From: Romanomermis culicivorax
Taxonomy: Eukaryota; Nematoda; Enoplea; Mermithida; Mermithidae
Assembly: GCA_963922205.1 (NCBI GenBank)
Contig: CAWUHX010000126.1
Span: 62,001-126,000 of the forward strand
DNA length: 64,000 bases
Reading direction: 5' to 3'
The notes under the pieces are model-generated. The model worked only from the letters and a program-made list of their open reading frames with translations. It made no database searches and was not told where the DNA came from. The position numbers and the translations under genes were made by a program. Positions 1 through 64,000 of the stretch are shown piece by piece (positions within the stretch are counted from its first letter, which is position 1; every line of letters begins with the position of its first letter).

Positions 1-400
1 AGTTCATGTCCATCATGTTCGACCTCCACGCCGGTTTCGATTTCCGTCTAATCTCCTCCAGCGTTTCAGCCATCGGATGGACCAACTTCGAGGGCGACGT
101 CGGTCTCTCCTTCTCAAAGGTCTGCTGACCTCTGACACTACCACTTACAGTAGTTTCAATCTCAGCTCTCCTAGCCATCTCAAAACCACTTCTCCTCAAA
201 TCTTCTTCAACTCTTGCCATTTCGGCAATTCCACTCTCTCTCCTTCCTTCAGTCTCAGGCGCCCGTGCTTGAACCTTTTCTACCGCTGCGTGTTCTTCAG
301 CAGAGTCCAGATTCGAAACACTAGGTTCATGTGACCTAGGGGGAGTCCTCAACATTTTCCCTACCGGGATACTCATCTTTTTCACTTTTCCGGTATGTGC
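1..400 (-). CDS. Partial coding exon running off the left edge, function unknown
   Basis: Read on the minus strand, one frame is open from about position 436 to base 1, so the reading frame leaves the window. A splice acceptor, TTTATTTACAG, ends at 401. If used, the exon starts at 400 and is in phase with an ATG at 376-374; a second in-frame ATG lies at 352. The roughly 133 codons give a hydrophilic, Arg/Glu-rich product with repeated A-R-R and E-E-x-R-R patterns, which suggests helix or coiled coil. No domain, signal peptide or membrane segment is visible. The stretch is clearly richer in GC than the window average, as expected for a host exon. It could also be a gag-like part of an unseen element. 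The opposite-strand ORF at 77-334 is treated as its shadow. Confidence 0.45.
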
Positions 401-1000
401 CTGTAAATAAAACCCAGGAGGTTTAGTTATTTTTCTGGTGGTTCTCCGGTTATCCGTCGTGAGAGGCGTTAAGAGTCCACCACTTGTTAGGCAGCTGTGG
501 GGTCACAATTAAGCAACAGTTCTAACCACAGGCTAACAACAACAACAAACACAAAACTCTCCCAGACGTTTCACCAGATATACACCAGAACTTTCACTAA
601 ACCTCAGGCAGAACACCTTGGCTCGTACCTCAGGAGCTCCTACCTAAGTCTCCACTCCTATTCTTAAAGACTCCTTCCACTACGCTCACAAAACAAAACA
701 ACTTACAGGTCCAAGTTGTATTGGGTGACGAAGGGCGACGCCAATAACAAATAATAAACAAAAATATTAAAAGAAAGACGATGGCGGCGACGCTCCATAA
801 AATAAGTCTTTTTCAATAATGACAAAAAGACAGAAAACACGCGAAACAGTGGCAGCATAAACCTATGCAAATATATCATTCTTTCCGGCCACTTTTCGCC
901 GCGTCCAACCGCCTGCGCACCGACGCCGGAAGCTGAACACGTGCACCTGAGCCCACCTCAACAGATTTGAAATATTGAATGTTTTTTTCCCATTACATTT
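401..1000. other. GC-richer non-coding stretch beside the edge exon
   Basis: This holds no ORF I would defend. It is richer in GC than what follows and drops to AT-rich sequence after about 970. For the minus-strand exon it is the upstream side, so intron, 5' UTR or promoter are the natural readings. Confidence 0.3.
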
Positions 1001-2025
1001 ATTGATTCTTTCATCATTTGTACGTCGAAATCAAGTTGAAAAAATAACTATCTTAAAGTTCAACATATTTCATAAAATCTAACTGATTCGTCCTATCCTG
1101 AAAAAATCGTCCCCGTTCAATATGTCGATTTATCAATCGATAACGCGAAAAATTCATTTTTAACAATTCATGGTGGTGAAAAAAGCAAAAAGGTTAGGAC
1201 ATAAACCTGCTGGAGGATTAACTTTTGTGTGTGGCTGAAAACGATGTCAGGACCAGGATTAAATGCTAAATGTCAGTAAAACTTGAGCTTTTACTTAAAC
1301 CCGAGCTTGAGATGATCTCGATGTCACAATAATCTTGAGCTTGGGATGATCTAGACGCTAGTGAAACCGCTGAAACTGAGGTTTTACTCCTAATGGTCGA
1401 GATAATCTCGTGCTCGGGAAATGGAACCGGCCCTAATGTATAGTCAATCAGGTTGTTAAGGAACAGTTGAATATTCCATACTTTACGTAAAAAACTGGAA
1501 GCTCGTTCATTTGAACAATGTGAAAATCTAGAGGGACCAAGATCTCCTGGAGGTCAGCCATAATTCTGCATTATGTGAATAATAGTCAGCATGGAATCAA
1601 CCCAAAAGTTAAAGTTTTGGAAATTCTAACTCCAATTTTCGTATTTTGATTCAGACGGTCATGAAAATCTTAAGAAATGATGTAACATTAACAATTCTAG
1701 TTTTGGATTAGAATTGCTTCATGTGATGATAACCCATAAAAACTTAATTTGAATTAATTTAACCGTTTTCGATTAATCCTCCTCCCTCAATTAATGAAGT
1801 AGTATTCAACAGTTTAGAAAACTGCATAATTTTGTTGCAATTTTCAAAATGACTGTTTAGTCCGTTTAGTCTCATTTGTGATACAAATTTTTACAATAGC
1901 AGAATACTGCTCGTCACTTGATTTAGAAAAAATGATTTTGGATAGACTGACTAACAGAAGCCGAATACTCTAGAGTGGACTATCTTAGACTGCTTGAATA
2001 AATAATTTTTCGACAAGTATTCATT
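1001..2025. other. AT-rich intergenic sequence
   Basis: No coding potential and no clear repeat were seen. There are scattered short homologies such as GATGATCTCGATG near 1310-1410. Confidence 0.3.
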
Positions 2026-2473
2026 TTAACCTCCAATATACCGTGTGTTATCTGGAAAAAATTGACAATGCTTATCTATTAAGTCAAATAATACTCACAA
2101 TCGCCATGATGACCGCTTCAAAAAAATTTTTTTTCGGATGAGAACAAGTAAAAGGTAAAAAATTAAGATAAAAAAATTTTCCAGGTGCTTACTTATCGTT
2201 GCTCTCTGTTATCCATTTGGCGTTAGTTAACAGAACATCAGAAGCTTCAGAATATTTATCATTTAGCGGATTTATTGGTCGTGCAATGAAAAAAGCTTGA
2301 CGTTCTATGGTCCAATTAGTATTGCGACGTTTAACATATGGAACCCACTCCAAAATTGACCGTGAATAACTCAAATCAGCGTCCGACAACCCCTGATCAT
2401 TTGATTGACTATCAACATAAATGGAAATAAAATTCGCCAGGAAAATAAATAATGCGAAAAATATGATGCACAT
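2026..2473 (-). CDS. Predicted small secreted protein, three exons
   Basis: Exon 1 runs 2473-2193 from an ATG and encodes a hydrophobic signal peptide (about residues 1-20, rich in Ile, Phe and Leu), followed by a polar region with a KRR site and one N-W-T glycosylation sequon. At 2192 there is a donor, GTAAGC. An acceptor ending in GAAG leads to a 17-nt exon 2 (2115-2099), closed by a strong GTGAGT donor. A TTTTTTCCAG acceptor opens exon 3 at 2051, which reaches TAA at 2028-2026. The three pieces add up to exactly 108 codons (107 aa) in one frame, ending in a Gly- and His-containing tail. Introns of about 77 and 47 nt are short but plausible. Without splicing the frame stops after 94 codons. 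Function is unknown; secretion is inferred from the N-terminus. The 17-nt exon is the weakest point. Confidence 0.45.
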
Positions 2474-3088
2474 TTCTCTATTGATGAACCGTCAAAGCTG
2501 CGCTGGAATGCTCTGACAATATTTTTCGAAAACAGTGGATCATGAAGACAAAGCAAATCAGCAATGTTTGCAGCGGCAACTGTTCAAACAAGGCTGATGT
2601 TTCTGTTGAGAGGATAATTGTAATGCGAGCTCGAACCTTTCGATGATATGTAATAAGAGCGAAAAAAAGTTTCGCCTGATAGTCATGAAGGTATCCCATT
2701 TTGGGTTTTCTATGTAAATTGAACTGATGAGAGCACCCAAAGTTGTATATAATTTTGAATCCAATAAAACACCTTTGGTGGAATCGCTTTTTTACGGTTA
2801 CAAATAATAATGCCCGTGATGATCATTTCGACAACACTTCTATACAGGTATACATTGTCCCGTCTTTTTCTGTAGTTCTAAATTTACATTGATGAGAAAG
2901 TAATCGTTTGATGGTGAAAATATTTTTCTGATCATTGTATCGTTCACATCTGTTCATCATCAAATGGCAATGTTTGCTGGTTGCCAGGCTACCAGTAGAC
3001 TTTTTACTCAGTCTCTAAAGACGGGTCGTAGGGCTTAGTACCACGAAATACAATCATATGAGAGTTAACTTAAAACATTGTTTTTGTA
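2474..3088. other. Intergenic, upstream of the secreted-protein gene
   Basis: On the minus strand a TATATAA-like motif lies near 2747-2755, about 275 bp upstream of the ATG. Short ORFs here overlap one another and show no domain. Confidence 0.25.
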
Positions 3089-5470
3089 CTGTTGGGTTGG
3101 CAACAAGAAAGTAATGTTGATTTTTGGTCATGTGTTATCAATCAACTTTTTTTCTTAAAATCCAGCCAAATAAATTGGATTGTTGATTGTTTGTTTGGAA
3201 GGGCAGACATTATTGTTTTTAAAAATTGGGTCGATTCTCAGTTGGCTAATACGGTCTGTTTTACTGATACCTAAAAAAAGTTTTACTTCCCTGACCACCT
3301 ACATTATTGCGTTTTGCAGGAGTATGATTCAGGCAGAACTGCAGCTGAGACAACGAGAAATATATGGCAAGCATATGGTGAACTTTCTGTGTCTGAATGT
3401 GCCATCAAATGGTGGTCTGCAAAGTTCAGGACTAGCACTCACAGTATAAACATGAATGTCATAGTGGACGACCAGGTGAAGTATCAGAAGCAGACATTCA
3501 AGAACAGCTGGTTCTCGATCCAAAAGCAACTGCTGGGGAAATAGCAGAAATCCTCACCATTACGCACACTGATATTGAAAATCAAATGAAGCTGATGAAC
3601 AAGGTTTGCAAACTCCAAACATGGGTGCCTCTCAAGTTGAGTGATTATGCTATGCAACAGTGTGTTATCATTTCTAAGTCATTAAATTCATGGCATAGAG
3701 CCTTCCCTTGATCAAATCATCCCTGGAGATGAAAAGTAGGTTGTGTATGTTAACATCATCAGGGGCCGATTCGTATGTACTTGGAATTTCGAGTTCCCAA
3801 TTCCAAGTTCCCTAGGACTTGGAATCCCAAGTCTTCAAGTTTCGGTTTGTATGCTCGATTGAAAATTCATAGTCATTTTCTTTTTCCGACTTGGAAAATG
3901 ACTAAAAATTTCCCAAGTCTTCAAATCTTTTTTCCAAGTTTCCAAGTATTGGTTCGTATGCTCTTTTCAAGGACTTGGAATTTCTAAGTCCAATTTTCAA
4001 GTCCAATTTTGCATAAGGCTATTTATAGTGCACCAAATATTGAAATTTATAAGGCGTGTAGGTAACAAGTTATTTCATTTCCTGTTTATTCGGTGTTAGA
4101 ACGAGTCGGTTTTTTTTATTGTATCAAAATCAATTGACCTTTTTTTGGCAAAATGTCTTCTCAAAAATTTGCCAAAGCAAATGACAAAATTTGCAAAAAA
4201 ATTGTATGTTTGAATGTGATAGAGGAACGAAGAGACATTATGTTTGGAGATTTTTCTGGGAAACTATTTTGTAAAGAAGTGCCGAGTAATGTTGAATGTT
4301 TATCATGAGCATCACCAATGACATAATGAAACGAACTCGACATCAAACATTTCAGTCCAATCAAGATTCTTTGATCGATAGACAAATCAACATTTCATTT
4401 ACCACATAGGTCGAAATAAGATAAAATCCTATCAACCAGTAAACGAGTGTGAACTGGACTTAATCAATACCATTCCATTAAAGGTTGGAGGGTAAAGTAA
4501 AAATTAATTGGAGATGAAAATTGCCTTGTTTGTTGATGAAGCGCTTCATCAAAATTGTAATCCATGACAATACAACAAAGACATGAACTGTCAAAGATGC
4601 AACTGGCACACTTGGAAACAAATTTCCAACTGAAATTCGACCAGGAAAAAATTTCAATATTTTCCAAGTAAATTTTCCAAGTCTTGGAATCCCAGTCAAA
4701 AATTTTCAGAGCATATGAACCGACACTTGGAAATATGCAGTTTTACTGTTTAGAATCACTTGGAAATTCCAAGTCTTGGAACTTGGAAATTTTTTGAGCA
4801 TACGATCTGAAACCTGGAAAATAGCCGATTTTCCAAGACTTGGGACTTGGAACTTGGAAATTGGAAGACTTGGAAAGTAAAAAATCATACGAACCGAAAT
4901 TTGGGAAAATCACTAATTTTCCAGACTTGGTACTTGGAACTTGGAATTCCAAGTACATACAAATCGGCCCCAGGTAATACGATGGGTCAGCAGAGGCTCT
5001 AAATCAGCACGATTGCCAAGGCCTTATCCACACCCATACAAAGTTATCTTATGTGTATGATGTTCAACCCCGGGAAATGTCTACTTTGAGTTGCTTCTGC
5101 CTGCCTTAACCATCAATGCTTAAATCTATGAAGACCAGCTTGATTGTGTACAAAATACCTTGACTTAAAAGCAGCCTGCATTGGTAAACCACAAAGGAGT
5201 ACTTCTGCTCCCTGATAATTCTCATCTGCATACTACTGCCATTGTCGAGGTAGAAATCCAGGAATTAAGATGAAAGTTGTTACCCCATTCACCATATTCA
5301 CCAGATATTTCACAATCAGGTAGTTATTTGTTCCGGTCATCATAAAATAGCCTTGTGGACATGGAATTTCAAAACAATGACTAGGTCAAAACATTCACCC
5401 ATAACTTTTTTGGTTCAAAGTCCCAAGCCTTTCATTATGCAGACATTGCAAAGATACCTTTGAAATGGAA
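3089..5470 (+). pseudogene. Decayed mariner transposase, split by a later insertion
   Basis: A mariner-like terminal motif, GGGTTGGCAACAAGAAAGTA, is at about 3095. Transposase-like sequence follows: a helix-turn-helix segment at 3314-3560 (A-E-T-T-R-N-I, then W-x-x-K-F-R), a second HTH-like part, and a W-V-P motif near 3625. The first catalytic Asp is in G-D-E-K near 3729, directly before a stop codon. After the inserted element the homology resumes at 4972 with T-I-N-A, then D-Q-L-D and A-L-V-N, the second Asp in P-D-N near 5215, and the third Asp in Y-S-P-D near 5305. That order matches mariner DD34D transposases. Frameshifts and many stops make it non-functional. The 3' terminal repeat was not found. 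Confidence 0.8.
3762..4971. mobile_element. Foldback element inserted in the mariner relic
   Basis: The ends are near-perfect inverted repeats starting GGGGCCGATT and ending AATCGGCCCC. Both arms (about 3762-4010 and 4660-4971) consist of many short copies of ACTTGGAA and its complement TTCCAAGT, so each arm is internally repetitive and can fold on itself. The roughly 650-bp centre has no convincing coding content. The element interrupts the mariner frame between the first and second catalytic motifs, so it is younger than that copy. I could not fix a target duplication; the flanks share only 2-3 bases. Confidence 0.7.
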
Positions 5471-6929
5471 AAGTGTGATTGCTAGTAATGGGGCATATTT
5501 TGATGATTAATCATGCTTCATGCAAAAGTAATAAACTTCGAAAATGTAGTCAAATTTTCGACATTACTTTCTTGCCAAGGGTATACATTTTACTTAAAAC
5601 CGTTTTTACCCATAAATTCTTTATATGCTGCAAGTAAAGTGAAAAGTGACAAAATTGTCCTTCGAAGAAGAACATACCCTGCAATTATTATGTTTGTCAG
5701 CAGTGGAAGGAGAGCACTCTTTCCCCAGCCTGAGTACTTGAGTGACATGCAGATGGGAATGAGCTTTGGACTCTCATGAGGATAACTGTGGTGTCCCTAA
5801 AAATTTAAGGAGCTATCATGGGTCAACCGGGAATGAAAAACTTGCATTCCATTTCTATTGTCAACAAGATTCTAAATAAAAATTGTATAATTTTCAACTT
5901 GCATTGAGCAGTCAGTTGGGTGGGAATGTGGGAAGTGTGACCTGCAGATTCGTCAGCTGAACAATCTAAGCCACATTGTGCCTCTGTTTTAAACTTAATT
6001 GCAGCTGATACCAACAACAGAAAAATAACTCATATGTGGTTGGTGTAGTGCATTTGAAGAAATCGGGACAGGCATACATAGTAAAAGCATCCACAAACTA
6101 TGATTTTGTATACAAACAGTTAGACAGAAGAGAAGCCAACACTCTGTGCAGAAGCTGAAAGTCATGTTACTGAGCATTTGTTGTCACTATTATTGACTAC
6201 GTAAAATCTTTTGAGTACAATGAAACAAAGACAGTCTATTATACAAAGACTATATGATTTCCCAGTTTATGAGGCTTTTAATTTATTCCAACACACCCTG
6301 TGTTGTTTTGCAGGCCTTTCCTTTATACATAATTGCAAAGTTGCTGTTTTGCTACCTGGGAGCCTAAAGGGAAGAACTATAGTCCGTTTCGGATTGATTA
6401 GAACTACTCATTGGTTAGGCTTTGCATCTAGTGCAACAGTTCTTGCCCAAACCTGACAACAAACTATAACTCTAAATTGGTCCGTCACAGATCAGACCTC
6501 GTGGACTCCCAGAGGAAAATCTAGTTCCACTGGAATTACTAGAAAAGAGAAACAAATTACGGTATATCTTCAATCTGACATCAGGAAGTACCAATGCCTT
6601 GGCTTATAGCCCATAGCATAACTACTCATTGACACTGACATACACAAATTAACAATACTATTAAAGAAATGAGGAGGAACCATTAAATTTATGCGACTTA
6701 AATAGTCGATTTTGGGTATTTACACTGGGCGCTGCTATACAACCAAAAATATAGAACATAATAAGGATGATTTTTAACATCATTTCTTCTTATTTCTGTA
6801 GTGCTTCATTGCCATGTAAATTTCTCTGCACCTGGTGGACTCGAGTTGCTCAACTTCCCAATCGAGAAACGGGCAGCAACAGGGTGCCCAGCAGAATAAT
6901 TTGTGGAATTTTGCAGCTCATTACTCTGG
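5471..6929. other. Intergenic, nothing recognised
   Basis: ORFs of 60-90 codons occur on both strands, but none has a domain, signal sequence or relation to another part of the window. Confidence 0.3.
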
Positions 6930-8518
6930 CTACCTTTCTGTGGTTCATGGGAGACTCCTGACTTTGTTGTTGCTCTAATGCTAACTAGACCTAACTGAGT
7001 TAGAGTTAAGAAAGTAGGTTATTGGGCGGTAAAAGAATACGAAGGTTATTATTGTGGAAACGACATTAAACACAAATTAGCAACACAAAAATAATGCAAC
7101 ACCACGAACTTACAAGCATAACTGTGCCAAAACTAAAGAAACCCAAAAATGCCCAGCCAGGAGGGTACTAGAAACCCGGGCAAAATTAGTACAGGCACTG
7201 AGGGCGCCGGCTACTAAATCTAAGACTCCAGAAAAATAGGAAATTTTGAAGAAACGAAATGTAACAAAAAGGTTGTTCTATCCATACTAAAGAGCAAAGC
7301 CGCGCAGGCTGGCATCGCGCGACACTGTGTGGTACCAGGGGGTACCACCTTTGAAGTATGAATAGGTTTTTGTGATTTTTGCAGCGCCCTGTGGCGCCGC
7401 CATCAAGTTTCAACTGAACCAAAATTTTCGAACAAGTTATGTGTTCTAAAGTTGCAGCATACTGTTGTTGTAACATATCGTTGCATACTGTGACATCTAA
7501 ACATGTAGTTGAATCATATTTTTCACTTGAATGGTGAATTCTGACACTTGTCAAAGTATTTTAACAAATTGATTACTCAATTTTCAATGAAGATTTCCTA
7601 CAGCAAGTGTACTCGCACATTTCCATTGTGTCTTTATTCCCCCAACGTCCCTTTTCTGCAAATATCCCGATTGTCCGAAAGTTCATTTTCCCTGTAGGTC
7701 CCGATTCCCCGAATAATAAATAAATTTCCCATTTCCCTGAGAAATGCATTAGTCCCTATTCCCTGAACGTCCTGATTTCCCGAATACTAGAGAAAAGATG
7801 GATCCACTTTGAATCTGGGTCCTAAACAACAGGTCCGAAGGGACCCAGATCAGATCTGGATCCTGTATATAGCACATGTGTGAATGAATAATTGTATATA
7901 TATATATTCAATTTTTCAAAATCAATTTATATAAATTGATATTTTTCAGCAGTTCAAGAGCTATTAATCGTTCTAATGAGAAGCAAATTCAAGCAAGAGC
8001 CCAAAATCTTTAGACTAGGCTTTTCTGCAAGTTTCTATCTGCGCCGTGTAGGAATAATTAATTTTTATTTTTCGATTTCCTTCGCATTTTTCATCTTTTT
8101 CACATTTTTCGTATTTCGCATTTGTCGAGACGAGCAATACACTTTTTTTAGAAGAGCAAAGTTCAAAAGTAAAAAAGCGGCACCCCACATGGTACCGCGT
8201 GGTGAAGTATGACAAGCCACCGCACGGCAGCATGTGGCACTGCACAGTGCCGCTTGTTAGTATGAATAGGACAACCGGCGCCAAGCAGTACGACGCGGGT
8301 ACTGCGCGGTACCTCCTGGCGAAGTATGACAGGGCCTTAACTATGCAAAATTTACCATCCATTTGTTTTTGAGCCAAAAGTAGTATAACATGAACCGTTT
8401 TGACGTATTTGTTTACCTAAAAAAAGTGGACCTACCTTAACAACAAGGAGCTTTAGAAGTGAAAAAAATTATTATAGCGCACCAAAAGTCGGAGAAATTG
8501 ACCTTCTGACGGATTCTC
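6930..8518 (+). repeat. Dispersed repeat copy 1, with an internal insertion
   Basis: The left part (6930-7110), starting around CTGTGGTTCATGGGAGA and containing a TTATTATTG...AACAC stretch, matches 13596-13760 and 30815-30985. The right part (8341-8518), from CTATGCAAAATTTACC to a GACCTTCTGAC end, matches 14091-14265 and 31294-31467. In the other copies the whole unit is about 650 bp. Here about 1.2 kb of unrelated sequence separates the halves. It may be an LTR or a DNA element; no coding is seen. Confidence 0.5.
7140..8340. mobile_element. Probable insertion with GC-rich palindromic ends
   Basis: The segment is absent from the other two copies of the surrounding repeat. Its left (7290-7360) and right (8180-8340) portions are GC-rich and share GTACC/GGTAC, GAAGTATGA and AGTATGAATAGG motifs in inverted or direct order, including the palindrome-like GGCACTGCACAGTGCC. 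The AT-rich middle has no convincing gene. It resembles a non-autonomous DNA transposon with subterminal palindromes, but the exact ends are not resolved. Confidence 0.4.
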
Positions 8519-8539
8519 ATCTCGTAAAAAAATTGTTTG

Positions 8540-9427
8540 CAAGCTGAATAAGAATTAGTTCGAGATGGCTGTTTATCAAGGCAAGCAGGTGGAACTGTGA
8601 TACTTAGAAAATTGAGGAACCCTCAGCATACCAAAAGGTATCGGGCTAGGGCAGGCCCAAGTGGTTTCTCGGGATTGGTGTTGATCTTGTATTAACCTAT
8701 CAGTTTCATGATTACTCAGAGATTATGATTACTCACTCTCGCAAATTATGATTACTCACTCACACATTTATGATTACTCACTCTTTTTTGTCTGAACAAT
8801 TATTATTTTTATATGAGACTGGAAAGAACTGGGTCGTATTCATATTCTTTATCTAGGGTGCATCTAGAATACAGAAGGGGAAATCGTCGTATCTAACTTA
8901 TAGAACTTGTATTTGAACTTATCTTGTTTAACTTGAACTATTCCATGGTTATTGTTTTCTGTAGTCATATTTCGCAAGTGATTTTTCGAAGCGCAAAAAT
9001 AGATACACAGCACTGGTGTGCAAAAGAGAAAATTCTCAATTATTAAGGTCCTAAAATTATTGTCTGGTCTTCATTTTCCGATCCACTTTTTCTTGCTCTA
9101 TCGATAGGAAGTAAACATTATAATTTGGATAGATTCCCTCCAGCATTCACTTGATTTTTAAATCAACTGCATCATTTATTAATCGTTAAGTAGTTCTAAG
9201 CTATTCGTTGGAGAAAACCATAACTCCTTAGGCTGAGGGCATTTTTAATAATTCATTTAAGAAAACATACTCTCGTCCTTCACAGAACGAGTCCTCAGGT
9301 GTAGAATAAGGGTGCAACAGTTTAGTGTATCCCAGTTTCAACAAATAGGTCAACTGCCATAGTTCTGGCGACCTTCGGACGACCCAACAACACTCTCTGA
9401 GCTTGAAGACGCCCAACCAATGAATAA
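8540..9427 (+). repeat. Long dispersed duplicate of 33810-34575
   Basis: Runs such as GGGATTGGTGTTGA, TTAACCTATCAGTTT and CACTTGATTT...AATCAACTGCA occur in the same order in both places with scattered differences. No coding potential. The last about 110 bp (9310-9427) instead match 38460-38525 joined to 39747-39790 around GPCR B. Confidence 0.65.
8709..8783 (+). repeat. Short tandem repeat of ATGATTACTCACTC type
   Basis: There are four imperfect units of about 20-25 bp, each containing TGATTACTCA. The related copy near 33995 has only one such unit. Confidence 0.7.
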
Positions 9428-10945
9428 CTAGTTTATTAGAAAATGCCCCGATGGGGCAGAAAAAAGGAGAATATACTTGCTTCGACAGATGCCATGGTAG
9501 AAAAAGAAGTGGACTAGATTTTGGAGAACTTGGGTCAAACTTGGAAAAAATTCACTTTCTTTATATTGGATTTTCATTCTTTCTCAAAAAAATTGTCTAT
9601 GTCTGTGAAAAAGTATATTCCGCAGCATCGTGCATTTTGTCCTTCAACTGGCATCAACTACAGTAAAATTTTTCTATATGAAAATTATATGCACCTGACT
9701 TCAAGTGTAAAGAAATGGTAAACCGATAGCATTCTAACTTCCGACCAACTCAAAACTCCTGCCTTTCACACTAGCTGAAATATAGTGAGGGGGGCATATT
9801 ATAGTCATTTTCAGAACGATAAAGGAACCTGAGGTTCATTGCACCAACCCAACATGAGGATAATCTCAACATCGGGATTAAATTGATGATCCTGAGTTTA
9901 AGCTATTCACAATGTCCAAATTATTTTCTTCCAATGCACAAATCATACTCACTTCAGGATTAACTAAAACTGAGGTTTAAGTTCGAGTTTGGGAATCACA
10001 GAAATTTTCATATTTATTTGCTTTAGAGACAAGAAAATTATGCGAAAATGTCACTTGATTCATTCTGTTGACACCAAATTCAGTGAAATGTTCAACACCA
10101 TTGGAAGCAAACATGTGTGAGAGGAGACACGGGGGTACAAATTTCCACAAGGGTTTTGAAACGGGAAAATTTGTTATGCAAAAAATTTTTTGGTCAACTT
10201 TTTTTGAATTTTTTGCCTCACATAATGCTAAAACACCAAGGTCCACGCCTGTACCGTCCTAAAAATTTCAGAGATGCACACTTTGGAAAGTGTGTTGATG
10301 CACTCAGCTGCAGAATATAGTTTTTCACAGACATAGACCGCGGTCGAAAACTCCCACCACTGAAAAATCACGGAAATACGCTTGTTTACACTGGGAATAA
10401 TATTTCGTGTAAAGTGACCGCGTCCATCAAATTCCCAATGGTCGAAAACCCATGCAGCCCAAAAATCCCAATAAGGCTACAGGTTTATTTGAAACGGCTA
10501 AAAAATTAGTAGAGCATTATGCTGCAAAAAATTAATTTTTTTGAACCCATAAGTATTATATAACAAAATTGGGGAATTTGGCGTTTTACGGGACTTGGGA
10601 CAACCATATAATTGAATTGAGACCATATTTCAAAAAAAAAAAAAATTCGCATTTGAGATTACACCCCCAAGATGCTATGGAGGTTGGATATGGCACACGG
10701 ATTGCTGGGCATGGTCGAACTGGGGGGCCTTAAAAAGTGCGTTTACCTGTTTTTGGGGCCCCACCGAGCACCACTTGCAGATAGAGGCGAAATGACAAAA
10801 GGCACCCCATAGTTTGGCCCTATGCCCGATATTATGCAAAAAAACCCGAAGGTTCTAGCTCTTACCGTTTTGGCTCTAGGGGGGGGGGGACATGAAATTT
10901 GGGGGCCAAGTATATTATAGATTGACGCTGTCGCGCCACCTATGA
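9428..10945 (-). mobile_element. Non-autonomous Helitron-like element 1
   Basis: On the minus strand it begins TCATAGGTGGCGCGACAG, preceded by A, and ends with the hairpin GCCCCATCGGGGC, 13 nt, then CTAG, followed by T. These are the classic Helitron ends: 5' TC, a 3' hairpin before CTRR, and insertion between A and T without target duplication. The same 5' end recurs at 34986 and the same 3' end at 36381, 37658 and 41838, each with unrelated flanks. Sequence related to the insertion-free site occurs around 39785-39800. It contains one unit of the roughly 97-bp repeat (10338-10450) that is amplified in element 2. No Rep/helicase coding was found. Confidence 0.7.
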
Positions 10946-11445
10946 TACGGAGAAGAGTCAAAGACAATTGAGTTGTAGATTTGAACTTGCACGCAGGGCT
11001 GGTACTCCACGAGATTTGGAGCTCAAGGCTGCGTTCCCTCTGTTACAGTAATCCAAAAAATGGTGGTGGAGGACGTTATATTTTGGTTGGGCATAAATAC
11101 CACAACCAATAATTGATATAAATTATTCATAACTTCTCAATCATAAACTAAAAATGACAATCGCACTGACTTGGCCAATTGCTTGGTGATCTTTCATGCA
11201 AATTGTCCTCGTCCACTTTTGGAGTGTGGCTAATATGCATAACCTTCGAGGAAGACTGAAATACTACCTTCATACCCGACATAGAAGAGCTCATGATAAT
11301 AAATAATTTTCAACCCTTGGGGTCTTCTGGAAGATTAGCATATGAATACCATAATTTTACAATATGCTATCATCTAAACTATATAACGCACTCTTAATTC
11401 AAAATGAACAGTATCGACAAATTTACAAAACCTAATTACGTTTTT
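10946..11445. other. 3' flank of GPCR A, duplicated at GPCR B
   Basis: It aligns by eye with 39790-40310: GACAATTGAGTTGTAGAT against its counterpart, a TCTGTTACAGTAAT stretch, and the final approach to the GPCR stop codon. No gene is seen. Confidence 0.6.
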
Positions 11446-12429
11446 TCAATTTTGACAAGGACTTTGTGGGTTTGTGACCGGCCTGACATTGATCACAGTG
11501 ATTCTGTTTCGAGCCACCATACCCGTCGTTGTTGACACTGCAGGCAGATGGTGACATCGAAATAGCGATATGCAAAACTTTTTCGCCCAATTCAATTTTA
11601 ACATCGTGTACGCCGGTTCACATAACTTATCCAATACAAAAAAGATCGATGTATACTGCGATATTTGGTTGATTGTAAAAAATTCTGGCATCACATTGGT
11701 GCTAATTGATGACACATAGATAAACGTGCCACCAATTACATAACCTACGATACGGAAAGACAGAATTATCTTCATTAATGACGTCATATTCTTCAATTCA
11801 CGGAAGTGATTCCGATCCATTCTTTGATCTGTGATGGTATTGGTACGACGTTTAGCCGCATAATATCCACAAATGTACAGTGTTACGGAAACGATCAAAA
11901 GCAAGAATGTGAATGTCGCAATGTATGAAGTGATGTTACTCAATGCAAAATCTACAATCAAGCATGAAACCGTGCTATGAAAATTCGAGTTGATGTACCC
12001 GAAACCAGAAACGATCAGAACGAAAACTTGTTGCAATACCACAGCTATGAAAGCATGCTTTATGGTTATGTGTTGAAATTTCACAGGATGCACCAAAGCC
12101 GTGAATCTAACCACTGATACGACGAATATGAAACATGTGTAATTGCATTCACTAAAACCTAGCACGTCTGCCACCAGGTGGCACATCCACCAGGGTATGT
12201 AAGACAGGCTTTTGTCATTGGTGAAAACTACGTGCAGTACAGATTGAAATCCATAACCCAAAGCACCTACGGCCCCATTGAATGTGTAAGCTCCATAAAC
12301 AACGTAGAAATGTGTTTTTAGTCCTTTGTTGGACGAGATGGCTTTCAAAAGTAAGACATCTAGCAGAATGGCCGCAGTGGAAAGTAGAACGACTATTGAA
12401 TCCGTGATTATGTTTTCCATCTCGGACAT
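11446..12429 (-). CDS. Seven-transmembrane receptor A, rhodopsin-like, single exon
   Basis: A 327-residue intact frame from ATG at 12429. Seven hydrophobic segments fall near residues 8-31, 41-68, 83-113, 125-145, 166-190, 217-243 and 257-277, the usual class A layout. Cys83 at the start of TM3 and Cys156 in the second extracellular loop could form the conserved disulfide. The TM3 end reads V-V-R-F-T-A-L-V-H-P, a DRY-type site keeping Arg but lacking the acidic residue. TM7 has E-P-A-Y in place of N-P-x-x-Y, followed by a basic amphipathic stretch. These deviations suit divergent orphan or chemosensory receptors. The ligand is unknown. There are no introns. Paralogues B and C are easily alignable along the whole length, so all three are probably expressed genes. 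Confidence 0.88.
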   Translation of the reverse strand: MSEMENIITDSIVVLLSTAAILLDVLLLKAISSNKGLKTHFYVVYGAYTFNGAVGALGYGFQSVLHVVFTNDKSLSYIPWWMCHLVADVLGFSECNYTCFIFVVSVVRFTALVHPVKFQHITIKHAFIAVVLQQVFVLIVSGFGYINSNFHSTVSCLIVDFALSNITSYIATFTFLLLIVSVTLYICGYYAAKRRTNTITDQRMDRNHFRELKNMTSLMKIILSFRIVGYVIGGTFIYVSSISTNVMPEFFTINQISQYTSIFFVLDKLCEPAYTMLKLNWAKKFCISLFRCHHLPAVSTTTGMVARNRITVINVRPVTNPQSPCQN

Positions 12430-12480
12430 TTTCAGACAACTTTTATCGAGAAGACGAAGAAATGCTTGTCTAACCTATCG

Positions 12481-12550
12481 TTTTATACCCACTAAATCGC
12501 TGGCAGTTTGACGAGACCTGTGGCATCGATTTTAATTAACATTTCGCTTT
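12481..12550 (-). promoter_or_regulatory. Conserved core promoter of GPCR A
   Basis: On the minus strand a GGGTATAAAACG box (12479-12490) lies about 50 bp upstream of the ATG. About 40 bp further up is GTTAATTAAAATCGATGCC (12522-12540). Both recur at the same spacing upstream of gene B and, with changes, of gene C, which argues for a shared promoter. Confidence 0.6.
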
Positions 12551-13595
12551 TTGAGTTTTTTCCGTAGATGTAGAACAGCTATTGAATGATAACATGAGTT
12601 ACCTCATATCAGGCTTAGTCCTGTGCACGTTTTGAATCTTATTATCACACATTGCATGATGAGGTAAATCCCAATGACATAATAATGTGAGAGCTGAATT
12701 CAAGAATGTTCCAACAAGATAATAATTTCCTGAGTTAACATTTCCCACTACTGTGAAATCTCAGCGTCAACAACAACTAGACAAGGTTTGACATTTTCGT
12801 GAATTTGCGTCATCACCAGGGAAAAAGGTGCTACTTTCCCTTTCTGTAAAATTTGAGATAACAGGTGCTAGATCCATTTTATGACACTTTCTACATTACC
12901 AAAAAAGTGCTACATACAAGAGTCATTATTATAGGAGATAGATATATTAAAATTCAGGTATATTATGTTTCTGAGCTTCAATAGGTTGTTACAATCATCT
13001 GTCGAACCCAGTGCGATAGCTTGAACCTGGAAAATAATAATTTCTGATTTCCTATGATTTTTGATTGGCCATTACTGGCGATTCCCAATTGTAAAAATGG
13101 TCATTACAGCATGTTTAGCTGATAAGCAAAGTGGAAAAAGTGCTATATACAAATGAGCTTACTTTCGGCCATGGCTAGTGTCTCTTGAGTATTAACATGA
13201 ATGCGATTAGACATGTGCAAGAGTACTTGCTTTGAGGAACAAACTTCAGTTTAAACAGAAAGCAATTTGACTTTTGAGAAATGAATTATTCGAGTATGTT
13301 TAAGCCGATTTGCCCAAAACCAGGAATCCTGTATATAACAACTTCTACTCCTCGTGGTCACGATTGTTGTGAAGAATAATCGAATTTCATCACCCCTGAA
13401 AATTGTGAGACCAAAATCATTGAAATGCTCATCCATTTTTTGTTATGGATGGCACTGTTTACCTAAATTGAGGCTTACACAAGGAACTTTTTCTGTTGGT
13501 CTCTGTCTCTGGCATTGATAGACAGGGATATCTTTTTCATAAATTATGGTATAAAGCTCACCTGTTGATTACCTGCTGGCAGGTATACCCTGTCT
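12551..13595. other. Upstream flank of GPCR A, duplicated at GPCR B
   Basis: Blocks at 12590-12900 match 41450-41790 (for example CATCAAGATAATAA-like and AGCGTCAACAACAACTAGA). Blocks at 13205-13300 and 13380-13570 match 42420-42500 and 43850-44040, the two sides of the Tc1 relic in copy B. No gene. Confidence 0.6.
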
Positions 13596-14270
13596 GCCTA
13601 CCTGCAGTTCTTAAGAGATCTCTGACTTTGTGTTTACCCTGATGCTAACTGGGCGAGAAGAAGATACGACACAGAGACTACTAGGAGATAAATGTAGAAC
13701 AGGGTGATTATTATTGAACACAATAAAATACAAGTTAGAATACAAAAGTGACACAATGAGAAAACCACCAAGGTCAGCACAGAAGATCAACCGACTCCAG
13801 GAGCAAGGCCTCACGCCTCCTACACACTATGGAGGAACAGTAGCAGAACTGTACCAAAATGAACACCACACTGATGGACAGCAAAGAATGTCTAACAGGA
13901 AACATACTTCTAAATAGACAGTGAACATTGAGAATAACCGTAGTCGGTGGAGTGCATCACACTAACACAATATAAGTGACTAATCATCACTGACGACTAA
14001 ACTGAAATGGCGCACCAAAATCGAATAATAAGTGACGGAAGTGAATAAAAAAGGCGAAACGACGCCAAATCATAACTACAAACAGTATGCAAAACTTCTC
14101 TGTCCATTTATTGTTTTTGATACCAAAAATAGTATAGCACAAACCGTTTTGGCATATTTGTTTACTTAATAAAAAGTCAACTTGCTTTAACAACAAAGTG
14201 TTTTGGAAATAAAATGATTAGTAAATAGAGGATCAAAGGTCATAGGAAATGACCCTCTGACACACCTTCG
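13596..14270 (+). repeat. Dispersed repeat copy 2, about 650 bp, intact length
   Basis: Its left and right ends, each about 170-180 bp, match copies 1 and 3, ending GACCCTCTGACA. The centre is poorly conserved among copies. The 67-codon ORFs inside show no domain. Confidence 0.5.
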
Positions 14271-14340
14271 GATTGCTGCATCTTCATGTTCAGTAAGAAT
14301 TGAGCATACTGAAGTTAGCTTACATTCTTCTCAGGACTAA

Positions 14341-14710
14341 AGGCCCATCTATACTTTTTTCACTAAAACACATACGCAAGCAATTTGCTCTTCAAGTATT
14401 GGAGCAATTTCAGTACATAATACATCGCAAGGTAGACATTGAAATTTCCGATTGAAAGATACCCAACACCTTCAACAGGTATCTACTACGCGCTTTAAAT
14501 CCAGCTTTGACGCAAGAAACGTAAGAAACGCGAGATGCTTACAAAATAGCTGATTTCTGCCACACTATGCAATTTTTTTTGCAAAATATACTTCACTGGA
14601 TAGAATTCGTCAATATCTTTCTTGCGCACAGAGAAAATGAGGGATTCGTTCGATTTTGATCTTTGCAATCACTTGCGACAGATTTTCGAGAAAGAAGTAT
14701 AGATGGGCCT
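14341..14710. mobile_element. MITE with 16-bp TIRs and TAA duplication (PIF/Harbinger-like)
   Basis: The ends AGGCCCATCTATACTT and AAGTATAGATGGGCCT are perfect inverted repeats. The element is flanked by TAA at 14338-14340 and 14711-14713. The duplicated locus near 44110-44130 reads CTCAGGACCAAGAGTACG with no element, which is an almost exact empty site. A 3-bp TWA duplication is the hallmark of PIF/Harbinger insertions. It is 370 bp with no coding capacity. Confidence 0.75.
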
Positions 14711-14713
14711 TAA

Positions 14714-15175
14714 GAGTACGAAATAAAAGGGCAACTCAGAAAAAATTGTTACCCTTGAGCATGATGCAAAAAATTCAAGATGCTTCACAAGAATTGTAGG
14801 ATGCATCACAAAAGATCAAGATGTAAGAGTTTCTCGACGTTTGATGTCCTTTCCAAAGGTATGACATTTTCTACAATGATTTTCGAAAAAATCAAAATCC
14901 CCACCTTGAAAAAAATCAAAATCTCATCTCAAAAAAACAAGATTGGTGGCACGTCGAAAGTTGAAAGTTTCTGAAAAAAGCCATTTAGAGGCTTTGCTCT
15001 GCCTCGTCCGTTTATGTATACGAGAACCTTTCAATTTGATTTCTGAGGTATGCGCCTGCCGGCAATGTGTGCCTTTGGCTTCTCTAGGGAGTCAGTATAG
15101 GTGAGGTTATTTTGGTTTCACCCTATTCAGCGAAACACGCAACAACGAAACTCAAGATGGCAAGACTCCATTCAG
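14714..15175. other. Distal flank duplicated between loci A and B
   Basis: It aligns with 44120-44470: GAGTACG, ATCAAGATG, GAAAGTTTCTGAA and GGC[GT]TTGCTCTGCCTC occur in the same order. There is no gene beyond weak short ORFs. Confidence 0.55.
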
Positions 15176-15258
15176 GGATTTTCAAAACAGCGATGTCTTA
15201 AAACAGTGATTCTCAAAACAGCAAATTCTCAATACAGCAATTCTCAAAACACCAAAAA
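15176..15258 (+). repeat. Short tandem repeat of TTCTCAAAACAGCAA type
   Basis: About four to five imperfect 17-20-bp units in series. Confidence 0.6.
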
Positions 15259-15946
15259 ATGATGATTAAGCGGGGTAGAAATTTTGGTGCATAGCCTATT
15301 TGGTCCCCATTTCGATCTGGGTGAGATTGCCAGATTTTTGCCAGATTTCTGACATTATGGCTCCAAAAACCTGCCTCAGCTGCGAGCGGAGAGCTTCGCC
15401 ATGCCACCACAAGTGGGGCTGTGGGCCTGAAACTGAGTTGATGGCTTATCTTTTGCTATTGGACCTAATCCGTCTAGTACTAGCTATGGAAGAAACTATA
15501 GGTACTGTGGTGCTACTCTGGAGGTACTACTGTAGAATAAGGACAACGCAGCCAGGTTAGGGGTGACCAAAATTAGTCCTGTTAAGTATGAACAATAGAC
15601 AGGGTCATCTCTAAGATGACCTAGAAGCTGGGACCCCAATTGTGAACCAAGAGATCCCTTTTGACCCGACCTCAGGGAGAGTGAGCCTTTATTAACTGTG
15701 GAAGACTTAGGGAAGAGAATCGGCTTAACAAGAGTGCTCCTAACTACCCCTAACAATAATGTACTCTGAAACTTACCTAGTACAGCTATGACCGGGAGTT
15801 TGGCAGGGAGAGCTGGCCACTTGGGGACGGCAACAATAGGGAATTTATTTTGGGTGGCTAGGAGCATAAACGAGGTCGGAGGGACGACTTTAATGGATAA
15901 CAATTGATGACGGAAGAGGTCCACTATAGCCTGTCAGAAAAATAAC
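15259..15946. other. Unassigned stretch with a 142-codon minus-strand ORF
   Basis: The ORF at 15496-15924 (minus) is the longest outside the identified genes in this part. Its product is Leu/Ser/Pro-rich with no recognisable motif. The DNA is moderately GC-rich, so a chance frame or a piece of an unrecognised repeat is likely. Confidence 0.2.
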
Positions 15947-16018
15947 GCTCGGTGAGGGGCTCGAACCCTCGACCTTCTGCATACACGGCAGACCTGCTAC
16001 CAACTGGGCTAACTGAGC
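15947..16018 (-). tRNA. tRNA-Thr(UGU)-like sequence, copy 1, degenerate
   Basis: On the minus strand 72 nt fold as a tRNA: a 7-bp acceptor with one mismatch (GCTCAGT/ACCGAGC), A box TAGCCCAGTTGG, a 5-bp anticodon stem TCTGC/GCAGA and a perfect 5-bp T stem GAGGG/CCCTC. The loop is CGTGTAT, so position 33 is G instead of T, and the D arm seems to have lost two bases. The anticodon position reads TGT. It is probably a pseudogene or the head of a tRNA-derived repeat, given the tandem copy 257 bp away. Confidence 0.5.
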
Positions 16019-16203
16019 AACGTGGGTGGTTCAGAAATTGCCATTGTAGTGGTGGTGGTGAGTGGGGGGGGCAAACCGCGTAATGAATATCCATCCAGAC
16101 GCACCACTACAACATCCCTCCCCCCTTTGAGGAGGAAGGCCCCTGGTACAGTCACCAATGCTGTATGCCCAAATCCACGTGGCCGGTGCATCAGAAAAAT
16201 AAA

Positions 16204-16281
16204 GCTCGGTGAGGGGCTCGAACCCTCGACCTTCTGCATACAAGGCAGATGGGCTACCAACTTCACTAACAGTAACCGAGC
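16204..16281 (-). tRNA. tRNA-Thr(UGU)-like sequence, copy 2
   Basis: The acceptor stem GCTCGGT/ACCGAGC is perfect, the anticodon loop CTTGTAT is canonical at position 33 with anticodon TGT, and the T arm is perfect. The D arm is enlarged and irregular, giving 78 nt. Near-identical flanks (GTCAGAAAAATAA on one side, GGTTCGGAAATTG and GTAGTGGTGGTGGTGAGTG on the other) show that it is duplicated with its surroundings. Confidence 0.5.
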
Positions 16282-16370
16282 CACATGAATGGTTCGGAAA
16301 TTGTGGTTGTAGTGGTGGTGGTGAGTGCGGGGCATGCTGCGTAATGAATAGTCAGACGCACCACTACAAC

Positions 16371-17283
16371 ATGCAGTAAGACAGTGGGAATACGTAAATT
16401 AGGGGGGGATGGCTAGAACAATACGCACAATAAGGGGCGACGATGCGAGAAGGGCGGCTAAACGAGAAGAAGAGCTGTGTGAATCCAGAAAATGAGCAAA
16501 AATAACACATGCTTTTAAGGACCCTGTTGGCTACAGAAGGACTTTGGCGAAGTTTAGGACGCCCAGGCTCAATTCTGCAGAGATAAAGCTGCTGGAAGGG
16601 CAGTGTGCACATAGGCACATGCCCACTTCGAATAGGTTTAGCATTGGGGCCGACTTAGTGCCTATGCTAAACATATGAATGTCTTTAGCAAAAGTTTCCA
16701 CGGCTCAGGAGTGAAGCTCACTTTTTTGACACAGAGGGCATGTAATGTGACCCTAGATAGCAGTGAGCATGTAGTGCCCTTTGAAGAAATAGTCAAAGGG
16801 ACATACCATAGCCGGCACAGAATGAAACAAAATAAAGTAAAATAAATGACGATGCATAAATGAAACAGAAATGCATAAAATGACAAAGGATCCGAAATAA
16901 TAATAAAATGATAAATTATCAGAAATAATAATAAAAATGACAAATGATTAAAGTAACAGAATATCAGAGTGGGAAATCACATGAGGTTGCTACTTTTGAT
17001 CGGCAGGTGACATATTTATGTCAATGGGACTAAAAATATAGAGGCATATTCAAACAACCTGACTAGCATTTACCTTAGGCTATCCAACAGAAATTTTAAT
17101 CAATGGCATACAAAAATGGCAGGAAGTATTCCAGAAACGGGAAAAATATATTACACGACCAAATAATAGTCAAACACAGACGACCTTTTGGATTTTATAT
17201 TAGGCATAATGCAACAGTACACATGTTTTAAACAAATGGTGATGATCTGCGAAAGCTCCATTTTCATCATTCTAGTGGAAATC
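16371..17283. other. Intergenic, low-complexity AT stretch inside
   Basis: From about 16825 to 16950 it is built of AAATAATAATAAAATGA-like runs. No gene or clear transposon is visible. Confidence 0.3.
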
Positions 17284-17757
17284 TTAAGGCTCATCTATAC
17301 TTCAGATGCAAGGCTTGCGTTGCATCTGTTACAGCAAAAATGCCGAAGTATGGATGCTCCGCTTGCGTTTCTTGTGTATTTTTCTTGCGTCCGAGTATGG
17401 ATGCTCCATTGCCTTGCGTTCCTTACGGCCGATGCAAGCATACGCAAACTGTACAGTAGGATTCTTGACTTGACGCAAGGAACGCAAGAAAGGCAAGGAT
17501 TTTTGCTTGTGTTTTCTTCGGATTTCCGAACTTAAGGCTCATCTTTACTTCGGATGCAAGGCTTGCATTGCACACGTTACGGCAAAAATGCAGAAGTATG
17601 GATGCTCCACTTGCGTTTCTTGCGTCCAAGTATGGATGCTCCGTTGCATTGCTTCCGTTGCGCTCCTTACTGCTGATGCAAGCATACGCAAATATTACAG
17701 TAGGATTCTTGACTTGATGCAAGAAACGCAAGGATTTTCCCATGTGTTTTCTTGAAC
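17284..17757 (+). repeat. Two direct copies of a unit of about 225-250 bp
   Basis: The copies begin at 17284 and 17534 with TTAAGGCTCATCT and share GCAAGGCTTGC, AAGTATGGATGCTCC, CTTGCGTTTCTTGCGTCC, GATGCAAGCATACGCAAA and TACAGTAGGATTCTTGACTTGA. The start AAGGCTCATCTATACTT resembles the end of the MITE at 14341. They may be two one-ended relatives of that family. The 115-codon ORF across them is not credible. Confidence 0.6.
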
Positions 17758-18274
17758 TTTCCATTCTATTATTGGCAGGGTTCAGGTCTTCACCAGGTTT
17801 TTTTCTTGTTTTTTTCCAGCGAGCTGTCTGCGGCAGATATTTTTTTCGTAAAAATGTTGTTTGTTATCAGGTGTAAGGTCGGTTTTCCAGCAATCCAGAC
17901 TTCTGAAATGTTGGAGCAGCCCGAAGTTTTGGGTTTTGCTGGGGTTTTAAGGGTGCCACATCAATCGGTGTTGGATTCAATTTTTCACTGGCAAACTTTT
18001 GATTTGTCAGCATCCCAGCAGGCCAGGAAACGAGGAAAAGGCTAGTTTTTTGGTTGGAAATGATTTTCTTGAACCGAAATTGCTCCAGAAACAAAATTGT
18101 GCCGAAATTGTGCTAGCGTGTTTTTTAGGGTTTTCTATCACCTGTCTAACATTTTAAGGTCAGCTACAGTGACTCTAACCAGAAATGGTTTTTACTGTGA
18201 TGGGCAAATGGTTAAAGCGCTATAGTGCAGACAAAAATATGGATAAAAATTTGGGCCTTTTTATGAGAGTGAAA
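17758..18274. other. Intergenic with an unassigned 97-codon ORF
   Basis: The plus-strand frame at 17752-18045 is open, and the DNA is locally less AT-rich, with possible acceptors (TTTTTTCCAG near 17815). No domain is recognised, so it is not called a gene. Confidence 0.25.
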
Positions 18275-20239
18275 AAGAAAGAAAGAAAGAAATTTATTAA
18301 ATGTGAATAAGTACAAGTGTAAATACGAATAATACAGAAAAGCTCATGGACGTGACAAAAGCACATGTTAATTGAGCTTTAAAAAATGACTTAATTTAGA
18401 CCGAAAACAGGACATATTTTTTGAACAAATGATATCATTGGGTAAGGAATTCCAAACATCAATATTCTACAGGCAAAAATAATGTTTTGAAGCATTAGAG
18501 TTATATTTTGATTTATACAATTTAAATAAGTTGGACCCGCAATAATTGAACGGACTCAAGGTGAAAAATAAATCAGGTGGAATGACTTCAAATTTCAAAA
18601 TCAAGAACATGTAAAAGATAAGTCGATACACGTACGTCTAAATGCAATATCATCAAGGCCAGATTTGTCAAGGTGCTCCTTATAGCTTAAATCTTTATAA
18701 CCAAAAAGTCTTTTGTAAACCTTGGTTGAACTTTTTCTACTAATTTAGTATCCCCAACCAGACAAGGATTCCAGAGTGGTGAACCATACTCCAGAGTAGG
18801 GAGAATATAGGATTTAAAAACCCTGATTTTCAATTCATTGAAGTTAGAGTGAAAACATTTTAAAATCAAATTTGCCACCCTAGATGCTTTTTTAACCACA
18901 TAATTACAGTGGGCAGTTGCTGACAATTTTTCATTGAAAATAACACAAAAATCCTTCATCTCTGAAACAGTAGAAATCAGAAAGTTTTTATATAATACTC
19001 AACTTTGGGGTAATTACTCAAAAGATGCAAAACAGAGCATTTCTCCAGAGAAATAGATAATTGCCATTTAAATGATCATTCATAAACTTTGACAAGATCG
19101 CCTCGCAGTACTTCAGCATTTTCTGTAGCATTGAATATTTTCACATCGTCAGCAAAAAGATAAATTTCACTGCTAATACCATCAAATATATAATTCATGA
19201 AAATTAAGAACAATGTTGGTCCCAATACACTACCCTGAGGAGCCCCACTAGTAACCTTAATAGGATTAGAGAAGCAATTGCCAATTTTTACCTATTGAGT
19301 CATATTAAATAAAAAACCATGTAACCATCTCATAAAAAATAGATATGCCATAAGACTAATTTTCCGACCAGTTTTTCATGAGAAACAGTATCAAATGCTT
19401 TTTGAAAATCGATATAAATTGAATCTGTTGCTACTTTTTTATCCAAATTTTTAGCTCATTATGTTTTACAACTTAAAAGCTGAAGAAAACATGATTATCT
19501 TTCTAAATCCAAATTTTCGATCATTTAGAAAATTATTTGACTCAAATTGAGCCATCAGGTCTACATTTATCATACTTTCCATAACCTTGCATGAGACACA
19601 ACATAAAGAAACTGGTCTATAGTTTTCTACCTTCGCTGGGTCCTTTTTTTGGAACTAGGTACTACATTTGATGTTTTCCAAATATCTGGTAATTGTCCAA
19701 TTCTAAATAAAATTTCAAAAATTGTTCACAAAGGTTATGCAAAAACTAGATATATTTTTTTTCAGGAAAAAGGCACAGAGATCAGGACCAAGAGACAGTG
19801 TAGGCTTCAAATATTTTAGAGCCAATAGGACTCTTAGGAAATAAAATTTGATTGATAAATTTTTATTGAACTGCTTTTGCGGATATTCAGGGATTTTTTT
19901 ATTGACCAAGATAAATACAGATCCAAAATATTGGTTGAATATTTCACTTTTCATTCTAACATGAGTTATATCAGACTCACCAGAAACAATAACAGGGATA
20001 GTGTGTCTACACTGAGTATTATTATTGATAAGTCTATAAAAATCCTTGATTGAATTCCATTTTAGCAAACATTCTTCCTTTCTAGCATAATATTTGATCA
20101 TTGCAGTTTTCAAGACTTTAAAATTGTGTTTGAATCTATTTTTGTTAACATTGCTACAATTTTTAACATTTTTTTTCACAAGTTTTTCTTTATTGATTTC
20201 AATTTGAGATTTTTTTCTCTTTGGAAACAAATTCCAGTA
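18275..20239 (-). mobile_element. CR1-type LINE, 3' part: reverse transcriptase
   Basis: On the minus strand the protein blocks come in the order expected for a CR1/jockey-group RT: a linker with N-K-E-K runs, L-G-P-D near 19780, Y-R-P-V-S near 19620, I-D-F-Q-K-A-F-D-T-V-S near 19400, the G-x-P-Q-G-S-V-L-G-P-x-L-F block near 19235, F-A-D-D-V-K near 19155, then L-P-T-L-E-Y-G-S-P-L-W-N near 18790. The catalytic F-A-D-D is intact, but frameshifts and stops break the frame. The 3' end has a GAAA/TTTC microsatellite (18278-18300), usual for CR1 tails. The element continues beyond the insertion at 28709. Confidence 0.8.
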
Positions 20240-21083
20240 TAAGACACAATTTCTGTAAGAATCAACCAAGGCCTATAGCTAACCGTGATAAGTAAAAAAT
20301 TAATCACACCTCAAAAAAACATTTTACACATTTTTTTGCACTGAACAACATGCCAGTATTCAATTGATCTAAAAATTAAAATTCGCGTTGCAACATCAAT
20401 CCAAAGGTTAACATTTTTTGCAATTTTCGAAATTTTAGGTCACAATCATTTGAGGCCTATAAGTAGTCAGCTATGCAATGTCGATGAATAAAACTCTGTC
20501 AGTCAATGTAACAATGTTTATTGTATATGCATGACAAATATATATATATGTGGCATCAAATTTATGGTTTACACTACACTTTAAATTTCAAATTTCAGCA
20601 GTTGTCAAAGTGTCATTGATAAAACTGCACTATGTTATGGCTGGTCCCCTTGGTCACATACCCACAAAGTTTTAACAAAATAAAAAAATCATTGAGTGTG
20701 CCACAGTGAAACAAGTGGAAGACATTTTCGAATCAAATTATAAAATTTTTTGTTTAAAAATGCAGTCATTTACCCAAAATCCTAACAATTCAACTAAAAC
20801 TTTTAGGCATCGCAGGCAGACATCTTGGCTATATATCCACAAAGTTTGATCATAATATCGTTATCCCTTTCATGGGAAGTTACACAGGGTAAAATGCACT
20901 CTTGATATTGTAGAGAAAACTTCAGGTCTAAATTGGTGTTCCATTTAGTTGGAATATTATTAATTCTAGTCCAAATCGACTACATTGCAGCCACAGTATG
21001 TGACTACATACTCACCAAGTTGCTTCATATTAAAGATTAGAGGAGCCATGTTCTCTTGGTTAACTATAAGATGAAAGATTGTT
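20240..21083 (+). repeat. Left terminal inverted repeat of the large transposon
   Basis: It pairs with 27835-28708. Differences include a few small indels and many point changes, so the arms have diverged since insertion. Confidence 0.75.
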
Positions 21084-21157
21084 CAAATTTTTAGCAAAAA
21101 CTGACAAACTCTGAATTATTTTCAGATCATGAGAGCTCAACTTAAAATCCATTTGAA

Positions 21158-21173
21158 TCTGATGGAAAGATTT
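21158..21173 (+). repeat. Target-site duplication of the L1-type element, left copy
   Basis: Identical 16 bp to 26438-26453. The last three bases merge into the poly-T run, so the true length is 13-16. Confidence 0.85.
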
Positions 21174-21322
21174 TTTTTTTTATTATTTATTACGAAACAA
21201 AAAAAAACGCACAAAATAGAACATATCAAGTGTAAAAAATATTAACGGAGACAAAAGAGTGACGAATGTTGAATATTATGACGTTGCTGCAGGTACATGG
21301 CTCAGTTTTTTGCCATGCACCA

Positions 21323-22667
21323 TTATTTATCGATGTAGAGAGATATCATATCACATACGTTGGGGTCATCTAAGGTTTTCTTAAAGATTCTTAGTTCAGA
21401 GTTTAGAATATTGAGAAAAGCTTTAAAACTTGGGACTTTTTCACTTCTTCTTGTTTTGTATACATAGAATTTTGCTAGCAGTAGTATTACGTATATTGTA
21501 GTTTGTTTTGTTACATTTCCTTCAAATTTTGTTCCTAATATGATATCGTAGTCTTTGAGTTGACCCCCCACTGTTTAACTTCTCAATCATTCTTTCTTTT
21601 ATTTCTATCCAGAAGAGATGAACTGATTTATATTCACATAATATATGTAAAATGTTCTCTTCCTCAGTTTTGCAGTAGTTGCACAACTCCGATTCTCCGA
21701 TTTTATATTTTTTTAACAGTGAGTTAGTGATCAGAATGTTATGTAAAATTCGGAATTGAAACTGTTTGTATTTGTTCCCAATTTTAGTGTTTTGTAATAC
21801 TTTCCACGCTGTATCAATGCATGATTCTTCCAAAAATGGAAATTTGTTTCTCCATGCCAGTTTCCCCTTTGGCACAGCTAACTTAGCATTTCTCATGTAT
21901 TTCTTTACATTTTTAACTTCATTAATGTCCAGTGTTTGTGGGAAGAATTCAAATTCTTCTTTTTTGATATTGTAATTTTTTACTAGTGTTTTCCATTGTT
22001 TCGGGATTGAATGTATTACTTTGACATAGTCAAACCAGTCAATTCTGCAGCCCTCTTCTTTTAATGTTTCATGGTGTTTTATCTTCCAGTCCGTGTCAAA
22101 CCATGCAAATAGATAATTAAAATCAGAATTTTGTAGTGTTAAGAAAAACAATGATTTCTTATCACTGATGATATATTTATTATTGTTAATTTGTTGAGAG
22201 ACTACTTGCATAGGGGTTATGATTTCATAAATATTATTTGTTGGGATGTTTTTCACTGTCTCTAAAACTTGTTCATAAAAATTTGATACTTTAAGGTTTA
22301 AAAATTTGACAGAAAAGTTTGAATGGATCAAATTTTTTAACCCGCCTATTTTATTTAGTTCATGGGTTCCTATGGCACTCCATTTTCCTTGTGAGTTCAG
22401 AAGTCGAGCTAGCCATTTTGCCTTAAACGAAGTTACCATTATGTTAATATCTGGCATTTTGATTCCCCCATTGAGGTAATCCTGGATCATAACATCAGCC
22501 TTGATTTTTGGTTTTGCATTGTTCCATATAAAATTCATTTGAATTGTTTTTATTGTTTTGATAGTTTCTGAGTCAATAGGTAGGTTGATCATACTGTAGT
22601 TTAGCTTAGAAATTATTAAATAATTCCAGATCATAACTTTCCCATAAAAGGTTAAACCTCTGTTCAT
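21323..22667 (-). pseudogene. L1-type ORF2, C-terminal part
   Basis: A 381-residue frame (22667-21522) followed by a further frame (21571-21323) continues the LINE ORF2 after the RT. It includes the thumb-like region and a cysteine cluster C-N-Y-C-x(8)-H-x(3)-C near residue 330, followed by F-W. This type of C-terminal Cys motif is standard in L1/Tx1 ORF2. Frame changes at 22665 and about 21550 break it. The plus-strand ORFs here are shadows. Confidence 0.75.
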
Positions 22668-23953
22668 CCATGTATCACATTCTTTTTTGCTTTTTTTATT
22701 TTTCCACCAAAATTCTTTTGATACATGATCTGCTTATCATATGAAAAATATATTCCCAATATATTTATTGTATTTCTAACTTGACAATTTCTTAATTTTT
22801 CTTTCCTGTTCTTGTTTTCCCCAAGTCCAAGAATCTGTGTTTTTTTCAGGTTTATTCTGAGTCCTGATGCACCCGAGAAGTTTTCTATGCATTTAAGAGC
22901 TTTTTCAAGATCAGCCTCATTTTCTATGAGAAGAACTGTGTCATGTGCATACATTGAGACCTTGTTTATCTGATTATACGTTTGCAGACCTATGTATTCT
23001 TTTGACTCTCTCAGGTTTATTGCCATACATTCTATGGCACAAATAAACAAATATGGTGATATGGGACAACCATGTCTCACTCCTCTTTGAAGTTCGAATC
23101 TTTTTGTGGAATAGCCCATGTTTGCGACAACTGCTTCTGCTTTATTGTATAGTGTTTGGATCCATGTGCAGAATTTATCTCCTATATTGAACGTTTTTAA
23201 AGCCGTGATCATGAAATTTCTGTCCAAAGAGTCGAACGCTTTTTCTATGTCTAAGGATACTAAGTAACCTGAACCATTTGTTGATTCATAGTGTTCTATT
23301 ATATCTAATAGATACCGTATGTTTTCACCTATATATTGATCTGGAACGAACCCTTTTTGATCTTCATTAATTATGTGCTTAATCAGTGATTTTAGACGAG
23401 TAGCAAGTGTTTTTGCTAGTATTTTATAGTCTACATTTATCAAGGATATGGGTCTCCAGTTTGCTAGATCCAAAGTATCTTTATCTGGTTTGGGGATCAG
23501 TGTTATGATACTTCTTCTATGGGAATCGGACATGATGCCCTTATCTAGATTGTAGTTTAGACAGTTTACTAGAGGTATTTGCACTATGCCCCAAAAACTT
23601 TTGTAAAATTCTACTGTAAGTCCGTCATCTCCTGGCGACTTTCCATTTTTCATTGTTCTTAAAGTATTCAAATATTCTGTCTCCAATATATCCTTTTCCA
23701 AGTTTTCTTTTTGTTTTTCCGAAATTTTTGGATGGTCCGAAATATTCTCATTAAGATACTTTTCTTGTTCAGGACTACTGTAAGTTGTTTTATTTTTGGC
23801 ATATAATTTTGCATAAAATTTATAAAGATTTTGGGATATTTCTTTTGGGTTTTCAATTATATTGCCATGATGGTTGCGTAGAGCATTTATGCTTTTCTTG
23901 TTATAGTTTCTTTTCTCCATATTCAGAAAATATTTTGTGGGTTTTTCACCCAT
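22664..23953 (-). pseudogene. L1-type ORF2, reverse transcriptase part, catalytic Asp lost
   Basis: The 429-residue frame contains the RT blocks S-P-G-D-D-G-L-T (about 106), N-W-R-P-I-S-L (about 165), S-L-D-I-E-K-A-F-D (about 233), R-G-V-R-H-G-C-P-I-S-P (about 290) and Y-A-H-D (335-338). The family consensus is Y-A-D-D; here the first Asp is His (CAT), which would abolish metal binding. The Asp in S-L-D-I is kept. The following ORF2 section continues in another frame. Confidence 0.85.
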
Positions 23954-23979
23954 TAGATTCCACCTGATTTTGGTTTTTT

Positions 23980-25080
23980 CTAAGGAGAAGATTGCCTTTT
24001 TTCCATTATCAAATTTAGTTCTATTCTCAATTGTTTGTACCTCGGGTCATATCTATCAACCTCTTTTTTGTCTATTTTTTCTTCTATATCTTGGAATTGT
24101 TTCCTGAGGTCGGATTCATGATTTCTACGTTCTTTTGCTATTTGTTTACAGTATATTATAGTTTCGGCTCTTATTCTATATTTTATGAACTCCCATGTCT
24201 TTGCTGCCTCCAAGCAGTGTCTTGCAGTTTCCTGTGTAGCTTCTTCTACAGTCTCTTTCAGTAATTTTTGGTAGGTTTCATCTTCAACCAGTGAGTTATT
24301 GAAATGCCAGAAACCTGGTCCTCTTTTTTTAAAATTTTGACCTGTCAGTTTAAAATATATTCCATTATGGTCTGTAGGTAAGCCACTTATCATGTCACAA
24401 TTGCTGATTTCATTTATTAATTCCTCCGATGCAAAAAAGTAATCTAGTCTACAGCCGAAAGTTGATTTTTGTTGATACCAGGTGTATCTTTTCTTTGATG
24501 GATTTTTACATCTAAAGGTGTCGACTAGGTCATAGCTTGAAATGTGATTCAGGAAGTTTTCTGTTGATCTGGTTTTACTGTTTAAGTTGCCACCTGTTTT
24601 ATCCAGTTTAGGGTTTAAGGTTAAATTGAAATCTCCTCCTATTATAGTGGGTAAATTATTCACATTGAATTTCCTCAGTTTTTCAAAGATTTCGTTCCAA
24701 AAAGTCAGCTGATCTTTTTCATTAACTGGTGCATAGACGTTCATGATAATTAATGATGAGTCATCAAGTTTCAACTCTAGTAGAATGTATCTGCCTTTTT
24801 TGTCGAGACAGCTTTTTGTAATAGTGTGTGAGAAAGTATTATTAAACAGAATCGCGACTCCCTTACTGTTTGTTTCTCCAAGCGAGAACAAAATTTTGTT
24901 TGAGCCACAGCCCCATTCTAATTTTAACCTATTTTCCATAGATTTAACTGTATGTGTCTCTTGGAGAAAAATTACGTCATAGTTTTTGCAGTGTGTAAAA
25001 ATAGTTTTCCGTTTTGTCTCCAAATTAATTGTTTTAACATTTAAAGAAAAAAAACTAAGATTATAAGACATAAAAAACAA
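23980..25080 (-). pseudogene. L1-type ORF2, endonuclease part
   Basis: This 366-residue frame starts at an ATG and carries the apurinic/apyrimidinic endonuclease signatures of non-LTR retrotransposons in order: an N-terminal S-L-N-V block, L-Q-E-T-H near residue 40, N-V-Y-A-P near 114, G-G-D-F-N near 147, R-L-D-Y-F near 210 and a T-D-H-N catalytic pair near 236. These residues nick target DNA for reverse transcription in this family. The frame ends 27 nt before the RT frame, in a different phase, so ORF2 is interrupted here by a frameshift. The domain itself is complete. Confidence 0.85.
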
Positions 25081-25562
25081 GTATACACTAGGGTCACACT
25101 TTCTTTTCCATTGTTAACATAGTACATTTATTTTTGTGCGTCAACTTTTTTTTTTTAAAAGAAAATTGAAATATTTTGCTATTTTTGACAAATCAGAATT
25201 TTTAATTGTAACTTTTTATATTTTGAAATGAGTACTCTGCACACGTTGTGGGCAGAGTCAAGAAAAAACAGCCTTTCGGCTCGAGTATAAATCACGAGTT
25301 TAAGTATCCCCGAAGGGACCCTCAGTCACCTAGAAGCACCGGTGAAAGAGTAACAGTGCATAAGCTTCATATTAACAAAATTAATATCATACTATCTAGA
25401 TACGAGAAAAAATATTTTTTCACAAAAAACACGTCAATAACAAATATGACGGAAGAAAAACAATCAATAAATTAACAATTACCTATGTTAGTATACAAAC
25501 ATTTACCAAAAATTAAGTAAACATATATAAAAAACACATTAAAATTAAGTTTCGGCTTACTT

Positions 25563-26112
25563 TCATTGATTTTGTTGTTTTTTCCTTTTTTCTTCCCTTT
25601 GCTGTTTGGTTAAGTCGTCAGCCCAAATCACTAGAGGCTTCCTGTCTTTGTTGAAGAGCCCAAGGTTCCTGATGAAGCCGGCTGCAGTGGCTTTGTGCTC
25701 AAACAATGAGAAAATTGTTTTAATCTGTCTTGGTGAACTTTGACCTTTGGGGGAAAAGACGCCAATCCATTCAAAACCGAAATTTTTGACAGTGTCCTCT
25801 GGAATTTTCATAATTTGAATGAAAAACTTACGGAGTTGCTCTTTTTTATCAACTTGTTTTGTTTTGACGTCCATCGGGAACAAATCGAACAGAAAGTTGT
25901 AGAACCAGATGATCTTTTTGCGGCCTAATCTTTCTAGTTGCTCGATTCAATTTTGGGCTTCGTCCATTCGTTCCAGCATGTTACTTGTCGAATTTTCCGA
26001 TAGTTCGTTGTTTTGGATAGATGGGTGTTGGTTATGCTCGGATTTTCAGGATTTTTTAGACAAATCCCCACATTCGTCGTTATTTTTTCGCTTGTTGGCC
26101 ATAATGTCGTAA
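25563..26112 (-). pseudogene. L1-type ORF1, frameshifted
   Basis: Two overlapping minus-strand frames, about 26112-25930 and 25883-25563, follow each other in the ORF1 position. The second encodes about 105 residues with W-I-G-V-F-S-P, F-I-R-N-L-G-L-F and a strongly basic end (K-x-x-R-E-E-K-R-K-K), consistent with the nucleic-acid-binding C-terminal part of a LINE ORF1 protein. The frames are offset by one, so the gene is broken. Assignment rests on position and basic character; no full domain could be confirmed. Confidence 0.5.
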
Positions 26113-26437
26113 AACGAAATAAAATAGATCGATTTGCTAATTTTCCAGGTAGCAAAATATATGATTGCTAATATTGTTCATAAGAAATGTGGAAAAAATA
26201 ACGTTTGCCACCAATAATATCAGTATTATCGAAAATGTCTAGTTTATGGAATGGTTTGCCACACAAAAAAATAACTGACGCCAATGTGCACAATGCAAAT
26301 TTTTTATAGATTATTGTAGTGACCCTACATGTATACAAACGACTAGGCACAAACAACGGTGAGTGTAGGCAGCATACGAAAAAAGTACAGATAAATCTAA
26401 AAAACAACCGCTCACCAGCCTTGCAAAAGAACAACTC

Positions 26438-26453
26438 TCTGATGGAAAGATTT
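26438..26453 (+). repeat. Target-site duplication of the L1-type element, right copy
   Basis: Identical to 21158-21173 and borders the 5' end of the LINE. Confidence 0.85.
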
Positions 26454-26559
26454 GCTCTAAACCAGATGACATTTTCAAAGGGTCAGATCTACATACTATT
26501 TATTGAAACAATTATTCAAAACAATCTGATTTCAGTAGTTCACTTTCATATTCTAAATT

Positions 26560-27834
26560 AAGATAAACATCACTGAATCCTCATAAAGTTTTTCTTCATC
26601 TTCAACACCACATTCTTCTTTCAGGTCGCTGCTATAAAATGTACTAGGTTCTTCCCGACAACAGCTGGCTTCCCTAGCCCAGAATTAAGTAATTTTGACA
26701 AAAGATAGATGGATTCCTCCTTATTTCTTCAGTGACAACATCAGTATTGATTTTTTGATGATATACAATGCCACTGTTGTATTTTTCCAGCAAGTATTCA
26801 CATTGTTTTTCTGTCAAGGGACGTCATATCTTGTGCTTCTTTAAAGCAATTTTTTTCCATAACATCAAACAACTCAGTTTCATAAAACAATTGAAGAGCT
26901 TCTTGAACTTCAGGCAAGCCAGGGGTCAAGCAAACACTTTGTAGTGTTCTACTAAAGCTTTGTATTGCCATATCACATAAACTTGTTCACTATGGCATTA
27001 GCCTGTGGTTACCTAAAATAAGATGCTGCAACAAGTTGCAATGAAGTACAAAAATCTTTATACAGCCTTCTTCAGGACAGTTGAAGGCACTGCTTTCCAT
27101 TTTATATGGCTCATCAGTAGCAGCTGGAAGATCTTCAGATTCTTCTTCAAAATTGGTGATTGTGTTTTTTGGATCAGTAGAAATTCAGAACATTGATGTT
27201 GAAGAAGTGAAACCTCTGGCTAGTCTTCATAAACCACATGATGGACTTCAAGCTTTGGTAACTGTTCAAAATTCAATATTTTCATCTTGGATATGCTTCC
27301 AGTACCAACCTTGTAAGTTTTTGTTGTCTTGATTTCAGTAGATGTGGACTGGAAATTGAAATAGCTCCTGATACGAACTGCTTTAAGATTTCTTGAGTGG
27401 GATTTTGAGATTGCCAGTGATGAATGATGTTCTCTTGACTTTCCCATGTGTTGTAGCACACCTGATGAATTCTTCAGCAGTTGTAGATCAATTGTTTTCC
27501 TTTATAAACAGTCGAACTTGCCTCTCTATTGGTGCAGCTATTCGGTCACATGGGTCTTTAACAAATTGTGGTTCAGAGAAGTCCCAGTTCTCTAAAGTCA
27601 CGCCTGTTTTTTGAGATATTGTTGGCACCATGAGCAAGGTTGGGGAGCCATGAAAACATCCAGCATTAAAAGATCACAAAAAAGCTGTGTTGATTGTGGG
27701 CTGCTCTACCTTGATTTTTGTCAATGTGTCAGTCAGTATTCCAATAATTGAATTACTGTCTTGTGCAAGTGACTGACCAATGTGTGGTAGCGTAGAAACC
27801 ACTTTTATAACAAACATAACAGTTTTCGCTGAAG
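26560..27834 (-). pseudogene. Relic of the large transposon's internal gene
   Basis: In the minus-strand translation around 27680-27500 there is N-A-G-C-F-H-G, then G-V-T-L-E-N-W-D-F-S-E-P-Q and, after a gap of three residues, D-P-C-D-R, followed by I-K-E-N. The spacing N-A-G-C-[FY]-H ... F-S-E-P-Q ... C-D-R is one I associate with transposon-derived proteins in invertebrates, but I cannot name the superfamily. Many frameshifts and stops separate the pieces. It lies between the inner end of the right TIR and the nested LINE, as expected for the autonomous gene of the TIR element. Confidence 0.4.
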
Positions 27835-28708
27835 ATTTGAACAATCTTTCATCTTATAGTTAAGCGAAAGAACATGGCTTTTCTAATTTTTAACATGATG
27901 CAACTTGGTGGGTAAGTAGCCACATAATGTGACTGCAATGTAGTCGATTTGGACTAGAATTAATAATATTCCCACTAAATGGAACACCAATTCACACCTG
28001 AAGTTTTTTCAACAATATCAAGAATAAATTTCACTTTGTGTAATTTCCCATGTAAGGGATAAAGATATTATGATCAAACCTTGTGGGTATATAGCCAAGA
28101 TGTCAGCCTGCAATGCGTAAAAGTTTTGGTTGAATTGATAGAATTTTGGGTAAATGAATGCATTTTTAAACAAAAAATTTTATAATTTGATTCAAAAATG
28201 TCTTTCACTTGTTTCACTGTGGCACACTCATTGGTTTTTTTTTATTTTGACAAAACTTTGTAGGTATGTGGCCAAGGGGTCCAGGCATAACATGGTGGAG
28301 TTTAATCAATGAGACTCATAATTTGACTCTATGAGATACAAAAATGTGTGAATTTGAGTCATTGACAACTGCTGCAAATTGGAATTTAAAGTGTAGTGTA
28401 AACCATAATTTTGATGCTACATATATCTATATGTATCATGCATATACAATAAACATTGTTACATTCACTGACAGAGTTTTATTCATCGACATTGCATAGC
28501 ATGGCCTCCAATGATTGTGACCTAGAATTTCGAAAATTGCAAAAAATTTGAACCTTTGGATAGATGTTACAATGGGAATTTAGATTTCCAGAATAAACGA
28601 TTACTGGCATGTCGTTCCACACAAAAATTGTACAAAATATGTTTTTTTGAGGTATGATTTTTTTTTACTTATCACAATCTTGGTCGAGTCTTGAAGAAAT
28701 TGTGTCTT
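27835..28708 (-). repeat. Right terminal inverted repeat of the large transposon
   Basis: Mirror image of 20240-21083. It ends outward with AGAAATTGTGTCTTA next to the CR1 linker coding region. Confidence 0.75.
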
Positions 28709-30350
28709 AATTTCTTCATTAGTTCTAAAAAAACAAGATAGAAGTCATTGACAGTAATGCATTGTTCAAAAAATCTGTCCAATCGACTTTTGGCAGATAA
28801 GTTTGAAGAGATTCGTAATCAGCTTTCCTGAAATCAAATTTATCATCATAAATGAGTTTATCCTTGATTCTAACATTGATGCTAAAATTTAGGGTACAAT
28901 GGTAACTCGTAGAAAAATTTTCCCCTTGTGGTGCATTTATTCACAAGACCAGGGAAATTACAGAATATTAAATCCAAAAAATTATGGCCACGAGTTGGTT
29001 TTGTTACAAATTTCTCAAAACCATTTCTTGTCAAACAATTATGCAATGGAAGGGTAAAATTGTCAATATGAGAAGGATGTCCATACTGTTTCAAAGTTGG
29101 TAGATTGCAACACAAAATTTAAAACGCATTATAAATTTACCCATAAGTTCAATGTCATATCTGGGTGCTGTATAACAGAGTATGACTTAAGTTTGACACC
29201 AGTCAAAATAGCTTCAAATACTACAGCATCAGGTAGAGATTTTTCAGGGAGTATTTTCGAAACTTTAATGTTTAAATTTTCCGATATACAGCAGCAATGC
29301 CACCTCCATTCTGACGCTTCCTATCACAGAATAATACCTCATAATCAGTGTCAATACAAATGAGAGCATCTGGGATCTATTCAGATAACCATGTTTCAGT
29401 TATGAAAATTATGTCAAATTCTAAGGACATCAGTAAGTCATGGAATTCTATAAGCCTATTGACAATGCTACATGCATCGAATCGAATGCATTTTAGTTTT
29501 TTGCTTCAATACTATTTCCATTTTTTCCTATCAAAAATTCTGTCAAAGAAAATCAAAAGAAGAAAATCTGGCCTAGCACCTATGCAGTAATTGCAATCAA
29601 CTTCATCCCATTGATTTTCATTCATAGCTTTGATCAACTCGCTCTTTGCTGATGACGAAGTGCATTTAAATTTAATGATACGTGGTAATTTAATATTACC
29701 ACGCCCTGTTTCTGGGCCAGAACAACTAGCTCCTACAATGTTGTCAGCTGGAAATCCTACCTCAAGCGCGAAGGATTTAACGTCCTCTAATATAGTTGAA
29801 TTGTCCTCAGTACAAAAGTCAAGCAGGACAGTGGATGTCCTTTTTCCCATCAGCGTCAATATTATTTTTACAGACTGAAACAATTCAGTCGGTGTTGATG
29901 AACGGTGGGGACTGCAATAATTTAGAATTCTTCATAGTAAAATCAATAACAACCTGTTGAATTTCGTTCATTTTGGAGAGCAAATTTGACTCCATTTTCT
30001 TGATGTAATTCTCCAAATTGTTAAAATGTTTATTTAATTGAACGAATTTTTTTGCCATTGGCAAGCAGATTGAACAAAAAAAAGTCGAGCAGAATCTTTA
30101 AGGCTGTCATAATAGGCATCTGAAATATTTCCACAAGTTGCATGGACCCAAAGTTGACAATAATCGCATTGTATTGCTCGATCATTTTTATTGACAGTTT
30201 TTATGCACACAATGCATGGACAAATACGTTGAGACTGTGAAGATGTCATCAAATTTTTATGTCCCATGATGAAATCTTGATGTTGAAGTTGAACAATGAT
30301 TAAGTAATCTTCGACAGACGATTGCAAGATGTCAGCTTGCCCTTAATATT
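28709..30350 (-). mobile_element. CR1-type LINE, 5' part: ORF1 and endonuclease
   Basis: Minus strand, upstream half of the element at 18275-20239. ORF1-like frames at 30327-30034 contain a PHD-type zinc cluster (C-x2-C, then C-D-Y-C-x2-W-V-H-x2-C), found in ORF1 of CR1-group LINEs, and 29883-29512 continues it. Endonuclease pieces follow: D-I-I-F-I-T-E-T-W near 29410, N-F-L-D-L-I-F-C-N near 28960, then the linker K-A-D-Y-x-S-L near 28820. Frame changes and stops abound. The TIR transposon interrupts the coding sequence exactly after the M-K-K of the linker. Confidence 0.75.
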
Positions 30351-30814
30351 TTTGGGTAAAAGTTTGTTGCATCACAATAAGCTCAACAACAGACTTTATG
30401 ACTACTGTCATTTTTGATGCTATGTCTTTTATTATATATTTTTGTACAATAAATGCTTGAATACTCCTGAGTGTTTGGATATCTGCATTTGTAGCTTTTA
30501 ATAGAAAATAACACAAAAGTCGGGAATTTCAATAAGAGTGGGATTCAGAAACTTTTAAACATGTTGAACTCTCATTTCATCAATAAAAATGAGGAGAAAG
30601 AAAAAATAATTGCATATTCGTACAATTAGTGTTACCAGTTAAGTTATATGACTAATTAGCAAAATACTATACATAAAAAATCATTGAAAAACCAAAACTT
30701 AGCCCTCTGTTTTTCAAATAATTTTGGTGGCTGTAGTGGAACTGTGACTATAGTGGGGCGGTGGCAATTGTAGGATGGCGGCTCTATGTGAAATGAGTGA
30801 CCCATATACCCTCA
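30351..30814. other. Probable CR1 5' end and AT-rich intergenic DNA
   Basis: No ORF or repeat boundary is distinct. The CR1 5' end cannot be placed exactly. Confidence 0.25.
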
Positions 30815-31467
30815 GCTACCCTCTGTGGTCCATGGGAGATTTCAAACTTACTTCTTACTCTGACACTAACTGGACAAGTCTGAGCTAGTGTCAAGAGGAA
30901 TATCATGCCTACGTTGCAGAGGATTTCTTGATTGTAAAGTATGCATATTATTATTGAATTCCAATGCAATAAACACAAATAAAATACAAATAAATGAAGT
31001 GCCATGAAGGTAGCTAACAAAATCGTAACGCCTACCTAAATGCAAATGTGTCCGGGCGCAGGGGTCACTATAACTCAGATAAATTGCAGGGTCAAGATAA
31101 GAATAAAGAATACTAAATGATACTAATAGATCTTGGCTGAATAAAAAACGTAGATAAAAATGTCAACAGCATGACACACCACACTATCAGTAAACCGTGA
31201 CAGAATGTCACCAGTAGACTAGGCATCAATCTTTTTTCGAGAAATAAAACAGGAAACAAGACGAAGAAAGGTGTTAAGCAAAAATTGTAAATGCTATGCA
31301 AAATTTGCCATCTATTTGTTTTTGTACCAAAAATTGGTATAACACAAACCGTTTTGACATTTTTGTTTATCCAATGAAAAGTGGACCTACTTTAACGATA
31401 AAGAACTTCAGAAATGAAATAAATAATGACAGAGGACCAACGGTCAGAGAAATTGACCCTCTGACAT
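30815..31467 (+). repeat. Dispersed repeat copy 3, about 650 bp
   Basis: It starts near CTGTGGTCCATGGGAGA and ends with GACCCTCTGACA. Both ends match copies 1 and 2; the middle diverges. An AATAAA-rich patch lies at 30965-30990. A TA-flanked MITE starts immediately after it. Confidence 0.5.
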
Positions 31468-31468
31468 G

Positions 31469-31720
31469 TAGTCCGTTTTTTTATTAAATGCTTCCAAATA
31501 GAAAAGTGACACAAATCAGTATCGTCGTCAAAATCGTTGACATAGAGTTCTTACTGTAAAGTTTTTCACTCGAAAAATTGTTAAAGGTTAGGTCAGTATG
31601 GTAATAAATTTCCATTCCTCTGTGATATATTGTTCATCAGAAAATTGTGAAAATCTGAAATACTATTTGCTTTCCATCACTTTCATTATTTAGAAGCATT
31701 TCAGAAAAAAGATGATTTTA
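31469..31720 (+). mobile_element. TA-flanked MITE, copy 1
   Basis: It has GTCCGTTTTTTTATTAAATG at the left and a degraded TAGAAGCATTTCAGAAAAAA at the right end. The interior shared with other copies includes AAAAGTGACACAAATCAGTA, ACTCGAAAAATTGTTAAAGG and CTGAAATACTA[TC]TTGCTTTCC. Confidence 0.7.
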
Positions 31721-32652
31721 GTTAGACACGATTGGCTATCAGCTCCTTACCAAAAACTGGAAAACGTTCAATATTCGCCAAGTTATAGTGAATGTAAGTT
31801 TATTCTACAGTTTATCATAGGGAGCTCATATACATGTTACTCTTTACTTCGCCTAGTTAAAGTCTGTTAATTGACTCCAATTCACGGATGGCCGATTGAT
31901 GCACTTTTTCGTGATTTCAAAATTTTTTAATTGATAAAAACTGACTTTTGCATGTTGCGTAGAATCTAAATAAAATATAATGCAGATTAGATGGTTCATA
32001 AATTTGCTTAGCATCCACTTATGTCCTAGTGTCTATGAAGCTGACGATAATGAACTGAAAAGCATACGAAAATGACAAAAATCTGTAAAATCGACCTTTC
32101 TTTTTACAGAATCTTCCAATTTATCTGTTGAGGGAAAATGAATGTCATCAGTCTCACTATCGGCATCAAAAATTACCCTATATGTGTAATTTTGAGGCAC
32201 AACTTAGTTTTCACTTATCACTACGAAGCTAAATCCTCTCAGGCATTATGTCTTAACTTCTGCAAAGGGCTTCTCTTTTGCTAAATGGTATTTTACCATC
32301 TTTGGGAAGCCATATGTGCTATCGTTCTCGTTGAGCGATTAGTTAGTTATTTGATCAATACAACAGATTTATGACTAAACATGGCAGTTAGCTGATTGAA
32401 AAATGGAATCTCCAAAAATAGCCAACAGTTTTCAAACTGTCTGAGCAATATTGGAGCAGTATTTTATTTTTGAAATCATTCAGTGTAGCTCAAGACTTGT
32501 GAATTATTTCAATTTAGATCTCCTGATCTCTCAGGAAAAATTAAAAATAGAAAGAACGAATGAATTGAGCAACTCAACAATGTCCTAATATCGTGTATCA
32601 AAAGATATATAATGTATCCCACTGAAAGAAAAGCACCAGGAACATACGATAC
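31721..32652. other. Intergenic, nothing recognised
   Basis: AT-rich, only short chance ORFs. Confidence 0.3.
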
Positions 32653-32872
32653 TACAGTTTGTTTTTTATAAAATGCTTCTAAAGTGAAAAAGAACAAAAA
32701 TCCACCATGTCGTCAAAATCGCGTACCCAAAGCTTTCGCAGTAGGATTTTTCATTCAAAAATTGTTGAAGGTCGATTCGATAGGCTCACACGGCAGAAAA
32801 TTGTAAAAATCTAAAAGACTACTTGCTTTTCACTTTTATAATTTAGAAGCATTTTAAGACAAACAGGCTATA
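32653..32872 (+). mobile_element. TA-flanked MITE, copy 2, diverged
   Basis: The ends CAGTTTGTTTTTTATAAAAT and TTTAGAAGCATTTTAAGACA are inverted repeats. The interior is the most diverged of the five copies and about 30 bp shorter. Confidence 0.65.
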
Positions 32873-33809
32873 TCTGAATGTAATGAGATTGAGTACGTAT
32901 ACATACCTATATAGATATTGTCATGTTCATATGAATAGACGCATAAGATTGACGCAGCTATTCCCTGACACGTTTTTCAAATTGATGCAATTTTTATATA
33001 TTCAGTTGATATTAGCATGAATTTGCATTGATCTTTGAAGCTGGTTATATTACGAATTTAGAAAATTCGAAGATGAATGAACAAGTGAATAGCCGAAGAA
33101 CGACGCCCACATCTATACAAATAGATTATAAGATCATAAAAATCGAGAAATAGAAAAGAATGGAATCAATAGATTTGTGTTATTCGATGTTGTACAATTT
33201 TATTGTCTTCAAAATAAGAGTGTGCTAATTCGGTATTTTGATGCTTCCACTGCTATGTGTGATTATTACCAGTCTTTTTAACTCTAAATATTTTGGTTCG
33301 AATAAGATAAAACGCTATAGTGTTACAACAATACTATCTACTACTTCCTACATGCTAAACTTTGAAGGAAAAGAGTATTTACGAACTTTCATACTATTAA
33401 TAGAACTCAAGTTTTGCATAGCCACTTCAAATGACACGATATTTTTTTTTGTATTTTCGCAGATCATTTGAAGTATTTAGGAGTGTTTGAAACTTGCTGT
33501 AAGTTTGGCAGTTTCGACGCAAATATATAGGGGCTTTGTAAACACCATAACATTTGGCAGCAAATACAGTGATACCATAACTAAGTCGATGTAAGTACAA
33601 TTATTGAAGGATGACGAAAAAACAGAAAACCCATTCCTAGATACCTAGAACGTTGTAAATTTGTAAATTTTGAAAATTTAATTTGTCTTGCAAATTAAAT
33701 GTAAATTTGTCTGCACTTCCCGATTTCCTGTTGCTGACCTGCATGTCAACTTCCTGATTGCAAAAAAGGCAGCAACAAGGTGCTCAACAGAATGATTCGC
33801 ATCTCTTGA
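32873..33809. other. Intergenic, nothing recognised
   Basis: A 77-codon plus-strand ORF at 33238-33471 has a hydrophobic start but no other support. Confidence 0.3.
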
Positions 33810-34575
33810 ACAAATTGTTTGTGATCTGAATCAGAATTAGTTTATGATGGCCATTTATCAGAGCAAGCAGACGAAACTGTGAAACCCAAAAAATTGAGGA
33901 ACTCTCAGCGTACTCGTACCAAAAGTTATTGGGCTAGGCAGGCGCCAGTGGTATCTAGGGATTGGTGTTGAACTTATATTAACCTATCAGTTTTATGATT
34001 TCTCGGAGAAACATAGTAACGCTCTTTTTTGTCTAGACAATTAATATTTATATACGAGACTGATATTTTTGTTTGATCATCATCGTTCCAGAGGAAACCG
34101 GGTTGCATTCATATTCTTTATCCAGGGTGCATCTAAAATACAGAAGAGAAAATTGTCTAATTAAACATACAGAACTTGCATTTGAACTTGTCTTATTTAA
34201 CTTGAACTTGTTTAAATGATTTATGGTATTTGTTACCTCTAGTCATATTTCACGAGTGATTTTCTAAAGCGCAAAAAGTTGAGAACACAACAGTGGTGTG
34301 CAAAAAAATGCGAAATTATTTAAGTCTTAAAGTTATACAGTCCGATCTCTATTTTCCGATCCACTTTTTCATGCTCTATCAATAGAAAGTAAGCATTACA
34401 ATCTGTATGGATTCACCTCTAGCATTCACTTGATTTCTTAATCAACTGCAGCATTATTAACCAGTATCTAGTCCTGAGCTATTCATCAGGGGTAATTATA
34501 ACTCTTTAGGTTAAGTGCATTTTTAATAATTTATTCAAAAATCATACTCTAGTTCATTACATCATATGCATTGGG
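33810..34575 (+). repeat. Dispersed duplicate of 8540-9290
   Basis: Same block order as the first copy. It lacks the expanded ATGATTACTCACTC array. Part of its right end (about 34430-34580) also resembles 45030-45160. Confidence 0.65.
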
Positions 34576-34985
34576 ATGCACAAAATTTTTTAAAAGTTTT
34601 CGATTTCCTTCTTTTCTAAAGTACAAGTTGACGTCCTGAAGGCTTTTTCTTGTGTTATCCGCGGGCAAAAACGACGCAATATGACTTGCAGAAAAAATTA
34701 GTTGCTATGTACTTTATAACATGGAACCTTGCTCAATGTAAACAATACAGCACTTAATCGGTATTCTGACTTTTACAAGTTGGGTTCTTAGGTATATAAT
34801 TAGGGTTCAACAGTTTGTAAGATCCCACAAACACCCTTTTTAATCTGCAAAAATATAACAATCATACAAGCAGTGTAACATGCATACATTAGAGTAATCA
34901 TTTCACTATCACGGTACCTTGCGTCTCATTTCCAACCCACGCAATCATCTACCTCGAATTTGAACTTACCATCTAAAATAAGAAA
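34576..34985. other. Intergenic
   Basis: No gene or repeat noted. It ends at the A preceding the Helitron-like element. Confidence 0.3.
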
Positions 34986-35468
34986 TCATAGGTGGCGCGA
35001 CAGCGTCAACCTATAATATACTTGGCCCGCAAATTTCATGTCCCCCTCCTTAGAGCCCAAACGGTAAGAGCTAGAACCTTCGGGTTTTTTGCATCATAGG
35101 GGAAAACTATGGGGTGCCTTTTGTCATTTCGTCTCTATCTGCAGGTGATGCTCGGTGGGGCCCCAAAAATAGGTAAAAAACGCACTTTTTAAGGCCCCCC
35201 AGTTCCACCATGCCCAGCAATCGGTGTGCCATATCCAACCTCCATACTTCGGCCTAAGCAATCTCAAATGCGAATTTTTTTTTTTTTGAAATATGGCCTC
35301 AATTCAATTATATGGTTGTCCAAAGTCCCGGAAAACGCCGAATTCCCCAATTTGGTTATTATAATACTTATGGGTTCAAAAAAATAATTTTTTGCAGCAT
35401 AATGCACTACTAATTTTTTTGCAGTTTCAAACCAACCTGTAGCCTTATTGGGATTTTTGGACTTCAAG

Positions 35469-36250
35469 GGTTTTCGACCATTGGGAATTTGATGGACGCG
35501 GTCACTTTACACGAAAAATTTTCCCGGGTGTAAACAAGCGTATTTCCGTGATTTTTCAGTAGAGGGAGGTTTTGACCGCGGGGAATTCAATAGACGTCCT
35601 CACTTTACACGAAAAAACTATCCACGGTGTAAACAAATGCACTGCCGTAATTTTCTTGCGGAGGGGGTTTTCGACCACGGGGAATTTGATGAATGCGATC
35701 ACTTTACACAAAAACTTATCCCAGTTGTAAACAAACGTATTTTCGTGATTTTCCGGTGGACGGGGTTTTCGATCACAGAGAATTTGATGAATGCGATCAT
35801 CTTACAAAAAAAACTATCGCGGGTGTAAACAAGCGTATTCTCGTGATTTTTTTATGGAAGGGGCTTTCGACAGCTGGAAATTCAATGGATGTGTTACTTT
35901 ACACAAAAAAATTATTCCGGTTTTAACCAAGCCTGTTTTCGTGAGTTTTTTGTGGGAGGGGTTTTCGACCACTGGGAATTTAATGAAAGTGATCACTTTA
36001 CACACTAATTCATATTGAGTGTAAACAAATGTATTTCTGCGATTTTTGAGGGAAGAAGTTTCTGACCATGGGGAATTCGATGGACGGAGTCAGTTTACAC
36101 GAAAAAAGTCATTTGTGTAAACAAAGGTATTTCTGTGATTCTTTGGGTTGAAGGATTCTAAACCATGAAGAATTCAATAGATATGATCACGTTTCAGTAT
36201 CTTTACAACGTTTTCTAAGTACTATGCAGTTTACACATCCTTTACTTTTG
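35469..36250 (+). repeat. Tandem array of about eight units of about 97 bp
   Basis: Units begin near 35469, 35569, 35665, 35763, 35861, 35959, 36057 and 36152. Each carries GGTTTTCGACCA-like, GGGAATT[TC][GA]ATG, TCACTTTACAC, GTGTAAACAA and a GTATTTCCGTGATTTT-like segment. They are diverged from each other. Two short open frames (35637-35926) follow the repeat and are not genes. Element 1 has one unit (10338-10450). Confidence 0.8.
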
Positions 36251-36380
36251 CCGGAGGTGAGAATTCGTTGCTTGAAGTTTTTTTATTGGTTTTTTGAAGT
36301 GCAGATGACCAAATTTAAAACTTCAATGTGCTTCTATGAAAGTTTTCGTACATGGTTGAGGCCCACTAAAAAGAGGTGAA

Positions 36381-36726
36381 CTAGATTATTAGAAAATGCC
36401 CCGATGGGGCAGAAAAAAGGAGAATATACTTGCTTCGATAGTTGCCATGCTAGAAAAAGAAGTGGACTAGACTTTTGAGAACTTGGGTCAAAGTTGGAAA
36501 AAATTCACTTTCTTCATATTGAATTTTCATTCTGTCTCAAAAAAATTTTCTATGTCTGTGAAGAAGTATATTCTGCAGCATCGTGCATTTTGTCCTTCCC
36601 CTGGCATTAACTACAGCAAAATTTTTCTATATGAAAATTATATGCACATGATTTCAAATGTAAAGAAAGGGTAAACCAATAGCTTTCTAACTCCCGACCA
36701 ATTCAAAACTCCTGCCTAAAGATGAT
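36381..36726 (-). mobile_element. Nested Helitron-like 3' end inside element 2
   Basis: The plus-strand start CTAGATTATTAGAAAATG plus hairpin GCCCCGATGGGGC equals the 3' terminus of the family in reverse, and the base before CTAG is A. It matches 9428-9780. Homology stops after CTGCCT at about 36719, so the 5' boundary is uncertain; the true element may extend towards 36918. Confidence 0.5.
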
Positions 36727-37658
36727 TATTAAAGTTATAACCGGCGCGAAGCGCATGAAAATTTTGAGATTATGAACTTCTAAAATGCACCAAAATGCAT
36801 ATTTTTTCTACCTTATCTCCTCCCTAAATGGGAAAGAGCCGTTTGTACATGTACAAATGACTACTCCAATTTCGTTTGCTCCAAAAAATTTTTATTTGCC
36901 TCCGGCAAAAAAAACCCTGGGTTGCACTGACATTTCCGAATAATTTTCTTATCCCTAAAGCAAATAAATATTAAAATGTCTGCAATTCCTAAACGCGAAA
37001 TCAAATTCCAGTATTGGTTAATCCTGAAGTGAGTATTGTTTGTGCACTGGAAGAGAATAATTTGGACATTGCGATTAGCTCAAACTCTGGATCAGCAATT
37101 TAATCCCCATGTTGAGATTACCTTCATGTTGGGTTAGTGCAGCAGCCTCAGGTTTCTTTATAGTTCTGACAATGACTATAATATACCTGCTTCATTATTT
37201 TTCAGCTAGTGTGAGAGGCAGGAGTTTTGAATTGGTCGGGATGAGAAAGCTATTGGTTCACCATTTCTTTACATTTGAAATCATAAATTATGAAAATTAA
37301 CATTCGTATTATTGAAGACTGCAATTATGATGAGAAAAAAATTATATGAAATGTTTATAATTTCAAATTATAAAAATTTGAAATTATAAACATTGCATAT
37401 AATTTTCATATAGAAAATTTTGCTGTAGTTAATGCCAGGGGAAGGACAAAATGCATGATGCTGCAGAATATACTTCTTCACAGACATAGAAAATTTTTTT
37501 GAGACCGAATGAAAATCCAATATGAAGAAAGTGAATTTTTTCCAACTTTGGCCCAAGTTCTCAAAAGTCTAGTCCACTTCTTTTTCTAGCATGGCAACTA
37601 TCGAAGCAAGTATATTCTCCTTTTTTCTGCCCCATCGGGGCATTTTCTAATAAACTAG

Positions 37659-38528
37659 TTAGATATATCCATTGCGAATTCTACAGTATATATTCCCCCA
37701 TAAAACTCTTCTAAATTCTAACTGCTGATCTTATCTGATCTTCTCTGAATTCTGCATAAAAACAACATTATTCATGCTTACATCATTACATCATACATCA
37801 TATTCATGCTTAGGCCCTACATGTAAAAACTCATCATGACCCACAACGTTGCTTGTAGAAAGCATGTCCTGGAACTGCCACTAATGTTACTGCTCAGTTA
37901 GAAGAAGCATCGGAATGTATCCTCCTTCCTTGTCACATGGCATTGTTCTTGTGTAAGTTTTTATGATGTTTATTTTATATTTCTACTCGTGTTTTCGTGT
38001 GTTTTTAGTCATTCTGGTTGTAAGTTTGATCGTCTTCTTTTTGCCCTATTTTGCATAAATCTTCGGAATTGCATGCCCTTTTGGGTCATTGGTTTTAATA
38101 AATTTATATCTATAGAAATTGGACAGTTGTACTGAATATTGAGACCCAAAGGAAAGGAACCAAAGTCCACCCATTTAAGTTATCGTTGAATTTATCACAT
38201 AGGAACTTTAAGAATTTCGATTTCCTCTACAACTTGAAGAATTACTGTAATTTGAGAAAATAGCAAATTTTCTTGAACACACCATTTCCCTGTATTTCCG
38301 ATTCCGTTTCTGTTTCCCATTGTCGATCTCGCATTTCAGAACCATCTTCTTCCTATAATTGTTCGTTTTCTTGCTCCTGAAAAATAAATAAATAAGGTAA
38401 GTCAATCTGTCTGATACCAAAAAATCTGGCTGCAGTAGCCTGTATACACAAGTCGACAGAACCCCATTTCAAATCCCACAAGTTCAGTCTGTCCCACTTT
38501 AACAAACAGGTCACCTGCCACAGTTCAG
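37659..38528. other. Intergenic; the end matches locus A flank
   Basis: Nothing is recognised until about 38460. From there GTCCCACTTTAACAAACAGG to CCACAGTTC corresponds to 9325-9365 upstream of GPCR A. Confidence 0.4.
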
Positions 38529-39743
38529 GGCTGAGTTGCACAACTGTTACCTTCGTGAAGGTAGAACCTTTGCTGAAGGTCGTACCTTCGAGCGAAGGTA
38601 AAACCTTCCAAGGTACAACCTTCATTCCGGTTGCACAATCAGAGCGAAGGTCGAACCTTCGAAGGTGCAGTGAAGGTCGAACTTTCGCTGCATTCCGATC
38701 CACAAGTGGAACTGTTTCTATTATTTTGCATGGATTAGTGAGTTATACTGTATCTAATTTATTTCTGTCCTGCCGAAGAAAAATAAAACCAGCGAAATTC
38801 AGAGAGACGTTATTGAAAAAATGAGGCGCCAATTACGGTTATAAACATTTAAGTTATACGGTTATAAATGTATAATTTAAGGTTATGAGTGACTGGAAGC
38901 GCAAGAATTAGGACGCGGAACTGACCAAAAGTTTAAGTCAGATGTTTTTCAAAATTTTTTGTTTTTTCGTCAAAGGCATACCTGTAATTGGGGGAGGTTG
39001 AGGGGGGACCCCCACCCCAACTTGGTCAACCCTATACAGAAACTCTCCCACCCCAAACTCGGAAAAGTTGGAACAAATGAGGGAAAAAGTGTTTTTTGGC
39101 CCTTTTCGGGATTCAAAAATTTTCCGACTTTTTTGGGGGTTTTTCGACCCCCTCCTTAAAATTTTGGAAATGTTGGGATCCCCACCCCAAATTTTGGGTT
39201 TACCCTCCCGCCCAACTGGTCGGACCTCTTACAGGTATGGTCAGAAAATGGGAAAAGTATGGCGGATGGAAATCACTGAAGGTTGCTAAAATAAGTAAAA
39301 ACTCAATGAAAAATGATTAAGGCAGAAAATTAGTGATAAACATTAAAATGCTGAGAAACTTGAAAAAAGACCGAGTTTCTGCAATACAAATCGAAAAAAC
39401 GCATAAGAAACCAAACACATGGCACTAATTTAAGGGAAAACGCCAGCGTGACGTCAATTTAATATTACGAAAGGAAAAAATCACATAAAATACAGATTAA
39501 GGCCAAGGATAAGCTATTTTCGCCATAAATTAACAGTTAAATATTGCCGAAAAGCTGTGACTTTCGCACGAAGGGCAGCTCTAGCTCGAGCCTTCGCGTT
39601 ACACAGTAAATGAAGGTCATACCTTCGACGAAGGTCGTACCTTCGTTTCAAGTTTTGTTGTGCAACCGGAAGGTTGCAGCGAAGGTCGAACCTACCCGCG
39701 AAGGTCGAACCTTCGTCGAAGGTAACAGTTGTGCAACCTGGTC
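38529..39743. mobile_element. TIR element with palindromic GAAGGT/ACCTTC arrays
   Basis: The ends share GTTGCACAACTGTTACCTTCG in inverted orientation. Inside both ends (38555-38690 and 39605-39725) are serial palindromes of the type GAAGGTCGAACCTTCG. At locus A the uninterrupted site around 9362-9370 reads AGTTCTGGCGACC; here it is AGTTCAG...CTGGTGACC, so a 3-bp CWG duplication is possible. No transposase. Confidence 0.65.
38981..39235. mobile_element. Nested short element, CCTGTAA TIRs, TA duplication
   Basis: GC-rich 255-bp segment inside the palindrome element. The ends are CCTGTAA and TTACAGG, flanked on both sides by TA (38979-38980, 39236-39237), with C-rich inverted blocks such as ACCCCCACCCCAA. 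ORFs here are by-products of the composition. Confidence 0.45.
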
Positions 39744-39746
39744 CTG

Positions 39747-40310
39747 GTGACCTTCATAAGACCCAACAACACTCTCTGAGTTTGAAGAATGCTGATAACG
39801 GTCAAAAAGAATTGAGTTGTAAATATGAATTTGAATGTAGGGGTGGCACCCTAGAAGGTCTAGAGCTCTAACCTCCATTCCATCTGCTACAGTAATGCAA
39901 TGAATGTCCACAATATTGGTAGGGAGCATTGTGTTTCAGTTGAACATTAATATCACAACAAATTAATAATATAAGATATAAATGACCATCAGCCTATCAT
40001 TTTTCAATAATGAAATAGTATCGATAATCTTTTTAGTTGACAAATTTCATAGTAATCGTCCATGCAAATTGTTGTTGCCTGCTCTTGGCATCGACTTTGG
40101 CTAATCTGCATAATTTTTGACAAATATAATGCATATAAGAAATTTGAAGATTTATAGAAAAACGTGGGAGTCTTCTGAAAGATTCTCACATGAGTACCAT
40201 GATTGTGATATATGACTTTATTCACAAAATTCAATGGAGTCATAGAACATCAAACAATATGCATTATATATAAAAACATGGACAAACTTACAAAACGCAA
40301 TCACGTTTCT
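39747..40310. other. 3' flank of GPCR B, duplicated
   Basis: Collinear with 9375-9425 joined to 10960-11445 at GPCR A, without the Helitron-like element. No gene. Confidence 0.6.
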
Positions 40311-41291
40311 TCAATTTTCACAAGGAACTTGGGGGTTTGTGACCTGTTTGAGATTGATTGCAGCAACCCTGTTTCGAGTCACCATACCCATTGTTGTTGA
40401 CACTGCGGGCTGATGATGACGTCGAAATAGTGATTTGCAAAACTTTTTCGCCCAATTCAATTTTAACATTGTGTACGCTGGTTCGGACAATTTATCCAAA
40501 GTGAAGAAGATCGACATATACTGCGCCATTTGGTTGATCGTTATAAACTCTGGCATCCAATCGGCGCTAATTGATGACACATAGAGAAATGTGCCACCGA
40601 TCAAATAACCTACGATACGGAAGGATAGGATTATCTTCATTAATGAATTCATATTCTTCAATTCACGGAAGTGATTCCGACTGGTCACCAAGCTTTGATC
40701 TGTGATGATATTGATACGGCGTTTAGCCACAAAATATCCGCAAATGTATAGTGTTACCGAGATGATCAGAAGCAAGAATGTGAAACTCGTAATATATGTG
40801 CTGATGCTACTCAATGCGAAATCTTCAATCAAGCATGAAACGGTGCTGTAAAAGTTCGAGTTAATGTACCCGAAACCAGACACGGTCAGAACGAAAACTT
40901 GTTGCATTACCACAGCCACGAAGGCATGCTTTCTTGTTATACGCTGATATTTCACAGGATAAACCAATGCCACGAATCTTACCACTGACACAACAAATAT
41001 GAAACATGTGTAATTGTATTCAGTGAAACCTAGCACATCTGTCACCAAGTGGCACATCCACCAGGGCATGCAGGACAGGCTTTTGTCATTGGTAAAAACT
41101 GCATGTAGTATGGATTTCCATATGTAACCTGAAGCGCCTATGGCGCCGTTGAACGTGTAAGCTCCATAAACAACGTAGAAATGCGTTTTCAGTCTTTTGT
41201 TAGATATGATGGCTTTCAAAAGCAAGACATCCAGTAGAACGGCTGTAGTGGAAAGTAGACTGACTATCAAATCCGTGATTATGTTTTCCAT
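40311..41291 (-). CDS. Seven-transmembrane receptor B, rhodopsin-like, single exon
   Basis: A 326-residue intact frame, collinear with receptor A from its fourth residue on. The ATG used by A is ATT here, so the next in-frame ATG (41291-41289) is taken as start; three residues are lost and no membrane segment is affected. The seven membrane segments, the TM3 Cys and extracellular-loop Cys, and the V-V-R-F-V-A-L-V-Y-P and E-P-A-Y-T-M-L-K motifs are preserved. Most differences from A are conservative, and length changes are only two inserted residues in the third intracellular loop (L-V-T-S near residue 198). The conservation of frame despite many nucleotide changes suggests selection. The ligand is unknown. 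Confidence 0.88.
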   Translation of the reverse strand: MENIITDLIVSLLSTTAVLLDVLLLKAIISNKRLKTHFYVVYGAYTFNGAIGASGYIWKSILHAVFTNDKSLSCMPWWMCHLVTDVLGFTEYNYTCFIFVVSVVRFVALVYPVKYQRITRKHAFVAVVMQQVFVLTVSGFGYINSNFYSTVSCLIEDFALSSISTYITSFTFLLLIISVTLYICGYFVAKRRINIITDQSLVTSRNHFRELKNMNSLMKIILSFRIVGYLIGGTFLYVSSISADWMPEFITINQMAQYMSIFFTLDKLSEPAYTMLKLNWAKKFCKSLFRRHHQPAVSTTMGMVTRNRVAAINLKQVTNPQVPCEN

Positions 41292-41344
41292 TTCGGAAAT
41301 TTTTTAGAGGATTTTTGACCAAGAAATGCTTGTCTTACATTTCC

Positions 41345-41412
41345 TTTTATACCCACGAAACTGCTGGCAGTTTTATGAGACGTGCGGCATCGATTTTGAT
41401 TAACATTTCGCT
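41345..41412 (-). promoter_or_regulatory. Conserved core promoter of GPCR B
   Basis: Minus strand: GGGTATAAAAGG at 41344-41355, about 55 bp above the ATG, and GTTAATCAAAATCGATGCC at 41386-41404. Same spacing as for gene A. Confidence 0.6.
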
Positions 41413-41837
41413 TTTTGAGTCTGTTCGGTAAATGTAAAAAAGCCATTGGATGATAGCTTATAAATTGAAAGTGACCTGTACATATCATGCTTCGCCCTGC
41501 GCACATTTTGAATGATATTATCACACATGGCATGATGTGGTAAATTCCAATGACATTTAGATGTTAGAGTTGAATTCTAGAAAGTTCCATCAAGATAATA
41601 ACTTCCTGAGGTAAAATTTCCCACTACTATGAAATCTTAGCGTCAACAACAACTAGAAAGTAGATAAGGTTTTACATTTTCTTGGTTTACCTCTTTATAT
41701 TGCATGCTACGTAAAATTTTTGTAAAAATCGACATTACATTTGCTAGATCAATTCTATGACACTTTCTACATTGTCAGAAAAAGTGTCACATACAAGGGT
41801 TAATGTTATACGACATAACAGGTTAAAAAGACAAATA
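41413..41837. other. Upstream flank of GPCR B, duplicated
   Basis: Collinear with 12550-12960. It is cut at 41838 by a Helitron-like end that locus A lacks. Confidence 0.6.
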
Positions 41838-42300
41838 CTAGTTTATTTGAAAATGCCCCGATGGAGCAGAAAAAAGAAGAATATACTTGCTTCGATAGTT
41901 GCCAATCTAGAAAAAGAAGTGACTAGATTTTTGAGAACTTGGGTTAAAGTTGGAAAAAATTCCTTTCCGTTATATTCGATTTTCATTCTTTCTAAAAAAA
42001 AAATTTCCATGTCTGTGAAAAAGTATATTCTGCAGCTGCGTGCATCAACACGCTTTTCAACCAAACATGTGCATCTCCGAAAGACTGAGGAGAGTACAGG
42101 GGTGGACCTTGGGTTTTTGGCGTTTTTTGATAGAAAAAATTCAAAAAAAGTTGACCGAAAAAATTCTTTTGCATAATAAATTTTCAAGTTTCAAAATTCT
42201 TGGGGTAGTTTGTTCCCTCCCCCATGTCCTCCCTCACACATGTGTGCTTTGCGTTGAATTTTTTGGTGAATTCGGTGTTAATTAAATAGGAATCAACTCT
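41838..42300 (-). mobile_element. Helitron-like element, 3' end copy at locus B
   Basis: It starts CTAGTTTATTTGAAAATG with the GCCCCGATGGAGC hairpin (one mismatch) after A at 41837. The first about 200 bp match 9428-9640 and the rest matches the reverse complement side of 10030-10320, so it is a shorter relative missing the 5' part. The right boundary lies somewhere between 42300 and 42420. Confidence 0.55.
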
Positions 42301-42589
42301 GGGAAAGTGACACATGAAATCCCACTAAGTATTTTTAGAGAAGGCTAGAGCACAAAGTCTTCTTAGAACTAAATCGATTGTGTAAGATATGTTTAATTTA
42401 CTCATTTCATATAACATATCGAACATGTGCATGAGTATTTGCTTTGAGGAACAAACTTCAGTCTAAACAAAAGCAATTTGGCTTTTGAGAAATGATTTTT
42501 ACAAAGAATATGGATGCACGAATTATTCATTTTATTTCATAATTTCAATAAAGAGCAAAGCTAAACGGTCAAAATTCAATAGTTTATCG

Positions 42590-43665
42590 GGCCTCCTTTG
42601 ACCTGCATCACAGCAGATAGTCACTTTGGCATGGACAAAACCAATTTCTCACAGTACTCAGCAGTGATAGATGACCAAATTTCTCGAAGTTTTTTTCTCA
42701 AATCCTCGGATGATTTTGCATGGAAATTGGTTTTCAGGATTTCGTGTTTCATTTTATGCCATAAGTTTCCAATAGGATTCAAATCCGGAGACTGAGGAGG
42801 CCAATCTAGTATACGAATGCTCTTGTTCGTAAAGAATTTCATGGAATACCCAGCCTTGTGCTTAGGGTCATTATCTTGCCGAAAAATCCAGTTTCTGCAA
42901 GCTGTAATTGGTAAAGCAGCATCTGTCAATAACTCAAGATGATTTTCCAACAAAGAAACATAAGAACATGCTGTGAATTTCGGGTCAGCAGGTTCATTTG
43001 GAATAAATACCAGTACACCAACACCGCAAATCCCAAAAGATCCCCAAACCAAAACTCCTCTGCTGCTGCCATGTTTGACAGTCCCAACCATGCATTTAAG
43101 TAAATATCTGTCACCAGCTCTTCGTGGAACAACAACTCGAGATTTTTCACTCGAACGATCGAACTTTGATTCATCAGTAAACAGTACGTTTTCCCAGTTG
43201 GATTGAGTCCAGTCTCCATATTTTTTAGCGAATTCAAGCCGTTTTTTCCTATTTTTTTCGCTAATGAACGGCTTTTTGGCAGCAATCTGAGTACAAAATC
43301 CAAGCTTTTTGAGCCGTCTACTGATCGTTGATCTATGAACCAAAGTTCCTCCGCCAACAGAAAGTTCATCTCACAATGTGGGCAGAGATTTTCGACGATT
43401 TTCCTCAACTAAACGAACCAAGCGTCTGTCGTCTCTGCTGGTCATTTTCTAGGGTTTTCCGCTTCGCTTAATGTCGGTAAATGTGCCAGTAGAGTTAAAC
43501 TTTTCCAAAGCATTACGAACTGCCTGTCTGGACACAGATAATCGACATGAAATTTCTTTTTTCGAAAGTTTTCCAATCGTAAATAGCAATACAATCATTG
43601 AACGCTTAGTTGGGGACAAGCTCTTTCTTTGACCCACTAATTTGCCATGTGCATAAAGAAACAAC
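42590..43665 (-). pseudogene. Tc1-type transposase relic
   Basis: Minus strand, essentially one reading frame from 43664 to about 42594 with two in-frame stops (near 43448 and 43376). N-terminal paired HTH: K-L-S-K-K-E-I-S-C-R-L-S-V-S-R near residues 32-46, then a second HTH with S-T-I-S-R-R-L-K-K. Catalytic part: F-T-D-E-S near 43175, R-Q-D-N-D-P-K-H near 42890 and S-P-D-L-N-P-I-G-N-L-W near 42775. The third acidic residue of the DDE triad, Glu in P-I-E-N, is Gly here (GGA), so it is inactive even apart from the stops. Full length is about 345 residues, typical for Tc1. Confidence 0.85.
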
Positions 43666-43825
43666 CCGAAACATTTAAATGAAGAAGAGAGCGAACGAAA
43701 AAGACTGCAAATAAAAAATAGTTGGTTTACAATGACAGATTTTTGTTTTATTTACAATTTTAATTCGTAATTTGCCAAAAATGGCAAATTTGCAGGGGTG
43801 GCCTAAACTTTTGCACCTGCAACTT
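43666..43825. mobile_element. Right end of the Tc1 relic
   Basis: Ends GGGGTGGCCTAAACTTTTGC at about 43796-43815, a Tc1-like terminal repeat reading outward. The corresponding left terminus near 42500-42590 was not recognised and is probably lost. Confidence 0.5.
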
Positions 43826-44470
43826 CGTCCCTGGTGGTGAGGATTATATTAAAGAATTATCGAATTTTGCCTTCCCTGAAAATTGTGAGACGAAAATCAT
43901 TGGAATGCTTATATATTTTTTTGTTATGGATATCACTGTTTACGTAAATGCTAATCGGGATATTCAGGCGTATACAAGGAAATTTTTTATGTTGGTCTCT
44001 GTCTCTGGCATTGATTGACAGGAATATCATTCTCATTGATCATTGTATGAGCTTACCTTTGTCTTTCATCTGATAGCCGCATCTTCCATTTCAAGAAAAA
44101 TAGCATACTGTTGTTAGCTCAGGACCAAGAGTACGGAATATAAGAATTGTAAGATTCATCGCAAAAAAATCAAGACGCACGAGTTTTTCGGCTTTCCATT
44201 TCCATTTCAAATGCATCACATTTTTTAAAGGGTATTTCGGAAAAAATTAAAATCCCCACTTTGAAAAAAGTCAAGATCCTGTCTTAAAAAATCAAGATGG
44301 GTGGCGCATCAAAAGATGAAAGTTTCTGAAATTAGCCAATCAGAGGCGTTGCTCTGCCTCTTACGTTTATAAATACGTCAACTTTCTAAAGTAAATTTCT
44401 GAGGTCTGTACCTGCTGGCAGTGGGCGCCCTTGGTTTCTACGGCGACTCACTATGGGAGGAGGTTATTTT
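43826..44470. other. Distal upstream flank of GPCR B, duplicated
   Basis: It matches 13370-13570 and then 14270-14335 plus 14714-15075 of locus A. The MITE and dispersed repeat copy 2 of locus A are absent here. Confidence 0.6.
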
Positions 44471-45767
44471 GTATGGAAAATTCAACGGACATATCAGGTT
44501 TTCATGAATTTCTTTTTTTTTGAAATTTTCCAGAAAAACGTCAAAAATTCTTATTTCTTATCCAAAATACAGCAATTCCGAAAAATAACAGAAGTTCTGG
44601 ACTTCGAACGCTGTTCTATTTCCGTTCTCTACCTACTTGAGCACCTGACCCTAGATGTACTGGGTAGGTTATATCACTACTCCAATTCGATGTAGAACAT
44701 GACCTTTTCAGACGTCGTAGTGATACCCATCATACTCTTGATGGTGAATGACCTACAACTGTTGTCAGAAAGTTAGAGTTTGATATCGCGATCACATTAA
44801 AAAATTGCCTTCTGGCTTCTGTTCGGAAATTCGGATGAGTAGACCAACAACAACACTGTTTTAAGAAAACTGTGGAGGATTTTCACGAATATCAGAATAG
44901 GGAGATTCGAACCTGAAAACTTATGGCTGAAGATTTCGGACCGTGTGACTCAGCATCCGAATTTAAAACTTTCGACACATGAAATTTCTACACATATAGT
45001 ATTGCTTTGTGTGGATTTTCCTCCAGCGCTCACATGTTTTTTAATCAACTTACATGTTTGTTATTTGTATATTTTTTCTTGTATAGTTTTTCATAATTTA
45101 TTCAAAGTCATTCTTTAGTCATTGTGCAGTATGCGTTGGGAAACGATTTTCATACGGAAGAAGGTTAAGGCAATCTTGCAGGCCGTTTCATAGGTTACTT
45201 TTGAGTGGAAAGAATGCAATATGGCCACAGAAGGGGTTAAAATATCCCACAGTTCGAAAAGATTATTTCATTCAATTTTCGCAATATTCATTTGAAATAT
45301 TCAGTATTCAGCGTGTCTTTTGCTCAAATACGTTCGTTGAATCATGTTATATATTAAAAATATTGTGGTTCATAATATACTGAAGGTTACGTCTTGATCC
45401 AAAAGGTCGGAAGATAAAGTAAAACTGGCAGGAATAGGTAGGCAGAGAGGTAAACAGAATTATGCTTTAACATACAGCATTTATGTCTCTGACCTATATT
45501 TTCAAGGCACAAACGTCTACGAGTTTGAAGTTGAATTTGACTTTAAATACTAACCCAGCTGTTAATTTCGGATCCTCAATTTGAGTTAGAAACGAAGCCA
45601 ATATATAAGTTGATTCTCAGAGGGGGTCGATCCTCCTTCTTTTCCTTCAAGTCTTTATTTGCCTTACTTACCGTCCTTTCTGGCGAATTATTTTGAAAAG
45701 AATGAGACTCTGTGACGTTTTGCGATTGGCTTTCGCATTTTTTGTGTGCACAGACATTTTTGTGTCC
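44471..45767. other. Intergenic
   Basis: Only chance ORFs. The part 45030-45160 resembles 34430-34580. Confidence 0.3.
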
Positions 45768-46012
45768 ACAGTCTATTTTTCTTGAAATGCTTCTAAATAA
45801 TGAAAGTAGAAAGCAAGTAGTATTCCAGATTTTCACAATTTTCTAGCAAACAATATATCAGATAGGACTGGAAATTTGTGAGTATACTGACCTAACCTTT
45901 AACAATTTTTCGAGTGAAAAATTATACACTAAGAACTCCATGCAAACGATTTTGACGACAGTACTGATTTGTGTCACTTTTCTATTTGGAAGCATTTTAT
46001 AAAAACAGATTA
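45768..46012 (-). mobile_element. TA-flanked MITE, copy 3, inverted
   Basis: ACAGTCTATTTTTCTTGAAA to AAGCATTTTATAAAAACAGA. Full-length copy in the opposite orientation to copy 1, well conserved inside. Confidence 0.75.
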
Positions 46013-46189
46013 GGATTGTGTAATTTTCTTGTGTGCACGTTTCCCCTTCACACCTATTTACCAGTTTAGCATTACAATTTAAATTTATCGTAATAATAAG
46101 TAATTCCACATGAACATGTGGTCTAGTCGGCTGGCATTGGCGCTACCCTTTCCCCTTTGGAGGTATCAGTAGAATTCCTGTGAGAGCCT

Positions 46190-46435
46190 TAACGATCATT
46201 TATACTTGCCTTTTTCGATGGAGCGGAACGGAATGGATCGCCAGCAGCTAGGAACGTTCAACCTGAAAATCCACTTTCGATCGGAAAGGATAACTGCAAT
46301 TTTATTGAAAATGACCGACGATAACCCTACACTGAACCGAACTGAACGAAAATTTCCCTTTCTTTCAGAAACGTTGTGTCGATTGCATTCCGTTCGTTCC
46401 GTCAGAAAAGACCCTTTTCCCATGTCGTCCGGGGC
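46190..46435. repeat. Short imperfect inverted-repeat element
   Basis: CGGAACGGAATGGATCG near 46230 and GCATTCCGTTCGTTCC near 46387 are inverted partners, with a further pair, CTTTTTCG and AGAAAAG. It abuts a fragment of the dispersed 650-bp repeat and may have truncated it. No coding. Confidence 0.35.
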
Positions 46436-46560
46436 GCCATAAGAGTGAGAATCAAGTCAGGAATCTCCCAAGAACCACAGAAATGTCGGCCTAGGGTACA
46501 TGGCCGTTATCCTACATTGGTGATCGTACCAGGGGTCCCCTATTGGGGGAGTATGTTGAC
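46436..46560 (-). repeat. Fragment of the dispersed 650-bp repeat, inverted
   Basis: Minus strand CATTTCTGTGGTTCTTGGGA matches the left end of copies 1-3. The 136-codon ORF at 46457-46867 ends in this fragment and is not regarded as a gene. Confidence 0.45.
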
Positions 46561-47149
46561 ATAATATAACAATCCACTGTATGAATGATGATTCAGTTAC
46601 TTCACGGGTTTCGAACTCGGCCAATTTTCTTGAGCCCTGGTTGGCATAGTCCCACACACCGACATTAGCCAGTGGTGGGACAGTTCCGGCACCACCCTGG
46701 TAGCTCTTCAATATTTTTATCTTACTTTGTTTACAATCTTTTACTTGAGCTTCATTGCCCAACAGATTGTGAATACTTATGAAAATAAATGGCCAGAGTA
46801 GGCTAGACACCACGAAAATACTATTAAAATATAGAAATAGACAAAAACGAGAGAACACTAAACACATAAAACTAGCTATTCAATTCATCGGACTATAGAA
46901 ATGAGTGGAAATAAATGCATTCCGTGATTTCCTGAAGGATTGTGTGATTCACTTGAAGCATGAATCCGTAAAGTTGCATGAAAAAGTGAAAAAAGGGAAA
47001 TTGACACTGCGACAATAGTGACTGGTTTCAAAATATGAATAAATTTATATACTTTCATCTTTTCACTGCTCACTCAACAAGAGAACTCATGATGATGAAT
47101 AGTTTTCATGTTGAGGATCTATACTTGCAAAATTTGATAACGTTTTCTT
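46561..47149. other. Intergenic, 3' side of GPCR C
   Basis: No gene recognised. The last about 100 bp weakly resemble the 3' flanks of A and B. Confidence 0.3.
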
Positions 47150-48139
47150 TCAATTTTGATGAGGAAGGTGGTGGTTTATGACTCGCCCCACATTGATCAC
47201 AGTGATACCATTTCGGCATGCCACACCCATTGCTGTTGCCACTTCAGACTGACGGCGACATCGAAATAGCGATTTGCAGAACTGTTTCGCCCAATTCAAT
47301 TTTAGCATTGTATAGGCTGGTTCGCACAACTTGTCCAGGGCAAAAAAAATTGATGTACATTGTGCCATACGGTCGAGTGTCAAATAATCTGGCATCAATT
47401 TGGCACAAATTGTTGAAGCATAGATAAACGTGCCGCCAATTACATAACCTATTATGCGGAATGATAGAATTATTTTCATTAATGAACTCATATTCTCCAA
47501 TTGGCGGAAGTGATCACGATTTGAAGCCATGTTTTGATCTGCTACAGTATTGATGTGACGTTTAGCCACAAAATATCCATAAACATATAGTATCACAGAA
47601 ATGACCAATAGCAAAAATGTGAAACTCGTAATGTATGGACTGATGCTACTTAACGCAAAATCGACAATCAAGCACGAAACAATGTGATAAAAATTCGAGT
47701 TGTTGTATCCAAAAGCCGACACAGTCAGAACAAAAAGTTGTTGCGTTAGCACACCCACGAAAGCGTGGCCAGTGGTTATGCACTGAAATTTCATCGGATA
47801 AACCAAACCTATGAATCTTACAACTGATACAGCGAATATGAAGCATGTGTAATTGTATTCAGTAAACATTAGGGCATCTGTCAGTAAGTGGCACATCCAC
47901 CAGGGCATGTAAGACAGGCTTTTGTCATTGGTAAAAACTGCATGCAGTATGGATTTAAATGCATAAAGCGAAGCACCTACGGCACCGTTGAAGGTGTAAG
48001 CTCCATAAACGAGGTAGAAATGCGTTTTTAGTCTTTTGTTAGATACGATAGCTTTCAGAAGTAATATATCCAGTAGAACGGCTGCAGTGGAAAATAGAAT
48101 GACGAGTGAATCTGTGGTTATGTTTTCCGCTTCTGACAT
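47150..48139 (-). CDS. Seven-transmembrane receptor C, rhodopsin-like, single exon
   Basis: A 329-residue frame from ATG at 48139 (M-S-E-A-E-N), which lines up with the start of receptor A. The frame is open further upstream to 48187, but only with a GTG, so the ATG is preferred. It is collinear with A and B: seven membrane segments, paired Cys in M-C-H-L and V-S-C-L-I, TM3 end V-V-R-F-I-G-L-V-Y-P, TM7 L-C-E-P-A-Y-T-M-L-K, then a basic tail. It is the most diverged of the three, notably in TM4 and the second extracellular loop (N-N-S-N-F-Y-H). Frame integrity with extensive synonymous and conservative change suggests a working gene. Ligand unknown. Confidence 0.87.
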   Translation of the reverse strand: MSEAENITTDSLVILFSTAAVLLDILLLKAIVSNKRLKTHFYLVYGAYTFNGAVGASLYAFKSILHAVFTNDKSLSYMPWWMCHLLTDALMFTEYNYTCFIFAVSVVRFIGLVYPMKFQCITTGHAFVGVLTQQLFVLTVSAFGYNNSNFYHIVSCLIVDFALSSISPYITSFTFLLLVISVILYVYGYFVAKRHINTVADQNMASNRDHFRQLENMSSLMKIILSFRIIGYVIGGTFIYASTICAKLMPDYLTLDRMAQCTSIFFALDKLCEPAYTMLKLNWAKQFCKSLFRCRRQSEVATAMGVACRNGITVINVGRVINHHLPHQN

Positions 48140-48191
48140 TCTACAGAAAACTTTTATCACTAAAGTGAGGAATTGGTTGTCTTGCACAACA

Positions 48192-48262
48192 TTTTATGCC
48201 TATAAAATGGTTGACAGCCTGATGAGACGTATGGCATCGATTTTAATTAACATTTTGCTCTT
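48192..48262 (-). promoter_or_regulatory. Core promoter of GPCR C, diverged
   Basis: Minus strand: GGCATAAAATG replaces GGGTATAAAAC at 48191-48201, about 55 bp above the ATG. GTTAATTAAAATCGATGCC is intact at 48233-48251. Confidence 0.5.
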
Positions 48263-48815
48263 TTTGAGTCTGTTCGCTGAATGTAAAAAAGAATGCTGAA
48301 AATGTCCCATGCATATCATGCTTAGCCCTGTGCACATTTTGATGATTATTCCAAAGCATGACGTGATGTGGGAAACACCGGTTAAATAAAAAAAATTCCA
48401 TCAAGGTAATAATTTCCCAAGGTCTAATTTTCGACTTCCTTAGAAATCACACTAAAAAGTCGGTAACGTTTTACATTATCACGCGACACGAATTCTGGCT
48501 CTGTATAAAAAGTGGTCGTCAAGACCTAAAATGTGCATTCTGATGTGTTTCAGACCGACAAAATCTCAATTTTTTTTGAGCTGGTTTTATGTAGACTTAT
48601 TTATTCAAATTTTCTAAATTTAGCAGATACCATACAAAAAAATCCGCCGTCTTGATTAGTATGTTTCGAAAACTGATCAATACTCTTGTGCTCATGACTT
48701 CTTGTTGCCACGACCTTATGTTTTTTGATTTAATAGGAATGACACTTTTTTGCTCGCGAGTTTTTGATCAAGTACGTAACTTTTGAATTTCAGCGTATTC
48801 TAAGGTACGTTTTTT
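48263..48815. other. Upstream flank of GPCR C
   Basis: The first about 200 bp match 41415-41640 and 12550-12750 (TTTTTGAGTCTGTTCG, CATATCATGCTT, CTGTGCACATTTTG). Similarity then fades and no gene is seen. Confidence 0.4.
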
Positions 48816-48903
48816 ATGTCGTTAATCACAAAATCGTGAAAATCAGAAATACTACTTGCTTTCCACATTCGTTATTTAGAAGCATTTTTAGAAAAACAGA
48901 GTA
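48816..48903 (+). mobile_element. TA-flanked MITE, 3' fragment
   Basis: CAGAAATACTACTTGCTTTC and ATTTAGAAGCATTTTTAG match the right third of the MITE family; the rest is missing. Confidence 0.6.
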
Positions 48904-49316
48904 CAGAAGTTTACTTCATTTGAACAATGTTTCTAGACAGTAACCAAAATTTTGGCGATTAAAGACTATTAATCGTGATAATGTTCAGGGAAATTCTTGC
49001 ATGACACATCGTTGAATCCTTTCATCAGACAAGCAGTTACTTTCGCTTCGAACTCAAATCTTGTAGACACTTGTAGACCCAGAACACGTGCAATACGCAA
49101 TCACAATTTTGGCGAAATTCTCACATTGATGTTATAAAAAATTATGCAGGTATTGCAAGACAGAAACCCTTTTTTACTACATTATTTACTGCTTTCTATT
49201 TTTTCCTGTCACTTCGATGAAGACAAGATCAATTTTGCTAGAATCTTACCCATTTATGCAAAACCGACGATGTGCTTACACAATTGATGGTATAGTCATT
49301 TAGAAAAATAGGTATG
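48904..49316. other. Intergenic
   Basis: Nothing recognised. Confidence 0.3.
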
Positions 49317-49557
49317 TATAGTCTGTTTTTCTTGAAATGCTTCTAATAACGAAAGTATAAAGCAAGTAGTATTCCAGAGTTTCACGATTTTCTGATAAAC
49401 AATATATCATATAGTAACGGAAATTTGTGAGCATACTGACCTAACCTTTAACAAATTTTTGATTGAAAATTTTACAGTAAGAGATAATGATTTCGACAAC
49501 GATACTGATTTGGGTCACTTTTCTATTTGGAAACATTTCATAAAAAAACAGACTATA
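49317..49557 (-). mobile_element. TA-flanked MITE, copy 4
   Basis: TATAGTCTGTTTTTCTTGAA at the left and AAAAAAACAGACTATA at the right: clean terminal inverted repeats with TA at each border. Same orientation as copy 3. Confidence 0.8.
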
Positions 49558-50320
49558 CAACAGTTGTTGGCTGATGAAAGCTGAAGTTTAATAGTGTAGT
49601 TATAAAATAAAATTTTCTCTTGGACGAATAACGAAAAAAAATTAACTTGTTTACCAATCTGTCCGAATTAATCCCACCATCCATAGACGCTGAAGCACAC
49701 TATTTTCATCGCTTTTCAGGACATCAATGGGACCTTTGGCGATTGAACAAGTGGGCAATCAAACCACATCGTCTAGTTGGTATGTTGATAATACATTGAA
49801 ATTGTGAAACACTGACGTGTCGGCTAATAGGTTTCCCAAAAAGTCTAGAAAATGGTAATTTGTACATAAAATAAAGCAATTTTTTGTTTTTTTCATAGTA
49901 GCAGGATAACCGGAGATGTACTTCCAATGAGAATGAAGTGAGATTGATTTGTAGCTGACGTCAACCTTGGCATTTGCAAGACAGTGACAATATGACGCAA
50001 ATCATCAACGTTCGATGAAGGGTTTCAGAGTGTAAATTCTGAAATAAGCTGTGTTACAGTGCATTCGATGGCCCACAGCAGCCCGTGTCGGGGATGGACA
50101 TAGTCTATCTCCAGGTTGCGAAGAAATAGCCAAAGTCGACGCAAATCGCGTCCATGCCGATTTGCATAGACACCGTGCATAAAAATGCCGGTCGTCTATG
50201 TTTTTGGTCATTCTTTGATTATTTGTTTGTTTTTATAATATAGAAATCGGCGGCCAGTAGGCCATATATTATAATATTATTTTTATATTATTGTGTGGAG
50301 TGTTCGCCCGAAATACAACG
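49558..50320. other. Intergenic
   Basis: ORFs at 49724-49927 and 50005-50211 (minus) have no recognisable domain. From about 50040 the DNA is less AT-rich. Confidence 0.25.
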
Positions 50321-50500
50321 ACCCCCGGCCGGACATTTATTGGACAACTCGCAGCAGAGGGAACGCAGGTTAGACCCCGGATCTCTGGAGTGCCACCCAG
50401 CGTGCAAGTCTACATTTATAACTCAATTCTCGGCCTGACTTCTAGGTTTGCCCCTGTTTTGAAGTTACTTGAGCTCAGAGAGTTATTTAATCTTCTGCAG
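50321..50500 (-). repeat. Orphan inverted copy of the GPCR 3' flank
   Basis: GCAGCAGAGGGAACGCAGGT, TTTATAACTCAATTCT and CTCAGAGAGTTATTTAATCT match, in reverse, 39765-39930 next to GPCR B. No receptor coding sequence adjoins it, so it is a fragment of a fourth unit. Confidence 0.5.
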
Positions 50501-51280
50501 TTCTTTGGAATGAAAGCAGGAGATCTTTGTTGATTTTGAGACTGACCGAACTGTTGCAAACTTATTCTACCTAAAGTTTCGGCCTGATTAGGTGAATTAG
50601 CGAGTGACTGATTAGGTCTATTTTTGATACCAATTCTTTATTATATTTCTCAATCTACACCAAGTCTCATTTCAACACCCGAACAACGTTACACCAACTA
50701 CTTTGCCCATGGACCTTCTTTACACTGAAATTTGCAAATATGCGATCGAGGACCTACACCTGTTCGCTGTTGCACAATCAATACATTTCGTAAGGGGGTG
50801 CTCTACCACGGATTCGGATCCATTCAAATTCAGTTTTGTACAATGGATGCGGGTTTCAAAGATTTATCCAAACTTGTGAAAAAAGCTAATTTCCAGTTCC
50901 TCTTTCCCGAGTTATTCATGTCTGACATTGGCTGATAGGCCCCACTTTGAAGGGTATGTTTGTGCAACTCTCAGAATTTACAATAAATATGGACAACTGG
51001 AGAATCACGTTCAAATAAGCTCACTTAAATGAGAAAAATTTCTAACAGGAAGTCAAATCTGATCTCGTGCCATTTCCGATTTGTTAGCTGTATGTATTTC
51101 GTAGGGTTTTAGAGATAAACAGTTCTCCCAATTATCATTAATGTGATGTCTGACGCATATTTTACATCTACAGTTGCTGAGATCAGATAGATGAGCTCAA
51201 CATTGTACATCACATTTGTTCAAATCAGTCTAAATATGGATTACCAGTTGAAAAGATTAGTGTAATCTAACCAGCATGCC
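50501..51280. other. Intergenic
   Basis: No gene or repeat recognised. Confidence 0.3.
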
Positions 51281-51282
51281 TA

Positions 51283-51732
51283 CACTACCAGGTGAAACTA
51301 ACCGTCTATGCCGGTCGCGTCCAGGATGCGTCCGGAACTCGTCCAGAACGCGTCCCGGACGCACCCAGGACGCGAAAAGCACACTATACCGACAATAAAA
51401 TTGACAGGCCATGTGCTTGTGTCACACAAAGCCAAAGGATTTTGCTGAGGCTTCCTTCTTACCTCCCTATAGAAAGCAGACATTATTTACCAGATATAAG
51501 CGAAAGGTCAACTGTTGTCATACTGTAGGTCAAAACAAAGTGCATATCCACTACACATTATGAAAGAACTATGATTGACAGTTATTGCATGAATGTCAAT
51601 TACTAAGAAAGATGGAAGTTTTCTTTGTACTGCCGAAAAAGACGCGTTCCGGATGCGACCTGGACGCGACCCGGACGTGTCCAGAACGCGTCCCGGATGC
51701 GAATTTTTGAGGGTTAGTTTCGCCTGGTAGTG
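51283..51732. mobile_element. CACTA-like MITE with GC-rich subterminal arrays
   Basis: The termini CACTACCAGGTGAAACTAAC and GTTAGTTTCGCCTGGTAGTG are inverted repeats, flanked by TA (51281-51282, 51733-51734). Inside each end is a run of GTCC/GGAC and GACGCG/CGCGTC repeats (51307-51375 and 51640-51700). The 450-bp body has no transposase. A CACTA start with a 2-3-bp duplication suits the EnSpm/CACTA group, but the call is by ends only. Confidence 0.7.
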
Positions 51733-51734
51733 TA

Positions 51735-52410
51735 TGCGATATAGAATGCACTACAGCACGTAAGATACAGCTGAGGACTTTACCTCTTCAGCTCAGAGAA
51801 TATCAGGGGTGGACGGCCGAACACATTTATTAAATTTGTATTGGAAAGGCCTTGAACGTATTTGCATCACTCAGTATTTAATGGTTGCTGACATCAGGTG
51901 TTAATTGTGTAAAGTATGACGTCATTGAGCAGGTTTTACTCTACACTATTTTCAAAATTTTCTACCAAGACGCCCCTTCTCATTTTTATTGTCTCCAAAA
52001 CAGAAGATATCATCCAGTGAGAATCGTAGTGTAAAATAGTTGTAATGTTTACATTTTCTTTACAAAACAAATAGATGGTTGAATTTTGCGGCTTACGGCT
52101 TCAGTAAACTGAAAATCGAGGCAATTTCCAAAAGTACAACGCGCTCAATATTTTACAGTATGTGGTTAGCACCGATTTCTAGGTTTCTATTTTTGGCGAT
52201 TTACAATAACTGATATGGTAGAATGAATATGCCTCATTTACACTTACTGGTTGACGTGGTTGTAAATTGTGATTTTTTGAAAATGTAATATGCCTGTAAT
52301 ATACAAGTTTACATTGAAATTTCTAGTATAGTAATTTTATATAACATTTCAATTAAACAAAAGTTGGGGTTGAAACTGTAACTGTAGTTTTTTCTGAATC
52401 AAAAAAATTC
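51735..52410. other. Intergenic
   Basis: Nothing recognised. Confidence 0.3.
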
Positions 52411-52482
52411 CCGCTCGAGGAGGGGTTCAAACCCTCGACCTTGATATTAAGAGACACGCTTTTCCCACTCAGCCACCCCAAC
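52411..52482 (-). tRNA. tRNA-Leu/Ser-like sequence, degenerate
   Basis: Minus strand: A box TGGCTGAGTGG and B box GGTTTGAACCC with a good T stem (GAGGG/CCCTC), as in Leu and Ser tRNAs. CTTAATA could be an anticodon loop with TAA, but the anticodon stem and acceptor do not pair. Probably a pseudogene or SINE head. Confidence 0.35.
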
Positions 52483-52640
52483 ATGTTTAATTTTCAATTT
52501 TAGTTTTTTTGCAGCAGAAGTCTACAAAAGCCAGAAAAATAAATTTTGGGTAGTTTGAATCACATGAATGGTAATATAAGTCGAATTAGATATTAAAACC
52601 TTAACATAGATCCAGTTGTGGTAAGCCCGTACATTTTGCC
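52483..52640. other. Short spacer between tRNA-like sequence and MITE
   Basis: Nothing recognised. Confidence 0.3.
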
Positions 52641-52890
52641 TATAGTCTGTTTTTTTATAAAATGCTTCCAAATGAAAAAGTGACACAAATCAGTATCATC
52701 ATCAACATCGCTTACATAGAGCTCTTACTGTAAAATTTTTCACTCGAAAAATTGTTAAAGGTTAGTTCAGTGTGCTCGCAAATTTCCATTGTTCGATTAT
52801 ATACGGTTTATCAGAAAATCGTAAAAATCTGAAATACTACTTGCTTTCCACATTCATAATTTGGAGGCATTTCAATAAAAACAGACTATA
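52641..52890 (+). mobile_element. TA-flanked MITE, copy 5, best preserved
   Basis: TATAGTCTGTTTTTTTATAA to AATAAAAACAGACTATA, 250 bp. Borders are TA on both sides, the Tc1/mariner-type target. Same orientation as copies 1 and 2. Confidence 0.8.
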
Positions 52891-52951
52891 GTTTAGAATT
52901 AACACCATGTCCAAGAATGAATATTAAAAAAAGAATCAGTTGGACATCGGG

Positions 52952-53014
52952 GATATGAAATAATAGTGGATCAGCTAGCATGAGGTGGATGAAATAATAG
53001 TGGATCAGCTAGCA
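52952..53014 (+). repeat. Direct duplication of about 31 bp touching the LTR
   Basis: ATGAAATAATAGTGGATCAG plus CTAGCATGAG occurs twice in a row, the second copy ending in the TGAG target site of the LTR element. Confidence 0.8.
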
Positions 53015-53018
53015 TGAG

Positions 53019-53905
53019 TGTAACGTACCTGCTAAAGCAGTACTGTAAATATGTAGCATACTGTATGTGATAGACATTTATTGGATATTATTTCATTTTC
53101 ACATTTTATCATCTCAAGGGTGTCTGGGATTCACACCCAAACATTCCTATAAAATTACGTGAAGTACTTTATTTTGATCCATTCACACCCTGGTAGCCCA
53201 ATTAAGATGCCCCAATTAATTTGCACAAACGGCAGTTGGTCCCCTAGAACCTACACTAAACTACACATTCCACAGCTACTGTAATCCCCCATAAAAACCG
53301 TAAACAACACCTGCACACAGTAAAATACGTAGAAGCCCTGCCAGACAGTAGTCTCAAGTGTAACGGTAGCCGCGGCCCCACAAAACATGTGTATACAGAG
53401 AAACCGATACAGGAAGCATGCACAGAAGCACAAAGGTGTGGCCAAGCCCACCGTAGAAAGCAAGCAAACCACAGGAAGCATACAGTACCAGGAAAGCACT
53501 AGAAAGGCATAACTAAAAAAAGCATAAAAAGCGTAGCAGGAAGCGACGATTGGCGGAAGAAGATGGACAGAAGCTTGACCTCCCTGGACACCCAGGGAGT
53601 GGCCAAAATGTCGTATAAAAGAAGAAGCAAAGGGTGACTTTGGTAGTTACTATTTTGTGAATTTTGATCCGCGGCTGTTCGTTTTTATTTGCAAGCAACC
53701 GTCTTCGAAAGCAATTAAACGGTATCGTCTATTTTATTTGCAAGCAACGGCACCCTCCCGTTTTGTTATTCGACATTCAAGCGACGGTCGATCATTTGTG
53801 TATTTTCGTATTATCGTACCGCCCATGCCCCCTCCGGTTATTCCATCCCCGCCATATCAACCGTTGGTTGAAAGTAAAGTACCTCACACAAATCTTGTTG
53901 TTACA
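53019..53905 (+). repeat. 5' LTR
   Basis: Begins TGTAAC, ends GTTACA. TATAAAA at 53614-53620 is the likely promoter. The last about 250 bp are open in the gag frame. Confidence 0.92.
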
Positions 53906-56155
53906 TATTTTGGTGACTGTACCATACCATTAAACACTGGAACTCCCTGCCCCCAATTAGGTGTACTCTTATCCGGGCATTTAGAAGCATTAGATAATAC
54001 AGTAGTAATCATTTCCTACAGTAAGATAGTATTCGTAGAAAGCAAACTGGAAATCCCCTCCAACGAAACATTAAGCGATACATTTAAACAAATACAGCGT
54101 GAAGCAAAAATTGAAGCATTTAAGCAGAAAACCCAGTGTAAACCAAGAATGACCCGCCAAACGCAGGATCATTTAGGAGAAATCGTTAGAGAACAGATAA
54201 ACGATTTATTTTCAGAACATTTTCGTACCCTACGCACACAATTGAATCAGAATACAGTAAACCCTACCCTAATAGACGATCTAAGAACAGCAAACATTCG
54301 TAATAACATGGCAAATAATTTCTACGCGAAACCTACAGTATTCACGGGCTGCGTGACCCAACATTTTGGTGAATGGAACAAAAGATTAGAACAATTCATG
54401 GCACTCCAAGGCATGAAAGATACAGACGTACAGTTAAAGTTGGCATGTTTAGAAATTCATTTAGGAGGAGCCGCATTAGCAAAATTCAAAAGTTTAGCCA
54501 ATTCCGAAAACCCTCCCCACACATACGAGCAGTATAGAGTTGCATTACAGGCATTTTTCCCAAACAATAGAGATAATGAGCTACATCAACAGATCTTACG
54601 CGAAAGAAAACAAAAGCGTTCAGAAACAGTAACTGAATTCTTATTTGATCTAGAACATCTCGCAACCCTCGCCTACCCTAATTTTAACACAGAGGCACGA
54701 GAAATGATCATAAAACCCCTCTTTGTAGAAGGCATGCAAAACGAAATCAGGGAAACGATTAAATATAGACGGTTCACAACTCTAAAAGAAATGTCAGACG
54801 AAGCAGCTTACATTGAACAGCAAATTCTTAGAAATGAGTTAAAATCTAACGCCCTTCCCTTCATACCCCCAAAACCCGAACCCATCTTTTCCCTAACCAA
54901 CAATACAGATCAAGAGGACCTTTTGCATCAGTTAGAACAACAAGTAAAAGATTTACAGTTGCAGATCAAACAAACACCTCAACCCCCACAACAAAGTAGC
55001 TACAACAATTTCAGTAACAATACTTTCAGTAGGAATAATGCTTACAGGAACAATACCACCCCTAGGCAACCCACATGCTTCCAGTGTGGACAAATTGGAC
55101 ACACAGCTCATAATTGTGAATCAGTGGGCACCTGGAAATCATGTGAAATTTGTTTTCTTAATAATCACAGTACACGTGATTGTAAAAGCCGATGCATCCA
55201 CTGCTCCCAAACAGAACATAGATCTGATAGTTGCCTTTCAAAACCCTACTCAAATTTTCAATGTTTTATATGCAAGCAGAGAGGTCAAACAAGCAGGTAC
55301 TGTCCAAATCAGCAGAGTCGTAATATTCAAATTTGCATTGAGTACAGGCAACCCCAACCCCTGATGGACATTGATGACCCTGCATTTTACTCAAAATTAC
55401 CCCCCATAACTAATGGCCCTCAGACTACTTTAGGAATTATCATGCCCAACACCCACCGCCATAGTGACAAATACGTCCTGGACCTGGATGTACTCGATTG
55501 GTGGGCCATGTCACCACCCCCCACGCCTGAAGCCGCAAAAATCGAAAAATCGCCCCCCACCATCCCTGTAGGCTACAAAATCCCCCGCAAGCAAGACAAG
55601 ACACCGCCCATTGCCCCCGAAACCCCATCGAAAGCAGGCCGCAACTTACTGTCCCTTCTACATAGCCTGACCCCTGAACCCTACCAATTCCGCACCCGTC
55701 AAACACTGCTACCAACCCCCACAAGTAAGCAAGTCCAAACCCCATCCCATGACTCAACTTCTAAAATTTTACAGACCGTTCAGATTGCAAACTGGCCAAC
55801 CTCTCAGCCCAAAACCGAACAACACCAAAAGCGGCCACGCCAAACCGGCCAGAACGAAAATATACAGTACCCTGTCACCTCCACTAAAACATTATATTGG
55901 CCGTTGTATTGTATATTTTTATGCATAATAATCCCCACATGGTGTAGTGCCCAATTTCAGATGTGTGGAACTTCATTGAGCAGTCACTCAGTCAGCATAC
56001 CAAAACTTGTATCATGCATGCCCCCTTCCACAATAGATAAACCCGTACAGACATTTGGAAAAATCTATATCCCCTCCACTAAACCCCACATAACAGACGC
56101 ATACAAATGCAGTGTTCGCAAACGGAAAATTTGTACTAATAAAGGATTTTTTTGA
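53825..56155 (+). CDS. gag: Gag polyprotein, running on into the envelope signal peptide
   Basis: The frame is open from 53657 (a GTG, not a eukaryotic start). The first in-frame ATGs are 53825, inside the LTR, and 54149. The capsid-like region (about 54330-54820) has the W-N-K-R-L-E-Q-F and L-x-F-D-L-E-x-L-A blocks of Ty3-type Gag. It is followed by a coiled-coil/Q-rich stretch and a nucleocapsid with four Cys-type knuckles at about 55066-55310: three are C-x2-C-x4-H-x4-C, and in the fourth His is Gln. After a Pro-rich section the same frame encodes a hydrophobic signal-peptide-like segment (about 55890-55945) and about 60 more residues with several Cys, then TGA at 56153-56155. That last part belongs to the envelope rather than Gag. 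Packaging of the element RNA is the family role. Confidence 0.85.
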   Translation: MPPPVIPSPPYQPLVESKVPHTNLVVTYFGDCTIPLNTGTPCPQLGVLLSGHLEALDNTVVIISYSKIVFVESKLEIPSNETLSDTFKQIQREAKIEAFKQKTQCKPRMTRQTQDHLGEIVREQINDLFSEHFRTLRTQLNQNTVNPTLIDDLRTANIRNNMANNFYAKPTVFTGCVTQHFGEWNKRLEQFMALQGMKDTDVQLKLACLEIHLGGAALAKFKSLANSENPPHTYEQYRVALQAFFPNNRDNELHQQILRERKQKRSETVTEFLFDLEHLATLAYPNFNTEAREMIIKPLFVEGMQNEIRETIKYRRFTTLKEMSDEAAYIEQQILRNELKSNALPFIPPKPEPIFSLTNNTDQEDLLHQLEQQVKDLQLQIKQTPQPPQQSSYNNFSNNTFSRNNAYRNNTTPRQPTCFQCGQIGHTAHNCESVGTWKSCEICFLNNHSTRDCKSRCIHCSQTEHRSDSCLSKPYSNFQCFICKQRGQTSRYCPNQQSRNIQICIEYRQPQPLMDIDDPAFYSKLPPITNGPQTTLGIIMPNTHRHSDKYVLDLDVLDWWAMSPPPTPEAAKIEKSPPTIPVGYKIPRKQDKTPPIAPETPSKAGRNLLSLLHSLTPEPYQFRTRQTLLPTPTSKQVQTPSHDSTSKILQTVQIANWPTSQPKTEQHQKRPRQTGQNENIQYPVTSTKTLYWPLYCIFLCIIIPTWCSAQFQMCGTSLSSHSVSIPKLVSCMPPSTIDKPVQTFGKIYIPSTKPHITDAYKCSVRKRKICTNKGFF
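53911..53928 (+). promoter_or_regulatory. Primer-binding site candidate
   Basis: TGGTGACTGTACC begins 5 nt after the LTR, with TGG as the complement of a tRNA CCA end. The matching tRNA was not identified. Confidence 0.55.
55767..55774 (+). promoter_or_regulatory. Possible splice acceptor for envelope mRNA
   Basis: TTTTACAG lies about 115 nt before the signal-peptide-like segment, in a position where a subgenomic env transcript could join. No donor was confirmed. Confidence 0.3.
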
Positions 56156-57679
56156 TCAAAAGGTATTGTCTTCGACCAAACCTAAATGCAAAATCTAACC
56201 CCACATGTTTGTAAGGCAATCGTTATAGACAACGAACACAATGGTCAAAAATTATACGAAACCCAACCCGGATTTTGGTCAACAAATAACTCCCTAAGCG
56301 TAGAATACACATGGTGTTGCACAGACCACTGTACCTCGGTCACTAACGTCATTATAGAAATAGGACAAATAGCATCTTGGAATAGAAAATCTATGACAGG
56401 TACATTAGGCGACCTGGGGGCATGCAAACCGACATCAGGTCATTGTGTAACAACTGAGGGATCCATTATCTGGAATGAAACAGCATTTGAAAACTTATGC
56501 CCCTTCGAATACAAAAATACACATCCCATAAAACTCACGCTAACCCAAATGATAATAGAAGAGGTACAAGGAGCATTCTCGGTTAAAAACACACCCTTTT
56601 CGAACCCCAATTGCTCAGAAATCCAATACAGCATTCTAACTGAACAAGGCATTATTGTACAATTAGACAAAAGCACACCACATCGTAATGCATTTTTAAC
56701 CCCAAAAACCAACGAAACCCATACTACACTCTACGATTTTGATGATTTTGAACCCATTAATGCGAAACTAAACTATCTAGCAGACAAAATCCAGGAATTC
56801 GAAATTCAAAATTTCAAAAACGTATGGAATGAATTATGCAGACAGGCACAGCGTCACCTTGATCTGGTATGGCAAATTTTACGGCTTGATGCAACCCTTG
56901 GAGCGCGTGCATTTCTACAGCGAACCGACATCATAGCAGAATTCACAGGAGAAGCCCTCACAGTCTGGCCCTGCAAGCATGTAAATGCATCCAAAATCTT
57001 TTACAACCATAAAATCAACCAAACATGCTACAAACTTTTGCCCATTCTCGTAGGAACCGAACTCATGTTTTCGAATCCAGGAGGCAACCATTTGACCCCT
57101 TTTTCACAAACCGTTGACTGCCATCACATGCATGTAGCCCTTTACAAACAGAATAATACATGGGTCAGTGAAACAGGATCCCCGCATGTCACAAATTTAC
57201 CTTTAGAAATCGTCTGGAACCAAAATTTCTCCCTTTTTCATTTTAATACACCGGCCATTTTTCATGATCAACTTGCAACTATTTCAACCAACTTACTCTT
57301 TTTGAAACAATACATTTACAAAACTCACACACTCGAAAACATTGTGAAAAAACTCATCAATTACACCACCCAAATGTCTCTCAATCCCGATACAGTTTAC
57401 AACATGATCTCAGGCACTGGCCAAGCACTTGGAAATACCCTCTCTGGCGCCAGTCAAGGTATAGAACATGTAATAACCAGTACCACCCAAAGTCTCAGGG
57501 ACGGATTACACAATTTGCTCAAAGGACCCCTACAAATCATTATCAATCTAGCCATTATTACTGTAGTTATTGCAGGCATCTTTTATTCTTTTCTCATTCT
57601 TCGAAAATATTTCCCTTCTTCCAAGCATCATGCCACACATGAACATGCATATGAAATACCATCAAACAACAGAAGTTAA
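55885..57679 (+). pseudogene. env: Envelope-like membrane glycoprotein, broken by two stops
   Basis: The signal-peptide-like segment at 55890-55945 is in the gag frame. The main ORF (56186-57679, 497 residues) is in the same frame, separated only by TGA (56153) and TAA (56183). The ectodomain is Cys-rich (for example C-C-x3-C) with many N-x-S/T sequons. Near the C-terminus a Gly/Ser-rich amphipathic stretch (about residues 405-445) precedes one transmembrane helix (about 450-472) and a short cytoplasmic tail. That is the build of a class of viral surface glycoproteins. I cannot assign the source family; a rhabdo/chuvirus-like origin is only a guess. No furin site was evident. In this family the role would be cell entry; this copy cannot make the full product. 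Confidence 0.7.
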
Positions 57680-58513
57680 CATGAGACCATTCCCCCATCA
57701 TTCCGCCATGCTCTCTTAGAATTAGCTAATCATCGTGGGGCACAAACGCAGCAGAAATATGTCCTTGTCGATATTAATACCCCCCAAACTCCTGCAATCG
57801 AACTCATTAATCAAATTCATCAATCTGCATCAAACAAGCCTTCCCAAAATGTACCTGAGAAGCATACCCCTCATATTCCAATCACACTTAATGGCAAATT
57901 AATCACAAAAGGTATGATCGACACTGGTGCAGTCTACTCACTGATTGATTCAGGGATCGCCCAACTCTTACAATTAGACATGAAACTGCTGCTAGTTGAA
58001 GCAAAAGCAGCAAATAATCTCCCAATTCACTTTGTAGGGACCACTTTTGTCAGAGTGACAGCCCAAATGATACAAGAAACAATAATGGTCCATGTCCAAA
58101 AAGATTGCACAGCAGACATCCTTTTAGGCAAAAACTTTCTAAGTCGATTTTCGGAATACACTATCAACAATCAAAAATCTCAGGTCAAATTTGGCAACGT
58201 CATACTACCCTATGATGGCCTAGAATATAGCCCCCTTTCGACCTGTGGTGGAACCTATCTAGATGAGAAATTAGAATTACCACCCCATACAGTAACCGAA
58301 TTCACTGTACCCTTGCCCAAATCATACCTACAAGTTAAACAGCTCGAGTTTACTCCGAAACCCAAACAGAACCCTAAAGTTCATTGCGCAGCTTGTGTCT
58401 CTAAAAACCAAAACAGTCGCATACGCAAGAAACAGCTCAAATTCTTTACCTCGGAACATGCATTGGTACAGTATCCTGTTACATCCCAAAACAAAAGGCT
58501 CCCACTAACATAA
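57680..58513 (+). CDS. Retropepsin-like protease region
   Basis: Downstream of the env TAA the same frame stays open to 58513. It holds the aspartic protease signatures D-T-G-A (codons near 57918) and I-L-L-G (near 58119), about 65 residues apart, as in retroviral and Ty3 proteases. The first about 75 codons are a linker without a motif. In the family this enzyme cuts the polyproteins. The frame is -1-offset from the RT frame that follows, so expression would need frameshifting or is broken. Confidence 0.75.
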   Translation, partial: HETIPPSFRHALLELANHRGAQTQQKYVLVDINTPQTPAIELINQIHQSASNKPSQNVPEKHTPHIPITLNGKLITKGMIDTGAVYSLIDSGIAQLLQLDMKLLLVEAKAANNLPIHFVGTTFVRVTAQMIQETIMVHVQKDCTADILLGKNFLSRFSEYTINNQKSQVKFGNVILPYDGLEYSPLSTCGGTYLDEKLELPPHTVTEFTVPLPKSYLQVKQLEFTPKPKQNPKVHCAACVSKNQNSRIRKKQLKFFTSEHALVQYPVTSQNKRLPLT

Positions 58514-59600
58514 CCCCCTCCATGCAAAACCAGCCCAACCGTTTTGATACATTCACATGGTTAAAGGAAAATGCTAATTTAACCTCCAGTAACCTCACAG
58601 AAACGGAAAAAAGGCAACTCCTACGCGCCCTATCGAAGTATCCTACATTATACGCTAAATCCAAAATGGAAGTAGGTAGAACCACCCTGGTTTCACACAC
58701 AATTGACACCAATGGCTCCCAACCTGTACGCAGACATGTTTATTGGACTTCCCCAAAAGAAAAACAAATCATTCAAGCAGAAGTTGAGCAACTCGCAGCA
58801 GCAGGTGTCATAAGCCAAATCAATTCTCGATGGTGTACCAACACAGTCTTAGTCCCCAAAAAAGATGGAGGCCATCATTTATGCATTGATTTTAGAGGCC
58901 TCAATAAAGTAACCAAAAAAGACACCTACCCCTTGCCCCATATAGACGAAATTCTAGACACCCTCTGTGGAATGAAATAATTTATGTCCCTTGACCAATC
59001 CAATGCTTATTATTCCATCCCCATAGCACAAGCAGACAGAGAAAAAACGGCCTTTAATTGCTCAGCCAGGCAGTATCAATTCAATTACCTCCCCTTCGGT
59101 CTCACCAAGGCTCCAGCCACATTCCAAAGGTTAATGGATGTTATTCTTTCAGGTTTGCAATGGAACAAATGCCTTGTATATCTCCACGATGTTTTGGTAT
59201 TCGCAGACTCCCATGCCCAAATGCTGGAACATTTAGACACTATTCTTGCCTGATTCTCACAAGCAGGCCTTAAGCTAAACATACAAAAATGCAAATTCTG
59301 CCAGCTCCATGTCCAATACTTAGGCCACGTCATTTCTCAACAAGGCATTTCACCAGATCCCCATAAGGTACAGACCATCTATGACATACCCACACCCAAA
59401 AGCTCAAAAGAAGTTAAGTCATTCCTTGGCCTACCCTCCTATTATCGCAGATTCATCCCAAATTGCTCTCAAGTTTCTAGCCCGCTCACATCGCTACTCA
59501 AAAAGAATTCAGAATTTTCCTGGGGCTCTGAACAGCAAAACGCATTAACCAAGCTAAAAGAATTACTCCTTCATGCCCCAATACTGCAGCATCCCAATTT
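58514..59600 (+). pseudogene. Reverse transcriptase, two stops and YLHD active site
   Basis: Frame starting at ATG 58522 with the Ty3-type RT series: L-V-P-K-K-D-G near 58853, I-D-F-R-G-L-N-K near 58886, then a TAA at 58978-58980 just before M-S-L-D-Q-S-N-A-Y. L-P-F-G-L-T-K-A-P-A-T-F-Q follows near 59093, and the active site is Y-L-H-D near 59180 where Y-L-D-D is expected. A TGA at 59251-59253 interrupts before A-G-L-K-L-N. F-L-G-L-x-S-Y-Y-R-R-F-I follows at about 59420. The frame is otherwise continuous through both stops, so this is point-mutation decay, not rearrangement. Confidence 0.9.
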
Positions 59601-59990
59601 CACAAAACCGTTCATTCTGCAAACTGACGCCTCAAAACTTGGAATCGGGGCAATTCTCAGCCAGCTAGACAGTAAAGGTCAGGATTGCCCCATTGCTTTT
59701 GGCAGCTGCACATTAAAACCCGCAGAACGCAACTACCCAATAACTGAGTTGGAAACCCTTGCAGTAGTCGAATTTGTCAAGTATTTCCGCCCCTACCTTT
59801 TCCAGCAACATGTTGTTGTACACACTGACCACACAGCAGTTCAGGCAGTCTTACAAAAGGAAAACCCGTCCCCTCGCATTGCCCGTTGGGGATTAGCCCT
59901 CTCCGGTATTCAATTAGACATTCGCCCTAAGAAAGGCACTGCTAACCGCAATGCAGATGCAGTTTCTCGATTCCCCTCACAGACAGCAAA
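59600..59990 (+). CDS. RNase H region
   Basis: Same frame as RT. Key residues visible: Asp in Q-T-D-A-S (near 59623), Glu in T-E-L-E-T-L-A (near 59747) and Asp in H-T-D-H-T-A-V (near 59825), the order found in Ty3 RNase H. It is followed by a chromatin-free linker ending N-A-D-A-V-S-R-F. The domain looks complete but depends on the broken RT frame upstream for translation. Confidence 0.8.
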
Positions 59991-59999
59991 GCAATCCTT

Positions 60000-60762
60000 T
60001 GATATTGAGCAACTAGAAATCCGCCCTGAAATATCAACCATAAATTCTGTTCTTGAGACCGAAGCAACTGAACAAGAAGAGCAACACAAAAATTTCGCCG
60101 AACTCCAATGCACTGATCCAACTGTCAAAAGTATTTTAGCAAAAATCGCCCAAAAACACCCCCTCACTCTGATCAAATTCGCAGTGCATCAAACCATCCT
60201 CTTCCATATAGTCGACAAACAGGCAAAACAATACATTCCCAAGTCACAAGTCCAGCATCTCATTGCCTCGCATCATGACAGCAAATTCACAGGCTATTTT
60301 GCTGCCAGGAAAACTTTACACTTGCTCAGACAAAAATATTTTTGGCCCCAAATGAGCTGTGGTAGAAAGTATGTAGAGGCATTCCCGACCCCTGACACCA
60401 CTGCAGCCACTATCCCCAAATTATTCGTAACCAAAATTGTTTGCCATCATGGGTCCCCGAAAATCATCCATTGTGATCATGGCTCCGATTTTGTATCCGA
60501 TCTCTTCTCACGGATAACTAGTTTATGCAATACTCAGAAAATTCATACCACCCCATACCATCCCTTTGCCAGTGGGGAAGTTGAGCATTGCAACCAGACC
60601 CTAGCCACCCGTATCCGCATGTACATCAATTCAAATCACACTGATTGGGATACTTATCTACCGTATGCCGTTTTTTCGATCAACATTCATAAAAATAATA
60701 GCACTTTGTACCCCCCATTTGAATTACTTCACGGTAGGCAAGCTCACCCTCGAAAGCCTTGA
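60000..60762 (+). pseudogene. Integrase with internal deletion
   Basis: In frame with RNase H up to TGA at 60760-60762. The zinc-binding region is only half present: A-S-H-H-D-S and A-A-R-K-T-L are seen, but the C-x2-C pair and the first catalytic Asp block are absent, since W-P-Q-M...R-K-Y-V joins directly to E-A-F-P near 60375. That implies loss of about 80-100 codons. The second Asp (D-H-G-S-D-F near 60478) and the Glu (S-G-E-V-E-H near 60582) remain. The C-terminus is short, ending just before the PPT. Confidence 0.85.
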
Positions 60763-60779
60763 ATGAGGACGTTCAACTC

Positions 60780-60793
60780 CGGAAGGAGGGAAA
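60780..60793 (+). promoter_or_regulatory. Polypurine tract
   Basis: GGAAGGAGGGAAA directly precedes the 3' LTR, the standard plus-strand primer position. Confidence 0.85.
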
Positions 60794-61680
60794 TGTAACG
60801 TACCTGCTAAAGCAGTACTGTAAATATGTAGCATACTGTATGTGATATACATTTATTAGATATTATTTCATTTTCACATTTTATCGTCTCAAGGGTGTCT
60901 GGGATTCACACCCAAACATTCCTATAAAATTATGTGAAGTACTTTATCTTGATCCGTTCACACCCCGGTAGCCCAATTAAGATGCCCTAATTAATTTGCA
61001 CAAACGGCAGCTGGTCCCCTAGAACCTACACTAAACTACACATTCCACAGCTACCGTAATCCCCCGTAAAAATCGTAAACAACACCTGCACACAGTAAAA
61101 TAAGTAGAAGCCCCGCCAGACAGTAGTCTCAAGTGTAATGGTAGCGGCGGCCTCACAAAACATGTGTATACAGAGAAACTGATACAGGAAGCATGCACAG
61201 AAGCACAAAGGTGTATCCAAGCCCACCGTAGAAAGCAAGCAAAGCACAGGAAGCTTACAGTACCAGGAAAGCACTAGAAAGGCGTAACTAAAAAAAGCAT
61301 AAAAAGCGTAGCAGGAAGCGACAATTGGTGGAAGAAGATGGACAGAAGCTCGACCTCCCGCGACGCCCAGGGAGTGGCCAAAACGTCATATAAAAGAAGA
61401 AGCAAAGGGAGATTTTGGTAGTTACTATTTTGTGAATTTTGATCCGCGGCCGTTCGTTTTTATTTGCAAGCAACCGTCTTCGAAAGCAATTAAACCGTAT
61501 CGTCTATTTTATTTGCAAGCAACCGTGCCCTCCCGTTTTGTTATTCGATGTTCAAGTGACCGTCGATCATTCGTGTATTTTCATAGTATTGTACCACCCG
61601 CGCCCTGTCCCGTTATTCCGTCCCCGCCGTATCGACCATTGGTTGAAAGTAAAGTACCTCACACAAATCTGGTCGTTACA
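60794..61680 (+). repeat. 3' LTR
   Basis: 887 bp, same ends as the 5' LTR. Differences are mostly transitions and are denser in the last about 150 bp. The gag-frame stretch stays open here too. Confidence 0.92.
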
Positions 61681-61684
61681 TGAG

Positions 61685-62950
61685 CATTAAGTAATTGCAA
61701 AGGTGACAAAAATAGACTAACATTCAAAACGGGTTGGAATATAGACATAAATTACTACGTCTCTGAGACAGAAGAAAATGACAAGGGCAACTGTCTTGAA
61801 CCGATAAGGAAGAGCATTATGTGATTTTGCGCATACATCACCATGAGTGGAGGCTGCAGGGCTTGACTCCACCCATATAGTGACTTTCAAATGCACTCAG
61901 GGATGCTTTTTTTCCAAAATGCATTGAATTGGATGCTGATCAAAAGATGTCTTATGAGATCTATGTATTAAGAAACATAGTTCAAAATTATTTTTCTCTT
62001 TTTTTACTTAGTTTGTCATGGCTACCTGAATCGAAAGACTTCTATCAGCCACATTCGGGTAGAGCTTTGATGTTTAGATTTATAGTACATAAAAATGCAC
62101 TAACACAGAGTTTCTAGAAGTTATTTTGCCATTCCAAAGAGCTCTCACTTCATTTAAGTTTGAGAATCCTGGCACTTTAGAGGATGCCCATTTGGGATTT
62201 CATTTGAATGATAGTTTGCAAAAATATCAACAGGACGAGCCCAATTAATAATGTGTGCTTTGTAAGACTTGGTATACTTATGGGTTATGGAGTTGGTTGG
62301 AGTTACTGTAGCATGAACTTCCGATGGTGTTGTTTACTGTATGTTTTTGTTTCTTCCAGTTATGGAATGCAATATTCGACCAAAGACCAAACTGAAGGAC
62401 CAATAGGAGATAAAATACTGTGTCAATCAAAATAAGGAAAGACGACATTCGACCCAATTCAGGGCTGAGTTTTATGTGCATATAGAAGGGAATCAAGGGA
62501 TGTAAAAAGATGACGAGTATACGAAAAAGACGAGCAAAAAGTATGATGATATGATGCAAATATAAAACATTTCATAATCTTTCTTTTAGGGTCTTTCTTC
62601 ATGCATTTAAGCAAGCAGTGGTGGGCGATCGGTACGAATCCAGCGATTGACATCCATTTCGGCAAGATAACAATAAAAAAAGAAGAAAGTGAAACATTTT
62701 GTGGGTACGTTTCTATGCAGCTATGATATGCCACTTTTTATGTTATTTTAAGTATGGATAAATTTGATTGATTGGGAATATAGTAGGAAAAAGAAATGAT
62801 TATAAAACATCTCATTTATTGGTGGCAATAAACAGGTTTTCTCAAATAGGAAAGTGAGTTTGCTGGTTTCTTGAAATCTTACATCTTCCTCTCTTGAAAA
62901 GGAGATCTCCCAACCCACAGGGTTTTGGTGGTTCTACTCTTAAGGTTGGA
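61685..62950. other. Intergenic, nothing recognised
   Basis: ORFs of up to 93 codons on both strands without domains. Confidence 0.3.
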
Positions 62951-63073
62951 TTATACTCCTAACGCCAAACTGGGCTTACGCTTACACCAGGCTACGCTGG
63001 ACTGGGCCAGCCCAGCCTGGCGTAGCGCAGTGTAGAATGCCAGGCGTAGCGCAGCTTGGCCTAAGGAGTATAA
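62951..63073. repeat. Compact GC-rich foldback, about 123 bp
   Basis: The arms start TTATACTCCTAACGCC and end GGCCTAAGGAGTATAA. Inside are inverted GGCTACGCTGG/CCTGGCGTAGC and GGCCAGCCCAGCC blocks. The structure could be a miniature element or a stable RNA hairpin. Confidence 0.6.
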
Positions 63074-64000
63074 CCAATCTTACGCTAGATAAGCAGGCAA
63101 ACAAAAAAACGTGGGTTTTTTAGCTAAAACATGTTGGAAATGGTTTTTAGAAGTGTTTGTTGTATGCTCCTTGATGTTTCTCATCATTTGAATCAAAATC
63201 ACAACAATTTTCAAAAAATTTCCAACATTTTACCAAATTTTGGAAAAAACTGCCGCATTTTGATTAAAACGCCGCGATTCACTCAGTGGCAAACTTTATA
63301 AAAGACCACACAAAAAAGGATGCTCTTTCTGGATAGATAAATCATGAAGCCTTTTATTTGGGTTAGAAACATCATGTAATTGGGGGAAAGTGCTATGGGA
63401 ACCCCCCCCCAGATCTTCGGCCATATGGCTAGCCATCGAGCGACCCCCCCCACAGGATTTCCCAATCCTATGGCTAGCCACATGGTAGTCATAGGGACCC
63501 ATACTCTCGGTCGGAAAAATACCGGAAAATATCAATTTTTGAACAAAAAATGGTCAAAAACGTCAATTTTATCGGCGCTTCGCGCCAGAAATACATTATT
63601 CATCGTTTTATATACAAAAATTACTATTTTTCGAACCGTTTCTAGGACTTTTTTGCCGAAAAAATCGAACTTTTTTCCTTCACAGACCTCTCCCCCAAAA
63701 ATTTTGGCGAATAAGTGACCCCTGCCCGGAAAAAGTCGTTACATCATGGGTAGAAAACAGTGGAAAGAGACAATTTTGATAGAAATTTGCGGGCGAGACT
63801 CTATCGAAAATAGGCTTTCCTATGGTTTAAAAATATCGCCAAAATTTTTTTCATCCCAAAAAGCTTTAAGAATGGAGAATATTAATTCCGTCAAAATTTG
63901 TCGAAAATTAGAAAATATTACGTGAGCGAAAATTAAAAAAAACGTTCTTTTGATGGTTAAAAAACATCACAATTTTTTCCGACGCAAAAAAACATTAGAA
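63074..64000. other. Intergenic to window end
   Basis: The part 63395-63490 has C-runs and two copies of TATGGCTAGCCA. GGCGCTTCGCGCC near 63574 is a perfect hairpin also seen in altered form near 36743. No gene. Confidence 0.3.

What the first reader, a model, noticed from the sequence alone, without database searches (positions are those of the whole stretch)
53019..61680. LTR retroelement with an envelope-like gene between gag and pol
Ty3/gypsy elements and retroviruses normally carry env after pol. Here the membrane glycoprotein (55885-57679) precedes protease, RT, RNase H and integrase, and nothing lies between integrase and the PPT. Both LTRs, the PBS, the PPT and the TGAG duplication are in place, so the order is not an assembly of unrelated pieces.
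Basis: partly seen in the sequence, partly recalled or inferred. Interest (0 to 1): 0.78.

Follow-up and report, generated by a model that had tools for sequence, protein, structure and literature searches.

The report
Retroelement with envelope inside Gag-Pol
A virus-like jumping gene in an animal genome carries its envelope (cell-entry) protein inside one continuous reading frame between the capsid and the enzymes, instead of as a separate gene at the end, and many apparently intact copies keep it that way.

Summary
The window copy has paired 887-nt LTRs, a TGAG duplication, PBS, PPT and the order gag, glycoprotein, protease, RT, RNase H, integrase. It is old and broken (58/887 LTR differences; 593 nt of pol missing; stops in env and RT). 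The order is the family's rule: all 10 other LTR-paired copies examined have it, and all 9 of those tested lie in separate sites with target duplications. In intact copies env is not a separate gene: 50 of 86 scored env places lie in open frames of at least 2,400 codons, and 21 of 23 adjoining env and pol places share one frame length. Two such copies have LTR differences of 1/898 and 0/901; env is as constrained as RT (pN/pS 0.064 against 0.067). The glycoprotein matches PF24664 (chuvirus type). Two metagenome proteins, 45-49% identical in pol, carry env and pol in one frame; another relative has gag-pol without env. A membrane-spanning Gag-Env-Pol polyprotein is the simplest reading; splicing is not excluded. 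Host unidentified. New variant of a known kind.

The parts
53015..53018 (.). target site duplication TGAG, left
53019..53905 (+). 5' LTR, TGTAAC..GTTACA
   Evidence: 42 matches in the own genome
53911..53928 (+). primer binding site candidate (TGGTGAC...); tRNA not identified
   Evidence: TGGTGAC in 10 of 10 copies
54149..55362 (+). gag: capsid-like domain and a run of zinc knuckles; ATG at 54149 is the likely start (inference). Frame already open from the LTR
   Evidence: 33% identical to gag of P0002
55362..55885 (+). gag-env spacer, same frame, weakly constrained
55886..55951 (+). internal signal sequence of Env (CIFLCIIIPTxCSA, cleavage expected before QFQMCG)
   Evidence: hydropathy; invariant core in 23 of 23 open copies
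55952..57679 (+). envelope glycoprotein, PF24664 type; transmembrane stretch about 57533-57601; stops at 56153, 56183 and 57677 in this copy only or nearly so (56183 shared with one of 9 other copies)
57680..58513 (+). aspartic protease (DTG), same frame as env; 19 nt missing after 58425
58522..59253 (+). reverse transcriptase, stops at 58978 and 59251 in this copy
59254..59990 (+). RT thumb/RNase H region
   Evidence: domain order in an intact pol piece
60200..60762 (+). integrase, lacking 186 nt (at 60363) and 407 nt (at 60751)
60781..60793 (+). polypurine tract GGAAGGAGGGAAA
60794..61680 (+). 3' LTR
61681..61684 (.). target site duplication TGAG, right
55725..57719 (+). candidate intron (GTAAGC ... 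CTYTYTTAG) whose removal would delete env in frame; unproven
   Evidence: ends conserved in 29 of 29 and 10 of 10 copies, length divisible by 3 in 27 of 29

Best explanation
A Ty3/gypsy-type LTR retroelement whose chuvirus-type fusion glycoprotein lies in frame between gag and protease, so that one frame of roughly 2,400 codons encodes Gag-Env-Pro-RT-RH-IN. Shown: order, single frame, constraint on env, recent insertion. Inferred: unspliced genomic RNA is translated from the gag start into one polyprotein that threads the ER membrane: Gag stays in the cytosol, the internal signal sequence opens translocation, signal peptidase cuts before QFQMCG, the ectodomain is lumenal, its single transmembrane stretch returns the chain to the cytosol, where protease and the enzymes follow. 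Gag (by the signal) and Pol (by the Env tail) would be made already tied to the membrane on which enveloped particles bud; the protease later frees them. Odds: single frame 0.97, env functional for the element 0.9, polyprotein as main route 0.55.
For: No stop or frameshift is common to all 10 copies from leader to protease. 50 of 86 scored env places lie in open frames of at least 2,400 codons; 21 of 23 adjoining env and pol places have the same open-frame length; 23 of 29 fetched stretches from gag through env and protease into RT are open over all 4,488 nt. pN/pS env 0.064, protease 0.050, RT 0.067, gag 0.102, spacer 0.336, from 163 of 253 pairs of those 23 copies (pairs under 93% identity left out). 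LTR differences 1/898 (C370) and 0/901 (C155). Signal core invariant in 23 of 23 copies, while a start codon within it is present in only 12 of 23 and the next upstream in-frame ATG is about 130 codons away. Topology is consistent: one signal, one transmembrane stretch, Gag and Pol both cytosolic. P0003 and P0005 also read from env into pro-RT in one frame.
Against: No RNA or protein data. A conserved candidate intron around env exists. In 4 of 10 older copies a 1-nt deletion at 55799 puts env out of the gag frame, and some stops are shared by 2 to 4 copies. 36 of 86 env places lie in shorter frames. P0005 starts right at the mature Env N-terminus, without gag or signal, and P0003 starts inside env, so the gag side of the fusion is seen in one genome only. 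Equal amounts of Gag, Env and Pol would be unusual for a retroelement.
Confidence: 0.6

Rival explanations
1. Env as a retained intron or spliced message: splicing removes env in frame to give Gag-Pro-Pol, and other RNAs (unspliced, or spliced from a leader donor) give Env.
For: GTAAGC at 55725 and CTYTYTTAG at 57719 kept in 29 of 29 and 10 of 10 copies, interval divisible by 3 in 27 of 29; a GTAAG donor-like site in the leader in 9 of 10 copies. Insect errantiviruses make Env from spliced RNA (passages of PMC12992720). It would solve the stoichiometry problem.
Against: The acceptor's pyrimidine tract is weak, it missed my own 9-of-12 screen in most copies, divisibility by 3 has a one-in-three chance, and the sites lie in coding sequence conserved for its own reasons. 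An env intron would not by itself demand an open frame through it.
Confidence: 0.32
2. Env is translated separately from an internal start or a subgenomic promoter, the fused frame being incidental.
For: 12 of 23 open copies have a methionine just inside the signal sequence.
Against: 11 of 23 open copies lack it; the spacer frame is kept open and mildly constrained.
Confidence: 0.06
3. Env is a neutral passenger spread by the element without function.
For: The window copy and several others carry broken env.
Against: pN/pS 0.064, as low as RT; env homologues 40-51% identical in P0001, P0003, P0005 with pol 45-49% in the latter two.
Confidence: 0.02
4. Chance rearrangement or assembly error in this copy.
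For: None found beyond the decay of this copy.
Against: 10 of 10 other LTR-paired copies show the same order; 9 of 9 of these tested have their own target duplications.
Confidence: 0

Closest known systems
Anakin (mosquito BEL/Pao elements with chuvirus glycoprotein; PMC7642597, passages read)
   Same: LTR retroelement that took a Chuviridae-type glycoprotein and spread with it
   Different: Pao-type pol, while here the pol is Ty3-type (best PDB match Ty3 Gag-Pol); where the glycoprotein lies in Anakin I did not establish; no in-frame gag-env-pol is mentioned in the passages seen
Errantiviruses / insect gypsy ERVs (PMC12992720, passages)
   Same: Ty3/gypsy with LTRs and a captured viral fusion protein
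   Different: env is a third ORF, F-type (baculovirus-like), made from spliced RNA
Metaviridae as defined by ICTV (PMC7879559, whole text)
   Same: LTR, PBS, PPT, gag with zinc knuckles, PR-RT-RH-IN, one-frame gag-pol allowed
   Different: ICTV states that Env, where present, is encoded downstream of integrase
TelKA elements of bdelloid rotifers (PMC5408684, passages)
   Same: retroelement with fusion glycoprotein of a non-segmented negative-strand virus
   Different: class I paramyxovirus F type, as ORF3 after pol
Jingchuvirales glycoprotein insertions in arthropods and nematodes (PMC10084718, passages)
   Same: same glycoprotein type in animal genomes, often near Gypsy fragments
   Different: authors report no clear capture by Gypsy elements; here it is part of the element
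Alphavirus and flavivirus structural polyproteins (recalled, no call)
   Same: works like: internal signal between cytosolic capsid and glycoprotein
   Different: unrelated viruses; here replication enzymes follow the glycoprotein

Membership tests
Ty3/gypsy (Metaviridae) | LTRs, PBS, PPT, target duplication | tested here: met
   10 of 10 LTR pairs with duplications, 9 of 4 bp and 1 of 5 bp
Ty3/gypsy (Metaviridae) | pol order PR-RT-RH-IN, Ty3-like RT | tested here: met
   on an intact pol piece; best PDB match Ty3 Gag-Pol, E 7.8e-113
Ty3/gypsy (Metaviridae) | env, where present, downstream of integrase (ICTV description) | tested here: not met
   I take this as a usual trait, not one that excludes membership
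Ty3/gypsy (Metaviridae) | place in a named clade (CsRn1, Mag, errantivirus ...) | tested here: inconclusive
   7-row clade with 100/100 support and long stem, but no named reference elements were in the trees apart from proteins of Rotaria, Daphnia, Paragonimus, Ephydatia, Haematococcus
Errantivirus | F-type Env as third ORF after pol | tested here: not met
   PF24664 Env before protease
Anakin | BEL/Pao pol | tested here: not met
   Ty3-type pol
Chuvirus-type (Monjiviricetes) glycoprotein | match to PF24664 | tested here: met
   68.3 bits against cut-off 27; 52.3 bits in the intact reading; only profile positions 295-469 of 653
Class III fusion protein | class III fold | tested here: inconclusive
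   AlphaFold model mean pLDDT 35.3, not usable; weak Glycoprotein_B match E 0.0098
Enveloped, infectious retrovirus | infectious particles | not testable with these tools
   no experiment

The most novel reading that the evidence does not exclude
A distinct expression strategy for reverse-transcribing elements: Gag, Env and Pol are made as a single membrane-threading polyprotein in which the internal signal and transmembrane stretch of a captured negative-strand-virus glycoprotein tie capsid and enzymes to the budding membrane; the arrangement arose once in a metazoan gypsy lineage, has lasted through at least three families and was later lost in one (P0002).
Probability: 0.42. Interest if true: 0.88.

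Novelty: new variant of a known kind. Interest (0 to 1): 0.76.

Why it matters
Retroviruses and env-bearing retrotransposons are described with env as the last gene, made from its own message (ICTV text; PMC12992720). An element family that keeps env inside the gag-pol frame, under strong constraint and with recent insertions, shows that this is not a requirement. It gives a second kind of retroelement (Ty3-type, beside Anakin) that captured a chuvirus-type glycoprotein, and makes a plain question testable: can a retroelement make all its structural and enzymatic proteins as one membrane-spanning chain, or does it splice env in and out? It also warns annotation pipelines that look for env only after integrase.

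Tried and rejected
The repeated motif QYPVTS before env (about 55870) and at the protease end (about 58470) looked like paired protease cleavage sites; it is found in the window copy only, so rejected. A structure of Env was attempted from 5 sequences and is unusable; no fold search was made. Gag gave no protein match at E 0.001 among 4,703 candidates; P0002, whose gag is 33% identical, was beyond that search's length limit. The env search found 1 protein among 5,581 candidates, with the same length limit. No relatives in viral contigs or prokaryote genome contigs. PDB has no sequence match for Env. Clade assignment by recall (CsRn1-like: 4-bp duplication, TGGTGAC PBS) was not tested. Host identity: not found; a nematode spliced-leader search did not complete.

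Ten paper searches found no description of env between gag and pol in a metazoan retroelement; 'gag-env-pol' with retrotransposon and envelope gave 0 papers. The most relevant paper, Chary and Hayashi 2025 (eLife 108449), is not held; I saw only its citation and mentions in PMC13172572, so it may describe such elements.
Full report
Observation. The element spans 53019-61680 between TGAG duplications. Pfam matches run gag, Monjiviricetes_fusion glycoprotein, aspartic protease, RT, RNase H, integrase, and the PPT follows the last pol stop by about 20 nt. This copy is old and broken: LTRs differ at 58 of 887 positions (K2P 0.069), env has stops at 56153, 56183 and 57677, RT at 58978 and 59251, the protease lacks 19 nt and pol lacks 186 and 407 nt against nine relatives.

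Other copies. The window lies in an assembly of 359,112,060 bases in 595 contigs. An LTR search gave 42 matches (about 40 candidates scored of 3,183, so a lower bound). I took ten LTR pairs. Nine have gag, env N-terminus, env, protease in that order; the tenth (C56) has the same order with an insert of about 5 kb in gag, and RT-integrase after it. Nine pairs were tested for duplications, and with the window 10 of 10 have them: nine of 4 bp, one (C102) of 5 bp; K2P of the nine is 0.015-0.042. C56 flanks were not tested. Of 17 LTR places without a listed partner I probed five: C1, C49 and C37 have gag and env at the expected distance, C75 and C90 neither. So the order moved as a unit many times.

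One frame. Aligned over leader to protease, no stop or frameshift is common to the 10 copies; most are in one copy, the most shared being a CGA-to-TGA-like stop at 57785 (4 of 10) and a 1-nt deletion at 55799 (4 of 10). The window's env stop at 57677 is absent from the nine others, where env reads on into protease. Shared changes fall on third positions of a single frame through gag, spacer, env and protease; the leader shows no such bias (p 0.11). Searching the genome with the env piece gave 86 scored places (of 3,886 candidates): 85 of 86 without a stop within env, 50 of 86 in open frames of at least 2,400 codons. Searching with a natural pol piece gave 37 scored places (of 12,855), 26 in frames of at least 2,400 codons; 23 adjoin a listed env place, 21 of those with the same frame length. 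Of 29 fetched 4.5-kb stretches other than the window's, 23 are open throughout from gag through env and protease into RT. The intact element therefore has one frame: gag-env-pro-RT-RH-IN.

Recent activity and constraint. Two open-frame copies have LTR differences of 1/898 (duplication CATC) and 0/901 (its left flank was fetched too short to test). Yet the 23 open copies differ from each other (ungapped identity median 96.3%, range 78.9-98.5%). Uncorrected pN/pS over 163 of 253 pairs (those at 93% identity or more) is 0.102 for gag, 0.336 spacer, 0.064 env, 0.050 protease, 0.067 RT. Env has thus been kept by selection while these lineages replicated.

Glycoprotein. The natural intact reading of one copy (604 codons with signal) has one N-terminal hydrophobic signal, one C-terminal transmembrane stretch, 8 N-glycosylation motifs and no RxxR site. 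It matches PF24664 over the profile's middle part only. The structure prediction failed (mean pLDDT 35.3), so a class III fold is not shown. The best protein match is one from Romanomermis culicivorax, a mermithid nematode, 51% identical.

Relatives. Searching with the pol piece gave 1,047 proteins at E 0.001, 120 listed. Two of the 120 carry PF24664: P0003 (1,750 aa) and P0005 (1,424 aa), each with env, protease, RT in one frame; env is 40% and 42% identical, pol 49% and 45%. P0003 begins inside env and P0005 at the mature Env N-terminus, so neither shows how gag joins. P0002 (1,903 aa) is gag-pro-RT-IN in one frame, 49% identical in pol, without an env match, though its spacer holds a hydrophobic stretch (1.63 over 19 residues). 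These with P0004, P0007 and P0010 form a clade with 100/100 support; the window family's pairing with P0002 and P0004 is weak (80/77). One capture of env with a later loss in P0002 is the simplest account, but two captures are not excluded.

How it works. Reading from the gag ATG (54149) can give only Gag-Env-Pol unless RNA is spliced. The signal core is invariant in 23 of 23 open copies, but only 12 of 23 have a methionine in it, and the next upstream one is about 130 codons away; so Env seems not to rely on its own start. An internal signal after a cytosolic Gag and a single transmembrane stretch before protease give a coherent topology. Against this stands a candidate intron, 55725-57719, whose ends are kept in 29 of 29 and 10 of 10 copies and whose length is a multiple of 3 in 27 of 29; its acceptor is weak and the site may be chance. 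Only RNA and protein data can decide.

Known or new. ICTV describes Env of Metaviridae as encoded downstream of integrase (whole text). Anakin (passages) is a Pao element with a chuvirus glycoprotein; a 2023 survey saw no clear capture by Gypsy (passages). Ten searches of the held library found no metazoan element with env between gag and pol, but one key paper (Chary and Hayashi 2025) is not held. I file this as a new variant of a known kind.

Noticed in passing
window 11446-12429, 40311-41291, 47150-48187 (-): Three similar single-exon ORFs of about 330 aa that look like rhodopsin-type receptors; only one gives a weak 7tm_1 match (E 0.0005).
   Followed up: no
window 21522-25080 (-): Non-LTR retrotransposon pieces: endonuclease-like ORF, RT (RVT_1 E 3e-37) and zf-RVT.
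   Followed up: no
window 42621-43343 (-): Tc1/mariner-type transposase (HTH_Tnp_Tc3_2, DDE_3).
   Followed up: no
window 35468-36145: Tandem array with 98- and 196-nt periods.
   Followed up: no
window 52955-53018: 30-nt direct repeat ending exactly at the left LTR; the TGAG duplication is its last four bases.
   Followed up: partly
window 52412-52482, 15946-16018, 16209-16270 (-): tRNA-like matches; one lies about 530 nt left of the insertion.
   Followed up: no
C102:534488 and C102:551336; C81:870997, 879389, 895189: Copies at regular spacing on one contig; the two C102 LTRs share the same left flank, C81 has three pol places: duplication or LTR recombination arrays.
   Followed up: no
P0005: The predicted protein starts at the mature Env N-terminus without a signal sequence, which would fit an upstream exon; the contig could not be read.
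   Followed up: partly
own genome, 23 open copies: LTRs within two copies almost identical although copies differ by several percent: many live lineages at once.
   Followed up: partly
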